This document shows positions 1 through 64,000 of a stretch of DNA of 64,000 nucleotides, piece after piece. Where the stretch lies: assembly GCF_005473905.2 (NCBI RefSeq), contig NZ_CP061336.1, forward strand, positions 4,456,501 to 4,520,500, read 5' to 3'. The notes under the pieces were generated by a model. The model did no database searches, was not told where the DNA came from, and was given only the letters and a program-made list of their open reading frames with translations. This DNA comes from Ruminiclostridium herbifermentans. GTDB lineage: Bacteria > Bacillota > Clostridia > Acetivibrionales > DSM-1351. How positions within the stretch are numbered: the first letter of the stretch is position 1; every line of letters starts with the position of its first letter. A program made the translations under genes and the position numbers.

Positions 1-5
1 TATTT

Positions 6-296
6 ATGAACGGCAATATAGAATATCCAATAATCAGAATAATTGAAGCAGATGATAATGAAGCAAATCAATTATTAGAAAGTGGATTGTGTCAATTTAT
101 AGATACTTATAAAAAGTCTACCCATGATTACGAGTTCCCACAAGATACATATATGGTTTACTGTATCGGTCAGAACAAATATGGAGTATGTTCAGAATGC
201 AATGAAAACATGGTTAAATATGTAAAAGAAAAATGGAGCAATAAAATCAGAAGAAAATGTAAAGCGTGTGGAGCAGAAGAGTATTTAATCTATTAA
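6..296 (+). CDS. Small zinc-ribbon protein, function unknown
   Basis: A 96-residue protein not matched to a named family. It has two CxxC knuckles (Cys62/65 and Cys85/88), arranged like a C-terminal zinc ribbon, after an acidic N-terminal half. There is no signal peptide or membrane segment, so it is probably cytoplasmic. Only five bases precede the ATG, so the true start may lie outside the window. It sits 17 bp upstream of a second Cys-rich gene on the same strand, and together they look like cargo at the right end of element A. A nucleic-acid-binding role is possible but unproven. Confidence 0.6.
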   Translation: MNGNIEYPIIRIIEADDNEANQLLESGLCQFIDTYKKSTHDYEFPQDTYMVYCIGQNKYGVCSECNENMVKYVKEKWSNKIRRKCKACGAEEYLIY

Positions 297-313
297 GAAG
301 GGTTAGTGATTGT

Positions 314-727
314 ATGCCAGCTAAATTATATAGCGAAGATTTAATTTTGAAATGTGCCCATTGTGGCAAAAACCTTTTTGAAAATATTGGCATGAGTATA
401 GTTGTTCTTGTACAAGATATGCAAAATAATAAAATATCTGATATATATACTTGCTGTAAAGGTAACTGTGACGACATTCTCCAAAAGCATAGGGTAACTG
501 GTAGTGGTTCGGATGGATGGAAAGAGCTATCAGAATTCACCAACCCATTTTTGTTCTTGAAGCACGTTATGGCAATTATGAACAATATGCATGACGGAAT
601 TGAAATTAGCCAAACAGCTTTTGAATCATACAAAGAAATTGTTTTAGCCACAGCTCAATATGTAATGAGGGATTTAACCACTGGCGAAAAAGAAAGCGTT
701 CGAATAGATAGTATGCTACCATTCTAA
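314..727 (+). CDS. Small Cys-rich protein, function unknown
   Basis: A 137-residue protein. I chose the ATG at 314 because AAGAAGGG lies about 8 bases upstream; an upstream in-frame start would overlap the previous gene. A CxxC pair (Cys14/17) opens a zinc-knuckle-like segment, and a second cluster follows (Cys47, Cys48, Cys52), so one metal site is likely. No membrane segment is seen. It follows the 6-296 gene closely and is probably cotranscribed with it. It is the last gene before the conserved right-end block and att site of element A. No family recognised. Confidence 0.6.
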   Translation: MPAKLYSEDLILKCAHCGKNLFENIGMSIVVLVQDMQNNKISDIYTCCKGNCDDILQKHRVTGSGSDGWKELSEFTNPFLFLKHVMAIMNNMHDGIEISQTAFESYKEIVLATAQYVMRDLTTGEKESVRIDSMLPF

Positions 728-802
728 AGAGGTTAACTGTAATGATATAAATAATTTATATATAATTTGATTTAGTTAACAGTAATTATTAGCGATTATT
801 TC

Positions 803-841
803 TTCTAACAAATCTTCTAACACTTTTTGAAATTTTCTAAC
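803..841. repeat. Three TTCTAAC direct repeats, candidate integrase arm sites
   Basis: TTCTAAC occurs at 803, 815 and 835, about 125 bp before the tRNA-Ser 3' copy. The same three repeats with the same spacing occur before the second att copy (11286, 11298, 11318). Tyrosine integrases bind short direct repeats flanking the core, so these are candidate arm-type sites. Role inferred from position and conservation only. Confidence 0.45.
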
Positions 842-880
842 CATTATGACATAAGTGTTTGTAAACAAATACATAAACAA

Positions 881-898
881 AAGCCTCATACGAGGCTT
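881..898. terminator. Hairpin at right end of element A
   Basis: Perfect 7-bp stem AAGCCTC/GAGGCTT with an ATAC loop. There is no strong T run, so it may be a weak terminator for the genes ending at 727. A copy with loop ATAT is at 11364-11381. Confidence 0.4.
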
Positions 899-963
899 AA
901 ATAAAGGGTTTGAATAATAAAAGATATAGCTAAATAATCTTAAATAATAAATGAAGCGTAACT

Positions 964-1067
964 CTGGAAATCGTGTGATGGGTGAAACTATCCGAGGGTT
1001 CGAATCCCTCTCTCTCCGCCAAAACAATGGCTTTCAGGATTTCATTCTGAGAGCCACTTTTGCGTTT
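964..1067 (+). other. attR/attL: Attachment site copy 1: tRNA-Ser(GGA) 3' part plus terminator
   Basis: The core starts at the anticodon loop (CTGGAAA, anticodon GGA) and runs through variable arm, T arm (GGGTTCGAATCCC), acceptor strand and CCA (ends 1021), then the downstream terminator hairpin (TGGCTTTCAG/CTGAGAGCCA). The 5' half of the tRNA is absent: the preceding bases do not form an anticodon stem partner, D arm or acceptor strand. This is a tRNA remnant left by site-specific integration, not a functional tRNA. Copies at 11447 and 17187 match over about 104 bp. The intact gene should lie left of the window. Confidence 0.85.
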
Positions 1068-1207
1068 TTCAAGGTGCTTGATTTTTTATTTGACACGCAT
1101 CATCAGTACACACGATTTTTGAATGAATTTTCACGAATCGTGTGCTATCTTTTAAGGCTTCACACGCATTGAATCCAACATAAATATATTAAGGATGGTG
1201 CGTATAA

Positions 1208-1364
1208 ATGAGAATTAACATGCAACAGCAACAAGAAAACAAGACCCTAGAGGAAGCATTCCAAGAGTTCATTAAGTACTGCAATGTAACGAACTTGGCA
1301 AAGGACACAATCATTTTTTATGAGAATTGCTTCAAGAGTTTAAGTAAGTTCTATCCTCAGCAAG
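1208..1364 (+). pseudogene. Tyrosine integrase, N-terminal fragment (element B)
   Basis: The first ~52 codons are nearly identical to the start of the integrase at 11692. Homology stops at CAAG (1361-1364) and the sequence then continues as the 3' part of the zinc-ribbon gene whose full copy is at 13827-14054. In element C the two join points (11845 and 13906) both contain CAAG and are about 2.06 kb apart. This therefore looks like a deletion between short direct repeats that removed the catalytic domain and all genes between. Element B cannot use this integrase. Confidence 0.85.
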
Positions 1365-1509
1365 TTAAAGTACCTGTAATTCTATGAATTGCATCAAGGC
1401 AAGACATAACAGAAACATACCCCTCATCATTAATTGTTCGGTTACATGTTATAATATTAGAAAGAAAAAGTTCACATCCGCATCTACAAGTAGGTTTTGT
1501 ATATGTCAT
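1357..1509 (-). pseudogene. Small zinc-ribbon protein, 3'-truncated (element B)
   Basis: Paralogue of the gene at 13827-14054 (element C). The first 48 or so residues are shared, including the first Cys cluster. The deletion that fused it to the integrase fragment removed the second CxxC knuckle and created a new TGA at 1357-1359, leaving a 50-residue reading frame. Its start overlaps the end of the upstream HTH gene by four bases, as in element C. Confidence 0.7.
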
Positions 1510-1709
1510 AATATACCACCTCCACTCATTGAGTACTTTGTTAAAAACTCTTGCAGTTTCTTGGCGTTCTCACTGCCTAGACCCTTTTTCCCATGTCGGA
1601 AGTAGCAAAGCATAGCAGGACTAATATTAATTTTCTTTGCAATATGCTTGGCTATCACCCCATTTTCTTTAATAAATTCATTCACTTGCCTTCTCAAAAT
1701 CTCATTCAT
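1506..1709 (-). CDS. Small HTH regulator of element B
   Basis: A 67-residue protein beginning MNEILRRQVNEF. I chose the ATG at 1709 because AAAGGATG lies at RBS distance; longer versions would read through the leader hairpin at 1762. The segment around residues 18-45 (VIAKHIAKKINISPAMLCYF) reads as a Cro/C1-type helix-turn-helix. Almost identical to the gene at 14051-14254, so it belongs to the shared backbone of the elements, probably as repressor or copy-control regulator. The stop overlaps the next gene by four bases. Confidence 0.75.
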   Translation of the reverse strand: MNEILRRQVNEFIKENGVIAKHIAKKINISPAMLCYFRHGKKGLGSENAKKLQEFLTKYSMSGGGIL

Positions 1710-1761
1710 AGAAATCATCCTTTCTTTGTTAATTTTGATTAACTTAAGGCTAAAATAAAAA

Positions 1762-1784
1762 GCAGTACCTTTTTGGGATACTGC
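1762..1784 (-). terminator. Attenuator-like hairpin in the HTH gene leader
   Basis: GCAGTA/TACTGC stem followed on the minus strand by a T-rich run, placed about 53 bp upstream of the ATG at 1709. A terminator between promoter and gene suggests premature termination control. The same hairpin is conserved at 14307-14329 in element C. Confidence 0.5.
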
Positions 1785-1918
1785 CGTTGCCTTATAATTA
1801 ACCTTTTCAAAACAATCATGGTTGAGGGGCAACTTTTGCAACCCCTAGATATGAATATAATTTTTTAAGAAGACAAATAGGAGATAATATTTTTATGGAA
1901 ATATTTTACTATACTTAA

Positions 1919-2130
1919 TTTCTTCGGCAATTCTTCACTAGAACATGAACACAGTGTTCACAATCTTCGACTAATAATATTCTTGGCTATCGGTTTATAA
2001 ATTTTTTTATTTGCAGTCACACGGGGTTCGGAGAATATTAAAAATTTAAAAATTGGGGCTAATTTTCTAATTCCTTCGGATTAATATGTTTTGGTCGGTT
2101 GGGGGAATATTATATATAGTGTAATATATA
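1919..2130. other. Conserved non-coding block of element B (possible origin or operator)
   Basis: About 210 bp without genes, nearly identical to 14459-14673 although the flanks diverge. It contains a perfect palindrome TGAACAC-A-GTGTTCA (1946-1960), several CTTCGG-type motifs and AT-rich tracts. Conservation without coding capacity suggests an origin, transfer origin or regulator-binding region of the element. The rest of the stretch from 1840 to 2580 holds no gene I can support; 2390-2480 also matches 14940-15040. Confidence 0.5.
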
Positions 2131-2580
2131 GCATCCTATATAAGTACTCTTACATAATTACATTAATTCATATGAGAAGAAGGGTAATGATAGGATAGAC
2201 ATATACTAAAGCAATTCAATATCATGTGGTATAAATTATAACAATATTGATGTAGTCAAGGTATACTAAGATTCCTTTTATATGATAGTGAAAAAAAATC
2301 AGCTATAACGATGAATTCTGATTCATTATGTATCTATCTTGTAAAAGGTTGGAGATAAAAATTATAATCAGTCATACGTACAAATTACCGTTGCTTAACA
2401 TCAAAATAAGTTAAATGAATGCTGTTCTATAGGTGAATTAGATATTTTTATAACTGCTAGGCACACAAACGAGCAGGCGTTCCAAATGGTTTGCTTGTAA
2501 GCTTACTATACTTACCTTCTACATAAACTATTTCAGTTAACTCACTATGTTCTGTATATGAGTAATTTATTACACAAAAA

Positions 2581-2624
2581 AAGAAGCAAGAATCGTATAA
2601 CAATTAATATAATTCCTGCTTCTT
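2581..2624 (-). terminator. Terminator of the metalloprotease gene
   Basis: Inverted repeat AAGAAGCA/TGCTTCTT with an inner GAAT/ATTC pairing, followed on the minus strand by eight Ts. It lies about 20 bp after the stop of the gene at 2645-3361. Confidence 0.8.
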
Positions 2625-2644
2625 CTTTTAGTTATAGTATAAGA

Positions 2645-3361
2645 TTAATGTCTAATCTGACATGCACTACACATGCCTGAAGAAGGTGAACAACTTTCTA
2701 TGAAATATCCGCTACATACTTGGCAATATCTCAAGTGTACTGAAACACTTGCAGGATAACCAGGTACGGCTTTATATGACCAAGAATTATGATAAACATG
2801 TTGCCCCATAATTACCCTAAATCCCTTAATATCTTGTGTAGTAGGTGCTGTTGCTGTACGTTCTTCATATGTTATCATTAGTTTGTCTAAATTAGAGAAA
2901 TCTGTCAAATCTTTTAAACCATATACATGACCAAATTCATGTGCAGCGGTTACAGAAGTTATATTTTTATTACGAGCAAACCTTATCGTCCAGTAGGTTA
3001 AGTGACCATTAAAATCAGTAGCAGTGTCATAAAATTCTGCAACAGTATCATTTGAAGAAATGAAAGTTTGTATTTTACCTGTACCAGAAGAACTCTCACT
3101 GATTGTTCCATAACTACTCCATTTACTAGCTCCATTTCTTACTAAAGATTTTATAGTGTCTGTTAAATTCCTATCACCATCATAAAACTTATATGTAATA
3201 GTCGTTGAATTCGTATGAATACCCTCATGTATACTCCATCCACTGTATTCACCCCAATTAATTGTTCCTCCTTGGAGGGTTGAATGAGCTGATGCAATTT
3301 GAGTAGCAATTAAGGTAAACACTATAACTAACATTATTAGCTTTTGTATTCTATTTATCAT
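2645..3361 (-). CDS. Secreted zinc metalloprotease (metzincin/matrixin type)
   Basis: I chose the ATG at 3361 (MINRIQKLIML...) because GAGGA precedes it; this gives a clean signal peptide ending near ASA. The catalytic motif HEFGHVYGLKD fits HExxHxxGxxD, the metzincin zinc-binding site in which three residues hold zinc and Glu activates water. The C-terminus is Cys-rich (CQVC, then CSAC), suggesting a small metal-binding or disulfide module. About 238 residues with no obvious propeptide. It likely acts outside the cell. A lipoprotein gene ends 10 bp upstream on the same strand, so the two are probably an operon and cargo of element B. Substrate unknown. Confidence 0.75.
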   Translation of the reverse strand: MINRIQKLIMLVIVFTLIATQIASAHSTLQGGTINWGEYSGWSIHEGIHTNSTTITYKFYDGDRNLTDTIKSLVRNGASKWSSYGTISESSSGTGKIQTFISSNDTVAEFYDTATDFNGHLTYWTIRFARNKNITSVTAAHEFGHVYGLKDLTDFSNLDKLMITYEERTATAPTTQDIKGFRVIMGQHVYHNSWSYKAVPGYPASVSVHLRYCQVCSGYFIESCSPSSGMCSACQIRH

Positions 3362-3371
3362 AAAAGTATCC

Positions 3372-4085
3372 TCACTTATCTTTTTGTTCATTAATTAATT
3401 TTTCCACTGTGGCTAAATTATATGTCTCTGGCATACCAATCTTATCCAGATTTGAAAATTCTACAGAATAACTCTTAGTAAGAGTATTTTTAATTCTATC
3501 AGTATTCCCCGTTACCTTTGCATCTGATAACTGAGGGCAATCGCCAACCTGTTTAATAACATAATCCTGTTTATCTGTATTTACAATTCTGAATATGCCA
3601 GTTTGTTCCCCTAGTATATAGTATGTATTTTTATATCCTTCCAGTTCTGTCTTTTTAAGGTATAATAATAATCTGTCACCATTTTTAAATAATGGACTAT
3701 TCTCAACGGTGCGTTTTGAATTACCGGTTTGAAATAGGTTTACTTCTTTAAGGTTTTTGTCTACGTTGTTTTTAAAGATTTTTTCCAGTGATACCCTAAA
3801 TATTGTTGTTTCTAATATATCCTCACTATCTATTTCACCCAACCATTCTTGAATGGTCACTTCTGCAACAATATCTGCTTTTTCAAATGATTTATCAAAA
3901 AAGAAACCATTTACACTTGTTGACATTGTTCCCTTTTGCCCTACTTGATGTGGTGTATCTTTAACTACTTTCTGAACTTGTTGCGTTGTATTAGTAACTG
4001 CTTGTTGTTTGGCAGTACTACCGCATCCGCTTAATGTTAAACTAAATACAGAAAGCAGAATCAACAAATTAATAATTTGTTTCAT
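3372..4085 (-). CDS. Lipoprotein, function unknown
   Basis: A 237-residue protein starting MKQIINLLILL with a lipobox LSGC (Cys20 or so), so it is exported and lipid-anchored to the outer face of the membrane. A GGGGGT stretch serves as RBS. The mature part is hydrophilic and rich in Lys and Thr, with no family I recognise. It is immediately upstream of the secreted metalloprotease on the same strand; an anchor, chaperone or inhibitor for that protease is a reasonable but unproven guess. Confidence 0.65.
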   Translation of the reverse strand: MKQIINLLILLSVFSLTLSGCGSTAKQQAVTNTTQQVQKVVKDTPHQVGQKGTMSTSVNGFFFDKSFEKADIVAEVTIQEWLGEIDSEDILETTIFRVSLEKIFKNNVDKNLKEVNLFQTGNSKRTVENSPLFKNGDRLLLYLKKTELEGYKNTYYILGEQTGIFRIVNTDKQDYVIKQVGDCPQLSDAKVTGNTDRIKNTLTKSYSVEFSNLDKIGMPETYNLATVEKLINEQKDK

Positions 4086-4361
4086 TTCTTTTTACCCCCT
4101 ATGATTAGTATTGTAAAAATGTTAGAAATACCTATATGTGTTTTATTTACTTGTAAAATACTAACATAAATAGATAAATTTACATGTCGAAATGACCTGT
4201 TGAATTATAAAGATAACAACACTCTTATGTCGAATGATGCAGAATAAATAATAAGCCATATTAAAGGTGCATTTTATTAGACCTATTCATTCTGATACTG
4301 TATATAACAAGCAAATATAGAAAAAACAGTCAAGAATTGATAAATGTTGAGTACTAACACC

Positions 4362-4388
4362 TTGCAAAAATCTCCCATAATGTATATT
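4362..4388 (+). promoter_or_regulatory. Candidate promoter of an intergenic RNA
   Basis: TTGCAA, 15 bp, TATATT. The surrounding bases resemble the better promoter at 9350-9377 (shared TTGCAAAA, CCCATAATG). No gene follows on the plus strand, but a strong terminator does at 4538. Confidence 0.4.
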
Positions 4389-4394
4389 AGTTAC

Positions 4395-4607
4395 TTAGCT
4401 TTATATCAAAATTCTTCTATGAACAGGGATTTTCAGACCGCCGAATGTTATTTAACTTACTCCTTAAGTAATATGTTAACCCATCATTCAAGCCAGCTAA
4501 AGTTTAGATAAATAAATATTTTAGAAAGTCTCATACGAAGAATAACCGTTCCGAAGGGTAATTGTTGACTACCCCCACCCAATATAAAACGGTTATTCTT
4601 TTTTTTT
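4395..4607 (+). ncRNA. Candidate small RNA between promoter and strong terminator
   Basis: About 210 nt bounded by a promoter-like pair (4362-4388) and a near-ideal intrinsic terminator (4538-4607), with no credible reading frame inside. It sits between the lipoprotein gene and the CRISPR array. I do not recognise the RNA. Existence is inferred from the flanking signals only. Confidence 0.35.
4538..4607 (+). terminator. Strong intrinsic terminator
   Basis: Perfect 13-bp stem AAGAATAACCGTT/AACGGTTATTCTT with an inner GGGTA/TACCC pairing, followed by at least seven further Ts. On the plus strand it ends no visible gene. Confidence 0.85.
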
Positions 4608-4781
4608 CTGAAGTAAATACCCCCATGCATATATATCTTAAATCCCAACTCATAGTATAATTTCTGAGATTACAGCAAATTAATGTATATTCTATTTTAA
4701 ACAGTCTTAATTAATTTATCCAATCTATGTTCTCAAAATTTCACATATTCTAATATATATTATCCTGATATTGTGATTAGT

Positions 4782-5128
4782 AATTACATTCCGCTATAGT
4801 TAGCTTTTAACCAGCAATCAAACATGTGCGACTGTATGATGTACGAATTTACATTCCACTATAGTTAGCTTTTAACTTTACCTTTTTTAGTATCTGCACT
4901 TCCACAATTAATATTTACATTCCACTATAGTTAATACTATTTCACTTCGTTCTTTACGTTCAGCTTATTTACATTCCACTATAGTTAGCTTTTAACTCCT
5001 GCATTTTATGATTTAGTATTTTCATTAAAGCCATTTACATTCCACTATAGTTAGCTTTTAACTCCTGCATTTTATGATTTAGTATTTTCATTAAAGCCAT
5101 TTACATTCCACTATAGTTAGCTTTTAAC
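4782..5128 (-). CRISPR. Orphan CRISPR array, six repeats, type I-B-like repeat
   Basis: Six copies of a 30-bp repeat start at 4782, 4847, 4913, 4967, 5033 and 5099. Spacers are 35, 36, about 33, 36 and 36 bp. Read on the minus strand the repeat starts GTTAAAAGC, contains TAACTATAGTGG and ends ATGTAAAT, resembling the C. difficile-type I-B repeat. The left-most repeat is degenerate (two changes), as expected at the trailer end, so the leader should be right of 5128. Repeat 3 has lost about nine bases at its minus-strand 5' end. Spacers 4997-5032 and 5063-5098 are identical, a duplicated spacer-repeat unit. No cas genes are in the window. Confidence 0.9.
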
Positions 5129-5259
5129 CCCTTTAGCTCAAATACCACCAATAATAACCATTTAAGAAGTTGATATTGTCGATACAATCAGCATATTATA
5201 CTAAAACAATAAATTATAAGCATAATATTAATAAAATCAGTACTATTGCATGTTGTGAG

Positions 5260-5305
5260 TTCTGTCGATATACTGGCTTTTTTATTTTATTCATGGTCGA
5301 CAGAA
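5260..5305. repeat. Inverted repeat near the TnpB element end, possible recombinase site
   Basis: TTCTGTCGA (5260-5268) and TCGACAGAA (5297-5305) are perfect inverted copies 28 bp apart. A further TGTCGA-containing palindrome (ATTGTCGATACAAT) is at 5175-5188. Clustered inverted half-sites suit a resolvase res-like site, given the serine recombinase gene nearby, but they could equally be a hairpin at the element end. Confidence 0.35.
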
Positions 5306-5319
5306 TAATTAATGTTGGA

Positions 5320-5469
5320 ATGCTTGGTCGGTAACACAATGACCAAGGTTAACCCTTTCCGAGTGGCAATGCAAGTATGTTGGTATATACCTATACTTTT
5401 TTCTACATGCCCTCAGACTTCGGTTGCTAAATCAACCGTAAAATATTCATCTATGTACAAAACTATCTT
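5320..5469 (-). ncRNA. Candidate omega RNA of the TnpB gene
   Basis: The ~150 bp directly after the tnpB stop are GC-richer and more structured than the flanks. On the minus strand they contain CGGTTG/CAACCG (5421-5438) and CTTGGTC/GACCAAG (5323-5347), plus an internal AGGGTTAACCT palindrome. TnpB guide RNAs are known to derive from the 3' end of tnpB and the bases after it, ending at the element's right end, with the guide beyond. The predicted guide would start near 5320 and run leftwards. Exact ends are not determinable here. Confidence 0.5.
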
Positions 5470-6717
5470 TTATTTTAATTGTTTATAAAAATCACTCTCC
5501 TCTTTTGAACTTATGTACTTTGTAGACCTTGCAATATTGAATGATGCATTTCTATCTGCATTCATTTTATTGCCACAAAGCTTACATTCAAATAACTCTT
5601 GGTTAATTCTCTGTCCAACCTCATAATTGCCACATTTACAGCAAGTCTGTGATGTTAAATATGGGTCAACATATTTTACAGCAATCCCTTCCCTATTTGC
5701 TTTATATTCAATCATTTGCTGAAGCTGATAATAACTCCAATATCTTATTGTACTAGACAAAATCTCTTTTTCACTACCAGCAAGTGCTAAAAATTCTACA
5801 TTAATTTGTTCTGCTTTATATTTCTTTGCAAAGTTGATTATTGCTTTACTAACTCCATGATTGTATGTATTAGCAAAATTCTTTTCTTTATTAGTAAATG
5901 CATCCATTAGTTGCATTTTATTAGTTATACCTCTTCCACCCTTATTGATTGCTAACTGCTTTTGGAGCCTTTCCTTTCTTTCCTTAAATTGTTTTCGTAC
6001 CTTTAAAAAATCATTTATATCACCAATGGGTTTTCCTATATATTCTGAATCATTTAAAGTTACATATGCAGGAATTTTCATTCCTAAATCTACCCCAACA
6101 ATTCTTCCTTTAACAACTTCATTAGGAATGTTATCTGTAATATTAACTGATAAGTTTAGAATAAGTCTATTATGTTTATCAAAGCAAATTGAACTCTGAG
6201 ATATTTTATACTCTTTATTTATAACTCTATTTAAAAAACTTCTTAATTCTAAATCATTCTTATTATATTCTTTACCTAACATTACATCAAAAATTATCCC
6301 GTTAACCCATTTAACTTTGACTTTAGTTGAATTAGTATCACAATAGAAAAACTTCAAATCTCTTCCTCGAGTCATTAATGGATAATCCCTTTTATAATTT
6401 CTTATACTTCGTTCTCCCTTAGCAAGACCATTTTTAATGTCTGCTTGAATATGTTTTTTTACAGTTTGATTTACTGAACTTTTAGTATCAATTCCTTTAC
6501 CAAAATTAATATTATCAAAAATAGGATTACTATTGTTAAGTGATTTAATAGCTTCTTTGAAAATCTCTTTATCTCTACTTAAATAAGCTGTTCCCAAATA
6601 GCTCATAGCTTTATTTAATGCTAGGTATTGAGCATACATTGAGTCTCTAATAAACTTGTAGCTTTCATTTCTACTTTCTCCATCAATTAATATCTTGAGT
6701 TTTCTTACAGTTATCAT
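5470..6717 (-). CDS. tnpB: TnpB, RNA-guided RuvC nuclease of IS200/IS605/IS607 type
   Basis: A 415-residue protein, a normal TnpB length. All catalytic features are present: RuvC-I Asp in GVDLGM, RuvC-II Glu in NVEFLALAG, a zinc ribbon of two CxxC pairs near the C-terminus (TCCKCG, CKLCG), and RuvC-III Asp in NADRNAS. TnpB cuts DNA guided by an omega RNA made from the transposon right end and helps the element persist; it is not the transposase. Upstream on the same strand is a resolvase-type serine recombinase, not the usual Y1 or MerR-type IS607 TnpA. Downstream on the same strand are a structured RNA candidate and a CRISPR array. Confidence 0.9.
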   Translation of the reverse strand: MITVRKLKILIDGESRNESYKFIRDSMYAQYLALNKAMSYLGTAYLSRDKEIFKEAIKSLNNSNPIFDNINFGKGIDTKSSVNQTVKKHIQADIKNGLAKGERSIRNYKRDYPLMTRGRDLKFFYCDTNSTKVKVKWVNGIIFDVMLGKEYNKNDLELRSFLNRVINKEYKISQSSICFDKHNRLILNLSVNITDNIPNEVVKGRIVGVDLGMKIPAYVTLNDSEYIGKPIGDINDFLKVRKQFKERKERLQKQLAINKGGRGITNKMQLMDAFTNKEKNFANTYNHGVSKAIINFAKKYKAEQINVEFLALAGSEKEILSSTIRYWSYYQLQQMIEYKANREGIAVKYVDPYLTSQTCCKCGNYEVGQRINQELFECKLCGNKMNADRNASFNIARSTKYISSKEESDFYKQLK

Positions 6718-6804
6718 ATTATCCTCATAATGATTTCATAATTATATGTTACATATTCTTGTAATATATTTAAATTCCTTCTTTTTTTGAATAAATATGA
6801 AATT

Positions 6805-7401
6805 TTAGCGAATTTGTTCTTTTATAATATTTATATATTTATCTAAACTTGGTCTTGATATATCACACATTCTAGCACATTCAGTTTTATTTATCTTACC
6901 ATTCTTTAATAGTTCATAAGCTTTAATTACATTCACTGGAATATCTTTTATAGATGTTCTTGGTCTACCTACAATAGAACCTTTAGCTTTAGCATTAGCC
7001 ATACCACTTTTAACTCTTTGACTTATTATGTTTCTTTCAAGTTCGCTAAATACTCCCATCATTTTAAGCATACCTTCAGTCATTGGGTCTAAGTCCTTGC
7101 TACAATCAACTACAAAATTTCCTAATATCAACTTTATTTTATTAGTCTTAGCAAACTCAATAATTTCACATAGCTGTTTTGTTGAACGTGTAATTCTTGA
7201 TACCTCTGTTGCTACAATAGTATCACCAGATTCAACCTTATCCATTAACCTCTTCAATTGTTCTCTATCTGCCTTAGTTCCAGATTCATATTCAAAATAT
7301 ATATTATTCTCCGTTACTCCCATTGACTTCAATTCTCTTGTTTGCCTTGTTATATCTTGTTTAGTTTCATTTGTTGAGCATCTAGCATATCCATAAATCA
7401 T
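6805..7401 (-). CDS. Small serine recombinase, resolvase/invertase type
   Basis: I chose the ATG at 7401 (MIYGYARCSTNE), preceded by GGAAGGG. The catalytic domain comes first: Ser in YARCST, Arg residues in SRITRS, and ELERNIISQR at the start of the long E helix. The C-terminal ~50 residues after GRPR form a resolvase-type HTH (NKTECARMCDISRPSLDKYI). This is the Tn3-resolvase/Hin order; IS607 TnpA has an N-terminal MerR-like HTH instead. It lies 87 bp upstream of tnpB on the same strand and could move, invert or resolve the unit. Two ATTTGTAA-CAAAATG direct repeats lie just upstream, near 7460 and 7580. Confidence 0.88.
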   Translation of the reverse strand: MIYGYARCSTNETKQDITRQTRELKSMGVTENNIYFEYESGTKADREQLKRLMDKVESGDTIVATEVSRITRSTKQLCEIIEFAKTNKIKLILGNFVVDCSKDLDPMTEGMLKMMGVFSELERNIISQRVKSGMANAKAKGSIVGRPRTSIKDIPVNVIKAYELLKNGKINKTECARMCDISRPSLDKYINIIKEQIR

Positions 7402-7642
7402 AATGTTTCGCCCTTCCATAAATTATTTACTTTATTTGTATTTTACTATAACCATAACCATTTGTAAGCAAAATGGTACAAATAATTTCTTTTACACTTT
7501 ATCTAATAAAAATACTCTCAAACCCATATTTTTCTGCTAATTTTCTTTTAAAATGAGTATATGAGAGCATTAATAATTTGTAAACAAAATGAACTGTTTT
7601 ATTTTACAGTTTTGTTACGCGTATCACAATTTAATAAAAATA

Positions 7643-7669
7643 ATCCCAGTGAAGCACATCAAGTGGGAT
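7643..7669 (-). terminator. Terminator after the surface protein gene
   Basis: ATCCCA/TGGGAT hairpin 34 bp after the stop of the gene at 7703, followed on the minus strand by ATTATTTTTATT. It separates that gene from the recombinase-tnpB unit. Confidence 0.5.
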
Positions 7670-7702
7670 GTACCCTATTGAAGTACTAATGTACAAAACT
7701 TT

Positions 7703-8986
7703 CTATAATTTATCATCTATCATACTCCACCATCTAAATGTTGAAGCTTTTGTCGAATTATATTTTTGATTGATGTCAGTAGTTATAGAAGCATCATCAT
7801 AATTTTTCCAGCTATAATATCGCCTTGTCTGCAAATCTACTTTTAAGTTAGGGTATTTATACCAAGAATCATAATAACCTCCATAAAATTTCTTATTTGG
7901 CATCTCTGAAATAACTGCCTTTGCCATTTTTTCTTGAAAGTTTTGTAATTCTTGCCGTAGTAGATTCTTTTGTTCATCTGTATATTTAATGCTTGTCATT
8001 GCTCCCTCAAAATAGTTATAGTCATATTTGACCATAATCCAATAATCCCATTCTGTATACGAAGCATCATTCTCATAAATATCAAATGTAAATTTAGTTG
8101 TCCCAATATTAGTTTTTAATTCAGAATAATTTGTTTCTAAGAAATTTTTTAAATCTGAAACTGAACTAAGAACATTTGATGTACTTGGTGTTGGTGTTTG
8201 AATAGCTTCCTTTCTTATATCATTGTCATATCCTTTAAACCAAATACCCCCAGTTCCATCGTTGCCTTTACCATAAACTATTAATGGCTTTAAATCCGTA
8301 GTTTTAACTTTAAAGGCTACCCAACCTTCGTTTGATGAACCAGAATATAATTTTGCATCTAATACTGGCTCTGGAAGTACACATGAATAAAAATCATAAT
8401 CTTTTCCCTCTCCTGATACAAGTTTAAATCCATACCTATTTAAATCAAATTGTATATTATCATTGGAGGCTCTATCAACTTTAAAACTAAATTTTGCTAA
8501 AATATATTCATAACTATCTTCAGGCTTATCATTAAATTGATTAGCAGCTAATATTTTATTCCATGCATCATTACCTCGAATTATCCCCTTTAGAGTTATA
8601 ATAGAATCAAAAGTATTTCCATTGGTAAATGTTGTAGTCATATTAATAGCATCATCAATTCCAGCAGGATTTTTCCTTGAGCTTAAAGAAGGTTGAGTAG
8701 GTGCAGGAGTAGGAATAGGTTTTGTTTTGTCAACTAAACTAATATTTCCATTTTTGTCAACTTTATAGTCTTTACCTAATATTTGTGAAACATTTTTTAT
8801 ATTTACATACACATTCTTATTATATGTAATTTTATCTCCACTTACAGCTTTGCCGTCAATTTTAACTGTGACTTCATTAAATACAGCCTTAATTGTTCTG
8901 TTTACCCCTGCTGCAAAAACTGGAATACTTAAAAATAAACTACAAACCAACATCCCTGCTATGAACCCTTGCAATCTTTTTTTCAC
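7703..8986 (-). CDS. Exported protein with copper-amine-oxidase N-like domain
   Basis: I chose the GTG at 8986: GAGGAAAG lies just upstream, and the product then starts VKKRLQGFIAGMLVCSLFLS, a typical signal peptide cleaved near VFAAG. Residues ~30-90 (VTVKIDGKAVSGDKITYN, YVNIKNVSQILGKDY) match the stalk domain called copper amine oxidase N-like, common on clostridial surface proteins and not itself an oxidase. A Pro/Thr linker follows, then ~300 residues I cannot assign, rich in aromatic residues. Likely secreted or wall-associated cargo of element B. Confidence 0.7.
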   Translation of the reverse strand: MKKRLQGFIAGMLVCSLFLSIPVFAAGVNRTIKAVFNEVTVKIDGKAVSGDKITYNKNVYVNIKNVSQILGKDYKVDKNGNISLVDKTKPIPTPAPTQPSLSSRKNPAGIDDAINMTTTFTNGNTFDSIITLKGIIRGNDAWNKILAANQFNDKPEDSYEYILAKFSFKVDRASNDNIQFDLNRYGFKLVSGEGKDYDFYSCVLPEPVLDAKLYSGSSNEGWVAFKVKTTDLKPLIVYGKGNDGTGGIWFKGYDNDIRKEAIQTPTPSTSNVLSSVSDLKNFLETNYSELKTNIGTTKFTFDIYENDASYTEWDYWIMVKYDYNYFEGAMTSIKYTDEQKNLLRQELQNFQEKMAKAVISEMPNKKFYGGYYDSWYKYPNLKVDLQTRRYYSWKNYDDASITTDINQKYNSTKASTFRWWSMIDDKL

Positions 8987-9349
8987 TTTACTTTCCTCCT
9001 CATTATCACTTTTTATCTTAATTGTATCTCCATTACTTGGAATGTTCAATAATTTGTGTAAATTATTAATAAATATGGTTATCGTATGCTATGTCGAGTA
9101 AACGCCTTAATATCAAAGGTTTAAGGTCTATACTTGAATCAAACAATATAAGTACCTTCTATAATGCAGGAATACCAATGCTTTCATTACATTTAAGCCA
9201 GAGAACACCAGTTCGTTCGATAACATTGATATGCGTTTAGATGTGATAATTGATAACCATTATCAATTTATATTTATTTATAAAATAATGTAAAGTGTAA
9301 AAAAATTAGTCGAGGTGTTTTAAAAGGTAATGTAAAATATATAAATATC

Positions 9350-9377
9350 TTGCAAAATTATCCCATAATGATATAAT
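9350..9377 (+). promoter_or_regulatory. Promoter of the structured leader and small ORF
   Basis: TTGCAA, 16 bp, TATAAT. It lies 24 bp before the first leader stem (9401), placing the likely RNA start near 9384. The 9050-9349 stretch upstream holds no gene I can support. Confidence 0.6.
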
Positions 9378-9400
9378 CTTTTTAGGGAAAATTAAATATA

Positions 9401-9603
9401 GTTGCCATGATTTCTAAGTGCGCCAACACTTAGAAACTCATGTAGGTGCTTAACCACCCACACGTATAGACTTTCGTCTACCACAGCAACCAGTTATTAT
9501 TATACTTGCTTTTGTTTATTTTTGCAAATTTCAAGTGCGTGTAGGGTTAACCTATTCGCACTTTTTAATTTTCCCTCCATTTTAAAATTTGGAGGGAATC
9601 ATA
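9401..9603 (+). ncRNA. Structured leader RNA with terminator and hidden RBS, riboswitch-like
   Basis: Three parts in order. First, a junction closed by GTTGC (9401-9405) and GCAAC (9486-9490), holding a perfect 10-bp stem TTTCTAAGTG/CACTTAGAAA and a TAGAC/GTCTA hairpin. Second, a terminator-like hairpin AAGTGCG/CGCACTT (9533-9563) followed by Ts. Third, a perfect 9-bp hairpin (9571-9598) in which TTCCCTCCA pairs with TGGAGGGAA, burying the Shine-Dalgarno of the ORF at 9605. AAGTGCG also occurs in the first stem (9416-9422), allowing an alternative fold. Aptamer plus expression platform is the obvious reading; I cannot match it to a known class. Confidence 0.5.
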
Positions 9604-9604
9604 T

Positions 9605-9904
9605 ATGCCTTTTAGTTCTAATACAAATAATGGCAGTAAATTTAGAAGTTTTATTATATCAAGTATAGATAATAGGATTGATGAAATAAGTAATGAATAC
9701 AGTAACTCGACTGAATATTTAGAATTCTATTATCTATACAGCGATATCTTAAAGCAATTGGAAAAAGCACTACCTCTTGAATCCTCAGATATAATCAATC
9801 AACTTGATAATTTATACGTGAATTACTTAGTTGGTTATCAGAAATATTTTTATAAACAAGGACTTTTAGATTGTAAAATGATGTTTAATTTATTGCATAA
9901 ATAA
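9605..9904 (+). CDS. Small protein behind structured leader, function unknown
   Basis: A 99-residue, acidic, apparently all-helical protein without Cys, signal peptide or membrane segment. GGAGGG ends eight bases before the ATG, but that RBS lies in the leader hairpin. The C-terminal part (YLVGYQKYFYKQGLLDCKMMFNLL) has the look of small helical proteins found in clostridial mobile elements, but I cannot name a family. It converges with the tyrosine recombinase gene, 46 bp away. Confidence 0.6.
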   Translation: MPFSSNTNNGSKFRSFIISSIDNRIDEISNEYSNSTEYLEFYYLYSDILKQLEKALPLESSDIINQLDNLYVNYLVGYQKYFYKQGLLDCKMMFNLLHK

Positions 9905-9950
9905 TCTGGTAACATTATTATTTTTAATTGATTAACCATATTGTTTACTT

Positions 9951-10940
9951 TTATAACTTATTAAAGACATTTTTAAATGGATGCTGATTCTTTAATACAG
10001 TATCTTTCTTAAACTCAAATAATTCAGAATTAATATAAGGCTTTAGTGATGAAATATCCAATCCAGTTATGTCACTAATTATTTCTAACGGAATTTCCTC
10101 TTTAACAAGTCGATTTATAAAAGTGTGTCTTATATTTCTTATTGATACACTTTTATCTTTAATGAGTTCACTTTTATTAATAGCATCTTTAAATATTTTC
10201 CAAAAGGTGTTATTCGATAGTCTTTTTAGCTTCTTATCTTTACTATCTCTTATTGACGGAAATAAAAATAAACAATTTGGATAGTCATATGATTTTTTAT
10301 TAATTAATTCGTTTAAGTATATATTAATCTTATTGGTAACTTCAAAAGGTAATTTTATCTCTCTTCCACTCTCACCAGTAAAATAAATTTTACTTTCTTC
10401 AATAACAATATAATTTTCATCATCTATTGATATTTCATTATTCTTATAAACATTTAAACTGCGTATCTCACCAATGGAACAACCTGTATAAGCTAGAATC
10501 AGAAAAATAATTTCATCTCTCATAGATTTCAATGTTAGCTTTTTACCTTTAATTTGCTCATATAAATTTTCGATTTGCTCATCGTCTAAAAAAGTAAACC
10601 TTTTTTCTATAAATTTGTCATAAGACCAATCATCAAATATGTTATTAGTGTTTACATTTTCTTTCTTATAAAATAAGAAAAACTTCTTTAAAAAAGAAAA
10701 GTACCTAGCTACTGTTGCAGGGGAATACTTTTCATCAGCATTTGTAATAAATAATTCTACATCACTTCTAGTTATATTCTCAAATTTAGGGTTATTGGGG
10801 TATGATGATAAAAAATCCAAGAACTTCTTAATCGTTGATTTTCTGTTATTAATAACATCTTTATTAATACCTTTATCAGCTAAAGACTTTTCGTACCTCT
10901 TCAAGAATATCCCATAACTATCTTTTACAATATCCTTCAC
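9951..10940 (-). CDS. Tyrosine recombinase with divergent active site
   Basis: A 329-residue protein starting at GTG, seven bases after AGGAGG. Residues 1-110 look like a SAM-like core-binding domain (NRKSTIKKFLDFLSSY, SPATVARYFSFLKKFFLFY), the rest like the phage-integrase catalytic domain. The first catalytic Arg (TGCSIGEIRSL) and the nucleophile Tyr (LKPYIN) are present. However, the box-II motif reads RNIRHTF instead of HxxRH, and the usual LGH reads TGLD, so both conserved His positions are replaced. It may be weakly active or have another role. It is unrelated to the tRNA-Ser integrases at 1208 and 11692 and lies just inside the right end of element B. The stretch 10941-11280 holds no other gene. 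Confidence 0.8.
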   Translation of the reverse strand: MKDIVKDSYGIFLKRYEKSLADKGINKDVINNRKSTIKKFLDFLSSYPNNPKFENITRSDVELFITNADEKYSPATVARYFSFLKKFFLFYKKENVNTNNIFDDWSYDKFIEKRFTFLDDEQIENLYEQIKGKKLTLKSMRDEIIFLILAYTGCSIGEIRSLNVYKNNEISIDDENYIVIEESKIYFTGESGREIKLPFEVTNKINIYLNELINKKSYDYPNCLFLFPSIRDSKDKKLKRLSNNTFWKIFKDAINKSELIKDKSVSIRNIRHTFINRLVKEEIPLEIISDITGLDISSLKPYINSELFEFKKDTVLKNQHPFKNVFNKL

Positions 10941-11285
10941 AATAGAACCTCCTATTTTCAGTAAATTTTTAGTTTATACACATTTTTACAATTCTTTTTT
11001 GAAAATCATGCTTCTATTTTACTATTCGGTATTATTGTGTAAAATCCTCCAATATTTTATAAACAATTCTAACATCATAACAAATCATTGAATATATAAT
11101 TACTTTTTTGTTATAATACTAATTTAGTTTTTTACTCAATTTTTTTACTTTAGGTTACTTGTACAATATCAGCAACAAAGATTTCAAGTTATTAGTTTTC
11201 GTTTTGGTGCGTTAATTTGATGGTAATTCTATTTATAATGTTTAATATGTTTGTTAATATAGCATAATGATTATTAATGCTACCC

Positions 11286-11324
11286 TTCTAACAAATCTTC
11301 TAACACTTTTTAAAATTTTCTAAC
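11286..11324. repeat. Three TTCTAAC direct repeats, second set
   Basis: TTCTAAC at 11286, 11298 and 11318, same spacing as at 803-841. It lies in the right-end block shared by elements A and B, about 125 bp before att copy 2. Candidate integrase arm-binding sites. Confidence 0.45.
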
Positions 11325-11363
11325 CATTATATTATAAGTGTTTAAAAGTAAATACATAAATAA

Positions 11364-11381
11364 AAGCCTCATATGAGGCTT
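11364..11381. terminator. Hairpin at right end of element B
   Basis: AAGCCTC/GAGGCTT stem with loop ATAT, the counterpart of 881-898. The loop difference (ATAC versus ATAT) leaves the stem intact, so the structure seems maintained. Confidence 0.4.
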
Positions 11382-11446
11382 AAATAAAGGGTTTGAATAA
11401 TGAAAGATATAGTTAAATAATCTTAAATAATAAATGAAGCGTAACT

Positions 11447-11550
11447 CTGGAAATCGTGTGATGGGTGAAACTATCCGAGGGTTCGAATCCCTCTCTCTCC
11501 GCCAAAACAATGGCTTTCAGGATTTCATTCTGAGAGCCACTTTTGCATTT
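11447..11550 (+). other. attR/attL: Attachment site copy 2: tRNA-Ser(GGA) 3' part plus terminator
   Basis: Same core as at 964-1067, with one G-to-A change near the end (GCATTT for GCGTTT). The ~50 bases before it are also almost identical to those before copy 1, showing that elements A and B share a right end. The ~110 bases after it match those after copy 1, showing that B and C share a left end. It thus marks the border between elements B and C. Confidence 0.85.
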
Positions 11551-11691
11551 CTCAAGGTGCTTGATTTTTTATTTGACACGCATCATCAGTACACACGATT
11601 TTTGAATGAATTTTCACGAATCGTGTGCTATCTTTTAAGGCTTCACACGCATTGAATCCAACATAAATATATAAAGGATGGTGCGTATTAA

Positions 11692-12630
11692 ATGAGAATT
11701 AACATGCAACAGCAACAAGAAAACAATAATCTAGAGGAAGCATTCCAAGAGTTCATTAAGTACTGCAATGTAAAGAACTTAGCAAAGGACACACTAATTT
11801 TTTATGAGAATTGCTTCAAGAGTTTTAGTAAGTTCTATCCTCAGCAAGCGTTTGTAAGGGATATTTCTATCAGCAACATACATGACTATATCCTCTGGCA
11901 AAAGGATAAAAATATTAGTGCAATAGCAGTAAATTCTAATCTTAGAGGGGTTAGAGCGTTCTTGTATTATTGTATGAAACTTGTATACCTATCTAAATTT
12001 TCAATAGAATTGGTCAAAGCAGAAAAGAAGGTTAAGCAGATTTATACTGATTCTGAGTTGAAGTTATCGCTAAAGAAACCCAATGTGAAGTAGTGTTCTT
12101 TTGCAGAGTATAGAGATTGGGTTGTCATAAACTATGCTTTAGCAACAGGCAATAGAGTGTCTACAATTATTAATCTTAAAATTGGAGATATTGACTTTGA
12201 GAACGGCTATATTACTCTACAGAAGACTAAGAATAAAAGGCAACAGATAGTACCTCTTTCTAGTACCTTATCTAACATATTACTTGACTACTTGACTTAT
12301 AGAAAAGGACAGGCTTCTGACTATTTATTTTGTAATGCCTTTGGCAATCAACTTGTCGATAGAAGTCTACAAGGTAGCATTGCAAGGTATAATAAAAGTA
12401 GGGGTGTGATGAAAACCTCAATGCACCTTTTTAGGCACACATACGCTGAGAAGTTCCTCCAAGCAGGTGGTAATGTATTTATGCTACAACGCTTGCTAGG
12501 ACATTCTAGCCTTGAAATTGTAAAGGAATATGTTTCTTTATTCAGTGAAGATTTAAAGCAAAACTATGACCAATTTAACCCTCTTGAACAGATGACTAAA
12601 AGTAATATTCAGATTAAACTAAAAAGCTAA
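11692..12630 (+). pseudogene. Tyrosine integrase with one in-frame amber codon
   Basis: One reading frame of 313 codons broken only by TAG at 12091-12093 (context KKPNVK-stop-CSFAEY). The first half is a SAM-like core-binding domain. The second half has the complete catalytic set: Arg in ATGNRVSTI, HLFRH, LLGH, and Tyr in VKEYVS. It lies about 140 bp after att copy 2, the classic place for the integrase that made these elements. A single nonsense change inactivates it unless TAG is read through; a restart at the ATG at 12157 would lose the first catalytic Arg's upstream helix and the N-domain. The same gene is cut short in element B. Confidence 0.85.
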
Positions 12631-12651
12631 CACACTAGTATTTTAATTTAC

Positions 12652-12685
12652 AGAGGAAGTTGCAGAAAGCTTCTCAGCTTCCTCT
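12652..12685. terminator. Hairpin between integrase and nuclease remnant
   Basis: Perfect 8-bp stem AGAGGAAG/CTTCCTCT in the 78 bp between two convergent genes. No T run on either side, so it is a weak terminator candidate. Confidence 0.35.
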
Positions 12686-12708
12686 TCAGCTGTTCAGACA
12701 AGAGCATA

Positions 12709-13266
12709 TCAGTCCCAAGGGTAGATATATTCAAATTTAACAAACTTATTAACTCTCTTCAAGTCAACAAGCATATACTTTAAGTATGGTCTATCATTCA
12801 GGGCAAATATTATTCTATCCCCAAATTCATCCCTACTGCTTTCAGTTCTTGACCAATCTCCCTTAAAATAATGGTTTAGAACATAGCTCTGCAAGGCTTT
12901 AAAATCAATGAATAGAACCTTCATAGGTAGAAAGCGTATATGGTCTACCATTACAACAGCTAAAGTGTCAGCTGTGCAGTATCTGAACCAACCAAATTTT
13001 CTTTCAGATAAGTTATCCCATATCTCAATGAAAAAGTTTCTTTGAATCTAGAATCCCGTAGTCACTTTTAACCTCAATTTTTTCACCTGTAATAGCTTCT
13101 AAGTCGTACTCTTTGATTTCAGATTCTCTATCTTTGAACTTGTATCCATAATATGCTTCAAGTATTTCTTGTACTTCCTTTTCATATCTCTTGCTGTAGC
13201 ATCTTTCTGCTTTTTCAACATTGCTATATCATCTGTAAAGTCATTATCATTGTATCTTTTATTCAT
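12709..13266 (-). pseudogene. PD-(D/E)XK-like nuclease, two frameshifts
   Basis: The start at 13266 has AAAGGAG. The coding then passes through three frames: MNKRYNDNDFTDD, next a frame containing AERCYSKRYEKEVQEILEAYYGYKF and EKIEVKSDYGI, then a frame from RNFFIEIWDN to the end (YIYPWD, stop at 12709). Joined, they give a ~180-residue protein. The order acidic residue, then IEVKSD with a following strand and FFIEIW, resembles the PD-(D/E)XK nuclease core seen in small phage nucleases. Two frameshifts make it a pseudogene. Carried only by element C because of the deletion in B. Confidence 0.6.
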
Positions 13267-13447
13267 ACCTTTTCTCCTTTAGCATAGAACATAAAGAACC
13301 AAAGCACTTTTTATAGAATGAACACACTTTTTCTACTTAAGAACCAGTTTTTTTGGGTGTATATAAACATAATATAAATATATTATATTATAAACTAATA
13401 ACTATTACTTCGTAATAGTTTGCCATCGCATGAAAAGCATGCAATGG

Positions 13448-13696
13448 CTAGTTTAAAATACATTTAGGGTTAATTTTAGTTTGGATAAGATAAGTATTTA
13501 CTTCTTTACCTTCAAATTTATTATCGTAATAAATAATGTCTCCTCGTCCAATGTCAAGCAATCCATGTTCTTGCAATATGTCTAAATACTTAGCAACTGT
13601 GTTGCGACTAATTCCTGTTTCACAAACAATCTTTTCTGTCGAAAGTGATGTTACTGTATAGTTCCACTTCCCGTCATTTAGACATTTTGCAAGCAT
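13448..13696 (-). CDS. HTH protein, probably 5'-truncated replication or regulatory gene
   Basis: The segment VTSLSTEKIVCETGISRNTVAKYLDILQEHGLLDI is a winged-helix type HTH, as in plasmid and phage replication-initiator or DnaD-like proteins. The open frame continues upstream of the ATG at 13696 without a good start (KVEGIYLYCYMLAKC) to an in-frame stop near 13735, so the natural 5' end seems lost. No RBS precedes 13696. Its absence from element B is explained by the deletion there. Confidence 0.45.
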   Translation of the reverse strand: MLAKCLNDGKWNYTVTSLSTEKIVCETGISRNTVAKYLDILQEHGLLDIGRGDIIYYDNKFEGKEVNTYLIQTKINPKCILN

Positions 13697-13766
13697 GTAG
13701 CAGTAAAGATATATACCCTCAACTTTTATTATTTTAGACTACCAGCATCTTATAGACATAAAAAAT

Positions 13767-13792
13767 AAGGATAAGATTCAATCCTATCCTTG
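13767..13792. terminator. Hairpin between zinc-ribbon and HTH genes
   Basis: AAGGATA/TATCCTT inverted repeat following the stop of the 13827 gene, with AT-rich flanks. Probable terminator of the two-gene HTH/zinc-ribbon unit. Confidence 0.45.
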
Positions 13793-13826
13793 CTTCTATC
13801 ATTCACTAAGTTATTACTGTGTACAG

Positions 13827-14054
13827 TTACTTACTCAAAATCTTGCCTCTTGATATCCTGTCTTTTTCATCAGCATAGGCATCATATGTATTGCCACACT
13901 TAGGACAAGTTAAAGTACCTGTAATGCTATGAATAGCATCAAGGCAAGACATAACAGAAACATACCCATCATCATTAATTGTTCGGTTACATGTTATAAT
14001 ATTAGAAAGAAAAAGTTCATTTCCGCAATCACAAATAGGCTTTCTATATTTCAT
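13827..14054 (-). CDS. Small zinc-ribbon protein of element C
   Basis: A 75-residue protein. Cys8 and Cys10 near the N-terminus, a single Cys in the middle, and a CPKCG knuckle (about residues 50-54) suggest one or two bound zinc ions. The start overlaps the stop of the HTH gene by four bases, so translation is coupled. A truncated copy is in element B (1357-1509). Probably part of the element's regulatory or replication backbone; no family recognised. Confidence 0.65.
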   Translation of the reverse strand: MKYRKPICDCGNELFLSNIITCNRTINDDGYVSVMSCLDAIHSITGTLTCPKCGNTYDAYADEKDRISRGKILSK

Positions 14055-14254
14055 ACTATATCACCTCCCCTCATTGAGTACATTGCTAAAAACTCTTGCA
14101 GTTTCTTGGCGTTTTCACTGCCTAGACCCTTTTTCCCATGTCGGAAGTAGCAAAGCATAGCAGGACTAATATTAATTTTCTTTGCAATATGCTTGGCTAT
14201 CACCCCATTTTCTTTAATAAATTCATTCACTTGCCTTCTCAAAATCTCATTCAT
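14051..14254 (-). CDS. Small HTH regulator of element C
   Basis: A 67-residue protein, identical to the element B protein except for a few C-terminal residues (AMYSMRGGDIV versus TKYSMSGGGIL). Start chosen at 14254 after AAAGGATG. Cro/C1-type HTH at residues 18-45. Preceded by the same attenuator-like hairpin (14307-14329) and conserved non-coding block. Confidence 0.75.
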   Translation of the reverse strand: MNEILRRQVNEFIKENGVIAKHIAKKINISPAMLCYFRHGKKGLGSENAKKLQEFLAMYSMRGGDIV

Positions 14255-14306
14255 AGAAATCATCCTTTCTTTGTTAATTTCGATTAACTTAAGGCTAAAA
14301 TAAAAA

Positions 14307-14329
14307 GCAGTACCCTTTTTGGATACTGC
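14307..14329 (-). terminator. Attenuator-like hairpin, element C copy
   Basis: GCAGTA/TACTGC stem with T-rich 3' side on the minus strand, conserved with 1762-1784 despite loop changes. Lies between the leader and the start at 14254. Confidence 0.5.
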
Positions 14330-14458
14330 CGTTATCTTATAATTAACCTTTTCAAAACAATCATGGTTGAGGGGCAACTTTTGCAACCCCTAGATATGAA
14401 TATAATTTTTTAAGAAGACAAATAGGAGATAATTTTTTTATGGAAACATTTTACTATA

Positions 14459-14673
14459 CTTAATTTCTTCGGCAATTCTTCACTAGAACATGAACACAGT
14501 GTTCACAATCTTCGGCTAATAATATTCTTGGCTATCGGTTTATAAATTTTTTTATTTGCAGTCACACGGGGTTCGGAGAATATTAAAAATTTAAAAATTG
14601 GGGCTAATTTTCTAATTCCTTCGGATTAATATGTTTTGGTCGGTTGGGGGAATATTATATATAGTGTAATATA
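14459..14673. other. Conserved non-coding block of element C
   Basis: Near-identical to 1919-2130, including the palindrome TGAACAC-A-GTGTTCA (14491-14505). 14700-14930 is not shared with element B; 14940-15040 is shared again. The stretch 14387-15579 holds no gene I can support apart from a doubtful 62-codon frame. Confidence 0.5.
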
Positions 14674-15579
14674 TAAGTACTCTTAACATGATTACATCAA
14701 TTCATATGATTAAGTGGTAATAGTAAGATATGATATAACCCTCTTCCAAACTAATACAATACCATAGAGTAAGTATATCACTATTGAAGTAAGTCAAAGT
14801 GTGCTATGCATCTACCAACTTACTGTATAGATTTTAACTTGATACATTAGGCAAGGACAGTATTAACCAGATAATGTAGGACATATTAGTATTCAACGGA
14901 TTGCTGTTCAAACCATATACTCTGTCATACGAAGAAGTTCCCGTTGCTTAGCATCAAAATAAGATAAATGAATGCTGTTCTATAGGTGAATTAGATATTT
15001 TTATAACTGCTAGGTACACAAACGGACGAACGTTCCTCTCATTTGCTTGTAAGCTAAGTAAATCAACTAATACTCAGTAAATAAACACTTGAGTATTCTA
15101 GTTGCTATGCTACAAGAAGAAAAGACCAAACCCCTTATGTAATGATATATAAGCATGTTTATGTTGATTGCAATTGATTCAAGAAAACATATGTCTATAG
15201 ATTTTGAAAGCTGTCGAGTAAAAGGAAAGATGCATTCGGTGTTGCAAGAGATTAAGAGGTTAGGAAAAGGTATAGTTGAAGTTACAAAGGCTTGTACTAG
15301 AAAAGCCTTATATCGCCTCACAGACGTAAAAGAATGGGCATAACAGAAAAGTATATATAGAACCCATCTGAAGTTGTCGAGTTCTTTGAAAGGTTACCAT
15401 TTGCAGGACTCTTTCAACATATTTGAGTAAGACTTAATTATACTATTGACAAACAAGGCTTGTATCTCTTCACTTGTCACGTCAAACTTTATAGTCAGTA
15501 CCTACATCATAATACTATTTCCCTTAATACAAAAGTGGCTACCTATATAAAAGATAGCCACCTCTTTAGCATCCAAACA

Positions 15580-16026
15580 TTAATTGTTATTATCGTATAC
15601 TTTACCATTAAAGTTCAGTCCATTTTCAGTATAGTATGATTGGAAGTAAATTCTATATGTACCACTTGTTAACCCAGTAAATGATTGCGTCACTGGCTCA
15701 TTTGAGTCTCTGTAAACTGTAAAAGAGTTTGACTTTCCAGAAACTGCTGAGTATCCCGACCCACTTTTTTTCATTGGAGTAAGAGTCATTCCTGCTAAGG
15801 CATTGGTTGATGTGTTCCACCTGCTTGAAGCTGTTATTTCAGTTTTAGTATAAAAATTGGTATCACTAATACTAAAATCATCTTCAGATATTTTTCCTAC
15901 ATTTGAAAAACCAGTTCCGCTGTATGTATCAAGTTGACCTGATAAAGTAGCAAACACTTGTAGTGAAAAAATTGAAGCAATAGCTACAGTTGTAACAATA
16001 GCTAATCTAATTTTGCTAAGTTTCAT
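15580..16026 (-). CDS. Small secreted protein, function unknown
   Basis: A 148-residue protein with a signal peptide (MKLSKIRLAIVTTVAIASIFSLQVFA). GAGGT-like AGGAGG precedes the ATG. The mature part is rich in Ser, Thr and Gly and reads as beta-strand repeats; SFTGLTSGTYRIYF resembles a surface or bacteriocin-like beta fold, but I cannot name a family. Cargo of element C, next to a VanZ-like membrane protein. Confidence 0.6.
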   Translation of the reverse strand: MKLSKIRLAIVTTVAIASIFSLQVFATLSGQLDTYSGTGFSNVGKISEDDFSISDTNFYTKTEITASSRWNTSTNALAGMTLTPMKKSGSGYSAVSGKSNSFTVYRDSNEPVTQSFTGLTSGTYRIYFQSYYTENGLNFNGKVYDNNN

Positions 16027-16077
16027 AAGAAACCTCCTAAAAATTTTTTATTTATAATAATTTGCGCATATTATTAT

Positions 16078-16662
16078 TTAAGTTATCTTTTCAGCAAAAC
16101 CTTTTCTAGAACATAATAAATTTTCTAATACTTTTTTACTAACGAATCCAACTACAAAGCCAAATGTATTGCACATTATGTCATTTATATCAAAAAATCC
16201 AACCTTTAAGTAGTGTTGAAGCAATTCAATACTTATAATGTAAGCTAAAAAAATAGCAAAAGTATATATTGGCTTTAATCTAATCCTACTTTTTGCATAG
16301 TATCCAAATGGAATATAGAACAAAATATTTAAAATGATTGTTGTTTTAGAATAGGTGACCATATCCAATACATTAAAGTTCATAGGTTCTGCAAAATTTA
16401 GTTTCATTCTAAATATAGAAAGGCTAACAGCTAATAACACATAACTAAAAAAGAGAATATCTTTTTCTATTGTTTTGATGGAGTTTTTTGCAGTCCAATT
16501 TATTGAAGTATAAATTATAATTGCAATAAATAGTCTGAGACAATGAAAAGGTTGTTCAGCAGTTGCAAAATTAACAAAAACATCATCAACAAAAAAGTAA
16601 CACAAAAATTGCGAAATACCTAGACTCACAATCGCAAATATAATATTTTTAAACGCTCTCAT
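16078..16662 (-). CDS. VanZ-like membrane protein
   Basis: I chose the ATG at 16662 (MRAFKNIIFAIV) because AGGAGG lies seven bases upstream; a longer frame to 16755 has no RBS. Four to five membrane segments. The conserved stretch NILFYIPFGYYAKSR followed by ELLQHYLKVGFFDINDIMCNTFG carries the VanZ signature (polar FD-x-x-D-x-x-x-N between helices). VanZ proteins confer low-level teicoplanin or lipoglycopeptide tolerance in some hosts; here only family membership is supported. 51 bp upstream of the secreted protein gene, possibly cotranscribed. Confidence 0.7.
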   Translation of the reverse strand: MRAFKNIIFAIVSLGISQFLCYFFVDDVFVNFATAEQPFHCLRLFIAIIIYTSINWTAKNSIKTIEKDILFFSYVLLAVSLSIFRMKLNFAEPMNFNVLDMVTYSKTTIILNILFYIPFGYYAKSRIRLKPIYTFAIFLAYIISIELLQHYLKVGFFDINDIMCNTFGFVVGFVSKKVLENLLCSRKGFAEKIT

Positions 16663-16910
16663 ATAAATCCTCCTATGTAACAAAACCACTTTTACAATTA
16701 TATATAAAATTTGAAATATGTCAATAATTTTACAATATTTTGCATTAACATTCATTTAGAAAAGTATATAAATAAGGTAAACTAAGAATACAGTCGAACG
16801 GCTAAATCCTTAGATTCAATTGACGGGATTTACAATTTACATGAAAGTTATTTAGCTATAATACTATTCAAAAAAACATTGATACATTTAAAGAACTAGA
16901 GGTAGGTGTA

Positions 16911-17039
16911 ATGACTTTTGACTTATTTACTGGGACTTATAAAATAATTGTAAAACCTCAAAAGAATAATCCATCATCTAAAAGACATAACCTCTTCGCT
17001 TTAGGGAAGATTGCATCTGAACTTAAAAATCCCAAATAG
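16911..17039 (+). pseudogene. Possible small ORF or gene remnant
   Basis: A 42-codon frame (MTFDLFTGTYKIIVKPQ...) with AGAGGTAGG before the ATG. The same frame is open for about 18 codons upstream with protein-like sequence, so it may be the end of a decayed gene. It lies in the 16663-17186 stretch, which has no other gene. Weakly supported. Confidence 0.25.
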
Positions 17040-17186
17040 AATATTTTGGATTTCTTAAGATTGACTGTTAAAATTAAAGGTGTACAATATTAAGTATAAG
17101 ATTTAATCGTGTGCTGTAATCAAAGATAGATAGTCTGAATATGCTGATTTTAATAGGGTCTGAGAGTGGTAGAGTAGCATTACCGA

Positions 17187-17290
17187 CTGGAAATCGTGTG
17201 ATGGGTGAAACTATCCGAGGGTTCGAATCCCTCTCTCTCCGCCAAAACAATGGCTTTCAGGATTTCATTCTGAGAGCCACTTTTGCGTTT
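17187..17290 (+). other. attR: Attachment site copy 3: tRNA-Ser(GGA) 3' part, island right border
   Basis: Same ~104-bp core as copies 1 and 2. The flanks differ from both: before it lies GGTAGAGTAGCATTACCGA, vaguely D-arm-like but not pairing with the acceptor or anticodon strands; after GCGTTT the sequence diverges (AGCGGTTAAC). It is therefore either the outer right end of the tandem island, or the end of a decayed element C. Four of seven acceptor positions would pair, which argues against a functional tRNA. Confidence 0.75.
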
Positions 17291-17309
17291 AGCGGTTAAC
17301 ACATTGTCT

Positions 17310-17561
17310 ATGAATACTTCATATAATTTTCTGTATTCAGCCTACTCAGAAATTGCTGAAGGTGGTACTCCAGTATCTAAATCTGTTTTAGCTGGTTATG
17401 TTGATACTGATAAAATTCAAAATCTTCAATTCTTGCTACACGGAAGAGATTCAATAACACCTTCTCTTACATCATATAAAGGCAACATATTATTCTTTAT
17501 CCATGATGTAGGATATGCAATTGAAGGCAAAACATCTGAAATGCTTAAATTAAAAAGTTAA
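17310..17561 (+). CDS. Hypothetical protein, probably 5'-truncated by the island
   Basis: An 83-residue frame (from MNTSYNFLYSAYSEI). No RBS before the ATG, and the frame is open back into the att core, so the 5' end may have been cut by integration. The sequence looks protein-like (ILFFIHDVGYAIEG) but I recognise no family. A second small open frame follows at 17601. Confidence 0.4.
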   Translation: MNTSYNFLYSAYSEIAEGGTPVSKSVLAGYVDTDKIQNLQFLLHGRDSITPSLTSYKGNILFFIHDVGYAIEGKTSEMLKLKS

Positions 17562-17600
17562 GATAAATAATGAACAAATTCAGATATAAAAATTCCATGT

Positions 17601-17750
17601 ATGAAATTAACAACGATTGGTAATCAGATTTTTAGTGTTACTGATGTAGAATATAAGTATGATAACATAGTTGCTATAGTTAAGTTTATAAAACAAAAAT
17701 ACAACTTAAAATTTGAGTTAATTAATAATATTGTAGTTGATGGTACCTAA
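17601..17750 (+). CDS. Possible small ORF, 49 residues
   Basis: MKLTTIGNQIFSVTDVEYKY... without RBS. Plausible amino-acid usage, but it could be debris of a larger gene together with 17310-17561. Confidence 0.25.
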   Translation: MKLTTIGNQIFSVTDVEYKYDNIVAIVKFIKQKYNLKFELINNIVVDGT

Positions 17751-17799
17751 CTACACTGGCAAAAAGATTCTATTCAGAAATAGGCTAATTTTAAGTAAA

Positions 17800-17826
17800 A
17801 GTAGGACTGCAACGTGCAGCCCTACT
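17800..17826 (-). terminator. Terminator of the DUF2589 operon
   Basis: AGTAGG-CTGCA/TGCAG-CCTACT hairpin overlapping the last stop codon of the operon, followed on the minus strand by TTTTACTT. Confidence 0.75.
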
Positions 17827-18100
17827 CTTCGATCCATGCAGGCCTCCTTGGGAAGCCCACATGATATGTTACTTTTTCCATCGTCAGTTCATGTTCGCCG
17901 ATCATATATCTTCCTATTGTTGTATCTTTTCCTATGATGATTCCTTTGGGATAATCATTTAAGCATCGGTTCAACAGCTTTTCCTGTTCCGCTCTGGATT
18001 GGTCAGATAAGGGATTGTTTGGATTGACACTTCCAATGGGTACAAGCTTTACGTAACATATATCTGTCAACGTAGATTTATTATTTTCCCGCAATGGCAT
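17822..18100 (-). CDS. Small protein of the DUF2589 operon
   Basis: A 92-residue protein; I chose the ATG at 18100 (MPLRENNKSTL) with AAAGGTG upstream. It overlaps the end of the DUF2589 gene by 20 bases in another frame, so translation is probably coupled. The C-terminal stretch IGRYMIGEHELTMEKVTYHVG followed by PRRPAWIEE looks like a conserved beta domain. No signal peptide or membrane segment. Family not recognised; its place at the operon end suggests a partner of the DUF2589 proteins. Confidence 0.65.
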   Translation of the reverse strand: MPLRENNKSTLTDICYVKLVPIGSVNPNNPLSDQSRAEQEKLLNRCLNDYPKGIIIGKDTTIGRYMIGEHELTMEKVTYHVGFPRRPAWIEE

Positions 18101-19235
18101 TACTATATTCACCTTTCTTCTTTAGCAAATCTGACTCTGTCTGACTTACAGTTTTCTGACTATCAACAGCGTTCTTTTGTGCAGCAGCCAATGCATTATA
18201 GAATTCTTCAGTTTTGGCATATTGCGCAATTTTAATTTTATCATCTACAGCCTTTAATCCAAACAATTCTGATACACCAGTCTGTTCTTCGTTGCTGTCT
18301 GCAATCATTTTGATATAATCTTTAACCATATTTTTAAAGTTATTCCATACCTGATTAATCTGATCCTGCGTCTGGCTGTATTCTTCTGCTAGCTTATCAT
18401 TCTCCTCCTTCTTTTTCTGAGCTTTTTCCTTTTCCTCATCGGTCTTGGCGTTCTTGATTTCGTCATCTTCGCCATTAAGTTCGTTAATCTTCTTTAGAAT
18501 ATTGCTCTGGTATACATTCAGTTGAGAATCAGCGATCTTTTTTATATTTATGATGTTACTCATAAGACCACTTTCTGCCGCACTCAATCTGCTCTCTAGC
18601 TGGCTGATTTCATTACGCAAGCTCTTTAAACGCTCTGCCTTGGCTTTTGCCTGCTCTGTCAGATCCTGTCCGTTGCCATCCTTCAGCGTTGAACTTACAA
18701 GTGAAGGTGCTACATTGGCTGCCATCATATCCAGTACTCTTGCAAGACCTTCTGGTGTACCATGGTTGGTAGCACGCACATCCACATGATATTTTGCGGA
18801 ATTATCAGTGCTTCTAGTATTTGCTTGGTGAACACTGACGCTACCTGTCACACTGACCTTGACAGGTCCAATTCTTGCTGAACCGGAGAGGGATAATCCC
18901 AAATCCAAGGATGATTCACTTTTCTCACTCTGCTTTACTTCCATATCAAATAAGATATTGACTTCATCAATCTGAAGATTTGGAATAGGCACAATGGCAA
19001 GCATCGGAACTTCCACCTTCATCTCGTCCAGATTGCTTGTTCCATCCTCATTCATGCTGCGCTTCTCATACTTAAAGGCTACATTTCTTACATTTCCATT
19101 GCTGTCAAACCCTACCTTGTTGATGAACTCCGCTGTAGAACTAGCTAGTCGGATGCTGGCATCTGAAGCTGCTGAAAGTGGGGCTCCGATAAGCTGATCC
19201 ATAGGAAGTCCTGAGAATTGTTGTGCAATTGACAT
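18081..19235 (-). CDS. DUF2589-domain protein, large
   Basis: A 384-residue protein. Residues 1-130 carry the DUF2589 pattern: PMDQLIGAPLSAA at the start, then EVPMLAIVPIPNLQIDEVNI and FDMEVKQ. Next come a Ser/Gly-rich beta segment (SLSGSARIGPVKVSVTGSVSV), a helix around residue 165, and from about 190 to the end long charged coiled-coil segments. No signal peptide or membrane segment, so cytoplasmic. GCGAGGT precedes the ATG. DUF2589 has no function I know of. The length of the coiled coil suggests it forms filaments or multi-subunit assemblies; that is inference. Confidence 0.8.
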   Translation of the reverse strand: MSIAQQFSGLPMDQLIGAPLSAASDASIRLASSTAEFINKVGFDSNGNVRNVAFKYEKRSMNEDGTSNLDEMKVEVPMLAIVPIPNLQIDEVNILFDMEVKQSEKSESSLDLGLSLSGSARIGPVKVSVTGSVSVHQANTRSTDNSAKYHVDVRATNHGTPEGLARVLDMMAANVAPSLVSSTLKDGNGQDLTEQAKAKAERLKSLRNEISQLESRLSAAESGLMSNIINIKKIADSQLNVYQSNILKKINELNGEDDEIKNAKTDEEKEKAQKKKEENDKLAEEYSQTQDQINQVWNNFKNMVKDYIKMIADSNEEQTGVSELFGLKAVDDKIKIAQYAKTEEFYNALAAAQKNAVDSQKTVSQTESDLLKKKGEYSNAIAGK

Positions 19236-19333
19236 AATTTCATACCTCGCTTTCTTTAAATATTTTTATTTTTAATGGGTGACTGGCGCTTTCTCAATCC
19301 TAAAATACACCCAAAAGAATATTTTTGTTTTAT

Positions 19334-19531
19334 TCAGTATTTAGGTTTGCTTATATTTGTCTTTCCTTGCTTCGCAGGCTCATAGTTAGTAATTGATATA
19401 CTTTCCACCCAAAGCATAGTTTTATTGATGCTAATATCTGTATCACAAAGCTGTCGCAAATTAAGCTCCATGATTATGTCGCTTAAATATGCCTCCACTT
19501 CTTCTCTTTCAACGTAATCATTAATTTTCAT
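19334..19531 (-). CDS. Small protein between the two DUF2589 genes
   Basis: A 65-residue protein; I chose the ATG at 19531 (MKINDYVEREEVEAYL) because AGGGAACGG precedes it and it then starts 10 bp after the upstream DUF2589 stop. The N-terminal half is an acidic helix, the C-terminal half a strand-rich segment (MLWVESISITNYEP) with a basic tail. No family recognised. A 98-bp gap separates it from the next gene. Confidence 0.55.
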   Translation of the reverse strand: MKINDYVEREEVEAYLSDIIMELNLRQLCDTDISINKTMLWVESISITNYEPAKQGKTNISKPKY

Positions 19532-19541
19532 GTACCGTTCC

Positions 19542-20447
19542 CTATTCATATTCCTTGTCCAAACCATAGGAGATTTCCATATCAATAATCTTCTTCTGAT
19601 ATTCCATTATTCGGTTGATAATTTTGGATTGTGCCATCATGTAATTGTCACGATCTAAATCATATGTACCTTCTTTAAGAGCATTCTTACTGTTCTTATG
19701 TAGTTTCTCCTGCTCTGTGATTGTATCGGAGATCTTCTGATGGAGCTGCTTTAAGCGGCTGATTTTCGCTTTCAGCTTCATTGTCTCAAGTACAATATTT
19801 TTCTGTTCCTCAGAGCCCAAATCTCCACTTACTGCTACTGGTGTACTGTCTATTTTCTTGGCTACCTGACTAGAGTTTAATGCATCTGTAAGTCTTAAGA
19901 TACCTTCTGTTGCAGGAATAGACGAAATATTCAGCTTATAGGATACTCTCGGTAGGAAGTCGCTTTCTCTCTGTGCTGGAGAGCAGATTCTAGCAACAAT
20001 CTTGCGTTCTTCTTCTTTCGGATTGTCTACTATTTTAATTTCTGTAGAAAAATCAATCTCTGCTTTTTCTACCGCTAAGTTTGTGATAGGTATAATGGAT
20101 AACAGAGGCACCTGTACCTTAAGGTTGTCCACGCTATAGCCATCATCACCTTCTGATCTGACCTGTTCATAAGCAATATTGATATTCTTCAGATGTATAA
20201 CTTCATCTTGTCCATCCTGCTTGCTCACTCCCATATTGCGGATTGCATCCACTATGTCAGCTCGTAGCTTTTGATTGGATATAGCAAGTGCATGGATTGG
20301 TGCATACACCAAATCATCCAATGGAATGAATTTGCTATCCATTATGGCAGCGTTTTTCTTTGTGTTTTCCGTTGTGTTTACCTTTGTGTTTGCCTTTGCC
20401 TTATCCTTATCTGTTCCACCATCATCTGACTGAACATTCTTTGACAT
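19542..20447 (-). CDS. DUF2589-domain protein, first gene of operon
   Basis: A 301-residue protein; ATG at 20447 chosen for AGGAGG seven bases upstream. After a ~45-residue hydrophilic Lys/Thr-rich tail, the DUF2589 region aligns by eye with its partner: PLDDLVYAPIHALA against PMDQLIGAPLSAA, and QVPLLSIIPITNLAVEKAEI against EVPMLAIVPIPNLQIDEVNI. The C-terminal third is coiled coil (KLKAKISRLKQLHQKISDTI). Cytoplasmic by sequence. It differs from its partner in tail and coil length, so the two may form a hetero-assembly. Confidence 0.8.
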   Translation of the reverse strand: MSKNVQSDDGGTDKDKAKANTKVNTTENTKKNAAIMDSKFIPLDDLVYAPIHALAISNQKLRADIVDAIRNMGVSKQDGQDEVIHLKNINIAYEQVRSEGDDGYSVDNLKVQVPLLSIIPITNLAVEKAEIDFSTEIKIVDNPKEEERKIVARICSPAQRESDFLPRVSYKLNISSIPATEGILRLTDALNSSQVAKKIDSTPVAVSGDLGSEEQKNIVLETMKLKAKISRLKQLHQKISDTITEQEKLHKNSKNALKEGTYDLDRDNYMMAQSKIINRIMEYQKKIIDMEISYGLDKEYE

Positions 20448-20859
20448 CTTATAACCTCCTAGTATAAATGATGTAGTCACTAAAACTACTCGGTTTAAAA
20501 TTTTATTCCTATTTTAAATTATATAAAGAGTTCTTTCTTCATCTCTTCACGCTATTATGTAACGATGTAGCATTTTTTCAGATCTGTAACAGATTTATAG
20601 CTACTTCCTTGAATTGAATCTTCATATGTAATCACCTCTCCAATAATTTTTATTTCGTATACATGTGATTCTTTTATTTTACAATAAATTAATAAATATT
20701 ACAACTTGATACATATATGTAATATAAATTATTTTTTCCCCTATTCTTCTTAAATTAATTGTCGGTGATTAGCTAAACATTAAACAAATAGCATAAATTA
20801 ATAAAAAGTTGTCATTTTACTGCTTTTTAGTTCTTTGACTTAATATAACCTGCAAGGAT

Positions 20860-20926
20860 ACATGAAATCTTGGGAGAGGAAGGTCAAGAACTTTTCAAAC
20901 ATATGAAAAAGAATAATAACCAATAA
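20860..20926 (+). pseudogene. C-terminal scrap of an unidentified gene
   Basis: The frame ending HEILGEEGQELFKHMKKNNNQ has strongly protein-like character but no start, and lies 40 bp before the terminator at 20964. Likely the tail of a deleted gene. The rest of 20448-21328 shows nothing I can support. Confidence 0.3.
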
Positions 20927-20963
20927 ACAATGGAAAAGCTTTCGGACAGTCTATCCAAAAGAA

Positions 20964-20996
20964 AAGGCTTTCGAGGTTTTATACCTTGAAAGCCTT
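20964..20996. terminator. Intrinsic terminator-like hairpin
   Basis: Perfect 9-bp stem AAGGCTTTC/GAAAGCCTT. The 3' side continues ATTTGCG, a weak T run. It may have ended the gene whose scrap lies at 20860-20926. Confidence 0.5.
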
Positions 20997-21328
20997 ATTT
21001 GCGTATTATAGGTTTTTTCTAACAATTGCTATCAACATCAGTTCAAACCTATCTATACTATTTAGGTAAAAGTATGCCATTATCTAATTAACAATCTTCA
21101 AACAATTCTTCTTGTACTATTAAAATTTTTACTACGAATTAAGTGTTTTATAAATAAGCGCAAAACATACGTCTTTTAAAAAGCCTTATACAAAGTATAA
21201 AGTTCTGTATTGTGATAAACATAGACAATTGTGTTAGACTTTAATCCAATTGAATAGATGGGGTTTTAGAAATCATAGTGTTATATATGCGGTAAAGTAT
21301 TTGTAGATATATCTATTTATAAGCATTT

Positions 21329-21580
21329 TTATGTAATATTTAACAATCTTATTTCATGATCATTTAAAGTTTCTTTTATGTCTTTAATATCTTTTTTTAT
21401 TTCAATAATATTTTCTAAGGTTTGGCTATATCCATCATATAAAGCTTTGGAATCTTCATTCTGTTTATTTTCAATAGTTAGGACATGTTTTTTTAAACTA
21501 GTTACATCACTTTTTAAGTCCTTTATGTCCAAGTCCATGCTGTTCAGCTTTTCTAAAATAAGTTTTAATGTTTCTTCCAT
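21329..21580 (-). CDS. Small coiled-coil protein
   Basis: An 83-residue protein made almost entirely of heptads (LKLILEKLNSMDLDIKDL, SLKKHVLTIENKQ, IIEIKKDIKDIKETLNDHE). No Cys, no signal peptide. Such short coiled-coil proteins are common and unannotated in Clostridia and phages. The ATG has GAAGAAAC-type weak RBS context. Function unknown. Confidence 0.6.
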   Translation of the reverse strand: MEETLKLILEKLNSMDLDIKDLKSDVTSLKKHVLTIENKQNEDSKALYDGYSQTLENIIEIKKDIKDIKETLNDHEIRLLNIT

Positions 21581-21811
21581 TTGTGTAACCCTCCGAAAAA
21601 GATTATATCACATATTAATAATATATATCTATAACTTTTGAAGAAACAATATTCATAATTTCTGCATTGTCTATATAAATTTTGGGTAATTTCTAAACCT
21701 TAGTTCTTTGACTGCACAAATCTAACTGGGTTAATTTAACTATATTAAACGAGGCAAAGGAAGATTGCAGGGGTATAGTAGATTTATCAATGAAAAGTTA
21801 TAAAAAGCCTA

Positions 21812-23251
21812 TTACTCCAAAACAGTTTCTGACTTTGTTTTTTTGTTAAGCAGGCGTCTAGATGTTAAAGCCACTCCACCTAAACAAATTACAGCTGCAG
21901 TTATATATACAATTCTCATACCATAAATAAAAACATCATTTCTTCCAACTACGAAATCTGTTACATGATATCCTATTTTGTAACTCATTCTATTATATAG
22001 AATTATAGTTGATAATGCTATTCCACATATCATACCCAGATTTCTCGTAAGGGCATTAACACTTCCGGCAATACCCAGCTTATCACGGGGAACTGTGGAC
22101 ATAACCAGCGAATTATTTGGTGCTTGAAATAATCCATTACCCAAAGCCATTAATGCTGTAAATGCTACTATAGTTGTTTTCGAAGAATTTTCAGTTAAGC
22201 TAGACATAAATAATAATCCAAGGCTTGAGAGTGACAGTCCAATCAAGGTTAAAACCTCAGAACCAAATTTATCTGACAAATATCCGCTCACTGGTGCAAT
22301 TATTGAGATAATCAAAGGATAGGTCATAATCACAAATCCAGCGGCTGATGGAGAAAAGCCCTTGACATCCTGAAGATAAAAGGGCTGAATAATATTTGAG
22401 CAAAAAATAGCTATAAAAGATAAAAACGCACAAAATATACTAAGCGAAAACAATTTATTTTTAAATATCTCTAACTGTAAAAGTGGATTTTCCTGCTTTC
22501 TTTCCACTTCAATAAACTTTATAAAGGCCAAAATAGAAACCCCAAAGCTACCCAGAATAATTGGATTTGAAAAGCCTAATTCTTGTCCTTTTCCAAGTGC
22601 CACGAACAGAGGAATTATAGTAAAAGCAAACAAAACAGCCCCAACCCCATCTAGTTTTTCCTTAATTGTTTTAGTTGTCTTAGGAAGCAGCTTAATACCA
22701 ATAAGCAAAGTTATTAAGCCTATTGGAACATTTATCAAAAATATATATTCCCACTTACCAGCGTCCAGAATAAATCCTCCTACAGCGGGCCCTAGTAAAG
22801 AGCCTAGAGCAACAAATGTTCCATTAATTCCCAAAGCCCTTCCTCTTTCATTTGGAGGGAATACCTCTGTGATAATGCCTTGATTGTTAGCCATAGTTCC
22901 AGCGGCTCCAATAGCCTGAATGACTCTTGACAAAACTAAAAATGAAAAGCTGCTTGTGATTCCGCAAAGCAAAGAGCCTAGTGTAAATAGCCCAATTCCA
23001 AATATAAATATCTTTGACTTTCCAATCATATCTCCCAATCGACCAAACACCAAAATAGTTGCTGATATTATAATTAAATAGCTTGTCACTACTAATTGAA
23101 TACTTGAGGATGATACATTTAAAACATCTGACATAACTGGTAAAGCTACGTTTACAATGCTTCCGTCTAACGTAGCCATAAAAGTCACCATTAAAACTGT
23201 TAATAAAATAACCCATTTGTTTTTGTAGCTGCGAGTATTTGTCGAATCCAT
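21812..23251 (-). CDS. MFS multidrug efflux transporter, DHA2 (14-TM) family
   Basis: A 479-residue protein; ATG at 23251 (MDSTNTRSYKN) chosen for AAGGAG at good distance. About 14 membrane helices. TM1 carries LDGSIVNVALP, the DHA2 motif D1; LVFGRLGDMIGKSK is motif A; ALGSLLGPAVGGFI is motif C of drug/proton antiporters. It should export drugs or similar compounds using the proton gradient. No regulator gene is adjacent. It resembles EmrB/QacA/LfrA types; substrate cannot be told. Confidence 0.9.
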   Translation of the reverse strand: MDSTNTRSYKNKWVILLTVLMVTFMATLDGSIVNVALPVMSDVLNVSSSSIQLVVTSYLIIISATILVFGRLGDMIGKSKIFIFGIGLFTLGSLLCGITSSFSFLVLSRVIQAIGAAGTMANNQGIITEVFPPNERGRALGINGTFVALGSLLGPAVGGFILDAGKWEYIFLINVPIGLITLLIGIKLLPKTTKTIKEKLDGVGAVLFAFTIIPLFVALGKGQELGFSNPIILGSFGVSILAFIKFIEVERKQENPLLQLEIFKNKLFSLSIFCAFLSFIAIFCSNIIQPFYLQDVKGFSPSAAGFVIMTYPLIISIIAPVSGYLSDKFGSEVLTLIGLSLSSLGLLFMSSLTENSSKTTIVAFTALMALGNGLFQAPNNSLVMSTVPRDKLGIAGSVNALTRNLGMICGIALSTIILYNRMSYKIGYHVTDFVVGRNDVFIYGMRIVYITAAVICLGGVALTSRRLLNKKTKSETVLE

Positions 23252-23485
23252 GTTAATCTCCTTGCGTGTATATTGTTTCATGTCTTATATTCAATGTAAT
23301 TTACGCTTTTCAAATTGCATTGAATATAAGACTTTTCCAAAATGCTTGAATAAATATTTCTAACTGCAATTTTATCTCTTATTTCTATAATTTACATTAG
23401 CACCATAATTAAAACTTTGCAAATGTTTATTTAATATATATTTTGTTGATTAAATATAATAAAAAGATAATCCTTCCATAAAAAA

Positions 23486-23525
23486 TTTTTATTTATATCA
23501 TCTACTTTTTATTTATATCATCTAC
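23486..23525. repeat. Perfect 20-bp tandem duplication in the Fic promoter region
   Basis: The unit TTTTTATTTATATCATCTAC occurs at 23486-23505 and 23506-23525, immediately before AT-rich promoter-like DNA (TTATAATATAAT near 23533). It could be a doubled operator site for the toxin-antitoxin pair or simply replication slippage. Confidence 0.6.
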
Positions 23526-23610
23526 TATTGTGTTATAATATAATGTTTTATAAAAGATAATATTTGTGTCATAATATATTTATAAACTAATAATCGGAAG
23601 GTTGATTTTT

Positions 23611-23811
23611 ATGAGGAAAATGTCAGAAAATCAAATTCAAAAAGCTATCTCAAATGTAACTGCTACACTTGCTGTAGAGGGGCTTAAAGCAAACAAAGTT
23701 ACAATTAGTTACGGGAGAAAGTTCTTTAATGATGAAATTAGTATAGATGAAGCTATCAAATTAACGACTAGAAGAATTTTATTAAAAAAAGAGCGTATGG
23801 TTAGGTCATGA
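23611..23811 (+). CDS. vbhA-like: VbhA-type Fic antitoxin
   Basis: A 66-residue protein; ATG at 23611 chosen for GGAAGG upstream. Residues TLAVEG match the inhibitory motif (S/T)xxxE(G/N) of class I Fic inhibitors, whose Glu blocks ATP gamma-phosphate binding in the toxin. The rest (LTTRRILLKKER) fits the small helical antitoxin_VbhA fold. The stop overlaps the Fic start by four bases (ATGA), the usual toxin-antitoxin coupling. Probably still expressed although the toxin is broken. Confidence 0.8.
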   Translation: MRKMSENQIQKAISNVTATLAVEGLKANKVTISYGRKFFNDEISIDEAIKLTTRRILLKKERMVRS

Positions 23812-24430
23812 CATTTTCAAGATACGATTGTGAGGAATTTGTTCAATCAATTTATTGTTATCCTGATACAAACATCTTAAAGAATAAACTTGAAATAAAT
23901 GATTTCCAACTTTTAAAAGAAGCAGAAACACAATTCACACAATTAAGATTATATAAACTGCAGCGTAAACCTATTAATAGCGTGAACCTATTAATGGAAG
24001 GTTTTCTATAGCACATTTATTAAAAATACACAAGTATATATTTCAAGACATTTACTACTTCGCTGGTAAAATACGTGAAGAATCAATCATTAAGGGTAAT
24101 ACAAAATTTTGCGAAAGCCAGTTTATAAAAGAAAACCTTAAAAACATCCTAAATGAGTTAAAAGCTGAAAGATATCTAATAGGTAAGGGTATAGATAACT
24201 TCGCAAATAGATCTGCTTATTACATGGCTGAATTGAACTTCATTCATCCATTCAGAGAAGGTAATGGAAGAGCCCTAAGAGAGTTTATTAGGTGTCTTGG
24301 TATAAAATGTGGATATATTATAAACTGGGATGCTATTGATAAAGATGTATTGCTTAGTGCTTCAATTCTATCTGTAAAGGATTCAGCTGAATTAGCAAAT
24401 TGTATTAGGGCTTGTATAGAAAAAGAATAA
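23808..24430 (+). pseudogene. fic: Fic AMP-transferase toxin, frameshifted
   Basis: Starts at 23808, overlapping the antitoxin, and reads normally to about 23978. Then a 17-bp tandem duplication (23962-23978 and 23979-23995, one mismatch) shifts the frame; without it the protein reads through PINGRFSIAHLLKIHKYIFQ into the rest of the gene. The catalytic motif HPFREGNGRALREF (fits HPFx(D/E)GNGRxxR) is intact at ~24239. Fic enzymes transfer AMP to target proteins such as gyrase. As written, the toxin ends after 67 residues and lacks its active site. Confidence 0.85.
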
Positions 24431-24445
24431 GTTATGTAATTTCAA

Positions 24446-24480
24446 AAAGGCTCTCAAGTTAATCCCTGAAAGCCTTTTTT
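24446..24480 (+). terminator. Terminator after fic
   Basis: AAAGGCT/AGCCTTT stem followed by further Ts, 16 bp after the fic stop. Confidence 0.75.
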
Positions 24481-24587
24481 ATTTCATTAAATACTCTACC
24501 CTCTCATATAAGAATATCAGCACTCATTCTTATCAATAGGTTATTTTAATTAGTTTCTACCTAACAAACTAAATTTCAATTTTCATA

Positions 24588-27500
24588 TCATCCAAACGCT
24601 TCCAAATCATCAAAAAAGCTAAGCTGATTGCTTTTAGGAAGTCCCTTTAAGCAACCAAACTTTTGAAGTGCTTCTATAGTTGAATTTCCTATTTTAGCCC
24701 TCTGTTTCAAATTTTCAATTGAGGTGAAAGGTCCACCCTCTAATACTGCTTTGTATATACCTTCAGCCGCAACAGTTCCCATACCTGAAATACTGTTTAA
24801 CGGAGGTCTGATACTATCGTCCTCTATAAGGAAATTAGTTGCATGAGATTTGTATAAATCAATTGGCAAAAACCTAAATCCTCTTTCATACATTTCCAGC
24901 ACCAATTCCAAATCGTCATACATATCTTTATCCTTATTTGCTGCTTGATTGCCTTGCATTTCAATTTCCTTCATCTTTTGCTTGACAACCTCTTTGCCAT
25001 TTATCATATATTCAGCATCAAAAGCCTTTGCCCTGATAGTAAAGTAAGCTGCATAATAAGCTAGAGGAATATGCACCTTGAACCAAGCTATTCTGAATGC
25101 CATCATAATATAAGCCGCGGCATGAGCCTTAGGGAACATATATTTTATTTTCTTACATGATTCTATATACCATTCTGGCACTTCATGTTCTCTCATCAAA
25201 GCCTCATATTCAGGCCATTTAGGATCCTTTAATGCCTTTCCCTTACGAACTGTCTCCATTATTTTGAAGGCAGAATTCGGAGGAAGTCCCTTTTTCATAA
25301 GGTAAACCATAATATCGTCTCTTGTACACACAGCTTCACTTAATGTAACAGTGCCTGCATCAATCAAGTCCTTCGCGTTCCCCAGCCACACATCGGTACC
25401 GTGTGAAAGTCCCGATATGCAGATTAAATCTGCAAATTGCTTAGGCATAGTATCTAAAAGCATTCCTCTAACAAATTTAGTTCCAAACTCAGGAACTCCA
25501 AAGGTTCCAACCTTAGAATTTATTTGCTGAGGTGTAACCCCTAAAGCTTCTGTTGATGAAAACAAAGACATAGTCTCTTTATCATCCATAGGTATTGTTT
25601 TTGGATCTACTCCAGTAATGTCCTGAAGCATCCTAATCATTGTAGGGTCATCATGCCCAAGTATATCCAATTTCAATAGGTTTTGGTCTATTGAGTGATA
25701 GTCAAAATGGGTTGTTATAATATCTGAATCAGGGTCATCAGCAGGATGCTGTACAGGGCAAAATTCATATATTTCTCGCCCTTTTGGCACAACTATTATT
25801 CCACCTGGATGCTGCCCTGTAGTTCTTTTTATACCAGTACATCCCTTTGCAAGTCTAGTAATTTCTGCCTTATTAATTGGAATATTTTTTTCCTCAAAAT
25901 ACTTTTTCACATAGCCAAAGGCTGTTTTGTCAGCTATAGTACCTACCGTTCCTGCCTTAAAGGTAGTTCCTTTTCCAAATATAACTTCTGTATATTTATG
26001 CGCCCTTGCTTGATATTCTCCCGAGAAGTTTAAGTCTATATCAGGCTCCTTGTCTCCATTAAAGCCCAAGAAGGTTTCGAAAGGAATATCTATCCCATCC
26101 TTTGCAAGCTGCTCTCCGCACACAGGACATGGTTTATCTGGTAAGTCAAAGCCGTTTTTATAACCGTAGTCTGTGAAATCTGAATACTTACAGCTAGGAC
26201 ACCTATAGTGAGGAGGTAATGCATTAACCTCTGTAATACCCGTCATATATGCTACGAAGGATGAACCTACAGAACCTCTTGAACCAACAAGGTATCCATC
26301 CTCATTTGACTTCCATACCAGTTTTTGAGCAATTATATACATAACAGAGAATCCATTTTTAATAATAGAATCCAACTCTCTGTCAAGCCTTTTCTGAACA
26401 ATTTCAGGTAATGGATCACCATACAACTCATGTGCCTTTCCAAAAGCAATGTCCTTAATGGTCTGTTCACACCCTTCAATATGAGGAGGACATTTTTCAG
26501 GCGAAATAGGGCTTATTTGCTCACACATTTCAGCAATTTTGTTAGTATTTGTAACTACCACTTCATATGCCTTTTCCTCTCCTAAATAAGAAAACTCCTC
26601 AAGCATTTCCTCGGTGGTTTTTAAATATAGTGGTGCCTGAAAATCTGCATCATCATAACCCTGACCTGCTTCAAGTATTCTCCTGTATATCTCATCTTCA
26701 GGATCTAAGAAGTGAACATCTCCTGTTGCAACTACAGGTTTATTTAATTGCTCACCTAGTTCAACAATTTTTCTGTTAATATCCTTAAGGAACTCCTTAT
26801 CAGGAACCTCTTCTTTTCTTATCAGATAGTCATTATTCCCTAAAGGTTGGATCTCCAAATAGTCGTAATCCTTTGCAATGCTTTCAATTTCCTCATCGGA
26901 TTTTCCATGTAAAATAGCCTGAAAAAGTTCTCCTTCACTACAAGCGCTTCCTAGAATTAAACCCTCTGAGTATTTTTTATATAAACTCTTTAATATACGT
27001 GGTTTCTTATAAAAATAATCCAAATGAGAAAAAGATACCAACTTGTACAGATTCTTTAACCCTACATAATTCTTTGCCAAAATTATTGCATGATAGGTGT
27101 TAAGCTTTTTATATTCTGACTTTTTAGCCTCTTCATCAGAACCTAGCCTGTCAATATCCTCAAGAGTCTGTGCGCCTCTCTCTTTCAGCTTTTCAAGCAT
27201 TACATTAAACACCTTGACAGTCGTGTCTACATCATCTAATGCTCTATGGGCAACTTCAACCTTAATTCCGAGATTTTTAGCTATTCGCCCTAATTTATAT
27301 GTCTTATACTCAGGGAAAATCTCTTTTGCAAGGGATAATGTATCTAAATATGTAAAATCAAAATCATAACCTAAGACCTTAGCATTATGTTTTAAGAAGC
27401 CTATATCAAATTGAGCATTATGAGCAACTAAAACGCTTCCTTTGATAAACTCCAGCATTTTGGGAAATACCTTTTCAATGGTTTCTGCATCCCTAACCAT

Positions 27501-28943
27501 ATCATCAGTTATATTAGTAACCTCTACAACTCTTGCTGGGATAGGTTTTTCAGGATTAACAAAGCAGCTGAATTCCTCTAACACATTTCCATCCTTGACC
27601 TTCATTATTCCTATTTCAGTAATTTTTTCTGTCTTAGGAGAAAATCCTGTAGTTTCAAGGTCAAGCACACAATATGTGGTATCAAGACTCTGCCCTTTGA
27701 TATTCGTAACAGCAGGCTTTTTATCAGGAGCTAAATACGCCTCAACTCCGTATATAACCTTCATATCTGGGTTATCTCTACCTAAAAGCTTGTGTGCCTC
27801 AGGAAACGCTTGTACAACTCCGTGGTCTGTAATAGCTATAGATTTCATTCCCCAGCTCATAGCTCTTTTAATCAAATCAGAAGCACTTGCCATTGCATCC
27901 ATTTGACTCATCTGTGTATGCATATGTAATTCTACTCTTTTGACTTCTGAATTATCTTGTCTCTTAACTTTTTTAAGTCCTTCAGTTTCAACTATAGTAT
28001 TTGCAACAAGTTCAATTTCACCTGAAAATTTGCTGTAGCTTGCATTTCCAGCTATTTTTACTCCTTTTGCTTTTTTTAATCTCGATAGTACTTCTCCTTC
28101 TTCTCCCTCTTTGACAAAAGCCTTACAGGTCATTGAACTTGAACCGTCGTATAAATCAAAGGAAATCAAAGTTTTCCCGCTTCTTAATTCCTTTGTTTCA
28201 ATATTTGATATTTCACCCTTTATAGCAACCCTACCTTCATCTGGGGTTATTTCAGTAATTTTTATTATATTCTCTTTTATATTAGCACTCCTGCCTAATA
28301 TCAAAGGTGTATCTTCTTTCTTTTCCCCACTTCCCACTTTATCATCATGTTTTGCTGTTGGAGTCTCCTTAGGTAATTCAGGAGAATTATTGATTGCTGC
28401 AGCTTGGGTTTGTTCCTTAATAAGCTGATGTTCTTTTTCACGGGACTCCTCTTGAAGTCTCTTTAATTCATTACTATCTACCTTATCAAAAAAGTTAATT
28501 TTATATGTTGAACCATAGAGGTTTTTAATGGCATTACTGATTTTTTTATCATAATTCATACCAGTTAAAACCTCTGATGCCACAATATTAAAATTAAAAT
28601 TAATTACATTATTAATTACTTCATATTGAGTATTTTTCATTACAGCTTTTAATAGAGGGTGTTTTTCTGACATAGCAAATAAAATATCCTCAAGTTCCTT
28701 TTCAATAGGCTTTTTATCAATTCCCTCAGCATACTCTACAGATATTTTAGAATCATTTAATGAAAATCTTTTTTTTAAAAATTTATTAAGGCCTTCTATT
28801 CTTTTTACGTCAATATATTTATCAGAGCTTAATTTAATCTCAAGAATTTTGCTTTTCTTCTTCAAAACAGCAGCTTCTACAGTTGCTGTACTTAAATTGC
28901 CCTCTGCATTAAAATCACTAAAAATTTCACAAACCTTTCTCAA
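24588..28943 (-). CDS. polC: DNA polymerase III alpha subunit, PolC type
   Basis: A 1451-residue replicative polymerase of Firmicutes. I chose TTG at 28943 because GGAGG lies six bases upstream; an ATG nine codons earlier would put the RBS inside the gene. Order: N-terminal domain (1-230), OB fold (~240-330), PHP (HMHTQMSQMDAMA), DEDDh proofreading exonuclease inserted in PHP (VLDLETTGF, AHNAQFDIGF, AHRALDDVDTT), polymerase core with the catalytic PDIDLNF, a Cys4 zinc site (CPSC/CPVC), and C-terminal DNA-binding helices. It copies the leading and probably both strands. The neighbours are unrelated. 28944-29642 upstream holds repeats only. Confidence 0.97.
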   Translation of the reverse strand: MRKVCEIFSDFNAEGNLSTATVEAAVLKKKSKILEIKLSSDKYIDVKRIEGLNKFLKKRFSLNDSKISVEYAEGIDKKPIEKELEDILFAMSEKHPLLKAVMKNTQYEVINNVINFNFNIVASEVLTGMNYDKKISNAIKNLYGSTYKINFFDKVDSNELKRLQEESREKEHQLIKEQTQAAAINNSPELPKETPTAKHDDKVGSGEKKEDTPLILGRSANIKENIIKITEITPDEGRVAIKGEISNIETKELRSGKTLISFDLYDGSSSMTCKAFVKEGEEGEVLSRLKKAKGVKIAGNASYSKFSGEIELVANTIVETEGLKKVKRQDNSEVKRVELHMHTQMSQMDAMASASDLIKRAMSWGMKSIAITDHGVVQAFPEAHKLLGRDNPDMKVIYGVEAYLAPDKKPAVTNIKGQSLDTTYCVLDLETTGFSPKTEKITEIGIMKVKDGNVLEEFSCFVNPEKPIPARVVEVTNITDDMVRDAETIEKVFPKMLEFIKGSVLVAHNAQFDIGFLKHNAKVLGYDFDFTYLDTLSLAKEIFPEYKTYKLGRIAKNLGIKVEVAHRALDDVDTTVKVFNVMLEKLKERGAQTLEDIDRLGSDEEAKKSEYKKLNTYHAIILAKNYVGLKNLYKLVSFSHLDYFYKKPRILKSLYKKYSEGLILGSACSEGELFQAILHGKSDEEIESIAKDYDYLEIQPLGNNDYLIRKEEVPDKEFLKDINRKIVELGEQLNKPVVATGDVHFLDPEDEIYRRILEAGQGYDDADFQAPLYLKTTEEMLEEFSYLGEEKAYEVVVTNTNKIAEMCEQISPISPEKCPPHIEGCEQTIKDIAFGKAHELYGDPLPEIVQKRLDRELDSIIKNGFSVMYIIAQKLVWKSNEDGYLVGSRGSVGSSFVAYMTGITEVNALPPHYRCPSCKYSDFTDYGYKNGFDLPDKPCPVCGEQLAKDGIDIPFETFLGFNGDKEPDIDLNFSGEYQARAHKYTEVIFGKGTTFKAGTVGTIADKTAFGYVKKYFEEKNIPINKAEITRLAKGCTGIKRTTGQHPGGIIVVPKGREIYEFCPVQHPADDPDSDIITTHFDYHSIDQNLLKLDILGHDDPTMIRMLQDITGVDPKTIPMDDKETMSLFSSTEALGVTPQQINSKVGTFGVPEFGTKFVRGMLLDTMPKQFADLICISGLSHGTDVWLGNAKDLIDAGTVTLSEAVCTRDDIMVYLMKKGLPPNSAFKIMETVRKGKALKDPKWPEYEALMREHEVPEWYIESCKKIKYMFPKAHAAAYIMMAFRIAWFKVHIPLAYYAAYFTIRAKAFDAEYMINGKEVVKQKMKEIEMQGNQAANKDKDMYDDLELVLEMYERGFRFLPIDLYKSHATNFLIEDDSIRPPLNSISGMGTVAAEGIYKAVLEGGPFTSIENLKQRAKIGNSTIEALQKFGCLKGLPKSNQLSFFDDLEAFG

Positions 28944-28992
28944 TTTAAACCTCCATCCAAAACCAATCAAAAATCACTTGTGATTTTTGCAG

Positions 28993-29291
28993 CTCGAAAA
29001 CACACTGTGTTCGCACAAACTTTATTTTCGAGTTAGTCAAGCTGAACCTCCATTTTGTTTATACCTTAAATAAAACAAATAGTAATTTAATAGCATATAG
29101 CCATTACTTGATTGCCCAAAGACTCGAAAATGCACTATGTTTGTACAATCTTTATTTTCGAGTTTTTCAAGCTATACCTTCATCTAGCTGATACTGCTGA
29201 CAACACAAATAATAATTAAAAGCATATAGTCATTACTTGATTGCTCAAAAACTAGAAAATGCTCCATGTTTGTACAAACTTTATTTTCGAG
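28993..29291. repeat. Three hairpin repeats in ~130-bp tandem units
   Basis: Copies at 28993-29032, 29123-29162 and 29252-29291 each begin CTCGAAAA (third: CTAGAAAA), contain a ...TTTGTACAA-CTTTA middle and end TTTTCGAG, so each can form a stem. The DNA between also matches (TCAAGCT, ATTACTTGATTG), so the unit is about 130 bp. Two further copies are at 56734-56895. No coding potential. They lie upstream of polC and could act as its leader or promoter-distal repeats. Confidence 0.75.
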
Positions 29292-29642
29292 TTATCTTCT
29301 AATAAAATGTATGTACTTATTATATAAGATTGTACTATCTTTGTCATGTAAATAAAGCAACCATAAATATTTATATAATACGCCTAATTTCCCCAATATT
29401 TTAATCAAGTTTTCCGACTGCGAACCATCGATAATCCTACCATACCAATAGATTTTATGTGTAAAGTTTAAGCAAGTAATAAATAAACCCTGTATGAGAA
29501 TAATATATTCATCGTTGTTTTATGAGATTTTCTTGCAGCTTATAAAAAAATATAGATATCAAAACATTCTATTTAGGTGGCGATACTAATAAATAGTATA
29601 TATAACAAGTTCCGATTTTTTATATTTTCATATTAGGCACTC

Positions 29643-30767
29643 ATGTTAAGCATTTCTGGAATGTATACAATGTATATTCTTGAAATTGGCTTTACAAAAA
29701 AAGAAATAAGCTTCGCAGTTTCAATATTTACTATCTCTTCATTAATAGGACAAAATTTAATTGGTTTTATCGCCGATCGTTACAAATGTTCAAAAAGAAT
29801 ACTTGTTATTTCAATTTGCATTGGAGTATCTGCAGCAGTTTCGATGGCTTTATCTAAGCAAATTCTATTTATAAATTCTATGATAGCAATATGGGGATTC
29901 TTTTTGTTTGGAACTGTTCCATTGTCAGACGCATGGTTTATAGAAGTTCTTAAAAAACACAATAGAGAAAATGATTATGGCAAAATTCGTGGTCTCGGTT
30001 CAATAGGCTATGCCCTGTCGGGAGTTCTTATTGGTTACTTACTTCAAACTTTGGGCTGGGGAATATATTTTTTCTATATAATAATAAGTACTTGTTTTCT
30101 GCTTCTTTCAATACTTATTCTTACTTTTGACAAAAAATCTAATCCAATTAGAGCAGAAGCTGATATAAATGATACTATAGCACAAATTTCTATAAAGGAA
30201 GGACTATCCCAAATATTAGCCATTAAACCGTTGAGATCAATGATACTGATTCTTTTCTCATATTATTTTGTTGTTAAAGGAATATATTCATATCTAGGTG
30301 TATTGCTTTCTGATTTAGGTGGCGGCCCTCTAAGTTTAGGAATAGCTTATTTTCTTGAGGCAGCTCCCGAAATTATATCATTTTTTCTTGCCGCAAGGCT
30401 GTTAACAAGGTTTAAGAGTCAAGGTCTGATTTTTATTTCCTTTATAATTCAGATCATTAGACTTACTTTAATCCTAATTTTCAGCAACACCCTTGTAATT
30501 ATGCTGCTTGGTATGTTATCAGGACTTGCTTATGGTATGCAGTCAGCAGCATATAAAACCTATATATATAAGCTAGCTCCTGAAAAGTACAAAATAAGCT
30601 GCTTAAGCATCAGTGAGTCAATCATAAGTCTGTCAGGTGTCATTAGTGCTCCTATATTTGGAGCTGTAATTATTAAATATGGTGCTTATTCAGCTATAGC
30701 AATGGGACTAGCAATTGATATCATTGTGGCAATAATTGTTGCATTAAATTTATTGAGAAACAAATAG
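29643..30767 (+). pseudogene. MFS transporter, 5' end broken by amber codon
   Basis: The readable part has 374 codons and about 11 membrane helices: GFIADRYKCSKR is motif A and the family looks like MFS_1-like sugar or phenylpropionate permeases. The ATG at 29643 has no RBS and falls in the middle of TM1. The same frame runs upstream through NSIYNKFRFFIFSY, interrupted only by TAG at 29634-29636. At the natural start position, eight bases after AGGTGG, stands ATA rather than ATG. Two point lesions therefore probably silence it; a sequencing or read-through explanation remains possible. Confidence 0.6.
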
Positions 30768-30888
30768 CGTAAGTAATCAAAGTCATTTTCTTTTAAATAG
30801 TCAAAAACTTATTTGGAAAATATGTAATATTTAAACATAAATATGAAATAATATAATTATAGAATTTAATTTTAAGGGGGAGATATTC

Positions 30889-31164
30889 ATGGATTTAATT
30901 AAGAGTTACAGTTTAGTTAAAAGTCAGTATGGCTATGACCTTGTTCTCTATTTTGAAGCAGGGAATATGGATACGGAATTTGCTGGTGACTTTGGTGAAC
31001 TTGATAAAGACAATAGTAGTCTCAATCAAAACATAATACAAAGTATTTACGAAAAATTTCCAGACATAGAAATTAACACAGTTAAGGTTATGATTGACTC
31101 TGTACTTCTTTCATCCTTTGTAATGACACCATCCCCTTCTATTAACATAAGTAATATAACGTAA
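30889..31164 (+). CDS. Short paralogue of the LysM protein N-terminus
   Basis: A 91-residue protein with a strong RBS (AAGGGGGAGA). It starts MDLIKSYSLVKSQYGYDLVLYFEAG and closely resembles residues 1-90 of the LysM protein at 31413, including the helix LLSSFVMTP before a short tail. Its own terminator follows. The conserved part has an acidic cytoplasmic-looking domain and one possible membrane segment, like membrane-anchored sensor or anti-sigma N-domains, but I cannot name it. It could be a decoy or partner of the longer protein, or a truncated duplicate. Confidence 0.6.
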   Translation: MDLIKSYSLVKSQYGYDLVLYFEAGNMDTEFAGDFGELDKDNSSLNQNIIQSIYEKFPDIEINTVKVMIDSVLLSSFVMTPSPSINISNIT

Positions 31165-31205
31165 TACGTAACGTTTTATATAATTCATTCAAAAGGCCTA
31201 TTATT

Positions 31206-31259
31206 AAACCAACTCCCATAAGTTAGCACGAAAAACTAACCAGTGGAAGTTGGTTTTTT
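31206..31259 (+). terminator. Terminator after the short paralogue
   Basis: AAACCAACTCCC/GGAAGTTGGTTT hairpin with a TTTTTT run, 42 bp after the stop at 31164. Confidence 0.85.
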
Positions 31260-31412
31260 ATTGTCTATATAGTTTCGAATTTAAATAAGGTAATTAAGCT
31301 TGTATGCTTTGATCAAGTGTTAATCTTTTCTACCATAATATGAAAAAGTGTAATAATTTTCTAAATATTTGAAATACTAAATTTAACTAATTAATTTAAG
31401 GGGGAGATACCA

Positions 31413-33203
31413 ATGGATTTAATTAAAAGCTATAGCTTAGTTGATAGTCAAGAAGGCTGCGACCTTATTCTATATTTCGAGGCAGGAGATTTGGATGTTG
31501 AGTTTGCAAGCGAATTTGGCGGACTTGAAAAGGACAGTAATCTTAAAGAAAGCATAATGCAGCAAATAGCTGAAAAATTTCCTAATATAAAAATCAACTC
31601 CGTTAAGATCATGGTTGGTGCTGCACTTCTTTCATCCTTCGTTATGGCATCAACACCCTCTGTTGAAGCAAGTACCTCAGAACAGATAGCTCAAACCCAA
31701 AGTGCTTATAATTATGATTTAAATTTTTCAATAAATGGCAAGTATCAAACCTTTCAGAATAGAGCAATGATATATAATGATATATCCTATGTCCCCATTT
31801 CTGAGTTTGCACAAGCAATAAATGCAAGTTTATGGGCAAATAATACAAGCAATACCGTGGGCATAACCAAAGACAACATAAATATTGCATTTGTAAAAGG
31901 TACAACTCTTGCACGAGTAAATGGAATACAAACGCCCATGCCTATATCAGTTGAAATTGGCAATACTACTTATGCTCCCTTAAAATTTTTAGCTGAAAAC
32001 TTTGGTTATGCGGTAACATATAATAGTTCAACAAGAACTGTAGATATTTCAAATAATAGTTCTCAGTACACTGTATTAGCAGGTGATTCACTCTGGACAA
32101 TATCCAAGAAATTCGGAATTACCACAGCAAGCCTTAAAAGTGCTAATAACCTTACCAGCGATACACTCCAGATAGGTCAGACCCTTATAATACCTAAATC
32201 CTCTGTTGGAACTGTACCAACTCCTACTATTAATTCAACTACTTATACGGTAGTCTCTGGCGATACTCTGTGGAATATTTCTCAAAAGTTCGGTATTTCT
32301 GTTAGCACCCTTAAAAGCGCAAATAATCTTACCAGCGATACCATCAAGATAGGTCAGACCCTTTCAATACCTAATTCTTCTAGCAGCACTTCACCAAACC
32401 CTACTGTTACTTCAACTACTTATACGGTAGTAGCTGGTGATACACTATGGAGCATTTCTCAAAAGTTCGGTATTTCTGTTAGCACCCTTAAAAGCGCAAA
32501 TAGTCTTACCAGCGATACCATCAATATTGGACAAATCCTTAAAATTCCAAAAAGCACTGCAGCTCCATCTCCTTCAACATCAAATAATACCTCTTGGCCA
32601 GCAGTAACCTATATTGTCCAAAGTGGTGATACAGCTACATCCATATCAAAAAAATTCGGTATATCCATACAGGATTTATTGAAATACAATTACATGGATG
32701 CTGATGAATGGTTTGATGCAGGGGATAAAATAGCAATTTCAGGCTATGCACCAAGAGAATATACTGTTACACGTGGGCAATATACATCACCTTCACGAAG
32801 AGGAGCACTTGTTGACTGGGTCTTAGAAGGACAATATCTTGTTAAACGCAACGATACCCTTACAATAGTTGATGTGGATACAGGAAAACAGTTTAAAGCT
32901 AAAATGATGGGTGGCTACAACCATATGGATATAGAACCACTTACGCCTTCTGATACTGCTGTGATGAAAAGTTTGTTCGGATCTTGGCAATGGTCTCCTA
33001 GAGCTGTGGTAATATTTATCGATGGTATGAATATTGCTGCCTCACTATCTGGTATGCCTCATGACGTAGATACTATTAAAAATAATAATGTAACAGGACA
33101 TTTTGATTTATACATGAAGAATAGCAAATCCCATAGCAGCACAACATCTACAGCTTATATGCAGCAACATTCAAATATGGTTTTGAAGGCTGCTGGGAAA
33201 TAG
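31413..33203 (+). CDS. Membrane-anchored multi-LysM surface protein
   Basis: A 596-residue protein. Residues 1-65 are the same N-domain as the gene at 30889; 66-85 (VGAALLSSFVMAS) is a single membrane segment; ~100-215 is a copper-amine-oxidase N-like domain; four LysM repeats follow (each GD-LWxISxKFGI...LxIGQ-LxIP; the fourth diverged). The C-terminal 160 residues (YTVTRGQYTSPSRRGALVDW, SLFGSWQWSPRAVVIFIDG) are unassigned. LysM domains bind peptidoglycan. The membrane plus wall-binding layout suggests a cell-envelope sensor or anchor. RBS AAGGGGGAGA. Its own promoter region is likely in the 31260-31412 gap. Confidence 0.85.
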   Translation: MDLIKSYSLVDSQEGCDLILYFEAGDLDVEFASEFGGLEKDSNLKESIMQQIAEKFPNIKINSVKIMVGAALLSSFVMASTPSVEASTSEQIAQTQSAYNYDLNFSINGKYQTFQNRAMIYNDISYVPISEFAQAINASLWANNTSNTVGITKDNINIAFVKGTTLARVNGIQTPMPISVEIGNTTYAPLKFLAENFGYAVTYNSSTRTVDISNNSSQYTVLAGDSLWTISKKFGITTASLKSANNLTSDTLQIGQTLIIPKSSVGTVPTPTINSTTYTVVSGDTLWNISQKFGISVSTLKSANNLTSDTIKIGQTLSIPNSSSSTSPNPTVTSTTYTVVAGDTLWSISQKFGISVSTLKSANSLTSDTINIGQILKIPKSTAAPSPSTSNNTSWPAVTYIVQSGDTATSISKKFGISIQDLLKYNYMDADEWFDAGDKIAISGYAPREYTVTRGQYTSPSRRGALVDWVLEGQYLVKRNDTLTIVDVDTGKQFKAKMMGGYNHMDIEPLTPSDTAVMKSLFGSWQWSPRAVVIFIDGMNIAASLSGMPHDVDTIKNNNVTGHFDLYMKNSKSHSSTTSTAYMQQHSNMVLKAAGK

Positions 33204-33348
33204 GAAATGAAATCCCAGATTCTATTTGTCTAGAAATATCTGATGTATACACATTTAAGCTTATGGAAATTTTGCAACAGAAATTTATAATCATTAAGTA
33301 AACCCTAATTATTTATGAAAAATACAAACAGAATAGTCATATAAATGG

Positions 33349-33387
33349 GCCTCTAAATATTGGTTTTCTATTCCCGTATTTAGAGGC
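33349..33387. terminator. Bidirectional terminator
   Basis: Perfect 11-bp stem GCCTCTAAATA/TATTTAGAGGC between the convergent LysM and acyltransferase genes, with Ts on the plus side and As on the other. Confidence 0.85.
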
Positions 33388-33402
33388 TTTTCATTGTTAT
33401 TG

Positions 33403-34596
33403 TTATATTAAATACCTTTTTACTACTGGAATCTTTGATAGTATAAAATACACTCCTAGGCTTAGCATAAGAACTGCAAATACTAACAAAGGTATCGTAA
33501 TTAATGTATTTTCCCCTGAAAATGTCAACTTCAAGGCTCTCAGCAAATCAATAATAGCAATATGAACAAGATAAATACAGAAACTTCCTTTAGAGATATA
33601 ACTAATAACTTTTCTTTTTACCCCTCTTCCTGTTCCACTTCCCATTTCCATCCCTTGGTACTCTCTGGAATTAAGGTTTTTTACAAGCAGAAATATAGCT
33701 GCGGCCATTGCTGCTACATTTGGGGACATTCCTTCTAAATAAAGAGTGTATACAGAGTTATTTGCTATTGATGAAAAAGCTGTGCCCCATAATGTTACAA
33801 GAAAACCTATTACTCCAAGGAAATAAATCAAATAATTTGTCCACCTTTTAAGTGTATATTTGTTCATATAATGTCCTAAAACAAAATAGCCTATTGCTGA
33901 ATAAACCATACTTATAGGATATTGGCGCACCATTCCCCTTATAAGTGAAAATGGACGAAATTGAATAACAAATGGTAATACTATGCCCAAAACAAGCCAT
34001 GCAATTATTAAATACTCTATCTGACTTTTACTTGCCGTACCTGTAAACACACGTATTATAGGTAAAAGAGAGTATATCAGTATTACAATGTATAAGTAAT
34101 ATAAATGTGACTTAGTATTAAATAATAATATTTTTTTAATTGATTTATATATTATGTCATAATCAATATATCCTATTCGGTTAAAAACTTTTAAAATATC
34201 AATTGCTTCATAAAACGCAGCCCAAACAAAAAGTGCACACAAAATTCTAAATAAATATTTAGTAAAAATCTGTTTTGTTGTAATAACCTTATCATCCTTA
34301 AGAAATAAAACTCCGCTGCACATCAAAAAAATAGGTACTGCCCACCGTATAATAGAACCAAAAAACAATGCCACATACCAGTCTAATGATGCAATTTCCA
34401 AGCTAGTAAGGGGTGTCGCACTAATATGTATTGTAATAACACCTAAAATAGCTAATAGCTTTAGTGTATCTACAAAAGCTACTCTATTATTGGAGGCTTT
34501 ATTCGGTACTTCTAATTTACCTTCTTGCATAACATCTGCAAATACTATACCATTACCCAAATCGGCTTCCTCCTGAATAAAATAATGTTTGGTCAT
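33403..34596 (-). CDS. Acyltransferase 3 family membrane protein
   Basis: A 397-residue protein with about ten membrane helices. VDTLKLLAILGVITIHI matches the first helix of the Acyltransferase_3 family (Arg/Asp then His), and IYLVHIAIIDLL matches a later conserved helix. Such enzymes move acetyl or similar groups onto cell-surface polysaccharides or peptidoglycan. A hydrophilic ~45-residue N-tail precedes TM1. No clear RBS precedes the ATG at 34596, so a start at 34530 is also possible. Not in an operon. Confidence 0.8.
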   Translation of the reverse strand: MTKHYFIQEEADLGNGIVFADVMQEGKLEVPNKASNNRVAFVDTLKLLAILGVITIHISATPLTSLEIASLDWYVALFFGSIIRWAVPIFLMCSGVLFLKDDKVITTKQIFTKYLFRILCALFVWAAFYEAIDILKVFNRIGYIDYDIIYKSIKKILLFNTKSHLYYLYIVILIYSLLPIIRVFTGTASKSQIEYLIIAWLVLGIVLPFVIQFRPFSLIRGMVRQYPISMVYSAIGYFVLGHYMNKYTLKRWTNYLIYFLGVIGFLVTLWGTAFSSIANNSVYTLYLEGMSPNVAAMAAAIFLLVKNLNSREYQGMEMGSGTGRGVKRKVISYISKGSFCIYLVHIAIIDLLRALKLTFSGENTLITIPLLVFAVLMLSLGVYFILSKIPVVKRYLI

Positions 34597-34757
34597 TGTA
34601 TTTTATCATATATGAGAGATAAATTAAATTCTTAAATTATATCATGGCCTAATTTTCGCTTATTATTATAATATTTCAACAATCCAAAATTTCACTTTAA
34701 CACAATGGCACTGCACTGAATATTATGATGTAGGTAATATGTTTTAGGATGTGTATT

Positions 34758-35834
34758 ATGCTAACAATAAAAGCATTAGCCTTAGGAGCAATAAATCCAT
34801 ATACTTGGGTTATAATCCCATTTATTTTAATCATAGTAGCAGCAGTTGTTTTTGCCCCTAGTCTTTATAGGCTCATAACTATTTGGCTGTCAAATGATGA
34901 AAAAGCTCGTACAACTATAATGCCTAATGATAGAAAATCCAAAAAAACTAGTAAAGCAAAATTTGATGGAAAAATTAATTTTGAAGCACTTGAAGAAATA
35001 ATAGATACTGCAGGCTATGCCTATAATCCTGAAAAGGACATCTTCTTTTCCACAATGGAAGCTTGGCAAAGAAAAATGGGATATTGCCGTCTCTATGATG
35101 AAGCTGCTGCACCTTTAGGAATGATTATAGACTGTGAGCCTATTTATTTCACATATGGTGGCAAAAGGTGGTTAATAGAGTTCTGGAAAGGTCAATATGG
35201 CATGACAACAGGCTGTGAAATTGGTATATATACAACAGCTTGGCCTGATTTAAATATCCCGAACGTATTCAACGGAACCTTTTACAAATGTGCTAATGAT
35301 AAAGACAGACTATATATGCAGTTTTCATTAAAAAAGAATGGCGAAAAACTTCTTTCAAGAAAACAAAAGCACTGGTGGTTAACGGGATTTAAATTAGGAG
35401 AATTTTCAAATCCATCCGATCTTGTATTAGATATTTATATCACTTTTAAGAACAAGAAAATGCGTAATGCTTTTCTGACTTCACTAATAGAAACTGGTTA
35501 TACTGATGAAGAATATGGAATAAGCGGCAGAACTGTAGCTATACGCTTTGATAAGCCCCATACCAAACAGCCTTATTCACGTTCACCTCAAACAGATATG
35601 ATTGTACAGAGAAGAAATAAGATGTTCTGTGACCAATATAATTTTATAACAAAGAGCTACTCAAACATTGCCGATAAAATTATGGCTGTAAAAGAGCAGT
35701 CACCTGAATTGTACAAGGAAATTTTAAATATTGGTAAGACCTTATCTCTATATGATACTTATACAAAAATAAAACACTATCTTGAAAACAACAGTAACTT
35801 TAACAATAATTATAATTCAGATAGTGAGGTCTAA
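34758..35834 (+). CDS. DUF4474-domain membrane protein
   Basis: A 358-residue protein; ATG at 34758 chosen for AGGA nine bases upstream (an ATG at 34749 is also possible). One or two N-terminal membrane segments (YTWVIIPFILIIVAAVVFAP), then a soluble domain from about residue 60 with FEALEEIIDTAGYAYNPEKDIFFSTMEAWQRKMGYCRLYDEAAAPLGMI, which I place in DUF4474. Function unknown. The next gene starts one base after its stop, so it is translationally coupled to a phosphoesterase. Confidence 0.75.
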   Translation: MLTIKALALGAINPYTWVIIPFILIIVAAVVFAPSLYRLITIWLSNDEKARTTIMPNDRKSKKTSKAKFDGKINFEALEEIIDTAGYAYNPEKDIFFSTMEAWQRKMGYCRLYDEAAAPLGMIIDCEPIYFTYGGKRWLIEFWKGQYGMTTGCEIGIYTTAWPDLNIPNVFNGTFYKCANDKDRLYMQFSLKKNGEKLLSRKQKHWWLTGFKLGEFSNPSDLVLDIYITFKNKKMRNAFLTSLIETGYTDEEYGISGRTVAIRFDKPHTKQPYSRSPQTDMIVQRRNKMFCDQYNFITKSYSNIADKIMAVKEQSPELYKEILNIGKTLSLYDTYTKIKHYLENNSNFNNNYNSDSEV

Positions 35835-35835
35835 T

Positions 35836-36747
35836 ATGGATAAGCTTGATATAGTAACTAGCATTTTTAATTCTGCAAAACAAATTCCCTTTGACGATAA
35901 CTCTAAGTTTATTCTAATGAGTGATTGTCATAGAGGCAATGGAAGCTGGACAGACAATTTTTTAAAAAATAGAAACATCTTTATTGGAGCACTAACTCAC
36001 TATTATAACAATAACTATACTTATATTGAGCTTGGTGATGGTGATGAATTATGGGAAAATACGCAGCTTTCAGACATAATGAGTATTCATAAGGATACCT
36101 TTAGGCTTTTATCAAAATTTCATAATGAACATAGGTTATATATGCTATATGGAAATCATGATATAGAAAAGAAATATATGAAATATGTCAGAAAAAATTT
36201 AAATAGATTTTTTAACCAACGTGAGGAAGAATTTACATCAATATTTGAAAGCCTTGAGATTCATGAAGGCTTAGTACTTAGATATAGACCCACAGGAGAT
36301 AAAATTCTATTAATTCATGGACATCAAGTAAACACTCTTAATAGCGATTTATGGTGGCTTGGTAAATTATTAGTTAAGCACTTGTGGAAGCCACTTGAAG
36401 CAATAGGGGTTAATGACCCGACAAGTCCTGCAAAAAACTATGAAGTTAAAGTATCTGTCGCTGTACAGCTAACAGAATGGGTAATTCAACAAAAACATAT
36501 GCTCATAGCAGGACATAACCATAAGCCTTCTTTTCCCGAGGTAGGTCAGCCACCATATTTTAATGATGGTAGTTGCATTCATCCTCGCTGTATTACTGGA
36601 ATTGAAATATCAGAAGGTACTATCTGCTTGGTTAAATGGAGTGTTAAAACAAGAGAAGACGGTACCTTATATATTGACAGAGATGTTCTTGGAGGTCCAA
36701 GAAAATTAACAGATTACTTTCAATCTTTTAAAAATATAAATACTTAG
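35836..36747 (+). CDS. Metallophosphoesterase
   Basis: A 303-residue protein starting at ATG 35836, after GTGAGG. It carries the calcineurin-like two-metal site: SDCHRG, GDGDELW, YGNHDIE, HGHQV and AGHNHKP. Such enzymes cleave phosphomono- or diesters; the order of motifs resembles the UDP-2,3-diacylglucosamine hydrolase/LpxH-like branch. The substrate is not evident. Forms a two-gene unit with the DUF4474 membrane protein. Confidence 0.88.
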   Translation: MDKLDIVTSIFNSAKQIPFDDNSKFILMSDCHRGNGSWTDNFLKNRNIFIGALTHYYNNNYTYIELGDGDELWENTQLSDIMSIHKDTFRLLSKFHNEHRLYMLYGNHDIEKKYMKYVRKNLNRFFNQREEEFTSIFESLEIHEGLVLRYRPTGDKILLIHGHQVNTLNSDLWWLGKLLVKHLWKPLEAIGVNDPTSPAKNYEVKVSVAVQLTEWVIQQKHMLIAGHNHKPSFPEVGQPPYFNDGSCIHPRCITGIEISEGTICLVKWSVKTREDGTLYIDRDVLGGPRKLTDYFQSFKNINT

Positions 36748-36861
36748 CCTCACATTTTTTAAGCAAATCAATGTATACTCTTACACGAAAAATGCAACAA
36801 TATTGTTGAAGCAAAGAGATAAAAGGAAATTACAAATACATTTAAAGGAGGTGTAGTGTCC

Positions 36862-37067
36862 ATGTTCATTTTTTCATGCTATTGCGTGCAGAAATGTTAG
36901 ACATGGGCATGAGAATGGCTAAGGCAGGAATGAGAAGACCCGATCCTAAGGAACCACATGGGACTGAAAGCAATCACAAAAACCATTTTCCCAAAAATGA
37001 TACAAAGCCTGTTCCTGAGATACAGGGTAAAGCTAAAACAGGTAAAGAAAAAGCAAAACCTTTATAA
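36862..37067 (+). pseudogene. Small basic protein, start out of frame
   Basis: AAAGGAGGTG is followed by ATG at 36862, but this frame stops after 12 codons. The long frame (MLLRAEMLDMGMRMAKAGMRRPDPKEPHG..., from 36876) is one base out. One extra T in the T6 run at 36869-36874 would join them as MFIFFMLLRAEML. The C-terminal half is Lys/Pro-rich. Either a slippage-controlled gene, a recent frameshift or a sequencing error. No family recognised. Confidence 0.45.
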
Positions 37068-37133
37068 TTAGGAGCTGCTGCAAACAAGAAATTTATATAC
37101 CTTGACCAATTAAACTGTTTAATTGGTTCTCCC

Positions 37134-37321
37134 GTACAGTATATATCTATGAAATAGTTGCGCCTCTTTAACAACAATTATGCCAACTATAACACAAGAC
37201 ACCCTGTCTTCTAGGTTATAGCAGCTGACTTTTTTTGCTGTGTCGGCTGCAAAATTGCTCTTCGCATACTGTTTCTAGCAGCTATTTATAATCATTATTC
37301 GAATTTAGATATATACTGTAC
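37134..37321. mobile_element. MITE-like element, copy 1
   Basis: Perfect 15-bp terminal inverted repeats, GTACAGTATATATCT and AGATATATACTGTAC, enclose 158 bp without coding potential. Homology to the copy at 44151 extends a little past both ends (CTCCCGT..., ...CTTAGT-TATTTCTTG-AATAA) and includes an internal GCTGTGTCGGCT-CAA segment. No transposase is present; it would need one in trans. Fills most of the gap 37068-37403. Confidence 0.65.
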
Positions 37322-37403
37322 TTAGTGTTATTTCTTGCAATAAACCATCCATATACAAGAATGGTTGTTTTTCTAAAGTTTATTTTGCTATGTCATAAAA
37401 TAT

Positions 37404-39962
37404 CTACTCCAAAATTTGTACATAACCATTAGTACCATCTATACGAATTCTCTGTCCTGTTTTAATTTTTTTTGTGGCGTCCACTACACCTGTTACAGCT
37501 GGAATTCCATATTCACGAGCCACAACCGAGCCATGTGTAAGTTTCCCTCCAATTTCAGTAACCAATCCCGCTGCATTTATAAAAAGAGGTGTCCAGCCTG
37601 GATCTGTAAAGGGTGCTACCAATATTTCTCCAGCTTCTACTACTGAGTTCTTTGGGTCAAGTACTACCTTTGCTTTTCCCTCTTTTGTCCCAGCAGACAC
37701 GCCCGAACCTACCAAAGCACCTGTTGGTACATTCTTTAATGTATGCTTTCCCATTATACATTCACCTTCACTAGTAAGAATACGAGGTGGGTTAAGCTTA
37801 TTCCAATATCGCAGTTCTTCGCGCCTCTCGTCTGCTAAATCCCTCAAATCATAACCCTTTTCAATGGCTTCGTATATTTCTTTGTAGTGAAAAAGGAAAA
37901 TGTCCTCTGCTCTTAAAATCTGTCCCTTTCTTACCATATCCGCACCTTCTTTTAATAAGGCTACACGAGCAGAATCCATTATCCGGACTAAAATATACTT
38001 CATATGCTCCCGAATTGGAAACACTTCACGATAAATCCTCACATATTTGGCTAACTTCCTTGCTTTGCGTTTACCAGCTTTTAGCTGTACTTGATTTATG
38101 AATTCATTAGCTTTTGCTTTGGCTTTCTTTACCGTTGCCTTATACTCATCACGATGATCTCCTAATGTCTTGCCTAAAGCCAAAGTTACTATCTGCTTAG
38201 CAATAAGTTCGGGGTTTTCTCTCCAGCGAGGGCATGAAATATCCAATTCACCAGCACAACGGCAACCGTATATATCAATAAACTCAGCCCACTTTTCACT
38301 AAAATCATCATTTCTAGCATAAATACGTTGATTTAATGTGGCATAATTGGGATTTTTGAGTTCGCTAATAACTCCTTCGTGTTGATTTGCTAAATCTGCA
38401 ATGTCCCCCAGCATCAACCCCATCTCTGTAGTAATATTTCCTTCAAGTCCAGATTCCACATACGGTGTATATAATTCTTCACCAAAAATATTTTTTTCCA
38501 GCCTCTTCATCATTTTCAATGCTAGCATACTTGTTCCTATCAGCGGAGCAAACTTGTTTACAACAATATCAATCAATTTCATATTGTCATAGACTGCTTT
38601 TATACGCTGCTGCCCTGCAGGAGCAGTTAATATTTCAAGAGACCTCTTGTCACAAATCTCTCCAATTAGTTTATAAGCATATTCTACTGTATTTAAGGTA
38701 TTTCCTTTTAGAAAACGGTAAATAACCTTTATTGGTAAAGTCTTTAATCCTTTTGGAAAGTGAATTTTCTTTTTATGGAATTTTGCATGCTTAGAAAACA
38801 CTTCAGAAAGAGCAGCAGCTGTCAGAGGTTCTACTTCTGGTAATATTTTAAGTGCTAAATTACGATAAAATCTTCGATTAAATAATGAACTAAAATCACT
38901 AAACAGCCTTCCTCCTATCAGAGATATGAGTTCACTATTGTACTCAGTTATATGTACATCCTTCCTTCTAAAAATAAAAGAAAATGTTTCTCCACCCATC
39001 CGAGAAAAAGCAGCAGTGTTCATCTGAACATAACCAATACAAATTAGTATATGAAAATCTTCATCTTCAAAATTAGGTAATGGATAAAGAGAAGTAATTG
39101 GACGTGTTTGCAAAATATAAATTTTGTTGTCTTGAATTGCCCATTCCACATCCTGAGGCATTCCGAAATGCTGTTCTAGTTTTTCACCTAAATCAAATAA
39201 TTCTTTGATTTGGGGAAATTGCAATACTTGTTTTGCCGAATTAATATTTGCGGTAACTGTACCTCCATTTTTTAGGGGCAGTACTGCAATCTTTTTATAT
39301 GAAATAGTCCTTTCAATTAAAGTACCTTTCTTTTTGTTATAAGAATAACGGTCAGGTGTAACCTTACCAGAAACCATTGCTTCACCTAAACCAAAACCAG
39401 CCTCAATAATTTCTACATGCCTTTTCCCGCTTATAGGATCTGCAGTAAACAGGATACCAGAAGCATCAGAAAAAACCATCTGCTGTACAATGACACACAT
39501 TGATGCCTTTTCTATATTGTTTTTCTTTCTATACTCAATCGCACGTTCTGTATAAAGAGAAGCAAAGCATTTACATACAGCTTGCTCTATATCATTTGCT
39601 GGTACATTGAGATAAGTATCCTGCTGTCCAGCAAATGAAGCAAAAAGCAAATCCTCTGCAGTAGCGGAAGAACGTACTGAAAATAATGTATCAGGTTCAA
39701 ATTTTGTCAGTGCTGAATTTAAAAGTTCCGAAAAATAATCAGGCAATGGCGCGGAAATCAGTTTTTCTTGTGCCTGTTCGGCATCAAGTCCGTTGAGGTC
39801 TATATCGGAAATAAAGTCATTATAAACTTCTGTCGTAATGCAAAAACCCGGCGGAACCGGAAATCCAGCCTGCGTCATTTCTCCCAGATTTGCTCCTTTT
39901 CCACCTACCAGTTCAACCATGTTCTTATTTATATCAGTAAAAAAAAGGATTTTTTCTTTCAT
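37404..39962 (-). CDS. Rifampicin phosphotransferase / PEP-synthase-like enzyme
   Basis: An 852-residue protein; AGGAGAG precedes the ATG. The N-terminal ATP-binding domain starts GGKGANLGEMTQAGFPVPPGFCIT and contains SVRSSATAEDL, ASFAGQQDTYLNV and VEWAIQDNKIYILQTRPI. The middle ~400 residues are unlike PEP synthase. The C-terminal swivelling His domain has GGKLTHGSVVAREYGIPAVTG with the phospho-accepting His. Length and order fit rifampicin phosphotransferase (ATP domain, drug domain, His domain), but lineage-specific PEP-synthase-like paralogues look the same, so the drug substrate is not proven. Stands alone. Confidence 0.85.
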   Translation of the reverse strand: MKEKILFFTDINKNMVELVGGKGANLGEMTQAGFPVPPGFCITTEVYNDFISDIDLNGLDAEQAQEKLISAPLPDYFSELLNSALTKFEPDTLFSVRSSATAEDLLFASFAGQQDTYLNVPANDIEQAVCKCFASLYTERAIEYRKKNNIEKASMCVIVQQMVFSDASGILFTADPISGKRHVEIIEAGFGLGEAMVSGKVTPDRYSYNKKKGTLIERTISYKKIAVLPLKNGGTVTANINSAKQVLQFPQIKELFDLGEKLEQHFGMPQDVEWAIQDNKIYILQTRPITSLYPLPNFEDEDFHILICIGYVQMNTAAFSRMGGETFSFIFRRKDVHITEYNSELISLIGGRLFSDFSSLFNRRFYRNLALKILPEVEPLTAAALSEVFSKHAKFHKKKIHFPKGLKTLPIKVIYRFLKGNTLNTVEYAYKLIGEICDKRSLEILTAPAGQQRIKAVYDNMKLIDIVVNKFAPLIGTSMLALKMMKRLEKNIFGEELYTPYVESGLEGNITTEMGLMLGDIADLANQHEGVISELKNPNYATLNQRIYARNDDFSEKWAEFIDIYGCRCAGELDISCPRWRENPELIAKQIVTLALGKTLGDHRDEYKATVKKAKAKANEFINQVQLKAGKRKARKLAKYVRIYREVFPIREHMKYILVRIMDSARVALLKEGADMVRKGQILRAEDIFLFHYKEIYEAIEKGYDLRDLADERREELRYWNKLNPPRILTSEGECIMGKHTLKNVPTGALVGSGVSAGTKEGKAKVVLDPKNSVVEAGEILVAPFTDPGWTPLFINAAGLVTEIGGKLTHGSVVAREYGIPAVTGVVDATKKIKTGQRIRIDGTNGYVQILE

Positions 39963-40369
39963 TTCAGCACTCTCCTAAAGTTAAGTCTTAAGTTAAGTCT
40001 CAGCACATATATAAAATTATATGAAACAATAGAAAAATTTTTTATATCCTTTTATTTTACAAGTTTTATCTATTTTATACCATAGAGTAATAGTACCAAA
40101 TTAATAATAAAAATAGAACTGGTTAAAAAAAATACAATTTTCAGACGACACTTAAAGCTGAAACTAACGAAAACTGACTCAATTCTGTGCATTAGTGATA
40201 CTCCAAAAAAATTAACTAGTAGATAATTGATAATAAAAGTTCATGAAATTTAGCAGCAACTGTAAAAATCAAGAATTTTTATTTTGTTAGAAAAGTATAT
40301 CAACATGAAAATATACATCATAAATGTTTATAAATAAAAACCCTAATATCCTAAAAAGTATACGCCTAT

Positions 40370-40585
40370 CTACTCCTTCTCTGACTTAATTGTGTCTACA
40401 ATGCTTTCGCAAATCTTAGCCAGCTTTTTATTACCGCTCCTTAGTTCAACCTCTCGTACTACCATATCAGTAAATTCCTGATTATAAATATTGCAATCCT
40501 CTCTAAATAACCTATATATCTCTTTTACCCCACGCTCAATATCATTTTCAACGCTATACTGAACATTATCGTAAATATCATTCAT
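40370..40585 (-). CDS. Small protein with SOS box, function unknown
   Basis: A 71-residue acidic helical protein (MNDIYDNVQYSVENDIERGVKEIYRLF...); ATG at 40585 chosen for GGAGGAAG upstream. A perfect LexA/DinR-type palindrome lies 60 bp before the start (40645-40656), so it should be induced by DNA damage. No family recognised. 39963-40369 downstream is AT-rich and empty. Confidence 0.6.
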   Translation of the reverse strand: MNDIYDNVQYSVENDIERGVKEIYRLFREDCNIYNQEFTDMVVREVELRSGNKKLAKICESIVDTIKSEKE

Positions 40586-40644
40586 GGCAGCTTCCTCCAA
40601 AGGATAACTTTATCTTGAATTGCCCGCATCACTCCTCGTCAATA

Positions 40645-40656
40645 GAACATATGTTC
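40645..40656. promoter_or_regulatory. LexA/DinR SOS box
   Basis: GAACATATGTTC is a perfect palindrome of the Gram-positive SOS box type (GAAC-N4-GTTC). It lies directly upstream of the 40370-40585 gene, next to TATACT-like promoter bases on the minus strand. Confidence 0.75.
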
Positions 40657-41020
40657 TTGTTATAGTATATAGTAATTTCTAATATTATTCAACATATATT
40701 GCAAATTTTACAACTTAACCTTTATAAACTTTATTAATTAGTGTAAAACCTACCAATTAAGGCGTTTAGGCTCGTATACAGGCAACCTGCCTAACACAGC
40801 CTGTTTTATACTTACCAATTAGAAATATTTACATAAATTAGTTAATGATGAATTAATGTTAAGTCCTCAATAGGCTTCGTCAATATAGGAGCAGGAGTTA
40901 ACTATAAATTATCATGATAAAAGCACCTCTCTGTATGAACATCTTTGTCCAAGATTAGGGTGCTCTTTGAAGATTAAGACCTGTTTCTAAATATGACGCT
41001 GGCTCAAAATATAACTTATA

Positions 41021-41371
41021 TCATGCAAGCCGCTTTTCATCTATATATCTAAACGGCAGCCTCTCATTAAGTCTTGTTAAAATCCTGAACTTTCTATCAT
41101 TTAGTGTATCGTATGCCTTAGGAGTAATATTCAAAATCCTCTCCCAACTCTCTACACCATTTTCAGTAGAATCATTAATAAAATTACTGTCCATCATATT
41201 TTCGAAACTGTTCCACAACTTCAAAAGTTCAGCATTCTCATCTTCAGAAAGCTTTCTGAGCCTGCGGAATTCTTTAAATTCCTTTAAAAAATCAGGTAAA
41301 TAATAAAAATTGCCTTTATCCAAAAACATAACACTTGTATTAATAACTTCACCTATTTCCTCTTTAAACAT
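41021..41371 (-). CDS. Phage tail YmfQ-like (DUF2313) fragment
   Basis: A 116-residue protein with AGGAGGAGAG before the ATG. GVESWERILNITPKAYDTLNDRKFRILTRLNERLPF fits the DUF2313/YmfQ phage tail family (conserved E-x-x-x-GI...TLxxRRxRIL-R-LP pattern), but ends right there, whereas family members run ~60 residues further. It may be a domesticated or decayed prophage gene. The nearest upstream SOS box is at 41560. 40657-41020 holds a GCACC/GGTGC hairpin near 40922-40970 and nothing else. Confidence 0.6.
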   Translation of the reverse strand: MFKEEIGEVINTSVMFLDKGNFYYLPDFLKEFKEFRRLRKLSEDENAELLKLWNSFENMMDSNFINDSTENGVESWERILNITPKAYDTLNDRKFRILTRLNERLPFRYIDEKRLA

Positions 41372-41559
41372 GCAGCTCTCCTCCTTTAGTGTTATAAATC
41401 TAGATTAAAAATGAAATTCTTAGATTATCTAAAAATTTTATTTCATATGCGGTGTTTCAACGAGGTAATAAATTCCCTAAGCTTTAAAAACATAGTCTTA
41501 CCTGCCATTTATAATAGTGGGATATATTTTCTTGCCTCGTTATGTTTCTATTGGTTAAC

Positions 41560-41573
41560 CGAACATATGTTCG
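41560..41573. promoter_or_regulatory. LexA/DinR SOS box between divergent genes
   Basis: CGAACATATGTTCG is a perfect 14-bp palindrome, the canonical SOS box. It lies 189 bp before the phage-like gene at 41371 and 125 bp before the HTH gene at 41698. Confidence 0.8.
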
Positions 41574-41697
41574 AACAATAGAAATTATAGTTCGTTTTTT
41601 CCGAAATGTCAATAAGTTTTTTTCGACTATTTCGGATATTTTTATTTACAAAATAATTATTTATTGATAATATAACTGTTGATAGGAGGTATCCAAA

Positions 41698-42054
41698 ATG
41701 ACTACGCTAGGAGACAGAATACGTGAACAACGGATAAAAAAAGGGTTCACGCAAAAGCAATTAGCAGAGTTGATAGGCGCTAAGCACAATTCTATAAGTG
41801 ATTGGGAAAACAACAAAAGTAAACCTGATTCTAATACAATTAGACTATTAATGAAAGCACTAGAGGTTGATGCAAATTCTCTTCTAGGCTATGACGACAA
41901 AGAATCAATAAAATCAGAGGCAGCAAAACTTGCTGATAATATATTGAATAATCCCAAGATTACCAAAATGCTCTCTTTACTTATAAATATGCCAGATGAG
42001 GACTTAAGTCTAGTTATTGCCTTTGCTGAAAGATTAAATAAACAAAACTCCTAA
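41698..42054 (+). CDS. Cro/CI-type HTH repressor
   Basis: A 118-residue protein with RBS TAGGAGG. Residues 4-60 (LGDRIREQRIKKGFTQKQLAELIG then HNSISDWENNKSKPD) are a standard HTH_3 DNA-binding domain. The C-terminal half is helical, without a LexA-type autoprotease. Placed divergently to the phage-like gene with an SOS box between, like a phage immunity region. It likely regulates this local cluster. Confidence 0.85.
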   Translation: MTTLGDRIREQRIKKGFTQKQLAELIGAKHNSISDWENNKSKPDSNTIRLLMKALEVDANSLLGYDDKESIKSEAAKLADNILNNPKITKMLSLLINMPDEDLSLVIAFAERLNKQNS

Positions 42055-42295
42055 CTGGCATATTATTACTAAAGTTCCTTTCAATCTTTAAACACATAGA
42101 GTAAAATATTAATGTAATTTTAAATATTACAGCTAAAATGTTAGTCATATTTCAATAGCTGTTTTATTAATAAACTACAGATTGTGCTGACATTTAGTTC
42201 ATTCCAAGAATTTGCATAAACTTGGTATTCAACGCAATGTCGTATGTTTTCACTGTCAGCATAAAACAAATAATTATCAACTGGAGAAATAACAA

Positions 42296-44032
42296 ATGTC
42301 TACCATCAAAAAATTTATGAAATACTATAAACCTTATAAAACTTTATTTTTTCTTGATTTATTATGCGCATTAACAGTCTCTGCTATTGATTTAGCCTTT
42401 CCTCAAATTCTTAATTTTTTGACAAAGGGCGTTTTTACACGCAGTTCTTCTGAAATCTTGAATATTCTGTGGCTTATTGGAATAGGCTTGCTTTTTATGT
42501 ATCTATTGAGATATGTTTGTCAATATTTTATTACTTCCTGGGGACATATAATGGGTGCACGTATGGAGAGTGATATGCGTCAGGATTTATTTGATCATTA
42601 TCAGACCTTATCATTTTCCTACTATGATAAAAATAACACTGGTGAAATGATGTCCAAGCTGATATCTGATTTGTTTGATATATCAGAATTAGCACATCAT
42701 GGTCCGGAAAATTTATTCATATCAGCTATTAAGATTATTGGTTCCTTTATTTTATTAACAATGATCAGCTTACAAATGACTTTAATTCTTCTGGCAGTAA
42801 CCATTGCAATGTTTATTTTCTGCTGGAAAAAGAATAGAAAAATGCGCGCAGTTTTTATGGATAACCGTAAGAAAATAGCCCTTGTTAATTCAAGGGTACA
42901 GGATACATTGTCTGGTATTCGGGTAGTTAAATCCTTTGCAAATGAAGATGTTGAGCATGATAAATTCAAGTACTGCAATTTAAAATTTCTAGATTCAAAA
43001 AAAAGCAGCTATTTTATTATGGGCAGCTTCCATGCTGGAACCAGCGTTTTTCAAGGCTTGCTTTATGCTTCTGTATTAATAAGCGGAGGTTATTTTATAG
43101 CTAAGGGCAGCATAAAACCCTCAGATTTAGCAATTTATGCTCTTTATATTGGAATATTTCTAAACCCAATAGAAGTACTGATAAATTTCACAGAGTCCTT
43201 TCAAAAAGGAATGTCAGGTTTTAAGCGGTTTTTAGAAATAGTTGAAACAGAGCCTGAAATTAAAGACGATAAAAATGCAAAGCCTCTAATTAACCCTCGT
43301 GGACATATAAGCTATAATAATGTTTCCTTCCATTATGATGAAAGTTCTGAGGTATTGGATAATGTAAGTCTTACAATTGACGCAGGTAAAACAGTAGCCT
43401 TTGTGGGACCATCTGGCGGTGGAAAAACAACTCTTTGCTCACTTCTCCCGCGCTTTTACGAAGTAACTGGTGGTGAAATTACAATTGACGGAATTGATAT
43501 ACGCAATTTCACATTACAGTCCCTGCGAAAAGCTATTGGTATTGTTCAGCAAGATGTTTATATGTTTTCTGGAAGTGTGAGAGAAAATATTTCTTATGGG
43601 AAGCCTGGTGCCAGCAATGAAGAAATAATTAATGCTGCAAAAAATGCAAATATACATGACTTTATTATGAGTCTGGAAAATGGCTATGATACACATGTAG
43701 GTGAAAGAGGCACTCGACTATCTGGTGGTCAAAAACAGCGAATAGCTATTGCTCGTGTATTTCTCAAAAATCCTCCTATTTTGATTTTAGATGAAGCTAC
43801 ATCAGCACTAGACAACGAAAGCGAACGGCATATTCAAGAGTCCTTAGAGCGATTGTCAAAAAATCGAACTACAATTGTCATTGCTCATAGACTCAGTACT
43901 ATAAGAAATGCTGATGAAATAATAGTAATTAGTGAAAATGGTATTCAAGAACGTGGTACCCATGAGACATTGTTGTCTAAAAACGGTTTATACGCAAAAT
44001 ACTATAATATGCAGTTTGAAGGCTTGAATTAA
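42296..44032 (+). CDS. ABC exporter, fused membrane and ATPase domains
   Basis: A 578-residue half-transporter; GGAGAA precedes the ATG. Six helices in residues 1-310 (ABC_membrane), then the ATPase: Walker A GPSGGGKTT, Q-loop VQQDVYMF, signature LSGGQKQRIA, Walker B ILILDEATSALD, H-loop IAHRLST. It should work as a homodimer exporting lipids, drugs or peptides (MsbA/LmrA-like). No partner or regulator gene adjacent; 42055-42295 upstream has no other gene. Confidence 0.92.
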   Translation: MSTIKKFMKYYKPYKTLFFLDLLCALTVSAIDLAFPQILNFLTKGVFTRSSSEILNILWLIGIGLLFMYLLRYVCQYFITSWGHIMGARMESDMRQDLFDHYQTLSFSYYDKNNTGEMMSKLISDLFDISELAHHGPENLFISAIKIIGSFILLTMISLQMTLILLAVTIAMFIFCWKKNRKMRAVFMDNRKKIALVNSRVQDTLSGIRVVKSFANEDVEHDKFKYCNLKFLDSKKSSYFIMGSFHAGTSVFQGLLYASVLISGGYFIAKGSIKPSDLAIYALYIGIFLNPIEVLINFTESFQKGMSGFKRFLEIVETEPEIKDDKNAKPLINPRGHISYNNVSFHYDESSEVLDNVSLTIDAGKTVAFVGPSGGGKTTLCSLLPRFYEVTGGEITIDGIDIRNFTLQSLRKAIGIVQQDVYMFSGSVRENISYGKPGASNEEIINAAKNANIHDFIMSLENGYDTHVGERGTRLSGGQKQRIAIARVFLKNPPILILDEATSALDNESERHIQESLERLSKNRTTIVIAHRLSTIRNADEIIVISENGIQERGTHETLLSKNGLYAKYYNMQFEGLN

Positions 44033-44150
44033 GTCGAATTGATAAATATTACAGCAAAAAGTGGTCCACCAAAGTAACTTATAATCAGTCTGTTGCAACA
44101 TGACAATTTCTGTATACCGATGTCTTATTACAAGAAATAGTACTAAGTAG

Positions 44151-44365
44151 CAGTATATATTTAATTGCGGAACTCGGTTAGAAATTGATGCTAAAAATAA
44201 TAGGTGAAGAACAAGTATTGTAGCCGACACAGCGGAAGTCAGTAGCTGTGAGTATTGACCCGAGACAGGATTCCTTGGTCATACGGTCGGCGGAAGTACT
44301 TTTTCTTCACCTCAATTATTTAAACATCAATTTCGTGAGCAAGCAATAGATATATATTGCACGGG
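44151..44365. mobile_element. MITE-like element, copy 2
   Basis: Opposite orientation to copy 1 at 37134. The ends (GCAGTATATAT and ATATATATTGC) are degenerate forms of the same terminal repeat. Internal GGTGAAGAA (44202) and TTCTTCACC (44305) form a second nested inverted repeat around AGCCGAC/GTCGGC, so a long folded RNA is possible. About 25 bp longer than copy 1. Fills the gap between the ABC exporter and the GH43 gene. Confidence 0.6.
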
Positions 44366-44429
44366 AGTACTATTTAAGTAACTGTCGATATATTTATTTT
44401 ATGTTTTGCAATAACTCGTAATTACATAC

Positions 44430-45848
44430 CTATTCTAACGTGAAAGATGCTAAGCTTGAACTTCCTGTACCTGTGTAAGTAAAATACAAAGCATGTACAC
44501 CATCTGGAATGGTAATATCTGCAGAATACTCCTTCCAAATATTCGAAAAATCAACGGGTATCTTTCCAAGAGGTGTTCCATTCCAAGATGTTTTAAGCAA
44601 AAATTCACCTTTGCAATATCCACGAACCTTAATTTTAACTCTCTTAATTCCCTCGCATTGGAAATATTTAAAACCTGCTGTAGCAGAATCCTTCATATTA
44701 GCGATATATCCAACTTCCTCGTCTCCATCTCTGCCATCCTGCGTTATCTTTGGAAACTGATGATCCATCCATGCTCCAGTCCAATCAGTATAGATGGACT
44801 CCTCCTTGCAAAATAGGTTGCACGCCAGATAAGCTGGGTATTCTCCACGCCCAATAAGAGGGCCTCCATTCGGACCACAGGAAGTCATTTCAACCTGCGG
44901 AATGGAGCCGTCTTCGCGAAATGTGATTTGCTCAATACAACCCTGACGGCTATAATTTGTTCCATTGGTGTGCCTATGATAAAAAATATACCACTTATCA
45001 TTAATTTCAACTATGCTTCCATGGTTGTTTGCACCATAAAACATAGGCTTTTCTGCTGGCTTGTAAGTGTCAATATTAAGATCACTGTTACTTACAATAA
45101 CTCCTCTATATACAAAGCCCTTAGTTGGGTATTTACTGGTAGCATAACAAAGTTCATGAAAAACAATAGAGGAATAGATAAAATAATATGTATCTCCTTT
45201 TTTCCTTATAGAAGGAGCTTCAAAGAACTCATGCCCTTCATATCCACTGCCTTCACTATAAGGCTCACTTGGGGCTATGAAAACTGGTTCTTCCACAATT
45301 GTGAGCATATCTGGTCCAAGCACCGTTGCCATAGGTCCCTTCCTTGATTTATCTCCTTTTGGGCAAAAGCCAGTATATAAATAGGTCCTATCTCCTTCAG
45401 TGAGGACACCAGGATCGAACTGAGGCTGATCTCCCTCCCTTTCTCCTAAGCGAGTTCCATCAGCATAATGCACATATCCATAAAATTCATACTTGCCTGC
45501 TGGAGTATCACAAACAGCTACCGATACTACGCATACATGATCAAGAACATAATACAAATAATAACGTCCATCAGGTCCTACTGTAACGTCTGGAGCATAG
45601 AGGCACATACTGCCATCAGGATTTAGAGGATCATCCGTTTTTTTATAAATAACACCCTCGTACCGCCAATCAGACAAATCTTCTACAGGTGCAGACCAGC
45701 AAACATAATCATTCAAACAATATACATGCCCGTTAAAACGGTCATGAGAACCATACGCATAGACCCTACCATTAAAAACATATGGCTCAGCATCAGGAAT
45801 ATACTCCCATGAAGGAAGATATGGATTAAGACCTTGCTTTTTTATCAT
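44430..45848 (-). CDS. GH43 glycosidase with C-terminal CBM6-like domain
   Basis: A 472-residue protein; ATG at 45848 chosen for AAGGGAG upstream. Residues 1-320 form the five-bladed propeller; catalytic residues are Asp in IPDAEP, Asp in YAPDVT and Glu in FFEAPS. The C-terminal ~120 residues (GFKYFQCEGIKRVKIKVRGY, WKEYSADITIPDGVHALYF) read as a CBM6-like jelly roll. GH43 enzymes are arabinofuranosidases or xylosidases. No signal peptide, so it works on imported oligosaccharides inside the cell. The promoter region has strong palindromes (45896-45976). Confidence 0.92.
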   Translation of the reverse strand: MIKKQGLNPYLPSWEYIPDAEPYVFNGRVYAYGSHDRFNGHVYCLNDYVCWSAPVEDLSDWRYEGVIYKKTDDPLNPDGSMCLYAPDVTVGPDGRYYLYYVLDHVCVVSVAVCDTPAGKYEFYGYVHYADGTRLGEREGDQPQFDPGVLTEGDRTYLYTGFCPKGDKSRKGPMATVLGPDMLTIVEEPVFIAPSEPYSEGSGYEGHEFFEAPSIRKKGDTYYFIYSSIVFHELCYATSKYPTKGFVYRGVIVSNSDLNIDTYKPAEKPMFYGANNHGSIVEINDKWYIFYHRHTNGTNYSRQGCIEQITFREDGSIPQVEMTSCGPNGGPLIGRGEYPAYLACNLFCKEESIYTDWTGAWMDHQFPKITQDGRDGDEEVGYIANMKDSATAGFKYFQCEGIKRVKIKVRGYCKGEFLLKTSWNGTPLGKIPVDFSNIWKEYSADITIPDGVHALYFTYTGTGSSSLASFTLE

Positions 45849-45895
45849 GTTTTTATACACTCCCTTATATTATTCTTTATTGCAAGTATATTTAC

Positions 45896-45976
45896 AAAGT
45901 CAATTACAATTGGCCAATTATCCGATAATATCAATATCATCTAGAAGGTTTAAATGGTAATTGACTTTAGTCAATT
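45896..45976. promoter_or_regulatory. Palindromic operator cluster upstream of GH43
   Basis: Three overlapping signals: AATTGGCCAATT (45908-45919); AATTGACT-TT-AGTCAATT (45959-45976); and AAAGTCAATTAC (45897-45908) inverted as GTAATTGACTTT (45957-45968). They lie 50-130 bp before the start of the GH43 gene, fitting a sugar-responsive repressor or activator acting through DNA looping. No regulator gene is next door. Confidence 0.6.
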
Positions 45977-46243
45977 TCTATCAGCTAAATATGCACTTAT
46001 CTATGTAGATAGCTGTGGTTGAGGCTACTCCCGCAACTTTCTAACGTAAATTCCAATTAAATTATTCCTTTGATATCATTACATAAGTATACCTCAAATT
46101 AACAACTATATTAAAGAATTGTAATATATTAAAATTGATAAAGCAATGACTAGAGCAAAAAATAGCAGATAAAAACTAAAAAGTACACATTTTTATTAAT
46201 TAAAAATGTGTACAGTTATTAAATAATTGATATATAACTTGTT

Positions 46244-46537
46244 CTACAAGCGTACCTTTTGTTTTGTTTCTCCTTCTATTTTCCCAATTCCATAGCCGTA
46301 ACAAAACGATTGATACATACTTGTTATAATTAATTGATGCAAGCAATTTCTTTCCTCTTCATTGAGCCCAAAGTCCATTGTCCGCATAAAATTCCTAGTC
46401 TTATCCTTTGCAATTATTTTAATTGCTTCCCTTGTTCCCACTAAGTCATTTTCCAGCTTCTCTTTTCCCTGATTAAGATAATCTTTTATAAGATTCTCAA
46501 ATTTTTGTGATGGTGAAACCTTTTTAAGTTCTTCCAT
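46244..46537 (-). CDS. Small helical protein, function unknown
   Basis: A 97-residue charged, helical protein (KENLKK-type N-half; QLIITSMYQSFCYGYGIGKIEG near the end) with AGGAGG before the ATG. No signal peptide, one central Cys. No family recognised; single-gene unit. Confidence 0.6.
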   Translation of the reverse strand: MEELKKVSPSQKFENLIKDYLNQGKEKLENDLVGTREAIKIIAKDKTRNFMRTMDFGLNEEERNCLHQLIITSMYQSFCYGYGIGKIEGETKQKVRL

Positions 46538-46676
46538 TTAGTCCTCCTAGTAATATTTAAGGCAAATACTGTCACCTTATACTCGTTATATTACTAAGTG
46601 TTCCCAATACAGTATTACCTATACATTTATTTGTAAAATAATACTATATATATTGTATTTCCTGCTTAAAAAGCTC

Positions 46677-46898
46677 TTAATCTTTAGAAATATTCTCAGT
46701 GTCAGCCACCAAATTGGACTTAATAATCTTCTTAACACTCTTTTCAAACTTGGTTCTTGCAAGCATAACTTGATGCTCACATCCAACGCACTTTATTCTG
46801 AAATCAGCACCAGTTCGGACAATTTCCCATTGTTTGCTTCCACAAGGGTGTTGTTTCTTCATTTCTACAATATCTCCCAACGCATATTTATCAGGCAT
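46677..46898 (-). CDS. DUF951 family protein
   Basis: A 73-residue protein with AAGGAGG before the ATG. YALGDIVEMKKQHPCGSKQWEIVRTGADFRIKCVGC matches DUF951 (YyzM) of Firmicutes: paired Cys in HPCGS and KCVGC suggest a small metal site. Usually found near parB/rpsF-ychF genes; here it stands near mscS, another typical neighbour. Cytoplasmic, function unknown. Confidence 0.88.
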   Translation of the reverse strand: MPDKYALGDIVEMKKQHPCGSKQWEIVRTGADFRIKCVGCEHQVMLARTKFEKSVKKIIKSNLVADTENISKD

Positions 46899-47139
46899 AT
46901 TTTCCTCCTTAAGTTAAAATAAATATTTATTACTTTAATCTTCTAACTATTTCTTATGCATATAAATGGGTTCCAATTTAATAAATAAAAAGATAATTAG
47001 TTTAACAAAAATAAGTATGTTTACTTGACAACCACCATTAGCAAGTTTAAGCATGTAAAACCTTTTCATTCGATAGTCGGATAGAAATAATGACACAAAT
47101 TAATTAAAATAATCATAACTAATTCTAATATTTTCATAC

Positions 47140-47976
47140 TCAATCATTCTTCAAAATTGTTGACCTATCATAAAATTCCAGTCTATTTTCCTCAAAACTC
47201 TCCTTTAGCTTCATTCTGATACGCCGTTCCACCGCCCATTGCTCATTAGGAAGAGTTTTTGCAACAATTCTCAAATTTATATTATTGTCTGCTAATTCAG
47301 TAATCCCAAGAACTTTAGGATCCTCGGTAAAAATAGTAAACTCCTCTTTTACCTCATCACATACTTTTTGCACTATTTCATTTACCTTTGAAATATTACT
47401 AGAATACGCCACCGGAACATCAACAATAGCCATTTTATTATCTCTTGTATGATTTATAACCCTTTTTATCTCTCCATTAGGGATTATATATAAATCACCG
47501 GTACTGTTTTTTAATCTAGTGACCCTAAGTTCCATACGTTCAACAGTTCCAGTCATATTGTCAATTGTTATCAAATCACCAACTGCAAACTGATCTTCGA
47601 GTAGAATAAAGAAACCTGATATTGTATCCTTAATTAGACTTTGAGCTCCTAACCCTATTGCAACGCCTCCCACACCTGCTGCGGCAAGCACCGCCTTTAA
47701 ATCCAGAATATCAGACAAACTAACTATAACTGCAGCAATATATACAGCATACTTAAATAAACTTATTAATAAAGTACACATAGTATCCAGTCTTTTATCA
47801 TCTAGCTTGTATTTAAATTTTTTTTGCTTTTCAAAAAACTTTTTAATTAAATATCTTCCCAATTTAATTAAAATTGCAGCTATAATAAAAATTAGAAATA
47901 TTTCTATTGCCTTAATGACGGGGATGTGAAACACTCCAAGAGATTCCTTTAATACTTCTTCAAGCTTATTTATCAT
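47140..47976 (-). CDS. mscS: MscS-type mechanosensitive channel
   Basis: A 278-residue protein; ATG at 47976 chosen for CGGAGG upstream. Three N-terminal helices; TM3 is the Gly/Ala-rich pore helix (LAAAGVGGVAIGLGAQSLIKD); then the beta domain (FAVGDLITIDNMTGTVERMELRVTRLKNSTGDLYIIPNG) and C-terminal cage. It releases solutes when membrane tension rises after osmotic downshock. Single gene. Confidence 0.93.
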   Translation of the reverse strand: MINKLEEVLKESLGVFHIPVIKAIEIFLIFIIAAILIKLGRYLIKKFFEKQKKFKYKLDDKRLDTMCTLLISLFKYAVYIAAVIVSLSDILDLKAVLAAAGVGGVAIGLGAQSLIKDTISGFFILLEDQFAVGDLITIDNMTGTVERMELRVTRLKNSTGDLYIIPNGEIKRVINHTRDNKMAIVDVPVAYSSNISKVNEIVQKVCDEVKEEFTIFTEDPKVLGITELADNNINLRIVAKTLPNEQWAVERRIRMKLKESFEENRLEFYDRSTILKND

Positions 47977-48063
47977 AAACAACCTCCGATATGCTGCTTA
48001 ATATAAAATACTTGTAACTAAATCTTAACTAAAATGTTCAATAATCTACAATTGAATATTATT

Positions 48064-48780
48064 TTAACATACAGAAACAAGCCTTTCAAATAGCTTTAAG
48101 TGCGTACTATCTCTTCTCCATAAATTTTCAGGGTGCCACTGTACTCCCAAGACAAACTTTTTACCTTCATGGCTTATTGCCTCAATAATCCCATCATCTG
48201 AAAGTGCATTAACGGTGAATCCAGGAGCAATTTCATTAACTGCCTGATGATGAAATGAATTTACTTTTAATGTGTTCGTTCCAAAAATTTTGTGTAAGCA
48301 AGTTTTGCTTATGATATTAATATTATGTATTTGGAACCATCTAGGAGCCTGCTGGTTGTGTTTCAGCAGCTTCTTATCAGTATTATTCTCAGCATATATA
48401 TCCTGAAAGATACTGCCACCTGCTGCAATATTAATAACCTGTATTCCCCTGCAAATACCTAATATAGGCTTATCCATCGCTATAGCCTGCCTTGCAATAA
48501 ATATTTCCATACTATCCCGAATGGGCGAAATTTCATTAGCATAGGGCATGTTATCCTTACCAAAATAAGTAGCATCTACATCAGGCCCCCCTGAAAAAAT
48601 AATCCCATCACATATATTCAGGTACTCAACCCACATTGCTTTTTCCTCAGTAGCCGGAATTATTATTGGTACTGCTCCGCATTTTATAACCGCATCATAA
48701 TAGTCCTCTTTCATGGTACTAATACCCTTCTCGAAATCAAATGCCGCCGTAATACCAATAACTGCCCTTCCATTTTTCAT
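48064..48780 (-). CDS. Gamma-glutamyl-GABA hydrolase-like class I amidotransferase
   Basis: A 238-residue protein; ATG at 48780 chosen for AAGGGG upstream. The peptidase C26 fold is clear: nucleophile Cys in GICRGIQVIN, His in VQWHPE, with SGGPDV and the substrate loop HHQAVNE. Members hydrolyse gamma-glutamyl bonds, e.g. PuuD in putrescine breakdown. No putrescine genes adjoin, so the substrate is open. Confidence 0.88.
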   Translation of the reverse strand: MKNGRAVIGITAAFDFEKGISTMKEDYYDAVIKCGAVPIIIPATEEKAMWVEYLNICDGIIFSGGPDVDATYFGKDNMPYANEISPIRDSMEIFIARQAIAMDKPILGICRGIQVINIAAGGSIFQDIYAENNTDKKLLKHNQQAPRWFQIHNINIISKTCLHKIFGTNTLKVNSFHHQAVNEIAPGFTVNALSDDGIIEAISHEGKKFVLGVQWHPENLWRRDSTHLKLFERLVSVC

Positions 48781-48861
48781 AAAAATCACCCCTTCTACAA
48801 AAGTTATTGGTTAAAGATATTTGTTTGAATTTCTTTCACTCAATCTAGCATAATTCGATAA

Positions 48862-48896
48862 AAAAACGGCCTTCCTATAATCAGGAAACCCGTTTT
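48862..48896 (-). terminator. Terminator after rubredoxin
   Basis: AAACGG/CCGTTT stem with an inner TTCCT/AGGAA pairing and a run of at least six Ts on the minus strand, 15 bp after the rubredoxin stop. Confidence 0.7.
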
Positions 48897-48911
48897 CAGT
48901 AGTTTAAAAAA

Positions 48912-49070
48912 TTATTGTTTTTCAAATGAATCCTTACCTACTCCGCAAACTGGACATACCCAATCTTCTGGAATATCCTCAAAAGCTGTACCAGGTGCTA
49001 TGCCACCATCTGGATCTCCTTCTGCAGGATCATAAACATAACCACATACACTACAAACGTATTTATCCAT
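48912..49070 (-). CDS. Rubredoxin
   Basis: A 52-residue protein ([20 protein letters not shown]...[18 protein letters not shown]), a normal rubredoxin length. The two CxxCG knuckles (Cys6/9 and Cys39/42) bind one iron. RBS AAGGAG. It carries single electrons in the cytoplasm, in anaerobes often to oxygen or peroxide reductases; no such partner gene is next to it. Single gene with its own terminator. Confidence 0.95.
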
Positions 49071-49212
49071 TTTCTATTTCTCCTTGTTAATTTAGTTTAT
49101 TGATCATCGCAAATAAGTGCGTTGACTCCAATAATATATATTCCCACTTTTTATCTTAGATAACATCTTTTTTCGAAATATTTTCATTTTTTTATAAAAT
49201 ACTTATACTCCC

Positions 49213-49728
49213 TTAATATCTCCTATTTTTAACAATAATCAACACTCCACCTAAAACAAGTATTATAGGTATCAGATATGTCTGTAAAAATGAAATTCTT
49301 CCTAATTGAACTGCAAAGAATATTAAAGACAAGCCACCCAAAATAAAAACTGGAATTAAAAGTCCTTTTTCTTTTGTGCCGAAAATGTATAGTTCAAACA
49401 AGCCTACTGCCACTGCCAAAATAAATCCTGGCCATAAATAACCCCATAAATGAAATAGAGTTGACAACTGACAGGTAATGCCGCTAACTAGCAGTATTCC
49501 TCCTGGAACAAGTACTCCAGCATCTGACGTCTTAGCTGCAAAAAATGAATACTGAAATGTTAATCCAATAACTATAAGTATCATCGGCCAGAAATGAGCA
49601 AAAAGAAAACCGATATCAAAGATATTAAAATAAATTTCGAAAATTCCAGTATTGTCTAGGAAATAAAGAATACCTAATATAATAAGTATTACTCCTACAA
49701 TCATAGTTCCTTTGCGTTTATTACTCAT
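49213..49728 (-). CDS. Membrane protein, LiaI/LiaF-TM-like
   Basis: A 171-residue protein; ATG at 49728 chosen for GGGAGG upstream. Four to five membrane helices with short loops. The repeat of ILIILGILYFLDNTGIF and PMILIVIGL resembles the DUF5668/LiaF transmembrane domain found in envelope-stress proteins, but lacks the LiaF C-terminal domain. Function unknown. 49729-50048 is AT-rich and empty. Confidence 0.65.
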   Translation of the reverse strand: MSNKRKGTMIVGVILIILGILYFLDNTGIFEIYFNIFDIGFLFAHFWPMILIVIGLTFQYSFFAAKTSDAGVLVPGGILLVSGITCQLSTLFHLWGYLWPGFILAVAVGLFELYIFGTKEKGLLIPVFILGGLSLIFFAVQLGRISFLQTYLIPIILVLGGVLIIVKNRRY

Positions 49729-50048
49729 ATTATTAACCTCCCGCCATATACAAGGCATAAATAATTAAATAGTAGAGAGCTATGCAACTTGCTATGCCCC
49801 CATGTGTGCAAACACATTACAAATAAAGGTGAAAAGCCATATATTAACTTTATGTGCTTGACAATGCGCCATATTCGCAAAGATGCTACTTACTAGCCAG
49901 TCACCTTATGTCTATAAACAAATTACCATATAGATGTAAATTAGCTTTAACAAAAGCCTGTTCCAATCATTGTAAGCATTTGTTTTATACTATATTATAA
50001 GGTTAATAATTTAAAAAGTCTGAAATTTTTTTATCTAAGTTAAAAGAA

Positions 50049-50657
50049 CTAAAGTGACTCTACTTTTGATATGCTTTTTCTAAGATCTTCTCTCTGAATT
50101 CGCCAAATTGTATAACGTATTCCACTTGAAATGATGTCAGCAATTTTCATTACAGTACAAAGTCTGGTATTTTGCAGAGTTATAAAATCCATAAACCCAC
50201 TAAAATTGACTATTCCAGTAATGTGCATATTCCCAATAGGCTGTAAGTCTTTATTAACAGCAGACCCTGGTTTTATTGCACCCTTTCCTACTGTGATATG
50301 TCCTACATGCTCTATTCTTCCTAAAGATGCATCTATTGCAATAATAAATGGCATTTCATACTTTTTAAATATCAAATTTGTAGTCTCAGATAGATTTTTC
50401 GCATGAACTGGATTTTCTAAATTACCATACACATGAACATTACCATATTTCATTTCTCTCAGTTTATGCCCAATAATAGGACCCAAGCTATCTCCTGTTG
50501 ACCTATCAGAACCAATACATACAAAAACTATATCACTATATATATTAGTTTTGCAGTTAATTATAGTTTGATATAATGCTTCTGAAAATACTGCAAATGC
50601 ATTTTTACTCATTGCATCAATATAAGTTAGATTGGATGTTTTTGCGCTAAAACTCAT
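50049..50657 (-). CDS. yyaC: Sporulation protein YyaC
   Basis: A 202-residue protein of the DUF1256/YyaC family, related to the spore protease GPR. FVCIGSDRSTGDSLGP and FIIAIDASLG are the conserved motifs; GKGAIKPGSAVNKDLQPIGNMHITGIVN completes the fold. GGTGGTG precedes the ATG. Conserved among endospore formers, so it supports a spore-forming host. Role in sporulation not defined. Confidence 0.9.
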   Translation of the reverse strand: MSFSAKTSNLTYIDAMSKNAFAVFSEALYQTIINCKTNIYSDIVFVCIGSDRSTGDSLGPIIGHKLREMKYGNVHVYGNLENPVHAKNLSETTNLIFKKYEMPFIIAIDASLGRIEHVGHITVGKGAIKPGSAVNKDLQPIGNMHITGIVNFSGFMDFITLQNTRLCTVMKIADIISSGIRYTIWRIQREDLRKSISKVESL

Positions 50658-50854
50658 CTTTTACACCACCAATACTTTTTTGTATAAAATATAATTCACA
50701 TTTAATCTCTAGTATTATTGACAAATATTGTATATAATATAACTTTCATAAATTAGCCAGTTCTAAATTTAGATAACTATGTTAAAATATAAATAGTCTC
50801 ATTATTATGTATGTTGCAATTTAAAATATATTCATACTAGAAGGGTTGATAATT

Positions 50855-51979
50855 TTGCCTTACAGGTTAAGAAAGAAAATAGGACCATCCGCTTGCACTT
50901 TTATCGAAGAAGTAATTGACGGAATGCAGGATTGGGTTAGGGTAATAGACCACGAGGATAATATTATATTTGTAAATAAATCAATGCGAGAAGCTATTGG
51001 TATGGATATTGTCGGGCAAAAATGTTATGAGGTTTTAGGCAGGACATCTCCTTGTCAAAATTGTATTTCTAAAAGGGATCTGCCAAATTGGTCTCGTTGC
51101 AAAGAAGAAATAATAAACGGTCGTATTTTTTCTGTAAGCAGTTCTCCCTTCAGGAGTGCTGATGGTACAACAGAATATGCTGTTATAGAGGTACTTCACG
51201 ATATTACAGAAATAAAAGAAATGAGTCAAAAGATCGCAATTCAGAACGAAAAATTAAAAGAAGATTTAATTTTGGCTAAAAGAGTGCAAAGAAGCCTACT
51301 ACCCAAAAATACCTTACAATATGATAAGGCTACCTTTAACTTTATTTATAGACCTTGTGAAACCTTGGGCGGAGATTTTACTAATTTCTTCAAAATTGAC
51401 GATGAGCATATTGGTGTATACATTGCAGATGTATCTGGACATGGTGTAGCAGCATCTATGCTAACTATGTTTTTAAATACTGCACTAGATAAAACAGAAA
51501 AATCTCCTTCAAAGGTCTTAACGCAGCTTTATACTAGTTATAATAAAAATAAATTTTTTAGTGAGTTATACATATCTATTTTTTATATAGTTATAAATAT
51601 AAAAGAATATACAATGACATACTCAAATGCCGGTTTAAATGTATGTCCTATAATATTTTCAGGAACTGATTTTACAATACTCAGATCGGCCGGAATTCCA
51701 ATCAGTAATTGGGTTGAAAATCCGGAATATCATGATCAAACTATTAGTATAAAGCCTAAAGACAACCTATTTCTTTATACCGATGGAATAATAGAGATTA
51801 GAAATACCGAAAAACAGCAATTTGGAGAGGAACGATTATTAAATCATATGTTAAATTCTGATTTGCCACCAGCACAGAGGCTTTCACAATTAATTGATAA
51901 AGCTATTTCCTTTTCCAATAGCATTAATCCGAACGATATTAAGGACGATATAACCGTTGCCCTAGTAGAAATAAAATAG
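50855..51979 (+). CDS. PAS-domain PP2C-type (SpoIIE-like) serine phosphatase
   Basis: A 374-residue protein; TTG at 50855 chosen because AGAAGGG then stands at good distance (an in-frame TTG at 50846 touches it). Residues ~15-120 form a PAS domain (GMQDWVRVIDHEDNIIFVNKSM) with a CYEVLGRTSPCQNC segment whose Cys residues could bind metal or haem. Residues ~140-165 are a signalling helix. The rest is the SpoIIE phosphatase: LGGDFTNFF, YIADVSGHGVAASM, YTDGIIE, DDITVALVEI. It likely dephosphorylates an anti-anti-sigma factor in response to a redox or small-molecule cue; no sigma gene adjoins. Confidence 0.88.
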   Translation: MPYRLRKKIGPSACTFIEEVIDGMQDWVRVIDHEDNIIFVNKSMREAIGMDIVGQKCYEVLGRTSPCQNCISKRDLPNWSRCKEEIINGRIFSVSSSPFRSADGTTEYAVIEVLHDITEIKEMSQKIAIQNEKLKEDLILAKRVQRSLLPKNTLQYDKATFNFIYRPCETLGGDFTNFFKIDDEHIGVYIADVSGHGVAASMLTMFLNTALDKTEKSPSKVLTQLYTSYNKNKFFSELYISIFYIVINIKEYTMTYSNAGLNVCPIIFSGTDFTILRSAGIPISNWVENPEYHDQTISIKPKDNLFLYTDGIIEIRNTEKQQFGEERLLNHMLNSDLPPAQRLSQLIDKAISFSNSINPNDIKDDITVALVEIK

Positions 51980-52122
51980 TGTAGTAATAAAATAGTTAGA
52001 AATAAAATAGTGCAGATTAGAATGCTTTTTGCATATATATTATATTGAATGTGAATTTAAGAAGACATATTTTTTCTTAAATATGGTATGTCACAAAAAT
52101 AAAAAATAAGGAAGTGCGTATT

Positions 52123-52935
52123 TTGTTACCAAAAGAAACTGAACAAATAATAGATCAGTATAGATCTGAAGGGTATATTATTCCTCATCCTTCATTAATT
52201 AAGACTCCTGAACAAATAGAGGGAATTCGAGAAAGCGGAAAAATAACCACTCAAATTTTAGATTTAGTTGAGAAAGAAATAAAACCGGGTATGACAACAG
52301 CAGAAGTAGATAAACTAGTCTATGATTATACAATTGCCCATAATGCAATTCCTGCACCGCTAAATTATATGGGATTCCCTAAAAGTGTCTGTCTGTCAAT
52401 TAACGATGTTGTCTGTCATGGTATCCCAGATGACAAAACAGTACTAAAATCAGGTGATATTGTTAATGTAGATGTATCCACAATTTTAAATGGATATTTT
52501 TCAGATGCCAGCAGAATGTTTATGATTGGCAATGTTTCTCCATCTGCCAAGGCATTGGTTCAAACTGCAAAAGAATGCCTTGAAATTGGAACAAAACAAG
52601 TAAGACCTTTTAATTCAACAAATGAAATTGGCCGTGCAATTGAACCCTATGCAAACCAGAGAGGATATACAGTAGTTAGAGATTTAGGCGGACATGGAGT
52701 GGGTCTCAAATTCCATGAAGACCCCCATATTGACCACTTTGCTAAGCGTAATAAGGGAGTCTTGATGCTACCGGGCATGGTATTTACAATTGAGCCCATG
52801 ATAAATGCAGGCGGTTACTCTGTCAAAGTGGCAAAAGACAACTGGACTGTCACCACCAGAGATGGCTCGCTATCTGCCCAATGGGAATATACAATAGCAG
52901 TTACTAAGGACGGTTATGAGATACTTGCGCAGTAA
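52123..52935 (+). CDS. map: Methionine aminopeptidase, type I
   Basis: A 270-residue protein; TTG at 52123 chosen for AAGGAAG eight bases upstream. The five metal ligands are present in the usual context: VDVSTILNGYFSDASR (two Asp), GGHGVG (His), FTIEPM (Glu), and QWEYTI (Glu); VCHGIPDD is the substrate His. It removes the start Met of new proteins. The ~40-residue N-terminal extension is longer than E. coli MetAP. Converges with hypB and overlaps its end by 32 bp. Confidence 0.93.
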   Translation: MLPKETEQIIDQYRSEGYIIPHPSLIKTPEQIEGIRESGKITTQILDLVEKEIKPGMTTAEVDKLVYDYTIAHNAIPAPLNYMGFPKSVCLSINDVVCHGIPDDKTVLKSGDIVNVDVSTILNGYFSDASRMFMIGNVSPSAKALVQTAKECLEIGTKQVRPFNSTNEIGRAIEPYANQRGYTVVRDLGGHGVGLKFHEDPHIDHFAKRNKGVLMLPGMVFTIEPMINAGGYSVKVAKDNWTVTTRDGSLSAQWEYTIAVTKDGYEILAQ

Positions 52936-53563
52936 GCATCCACTGCGCAAGTTTATCTATTCCTTCTCCTGTTTTGCAGGATATTTCAATAACCTCCGCA
53001 TTTTCATTTAGTGCCTTAACACCCTTGTAAAAACTGTCTTTATCAAAATCTATATAGGGCATTAAATCAATTTTATTCAATACAACTATGTCCGCAGCTT
53101 CAAACATAGAGGTATACTTGTAAGGTTTGTCATGTCCCTCTGGAACACTTGCAATAACCATCTTAATTCCCTCGCCTAAATCAAAGGAGGAAGGGCAAAC
53201 TAGATTTCCTACATTCTCTATAAATAATATAGCGCCTTCTTTTAAATCAAGACTTTCAACTGCACTTTTTATCATATTAGCATCAAGATGGCAGCCTCCC
53301 CCAGTATTAATTTGAACTACAGGGTTTCCAAGCTTATCTATCTTTTCAGCATCTATACTAGAAGCAATGTCACCTTCTACAACCGCTACATGAGCCTTAT
53401 CTCCAAATGCATCAATCAATTTCATTATAGTGCTTGTTTTACCTGAGCCAGGTGAAGCCATTATATTCACGGCTTTAATCCCTTTAGAACGAAAATAATC
53501 TCTGTTTTCTTCTGCAAGCTTTTGATTTGCATGCATAATGTTTTTCATCACTTTTATCTCCAT
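52904..53563 (-). CDS. hypB: Hydrogenase/urease nickel insertion GTPase HypB
   Basis: A 219-residue protein; TTGGAGG precedes the ATG. P-loop ASPGSGKTS, EGDIASS, INTGGGCHLD (Cys and His of the dimer-interface metal site), ENVGNLVCP, NKIDL. It lacks the N-terminal His-rich nickel store of some HypB proteins. It delivers nickel with HypA to the large subunit, here presumably EchE. It lies 410 bp after hypA on the same strand, behind the hypA terminator, so has its own promoter. Confidence 0.94.
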   Translation of the reverse strand: MEIKVMKNIMHANQKLAEENRDYFRSKGIKAVNIMASPGSGKTSTIMKLIDAFGDKAHVAVVEGDIASSIDAEKIDKLGNPVVQINTGGGCHLDANMIKSAVESLDLKEGAILFIENVGNLVCPSSFDLGEGIKMVIASVPEGHDKPYKYTSMFEAADIVVLNKIDLMPYIDFDKDSFYKGVKALNENAEVIEISCKTGEGIDKLAQWMLTAQVSHNRP

Positions 53564-53907
53564 GTGTTACCTCCAATTCATCCAATTAGTATTTTTTTAT
53601 TGCGTCAGCATAATTTATTCAATATTTTTATATATTGGTATTAGCTATAAGTATAATACCAAGATAAGCCGCCTTTTGTTTTATAGTAGCGTAAGTACTT
53701 GCTAAATAGCCGTAGCTATTACAACATCAATTTCGGCTGCAATCCATTTAGTATATTGTATAGATAAGCTATTTAAACAATTACTCATAAAGTATATAGT
53801 TTTTCGTTTTAACAGCCCTCCATAAAAATATCTTTCAAAGGCAAGCCGTAAATTAACTTTAGTCAGAGCATATGCAGTTCTGCTATATATTATTCAAATA
53901 AAACATA

Positions 53908-53960
53908 AACACACTCCTATTCCATCTAATACTTTGTAAAGTGAACCCGGAGTGTGTTTA
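53908..53960 (-). terminator. Terminator of the ech-hypA operon
   Basis: Perfect 11-bp stem AAACACACTCC/GGAGTGTGTTT just after the hypA stop. 53564-53907 between it and hypB holds a TTGGTATTA/TAATACCAA inverted repeat (~53634) and no gene. Confidence 0.8.
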
Positions 53961-53976
53961 GAGAATTACATAATAA

Positions 53977-54318
53977 TTATTCAATTTCTATGCTTTCTAT
54001 ATAAAACTCTTTTCCTATATCTGTTGGAGTGCCAAGACCACCACATTTGGGGCAATCAAACCCCTTAGGCGGTTTAATAAAAACCTCTCCACAGTCCTTG
54101 CATTTAAATTCAGCCTTTACCCTTTTAAATATAAGCTTAGCACCTTGTGCAATGGTTCCTTCACTCATAATATCAAAATACATTTGTACAGAATCATCTA
54201 TTATAGTTGATAAGTCACCAATTACAAGCCGAATCTCTAATATCTTAGAAGCATTTGCTTTGTTCGCTTCTTCTACAGCCGTTCTGACCATAGACTGTGT
54301 TACCGCATACTCATGCAT
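53977..54318 (-). CDS. hypA: Hydrogenase nickel incorporation protein HypA
   Basis: A 113-residue protein. ATG at 54318 chosen so it begins MHEYAVTQ; His2 is the nickel ligand in this family. It overlaps the echF stop (ATGCATGA), so it is translationally coupled. Zinc site CKDC...CPKC. Partner of HypB in nickel delivery; being last in the ech operon ties it to Ech maturation. Confidence 0.94.
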   Translation of the reverse strand: MHEYAVTQSMVRTAVEEANKANASKILEIRLVIGDLSTIIDDSVQMYFDIMSEGTIAQGAKLIFKRVKAEFKCKDCGEVFIKPPKGFDCPKCGGLGTPTDIGKEFYIESIEIE

Positions 54319-54679
54319 TTTGCTCAACACTTTCTATAGGCTTTGGTTTCTGAACCAGCTTTAATGTTTCTTTAGAATACTGTGCTGATTTATGCTCCTC
54401 GCTTGAATTAATACATTTCTTAGGACATACTTCAACACATGCATTACATATAACACATTTAAACTGATCTATCTCCCAAGATTTTTCAGCCTTATTAACT
54501 GTAATAGCATTAGCTGGACACTTTCTCTGGCATATTCCACAGAAAATACATACATCTATATCACAACCGGAAATATGCCCTCTTGTATTCTTAAAAGGCT
54601 CTCTCTTATCAGATGGATAATTCCTGGTTGCAGGCTTTGATACCAAATTTTTTAGTACGTTTTCTACCATCTTAAACAT
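54311..54679 (-). CDS. echF: Ech hydrogenase subunit F, two [4Fe-4S] ferredoxin
   Basis: A 122-residue protein with two clusters: CIFCGICQRKCP and CVICNACVEVCP, as in EchF/NuoI. RBS TAGGAGG. It takes electrons from ferredoxin and passes them to EchC. The C-terminal tail (LKLVQKPKPIESVEQ) is soluble. Its stop overlaps hypA. Confidence 0.94.
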   Translation of the reverse strand: MFKMVENVLKNLVSKPATRNYPSDKREPFKNTRGHISGCDIDVCIFCGICQRKCPANAITVNKAEKSWEIDQFKCVICNACVEVCPKKCINSSEEHKSAQYSKETLKLVQKPKPIESVEQNA

Positions 54680-54706
54680 ACTTTATGACCTCCTATTTAC
54701 TTTCTT

Positions 54707-55786
54707 TTACCTCTCAGTACAGGATATGCATGGGTCAATCGTTAAAATAATCATTCCTACATCAGCGAGTTCACTGCCTGGCAACATTTTTAATAATGAA
54801 GGTATATTTGCAAATGTTGGTGTTCTAAGTCTAAGTCTATCTAAAGTCTTAGTGCCGTTTCCTCTCATGAAGTATAATACTTCTCCTCTAGGCTGCTCAA
54901 CCCTGGAAATTACATCACCCTTTGGAGGATTTCCTTTTACAGGTACTACATGCTCTCCCTCAGGTATCTTCGCTATTGCTTGCTTAACAAGATCAACTGA
55001 CTGATAAATCTCATGCAATCTAACATATGTCCTTGCATAGTTATCACCATCATTGTGTATTACTGGTTCAAAATCTAGCTGTCCATACGCGGAATAACCT
55101 GTTGTTCTCAAATCTGTCTTTAATCCGCTTGCTCTTGCCATAGGCCCAACTGTACAATATTCTATTGCATCAGCCTTTGTAAGAACGCCTCTTCCAACTA
55201 ATCTGTGTTTAACAGTATAATTGTTCAAGAATACAGCTTCAAGCTGCTCTAAATCCTCTTTTATCTCATCAACAACTTGATTAATTTTTACCATTTGTTC
55301 TTTCGTAAGGTCACGTCTTGTTCCGCCAATGATATTAGCTGATATAACAACTCTGCTACCACAGGTTTCTTCCATAATGTCCATAACCTTTTCTCTATTT
55401 CTCCATGCCTGCATGAAAAGACTTTCAAAACCAAAGGCATCAGCCAAAAGTCCTAACCACAATAAATGACTGTGCATTCTGTGTAGTTCGGCCCAAATTA
55501 CACGTAAAAATTTTGCTCTGTCAGGAATCTCAATATTCATCAATTCCTCAATACCTTGACAGTAAGCCATTGCATGCATAACGCTGCATATACCACATAC
55601 TCTCTCAACAACAAATGTATTTTGAGTAAACTCCTTTGTTTCTGTAAGCTTTTCTAATCCTCTATGAACATAACCTATAGCTGGTATTGCTTCAACAATT
55701 TTTTCATCTTCCATAACCAGCTTAATATGAAGGGGTTCAGGAAGTACAGGATGCTGCGGCCCAAAAGGTATTACAGTTGAACTCAT
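54707..55786 (-). CDS. echE: Ech hydrogenase large subunit E, [NiFe] site
   Basis: A 359-residue protein. Nickel ligands: RVCGICSVMHAM near residue 63-66, and DPCISCTER at the very C-terminus. The protein stops directly at the Arg after the last Cys motif: there is no cleavable C-terminal extension, so no maturation endopeptidase is needed, and none is seen in the window. RBS GGGGGT; starts four bases inside the echD end. Catalyses H2 formation or oxidation with EchC. Confidence 0.95.
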   Translation of the reverse strand: MSSTVIPFGPQHPVLPEPLHIKLVMEDEKIVEAIPAIGYVHRGLEKLTETKEFTQNTFVVERVCGICSVMHAMAYCQGIEELMNIEIPDRAKFLRVIWAELHRMHSHLLWLGLLADAFGFESLFMQAWRNREKVMDIMEETCGSRVVISANIIGGTRRDLTKEQMVKINQVVDEIKEDLEQLEAVFLNNYTVKHRLVGRGVLTKADAIEYCTVGPMARASGLKTDLRTTGYSAYGQLDFEPVIHNDGDNYARTYVRLHEIYQSVDLVKQAIAKIPEGEHVVPVKGNPPKGDVISRVEQPRGEVLYFMRGNGTKTLDRLRLRTPTFANIPSLLKMLPGSELADVGMIILTIDPCISCTER

Positions 55787-56166
55787 TCTTGTTTACCCCC
55801 TCTTTGTTCAATAGTTATTTGCTGTCTTAACATAGGTGAAGAAAGTTCTTCATCTGATAATAGCATATGTCCGCCATAGTCAATAGCTATATCAGTTATA
55901 TTTAATCCAAACAACTCTTTCATTTCATTCTCTACAAGTATTGCACTAAAATATATTTTTGAAATACTAGGTATTTCCTCACCTTTTTTAACAGTGATTT
56001 TAATATTTTTCATTTGATAGTCTTTATCAAAATGATAATAAACATCAATAGTGTCATCACCATTGTCAACACAAGTAGAAGTAACATATCTATAGTTCTG
56101 ATACTTGCAACTTGAAGCCTCTGCAAGCAATTGATCACTTGTAGCTTCAACTAAATTTTCAATCAT
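55783..56166 (-). CDS. echD: Ech hydrogenase subunit D, NuoC-like
   Basis: A 127-residue protein; ATG at 56166 (MIENLVEATS) chosen because GGAGGT stands seven bases upstream; the ORF start at 56190 lacks an RBS. YFSAILVENEMKELFGLNITDI is the 30-kDa complex I signature with E-x-x-x-LFG. It scaffolds the peripheral arm between EchC and EchE and binds no cofactor. Confidence 0.9.
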   Translation of the reverse strand: MIENLVEATSDQLLAEASSCKYQNYRYVTSTCVDNGDDTIDVYYHFDKDYQMKNIKITVKKGEEIPSISKIYFSAILVENEMKELFGLNITDIAIDYGGHMLLSDEELSSPMLRQQITIEQRGGKQE

Positions 56167-56200
56167 TTCTCGTACCTCCATGATCCGCAAATTGGCTATA

Positions 56201-56650
56201 CTACTTGTCTTCGTTTTTCATTAACTCCGCCTTCTCATCCAGCTTGCCAATAGCTTGCACTATTCCGTCTATTATTGCTTCAGGTTTTGCACAGCAACCT
56301 GGAACAAACACATCAACTGGAATTACATTTTCAATTCCTCCCAGTACATTGTAACATTCTCTAAAAATACCTCCTGTGCAAGCACATGCTCCAATTGCAA
56401 CAACACACTTGGGATTAGGCATTTGGTTATATATATTTTTTAACACTTGTGAATTTCTTTTATTTGCAGAACCAGTTACAAGCAAAATATCTGCATGCTT
56501 AGGATTACCAACATTGACAATTCCTAATCGCTCAGCATCATACATTGGAGTCAGACATGCTAACGTCTCAATATCACATCCATTGCAGCTTGTACAGTCA
56601 TAATGCATAATCCAAGGTGACTTTTTCCTTGACTTGCTAATTATACCCAT
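56201..56650 (-). CDS. echC: Ech hydrogenase small subunit C, NuoB-like
   Basis: A 149-residue protein with RBS GGGAGG. Cys residues of the proximal [4Fe-4S] cluster: CTSCNGCDIE (paired), IGACACTGGIF and PGCCAKPE. It carries electrons to the EchE nickel site. It begins a block of four overlapping or adjacent genes (echCDEF). The 510 bp to echB hold two hairpin repeat units. Confidence 0.95.
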   Translation of the reverse strand: MGIISKSRKKSPWIMHYDCTSCNGCDIETLACLTPMYDAERLGIVNVGNPKHADILLVTGSANKRNSQVLKNIYNQMPNPKCVVAIGACACTGGIFRECYNVLGGIENVIPVDVFVPGCCAKPEAIIDGIVQAIGKLDEKAELMKNEDK

Positions 56651-56733
56651 ACTAACCTCCCACGCTCACTTTGAGCATAAAAATTTTGTTAACACTTTGT
56701 TGAAGTACCCATTTTAATAAGCCACCTCAACAG

Positions 56734-56895
56734 CTCGAAAAATCACTATGCTTACAAAACTTTATTTTCGAGCTATAATCCTCACACGTCTACTTCAAGC
56801 ACAAAATGTAGTAAAGCTTTCGTTGAAGTACTCATTTCTATAAGCCACCTCAACAACTCGAAAAGTCGCTATGCTTATAAAACTTTATTTTCGAG
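56734..56895. repeat. Two hairpin repeats in a 123-bp tandem unit, inside the ech operon
   Basis: Copies at 56734-56772 and 56857-56895 both read CTCGAAAA-...-CTATGCTTA-AAAACTTTA-TTTTCGAG, the same family as at 28993-29291. Flanks repeat too (GTTGAAGTA-TCATT, TAAGCCACCTCAAC). They fill the gap between echB and echC (56651-57160), which otherwise shows no gene. Confidence 0.75.
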
Positions 56896-57160
56896 TTAAT
56901 TACCTTCGATTTAATAACTTTCTATCCATTAACCTTCGTACTAATAACCTTCATTTAAATAACTTTCAATGCCCACTTTGGACATAAAATCAATAAAACT
57001 ATTATTGGAGAACCTCCGCTTCGCAGAGGTATGCCTCTTTATTTAAGCTTTCGTACCCACATTGTCAAAACATGTTGTGCTTTTAAGTGTTCAGATACAT
57101 TACTTTACTAACAACCTCAGCAAAGTAAGTCTCTAACTCTATCACTATAATAAACTAATA

Positions 57161-58015
57161 TTAAATCAGATACATCCAAATTATATTTACAAGAGCAACA
57201 CCAATTCCTGCAACCCAGGTAGTTTTAACCATCCACTGCCATGTCATTCTGGCACTGATATTGTCTATTAATATTTCTAAGAAATAACAAACCAATGCTA
57301 TTAATATACCTACCCATATAGGTTTTGCAAAAAACAAAGAAATTAATCCCATGAACAATACTAAATCAATCCAATCGGTTAACTCAATTAATGCCAGCTG
57401 TGTTCCTGAAAACTCAGTTGTTAGTCCCTTAATAAGTTCCTGATGTCCATGGTGTGAAGTTGCAAAGTCAAAAGGAGACTTTCTTAGTTTAATAGTCAAA
57501 ATAAATAAGAAAGATAAGAATACCAAAGGAAGACTAAATAATAGAGGCTTTTCATGTTCAAATATGCCTGAAATCATAAAGCTTCCAGTAGCCTTATAAA
57601 CACCCACTACCATAAGCAGCAGCACTGGCTCGTATGCCATCATAGACATAATCTCTCTCTGAGCACCAATCTTACTGTATGGAGAACGGATACTACTTGC
57701 TCCCATAATAAGTGCAATACCAGAAAAAGCAAGAATAAACATAATCATCAATAAATCCTGTTGCAAAACAAGCATTACTAGTGCACCAATTGCAAATAAT
57801 AAGTGTCCTAAAACATAAACCATCTGAGTTTGGTTAACCGCAATGTCCTGTTTACCAATTAGCTTAAAGAAATCATAAAACGGCTGGAGTATTGGAGGAC
57901 CTTGTCTATTTTGCATTCTAGCAGTTATTTTTCTGTCAATACCAGTCAATAACCCACCAATTATTGGGGCAGCTATTATAGCAATAACAGCTATTAAAAT
58001 ATTGTTTATGCTCAT
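57161..58015 (-). CDS. echB: Ech hydrogenase subunit B, NuoH-like
   Basis: A 284-residue protein with about eight membrane helices; it starts four bases before the echA stop. GIDRKITARMQNRQGPP is the NuoH loop with R-x-Q-x-R-x-GP, and RKSPFDFATSHHGHQELIKG the second conserved loop. It holds the peripheral arm and passes the conformational signal to ion transfer. Confidence 0.94.
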   Translation of the reverse strand: MSINNILIAVIAIIAAPIIGGLLTGIDRKITARMQNRQGPPILQPFYDFFKLIGKQDIAVNQTQMVYVLGHLLFAIGALVMLVLQQDLLMIMFILAFSGIALIMGASSIRSPYSKIGAQREIMSMMAYEPVLLLMVVGVYKATGSFMISGIFEHEKPLLFSLPLVFLSFLFILTIKLRKSPFDFATSHHGHQELIKGLTTEFSGTQLALIELTDWIDLVLFMGLISLFFAKPIWVGILIALVCYFLEILIDNISARMTWQWMVKTTWVAGIGVALVNIIWMYLI

Positions 58016-59997
58016 AATCCAATCACCACCCCTAAAATAATTAATACTATTGCACCAGCTATAATATTAGCTCCTGTTGTGAGTTTCTCTTCTCCGAATA
58101 CGCCTTGCATATAGTAATTTCTTACCACTACATTTTCGGTTTTATCTCCAGGACTGATAAATTCAAGTCCTCTCATATCATCACTGGCATTTCCTCCACA
58201 TAAATATGGTGGTTTAAGTCTTGTAGGCTTAAGCCTGTGGGCAAAAAACGGAATTGCCACCATTAACAGCAATACTAATATAAAGAATATTATTGAGGCA
58301 AAACCTCCATAAACTGCATTATCCATATTGTGAAGCCAAATTCCCATGCCCTCTCCAAAAAGAGCACCTTTGTCGGTCAATGCAAAGGCAAGTACCTGTG
58401 GCTTAACAAATACATTATATAGTGGAACAATTCCTATGCTTGCTATCATAACAAATATAATTAGCATAGACAAAGCAGCTTCCATTGAGAATGTCAATTT
58501 TTCTATATGGAACTTTGGCTTATATGACATTGTCAAAATAATTCCAATCCACTTACCCCAGAATACTACGGTTAATGCACTGCCAAGTATAATCAGCAAT
58601 AATACCAGTGGCTGATCAACTGCAGTCTCTATAGCCATAAATTTAGTAATAAGTACTCCGAAAGGAGGAAGCATCATTGAAATCATACCAATTACTGTTA
58701 TTACTGTAGTAAATGGCATTAATTTGAACAAACCTTGCATATCTTCAATATCACGGCTTCCAATACCTTGTTCAATAGTTCCAACACAAAGGAATAACAA
58801 TCCTTTTGATACAGCGTGGAAAATCATTAAAAGTATTGCAGCTGCAATGGAAATCCTTGTTCCAATACCAGCACAACAAATTACCAATCCTAAATTTGCG
58901 ATAGTTGAATATGCAAGAACCTTCTTTCCATTACTTTGACTAATGGCTATCGCTGAAGCAACCGCAAAAGTAAATCCACCACTAATAGCAACAAGCTGTC
59001 CTAAAATAGTACCAGAGAATGCTGGTGAAATTCTTACCACCAAATATACACCAGCTTTAACCATTGTACTTGAATGAAGCAGCGCAGATACAGGAGTTGG
59101 TGCAACCATGGCTCCTAACAGCCAACTTTGGAAAGGGAACTGGGCTGATTTAGTAAATCCAGCTATGCAAAGCAATCCAAGCGCTATTGGCAACATCCCT
59201 GTAAATGCTCCCTGCATTCCTGATTCTGAAATAGCCTGAATTGAAAGCGTATCTAAACTTGAATTCACTAATATAATTGCGAAAATAAATGCTACGCCTC
59301 CAACGGAGTTTATCCACAAGGCTCTTAAACCATTCTTAATTGCTATCTCTGTTCCATCATGTGAAATCAGTAAGAATGAACAAAGAGTTGTTATCTCCCA
59401 GAAGAAGTACATCCAGGATAAATTGTCTGTCATCACCAAAGCATTCATTGCGCTTAAAAATATGAACAGTATCATAAAGAATCTTGGTTGTCTTGATACA
59501 GTTAATTTTAAATGATGCTCATGCTCCTTCATATATCCTAGAGCAAAGAAAGTGATAATAGGTCCAATTATTGATACAAGCATTATCATAATTAATGATA
59601 GATAATCAATAACAAATGCTTGTTCTGGTTCAAAAACTTTTCCGAAAACACCAAATACCTCGAATAATGCCCAAGGTATGAACTGTAAAACACATAAAAC
59701 AACTACTATTGCTTTTTTATGCTTTATACCCACATATGCGATATAACTAAATAATATTAAATCAAATCCTTTTATTATCCAGCTAACCACCTCAAGTGTA
59801 CTTTCATTAAAATGATAAACAATCCTTCCATCAGGAGAGTTCAATAAAAGTACAATAAATCCGTAAGCTACTGCAAAAAGTATCAATGTTGAAATACTAA
59901 CAATTGCAATACGAGCTTTTTGATTTTTAACAATAAAGCATAGCACCGCACTAAGTGCAGGCAGCAGAATAGCTGACAGTAATAAATACCAATCCAC
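58012..59997 (-). CDS. echA: Ech hydrogenase subunit A, NuoL/antiporter-like
   Basis: A 661-residue protein; GTG at 59997 chosen for AAGGAG eight bases upstream. About 16 membrane helices. TM7/8 motif KSAQFPFQSWLLGAMVAPTPVSALLHSSTMVKAGVYL has the conserved Lys and His; WMYFFWEITTLCSFLLIS has the TM5 Glu. It pumps Na+ or H+. First gene of the operon; 60044-60073 upstream is a strong hairpin. Confidence 0.95.
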   Translation of the reverse strand: MDWYLLLSAILLPALSAVLCFIVKNQKARIAIVSISTLILFAVAYGFIVLLLNSPDGRIVYHFNESTLEVVSWIIKGFDLILFSYIAYVGIKHKKAIVVVLCVLQFIPWALFEVFGVFGKVFEPEQAFVIDYLSLIMIMLVSIIGPIITFFALGYMKEHEHHLKLTVSRQPRFFMILFIFLSAMNALVMTDNLSWMYFFWEITTLCSFLLISHDGTEIAIKNGLRALWINSVGGVAFIFAIILVNSSLDTLSIQAISESGMQGAFTGMLPIALGLLCIAGFTKSAQFPFQSWLLGAMVAPTPVSALLHSSTMVKAGVYLVVRISPAFSGTILGQLVAISGGFTFAVASAIAISQSNGKKVLAYSTIANLGLVICCAGIGTRISIAAAILLMIFHAVSKGLLFLCVGTIEQGIGSRDIEDMQGLFKLMPFTTVITVIGMISMMLPPFGVLITKFMAIETAVDQPLVLLLIILGSALTVVFWGKWIGIILTMSYKPKFHIEKLTFSMEAALSMLIIFVMIASIGIVPLYNVFVKPQVLAFALTDKGALFGEGMGIWLHNMDNAVYGGFASIIFFILVLLLMVAIPFFAHRLKPTRLKPPYLCGGNASDDMRGLEFISPGDKTENVVVRNYYMQGVFGEEKLTTGANIIAGAIVLIILGVVIGL

Positions 59998-60043
59998 AGC
60001 TAATTCTCCTTTCAAAATATTATTTTAACCCCTTTATTTTTTC

Positions 60044-60073
60044 AGAACGACGTCATTTATTAATGACCGTTCT
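60044..60073. promoter_or_regulatory. Inverted repeat upstream of echA
   Basis: AGAACG/CGTTCT outer arms and GTCATT/AATGAC inner arms with a TATT loop lie 47 bp before the start. Possible operator or leader hairpin for the ech operon. 60074-60923, the divergent promoter region towards the ytvI-like gene, is AT-rich and holds no gene. Confidence 0.45.
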
Positions 60074-60923
60074 AAAAACATACAATAATTTAAACTTAAG
60101 AAAATTTGTCAAAAATACGAAACAAATTTCCTTTGTCAATAACTAAATTTGAAAAAATCCTTATCAGCCAATCCTATTATAACAATAAAATTAAAATAAA
60201 ATTTGACCTCAAACTCCTTCCAAATTTAATTACGCTCCGCATATAATTTTACAACACTTTTCAGAAAAAAACAACCTAAAAGGCGTAATTTGAAGCATTT
60301 GGAAATAAAGCTCTGAATATTGTATACAATATGTAATAAATTATTACATTGCTATTAACTAAATATTTACATATAAGGTGAATTATTAATTCATCAAATA
60401 TTTGGTACTTTCACCACAATATCTCATTAAAATAAAATTTGAACCAATTATAGGTAGGAACCTTTTATAAACTAAAAATATAATCCCTTAATAACGAAAT
60501 AAAGTATTTATTGTAGTAATTAATATTTATTAACACTTGGAGGGTTGCGAAAGCCTCTCAATATAAATATCGTAGAAAGGGCATTATCACATTAGTATTT
60601 AGTTGCAATTACCATATATTTCAACACTCATCGTCACATAAATTTGAATAACACAAATTATATCTTGTTAGCCATTGAATTGGTAATAAACATTGTTTAG
60701 AATAGTAATAGTATCAATACTAATTAAATTGGAAATAGAATAGAATATAAAAAATAATTTTCTTAATGTACTAGTATTTCTTATATGAATTTATATATAT
60801 TAAAGGTCTAAACATCATCGACTAGAAATGTATAATGATTGATAAATATAGGCAACTCAACTTTCCCTATTGAAAATTGTACGTACACACACTTATAATT
60901 ACTTTATTCTTGGAGGTTATGGC

Positions 60924-61985
60924 ATGGAACTATGGAGTAAATATCAAGGTGCAATTAAAAAACTCCTATTAATCATGGTTATTTTTGCAATTATATATGT
61001 ATCAATTACATATCTGTTCCCTTTTTTTGCACCTTTTATCATTGCAGTCATAGTTTCATATATTAATGAGCCGGTAATTCGAATCCTTCAAAAATTTAAG
61101 ATATCTAGAAAAATTGCCTCTGTTATATCTCTATTATTTACAATGTCTATTCTTGTAACCATAATAACTTTGGGAATCATTAAGCTTTATGATGAATTAA
61201 TAATTCTACGTAATAATTTAACTGCTTATTCCAATGATATTTCAGCCCAATTTGATAATTTAACCAACAAAATTACGAACTTTTATAACGCGTTGCCATA
61301 TGAAGTTACTGACGCTATAACAAAAAATCTTTCTTCACTATCTAATAAGCTTACAAATATAATTACTGCTATTATTCAATACACAATTAATACTGCATCC
61401 TCAATTCCTAGGCTTACTGTTTTTTTTATAGTAACTATTTTAGCAACATATTTTATCAGCAGTGACAAAAAGAAAATTTCAATTTTCTTTTACAAGCAAC
61501 TTCCATCATCATGGAGGAAAAAGCTGCCGCATATAAAAAATGACACTTTTAATGCTTTATTTGGCTACTTCAAAGCAATACTTATACTCATGGGCTTCAC
61601 ATTTCTTGAGGTCAGTGTAGGTTTATATATTTTAAATGTTAAATATGCCCTTGTAATAGCTCTTATTGTTGGTCTTTCTGAGATAATACCCATTGTAGGT
61701 ACTGGCACGGTAATGGTTCCCTGGATAATATGGAATGTTTTTATCGGAGATATGCATTTAGCTTTTGGACTAGCAATCATATATATTTTAGGAGTATTAA
61801 TAAGACAAATAATGGAGCCTAAGATAATTGGAAGCCAGATTGGTCTGCATCCATTAGTAACATTATTGTCTATGTATGTAGGATTAGAATTCTTTGGAGT
61901 TTTAGGAATGTTTATTGGTCCAATGAGCCTGATTGTAGTAAAAAATCTTCAGGACGCAGGTATTATGAAATTATGGAATGACTGA
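60924..61985 (+). CDS. ytvI: YtvI-like / AI-2E family membrane protein
   Basis: A 353-residue protein; ATG at 60924 (MELWSKYQGAIKK) chosen for GGAGG upstream. Seven to eight helices, a long loop at ~80-150, then the family motif around GLSEIIPIVGTGTVMVPW and ILGVLIRQIMEPKIIGSQIGLHP. This is the AI-2E/PerM family; the length and C-terminal motif fit the sporulation subgroup YtvI. Role in sporulation uncertain; ion antiport has been suggested for relatives. Confidence 0.85.
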   Translation: MELWSKYQGAIKKLLLIMVIFAIIYVSITYLFPFFAPFIIAVIVSYINEPVIRILQKFKISRKIASVISLLFTMSILVTIITLGIIKLYDELIILRNNLTAYSNDISAQFDNLTNKITNFYNALPYEVTDAITKNLSSLSNKLTNIITAIIQYTINTASSIPRLTVFFIVTILATYFISSDKKKISIFFYKQLPSSWRKKLPHIKNDTFNALFGYFKAILILMGFTFLEVSVGLYILNVKYALVIALIVGLSEIIPIVGTGTVMVPWIIWNVFIGDMHLAFGLAIIYILGVLIRQIMEPKIIGSQIGLHPLVTLLSMYVGLEFFGVLGMFIGPMSLIVVKNLQDAGIMKLWND

Positions 61986-62003
61986 TTATAATAAAAATTC
62001 ATC

Positions 62004-62903
62004 CTATTTTTTTAGTCTGCCAATCACAACCCTATCATTTCCGCCAATATCTTTATATATTACAATATCACAGAAGAGTTGATTCATAAGCTTTTTTACA
62101 CTCTCTCCCTGATTATAGCCTATCTCAAGCGCAAGATACCCTCCATTTGTCAAATACCTTGGTGCATTCAATATAATCTTTCTATAAAAATCAAGCCCAT
62201 CCATTCCGCCATCAAGGGCTAAAAAAGGTTCGTGATTCTTTACCTCTTTTTGTAGTTCTGGTATGACATCTGTTTCGATGTATGGCGGATTGCTAACAAT
62301 TATATTAAACTGTTCATCTCCAGAAAGTGACTCAAACAAATCACCGCAGTACAACTTCACTCTATCAGAAACCCCATTTCGCTCACAGTTTACTCTGGCT
62401 ATATTAAGTGCATCTTGTGAAATATCACAAGCTACAAGAGTACACTGTGGGCAATAATGAGCGATGCTCACTGCAATACAGCCTGAGCCTGTGCACATGT
62501 CCAAAATCTTAATTTCTTTTGCATCTACGTTATCCTTGTCCATGTTACTTTTAACTAGATTAGCTTTATTTATCATACTAACGAGTTTAACACACTCTTC
62601 CACAAGAGTTTCAGTATCCTGCCGTGGTATAAGTACAGCTGGACTAACATAAAAAGAAAGCCCCATAAATTCTGTCTCTCCAATAATATACTGGAGAGGT
62701 ACATTTTGAAAACGCTTATTAAGCATCTCACGTAGAAGCTTCATTTCTTCTTTATCAAGAATTCTATCATAATGAGAATATAAATATACTCTGTCACATT
62801 TCAAAACATGACAAAGCATAACCCCGGCTTCTAGCTCCGGGGCCTCTATATTAGCACTCTTTAACTCTTCTACTGCATATCTATAATATTCTCTAATATT
62901 CAT
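62004..62903 (-). CDS. prmC: Release factor glutamine methyltransferase PrmC
   Basis: A 299-residue protein. N-terminal helical domain, then the SAM-binding domain: MCTGSGCIAVSIA (motif I), NPPYIE (catalytic motif for Gln binding), and VKNHEPFLALDGGMDGLDFYR. It methylates the GGQ Gln of RF1/RF2. The start is uncertain: ATG at 62903 follows GGAAGAG closely, ATG at 62915 has no RBS. It follows DUF1385 on the same strand, a typical Firmicute order (rpmE-DUF1385-prmC-prfA); prfA is missing downstream, where a convergent gene follows. Confidence 0.93.
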   Translation of the reverse strand: MNIREYYRYAVEELKSANIEAPELEAGVMLCHVLKCDRVYLYSHYDRILDKEEMKLLREMLNKRFQNVPLQYIIGETEFMGLSFYVSPAVLIPRQDTETLVEECVKLVSMINKANLVKSNMDKDNVDAKEIKILDMCTGSGCIAVSIAHYCPQCTLVACDISQDALNIARVNCERNGVSDRVKLYCGDLFESLSGDEQFNIIVSNPPYIETDVIPELQKEVKNHEPFLALDGGMDGLDFYRKIILNAPRYLTNGGYLALEIGYNQGESVKKLMNQLFCDIVIYKDIGGNDRVVIGRLKK

Positions 62904-63012
62904 ATACTCTTCCATATTAAAATTAAAAACTATCTCTTTGCGATACTGCTTATACTAATAGAGTATATACAAAGGGTTTATATTATATATACTTTTAGCG
63001 GAAGCAGATTAA

Positions 63013-63951
63013 TTAGTCCTTTCCCCATTCATCGCTGCCTTCTTCAACTGGCAATACCTCCATAAAAGCAGCTATTGCAACCTCTATTTGACTATCATCA
63101 GGTTCTCTGGTTGTGAAAGCCTGAAACATTAAACCAGGAGCAGTAATTACTTTAAAGAGCCAGTTCTCATGCTTAACGGCAAATTTAATAAATTCAAGGG
63201 ATACGCCCGCAACTAAAGGAACTAAAAGAATTCTTATTAATGCATTAATAAAAACATTATGCCAGCCTGTAAATGAAAAAATTAATATACTAATAATCAT
63301 TATAGTAAAAAATAATGATGTTCCACATCTAGGATGCTTTGTAGTATACTTTCTAACATTTTCAACAGTTATTTCTTCTCCGTTCTCATAACAATGTATT
63401 GTCTTATGCTCGGCTCCATGATATTCCCATACTCTTTTCATTTCTTTCATTAAAGAAACAAGTGCAAGATATCCAATAAATATACATACTCTGATAGCAC
63501 CTTCAATAAGATTTAAAACAATAACATTATCAATATGAACAAAATTAGAGAAAAAGTCAGTTATAAAGTTCGGGAGTAAAATAAATAAACCCACACTTAG
63601 ACACAACGACAATATTACTGAGAAATATATAGCAATATCAGCTATTTTATCTCCAAACTTTCTTTCAAGGAACTGTTCAAACTTTGATGGTTCATATGGC
63701 TTGTCTCCATCCTCAAGATCAATAAATTCTGCCGAATACATAAGAGCCTTTACACCAATAACCATTTGAGTAAAAAGATTCACGGCACCTCTTATTATAG
63801 GAATTTTTGATAGCTTTCCTTTTGGTTTCATAGGATGCTTTTCTACCACTATTTCCCCATCTGGCTTTCTTACTGCAGTAGCTCTAAACTGAGGACCAAT
63901 CATCAAAAGTCCCTCTAATAATGCTTGACCACCAATTGTAGTTTTTTTCAT
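63013..63951 (-). CDS. DUF1385 membrane protein, YqhQ-like
   Basis: A 312-residue protein; ATG at 63951 chosen because GGGAGG lies four bases upstream (ATG at 63963 would contain it). GGQALLEGLLMIGP is the typical start. Two pairs of membrane helices flank RVWEYHGAEHKTIHCYENGEEITVENVRKYTTKHPRCGTS, a conserved HGAEHK/HPRCG metal-site-like motif of the family. Function unknown. First visible gene of the prmC unit. Confidence 0.9.
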   Translation of the reverse strand: MKKTTIGGQALLEGLLMIGPQFRATAVRKPDGEIVVEKHPMKPKGKLSKIPIIRGAVNLFTQMVIGVKALMYSAEFIDLEDGDKPYEPSKFEQFLERKFGDKIADIAIYFSVILSLCLSVGLFILLPNFITDFFSNFVHIDNVIVLNLIEGAIRVCIFIGYLALVSLMKEMKRVWEYHGAEHKTIHCYENGEEITVENVRKYTTKHPRCGTSLFFTIMIISILIFSFTGWHNVFINALIRILLVPLVAGVSLEFIKFAVKHENWLFKVITAPGLMFQAFTTREPDDSQIEVAIAAFMEVLPVEEGSDEWGKD

Positions 63952-64000
63952 TTTACCTCCCATATTGTAAACACATCAAATTTAATTATTTCATAACGAA

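Follow-up and report, generated by a model that had tools for sequence, protein, structure and literature searches.

Type 10 secretion systems are holin/endolysin/spanin clusters found outside phages, and PMC10847048 names Serratia ChiWXYZ and Yersinia YenLC among them. The releasin gp25 (DUF2730) of phage Mu, as described in PMC9239132, is a single membrane-tethered protein for SAR endolysins. For the DUF2589 family (PF11655), the Pfam entry gives no function, and the literature searched yielded only a passing mention, concerning Archaeoglobus (PMC3949148). We analyzed a four-gene DUF2589 operon of Ruminiclostridium herbifermentans and give an even chance to the reading that its genes are the acquired core of a DUF2589 module whose complete form is a phage-type lysis/egress cassette.

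The operon lies in a window of 64,000 nucleotides (contig NZ_CP061336.1, positions 4,456,501 to 4,520,500 of the forward strand; positions below are those of the window unless marked G000). The initial annotation had described two DUF2589 proteins of 384 and 301 residues together with two small proteins of 65 and 92 residues, and we found four minus-strand ORFs at that place and of those sizes, the two larger ones matching PF11655. Gene A (19542..20447, minus strand) encodes the 301-residue protein, starts with an ATG at 20447 downstream of AGGAGG, a strong ribosome-binding site, and matches PF11655 (5.9e-17) over residues 42-192, encoded at about 19872-20324 on the minus strand. Gene C (18081..19235, minus strand) encodes the 384-residue protein, in which residues 11-172 match PF11655 (1.1e-39). 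With bit scores of 136.7 for C and 62.9 for A against a curated cut-off of 23, both proteins are members of the family. Gene B (19334..19531, minus strand) encodes 65 residues, and gene D (17822..18100, minus strand) encodes 92 residues from an ATG, the mechanical ORF beginning at a GTG at 18112; neither belongs to a known family, and neither gave a match in Pfam, NCBIfam, PHROGs or PADLOC at E up to 1. Overlaps and a common terminator had also been proposed. Among adjacent genes, C and D alone overlap (20 bases), A and B being separated by a gap of 10 bases and B and C by a gap of 98 bases, and a terminator-like hairpin does follow D (17797-17829, minus strand; -22.2 kcal/mol, z -5.5 against 200 shuffles), which was not listed by the consensus terminator scan. 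All four ORFs are intact and their order is conserved.

One scan of a species-genome collection yielded 39 loci with relatives of C (50-69% identity), nearly all of them from Lachnospiraceae or its genera. Gene A was present in 38 of the 39 loci and D in 36, and a B-like ORF was found in 32 of the 38 loci having both A and C; an HMM built from the B-like ORFs was then used to score window B, which reached 49 bits. Gene D is the most conserved of the set, with a mean column identity of 71% (27 sequences), and window D is 63-78% identical to 26 relatives. Since the set recurs in other genomes, a chance grouping of ORFs is excluded. The initial annotation would have given up its candidate system if the small genes were not conserved with DUF2589 genes elsewhere; they are conserved.

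In Lachnospiraceae the operon is larger, the usual order being endolysin - A - B - C - D - STAS - GNAT-like - sensor phosphatase. The endolysin carries Amidase_2 and/or Phage_lysozyme domains, as one or two genes, and was found no more than 3 kb upstream of A, in the same orientation, in 35 of the 36 loci having upstream sequence; in 33 of those 35 it directly adjoins A (400 bases or less between them). Genes for STAS, GNAT-like and dCache-HAMP-SpoIIE-HATPase proteins were present in 34, 28 and 34 of the 39 loci, respectively, and are located 3' of D except in L034. In all 15 pairings of A, C, D, endolysin, STAS and GNAT the evolutionary distances were correlated (r 0.41-0.79; none of 500 permutations per pair reached the observed value), as expected of a unit inherited together. 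An integrase gene was found in 14 of the 39 loci, a Jacalin-like lectin gene in three and an MVB12-like gene in one. The view that no enzyme or regulator accompanies the DUF2589 genes thus holds for the window only and fails in Lachnospiraceae, where the endolysin and the phosphatase module are present.

Transfer of the operon into this genome, which had been suggested at the outset, is well supported. In a tree of 39 C proteins, which the software flagged for long branches in other parts, window C grouped with L004, L005 and L011 from Lachnospiraceae and L035 from Eubacterium in a clade of five (support 100/97), and this clade lies inside the Lachnospiraceae group. Three other genomes of the same genus carry a different, short DUF2589 pair (170 and 184 residues in L053), and the family is patchy, occurring in 6 of 100 relatives and 10 of 391 Clostridia genomes, with the genome itself counted in both. 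Because window C nests among Lachnospiraceae, the genus mates have the short pair and the family is patchy, we conclude that the operon was acquired. It is also GC-richer than its neighbors, as previously noticed (0.392 versus 0.326 for the window), and the excess is clearest at third codon positions (0.384 in A and 0.387 in C versus 0.262 ± 0.050 in the other window ORFs).

The mobile island reported beside the operon was found to be a tRNA-Ser-linked array about 0.6 kb away. The intact tRNA-Ser(GGA) gene (G000 4443616-4443707) is located some 30 kb left of the operon, and fragments of its 3' part occur in the window at 996, 11479 and 17219 and outside the window at G000 4453273. A copy of an 84-base direct repeat holding the tRNA-Ser(GGA) 3' end (17187..17270, plus strand) forms the right end of the array, and the repeat layout is the pattern of tandem elements integrated at a tRNA gene. 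The operon begins 0.55-0.58 kb past this last, att-like copy. No further copy of the repeat was detected right of the operon, which places the operon beside the recognized array rather than demonstrably inside it.

The proteins encoded by the Lachnospiraceae operon were scored for TM-like segments. None was detected in A (0/38), the B-like ORFs (0/32), C (0/39) or D (0/36), nor in the endolysin parts (0/35 and 0/34) or the STAS proteins (0/33); 1 of 28 GNAT-like proteins and 29 of 31 phosphatases had one. The endolysins have no signal-like or hydrophobic N-terminus. Across the span from endolysin to phosphatase, 8 of 203 same-strand ORFs contained a TM-like segment, and these came from only five loci, indicating that no membrane protein is conserved between the two genes. 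No conserved holin-like gene was found in the Lachnospiraceae operon, of which the phosphatase is the sole conserved membrane protein. The window proteins A to D likewise gave no TM-like segment, though a holin of an unfamiliar kind may be present.

Partner-switching modules contain a SpoIIE-type phosphatase, a HATPase and STAS, and the same domains occur in the Lachnospiraceae operon, which differs from such modules in combining them with an endolysin. No paper in the literature searched brought together three of the four subjects partner switching, STAS domains, endolysins and holins. Like the Type 10 systems, the Lachnospiraceae operon places a phage-type endolysin in a small dedicated bacterial gene set with a regulator, and in some viral contigs spanins and an endolysin stand beside the DUF2589 pair. 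Unlike those systems, it conserves no holin of a known class and has the DUF2589 paralogues with B and D instead, its regulator is of the SpoIIE/STAS type, and the window cluster is without a peptidoglycan hydrolase. In this reading the DUF2589 module would work like a Type 10 system or a phage lysis cassette, yet we class it as neither, since it has no known holin and the window copy lacks a hydrolase. Mu gp25 is likewise a DUF protein linked to an endolysin gene and has a lysis role without being a holin (PMC9239132); unlike that membrane-tethered protein, A to D lack TM-like segments, and a hydrophobic N-terminus is missing from the Lachnospiraceae endolysins.

We investigated DUF2589 genes in viral sequences with the C protein of L065 as query, which gave 30 IMG/VR contigs with C, L065 included; many of these contigs are closely related, so that the following counts are not independent. 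Two DUF2589 genes in the order A then C were present in 28 of the 30, encoding proteins of 124-152 and 196-216 residues, and gene D was absent from the viral loci searched. Selected neighbors were scanned, and an endolysin or spanin with PHROG support, direct or by similarity to a scanned gene, was located at most four genes away from C in 10 of the 30 contigs (L081-L086, L089, L090, L096, L097). The clearest case is L096/L097, in which A and C are followed by two Rz-like spanin genes and an endolysin; the order is endolysin (phrog_465) - A - C in L090 and endolysin - A - C in L081-L083. Nine more contigs are weak or unverified cases: one has an XhlA-like gene only, three have a weak holin match only, and five have a muralytic-like candidate (L088 type, Phage_lysozyme2 at 0.025, below the cut-off; L065/L080 type, no Pfam match). 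In a comparison with 11 labeled proteins, 11 of the 30 contigs showed no lysis-like gene at this distance; one of these 11 has no upstream sequence and two have a holin 12-14 genes away. In 13 of 29 contigs C is followed by a gene for a small protein with a TM-like segment, compared with 49 of 345 scored genes other than A and C, those 13 included. In some contigs small holin-like proteins are encoded close to the pair (phrog_1193 'hemolysin', 2.6e-5; phrog_1296, 4.2e-4; Holin_BhlA, 0.034), so that the pair itself need not be the holin.

The same contigs bear on whether phages use the pair as a minor part of the virion or of its morphogenesis, with the bacterial operons as remnants. In L065, Terminase_6C and P22_portal genes adjoin the pair, which precedes the terminase and portal in this contig and in L088, and in L092 the pair comes after genes judged by eye to be terminase-like and portal-like. 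The spanin and endolysin neighbors in L096, L097 and L090 speak against this, as does the Lachnospiraceae operon, in which no virion gene was recognized among the conserved neighbors, and we consider a virion role very unlikely.

Further DUF2589 genes were examined in 14 other loci (L053, L056-L064, L076-L079). A DUF2589 gene, C and D occur in this order on the Vibrio plasmids L058 and L060 and in the Clostridia genome L076; on the deltaproteobacterial plasmid L059 only position and alignment mark the first gene as A-like, and the IMG/VR contig L064 has C followed by D. The D profile also matched proteins of the two Vibrio plasmids, the deltaproteobacterial plasmid, L076 and L064. An endolysin was found nearby in 4 of the 14 loci, of which all but L061 and L062 were inspected for one. 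The wall enzymes near DUF2589 genes include GH108 in L064, the PF11860 muramidase in L059 and in the fecal scaffold L063, and a GH25 enzyme near the single DUF2589 gene of L079. ORFs inspected by eye or by annotation showed no obvious endolysin in L053, L056, L057, L060, L076 or L077; L058 has a peptidoglycan-binding protein from annotation alone, and L078 begins at a contig end. Other genes close by were an Exo_endo_phos gene in L076, a GIY-YIG-like gene in L053 (below the cut-off) and a gene for an eCIS_core protein in L079. The Jacalin, MVB12-like, Exo_endo_phos and GIY-YIG-like genes, each seen in one to three loci, are cargo candidates only.

The occurrence of several wall-enzyme families next to DUF2589 genes, in bacteria and viral contigs alike, points to a step that all these enzymes share and not to the chemistry of one enzyme. 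An alternative is that the pair regulates or chaperones the endolysin in the cytosol, as an inhibitor, an immunity protein or a storage complex, with membrane passage provided by another protein or by cell death. The absence of TM-like segments from A, B, C and D, the position of the pair near endolysins of several families and the holin-like small proteins beside it in part of the viral contigs all speak for such a role. A binder of one enzyme should, however, track one family, and the enzymes seen here fall into five Pfam families (Amidase_2, Phage_lysozyme, GH108, PF11860, GH25); moreover, the Lachnospiraceae operon contains no other conserved gene for membrane passage. We therefore regard a regulator of this kind as unlikely. 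The lysis/egress reading meets an objection of its own. Archaeoglobus fulgidus has no peptidoglycan. DUF2589-related genes are reported from this archaeon in PMC3949148, and they count against a role in lysis or egress.

We next consider protein C itself. Its core is predicted, with moderate confidence, to consist of a long helix and a four- or five-stranded sheet, and the model places helices beyond the core at residues 194-252, 266-314 and 346-381 (about 194-381 overall). A fold search with the model gave no pore-former match and no solid structural relative of the DUF2589 core. The initial annotation had favored a cytoplasmic filament, compartment or defense complex, and the results support none of these. 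The long helical C-terminal part of C, the paired paralogues and the small partners would suit a filament, compartment or scaffold, but the helical extension is missing from the short L053 pair and from the viral proteins and so does not belong to the core function. The neighbors, moreover, are cell-wall enzymes and regulators, namely the endolysin and the phosphatase module in Lachnospiraceae and an endolysin or spanin in 10 of the 30 viral contigs, which makes a structural assembly quite unlikely. Anti-phage defense or abortive infection would agree with the patchy occurrence in 10 of 391 Clostridia genomes, the adjoining mobile elements and the movement between families. Comparison with the PADLOC library of 2023, however, gave LmuB-like matches confined to the coiled-coil part of C (residue 190 onward; best E 2.7e-5) and none to the DUF2589 core, B or D, the dCache sensor phosphatase of the Lachnospiraceae operon is not a known phage sensor, and viral contigs themselves carry the pair. 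A defense system is accordingly highly improbable.

Protein C also contains an S/T/G-rich insertion between two core strands (residues 101-145; 18801..18935, minus strand), which we consider a candidate membrane-active hairpin. S, T, G, N, D and Q make up 42-59% of the insertion in the 11 sequences scored of 18. A W-G near its middle (tip) occurs in 11 of 18 aligned relatives and is absent in window C. The insertion has a pLDDT under 50, and a hairpin is not resolved by the model. It resembles the membrane hairpins of beta-pore formers, a likeness that periodicity, the fold search and the model do not establish.

These results suggest how a complete lysis/egress module may work. A signal-less cytosolic endolysin would need passage through, or opening of, the cytoplasmic membrane, and DUF2589 pairs, we infer, probably act there. 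A and C would come together at the cytoplasmic membrane, the S/T-rich hairpin of C perhaps being inserted into it, and would give the endolysin access to the wall, which is the job of a holin or releasin; C would be the best candidate for the membrane step, and B and D could serve as adaptors. In Lachnospiraceae, the dCache-HAMP-SpoIIE-HATPase protein and STAS may set the trigger by partner switching in response to an external signal, a step read from domain content. The triggered cell would then release its contents, which may include lectins or other products of genes present in a few loci. In a bolder version, DUF2589 pairs would be lysis proteins of a new class: both paralogues are soluble, one bears an S/T-rich beta hairpin, and together they would open the cytoplasmic membrane to cytosolic endolysins. 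Such pairs would then serve lysis in some phages, and the Lachnospiraceae pairs under their sensor-phosphatase switch would be a programmed lysis or secretion system. We put this version forward as speculative and, on present evidence, unlikely.

The function of the window copy is uncertain because the endolysin and the regulators are lacking. No gene or remnant of the endolysin, STAS or GNAT-like partner was detected at the window operon, with the Lachnospiraceae enzyme as amidase query. No GNAT-like homologue was found in the host genome, and the nearest amidase homologues found in it are about 364 kb or more away. The window copy may have been received without endolysin and trigger, and it would then need an endolysin in trans, do part of the job or serve another use, or be a passenger. 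That it alone is a functionless passenger, brought by the mobile elements of the adjoining array, is suggested by the absence of these partners, with no remnant at the operon, and by the att-like repeat 0.55-0.58 kb away. Against this stand the four intact ORFs in conserved order, the strong ribosome-binding site of A, the terminator-like hairpin and the 63-78% identity of D to 26 relatives, and we lean against a passenger while giving it appreciable weight.

The DUF2589 module is probably part of a hitherto unrecognized way of opening cells for the release of their contents. DUF2589, a widespread family without a function, thereby gains a concrete, testable role, and one lysis-type module links viral contigs with a common gut-associated bacterial family. 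If the membrane step is true, endolysin release by this module would be unlike that by the known helical holins. Sensor-controlled lysis in Lachnospiraceae, if true, would bear on how proteins without a signal peptide are released.

A tandem array of integrated elements runs over positions 964-17270 of the window; it is marked by direct repeats in which tRNA-Ser(GGA) 3' ends lie at 996, 11479 and 17219. Two of the array elements each contain an ORF of 111 aa (1506-1841 and 14051-14386), and by eye the two appeared to be near-identical copies. At 5470-7419, a serine-recombinase-like ORF of 204 aa adjoins an ORF of 415 aa, which by appearance encodes a TnpB-type protein; the pair presumably resembles an IS607-type element.

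A different version of the DUF2589 set is found inside the window's own genus. At 5754-8107 of locus L053, a short DUF2589 pair has a GyrI-like/DUF5085 gene on one side and, on the other, a gene that includes a GIY-YIG-like stretch. At another DUF2589 locus, L056, short repeats on both strands were noticed in the ORF translations (819-3605) and by eye looked like a CRISPR-type array, and the adjoining DUF2589 genes bear extra C-terminal domains. A protein with an eCIS_core domain (PF13699) is encoded at L079 (7063-8943); its neighbours include a DUF2589 gene as well as a GH25 enzyme. Two Vibrio plasmids (L058 and L060) carry a DUF2589 pair together with the small protein D, and annotation alone places TcdA/TcdB-domain proteins in the same regions.

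Jacalin-like lectin genes were identified by Pfam at L005 (5508-6071) and by similarity at L027 (5553-6170) and L034 (9236-9823), three of the related loci. These genes were located within or adjoining the endolysin-DUF2589 operon, and the lectins are candidate cargo.
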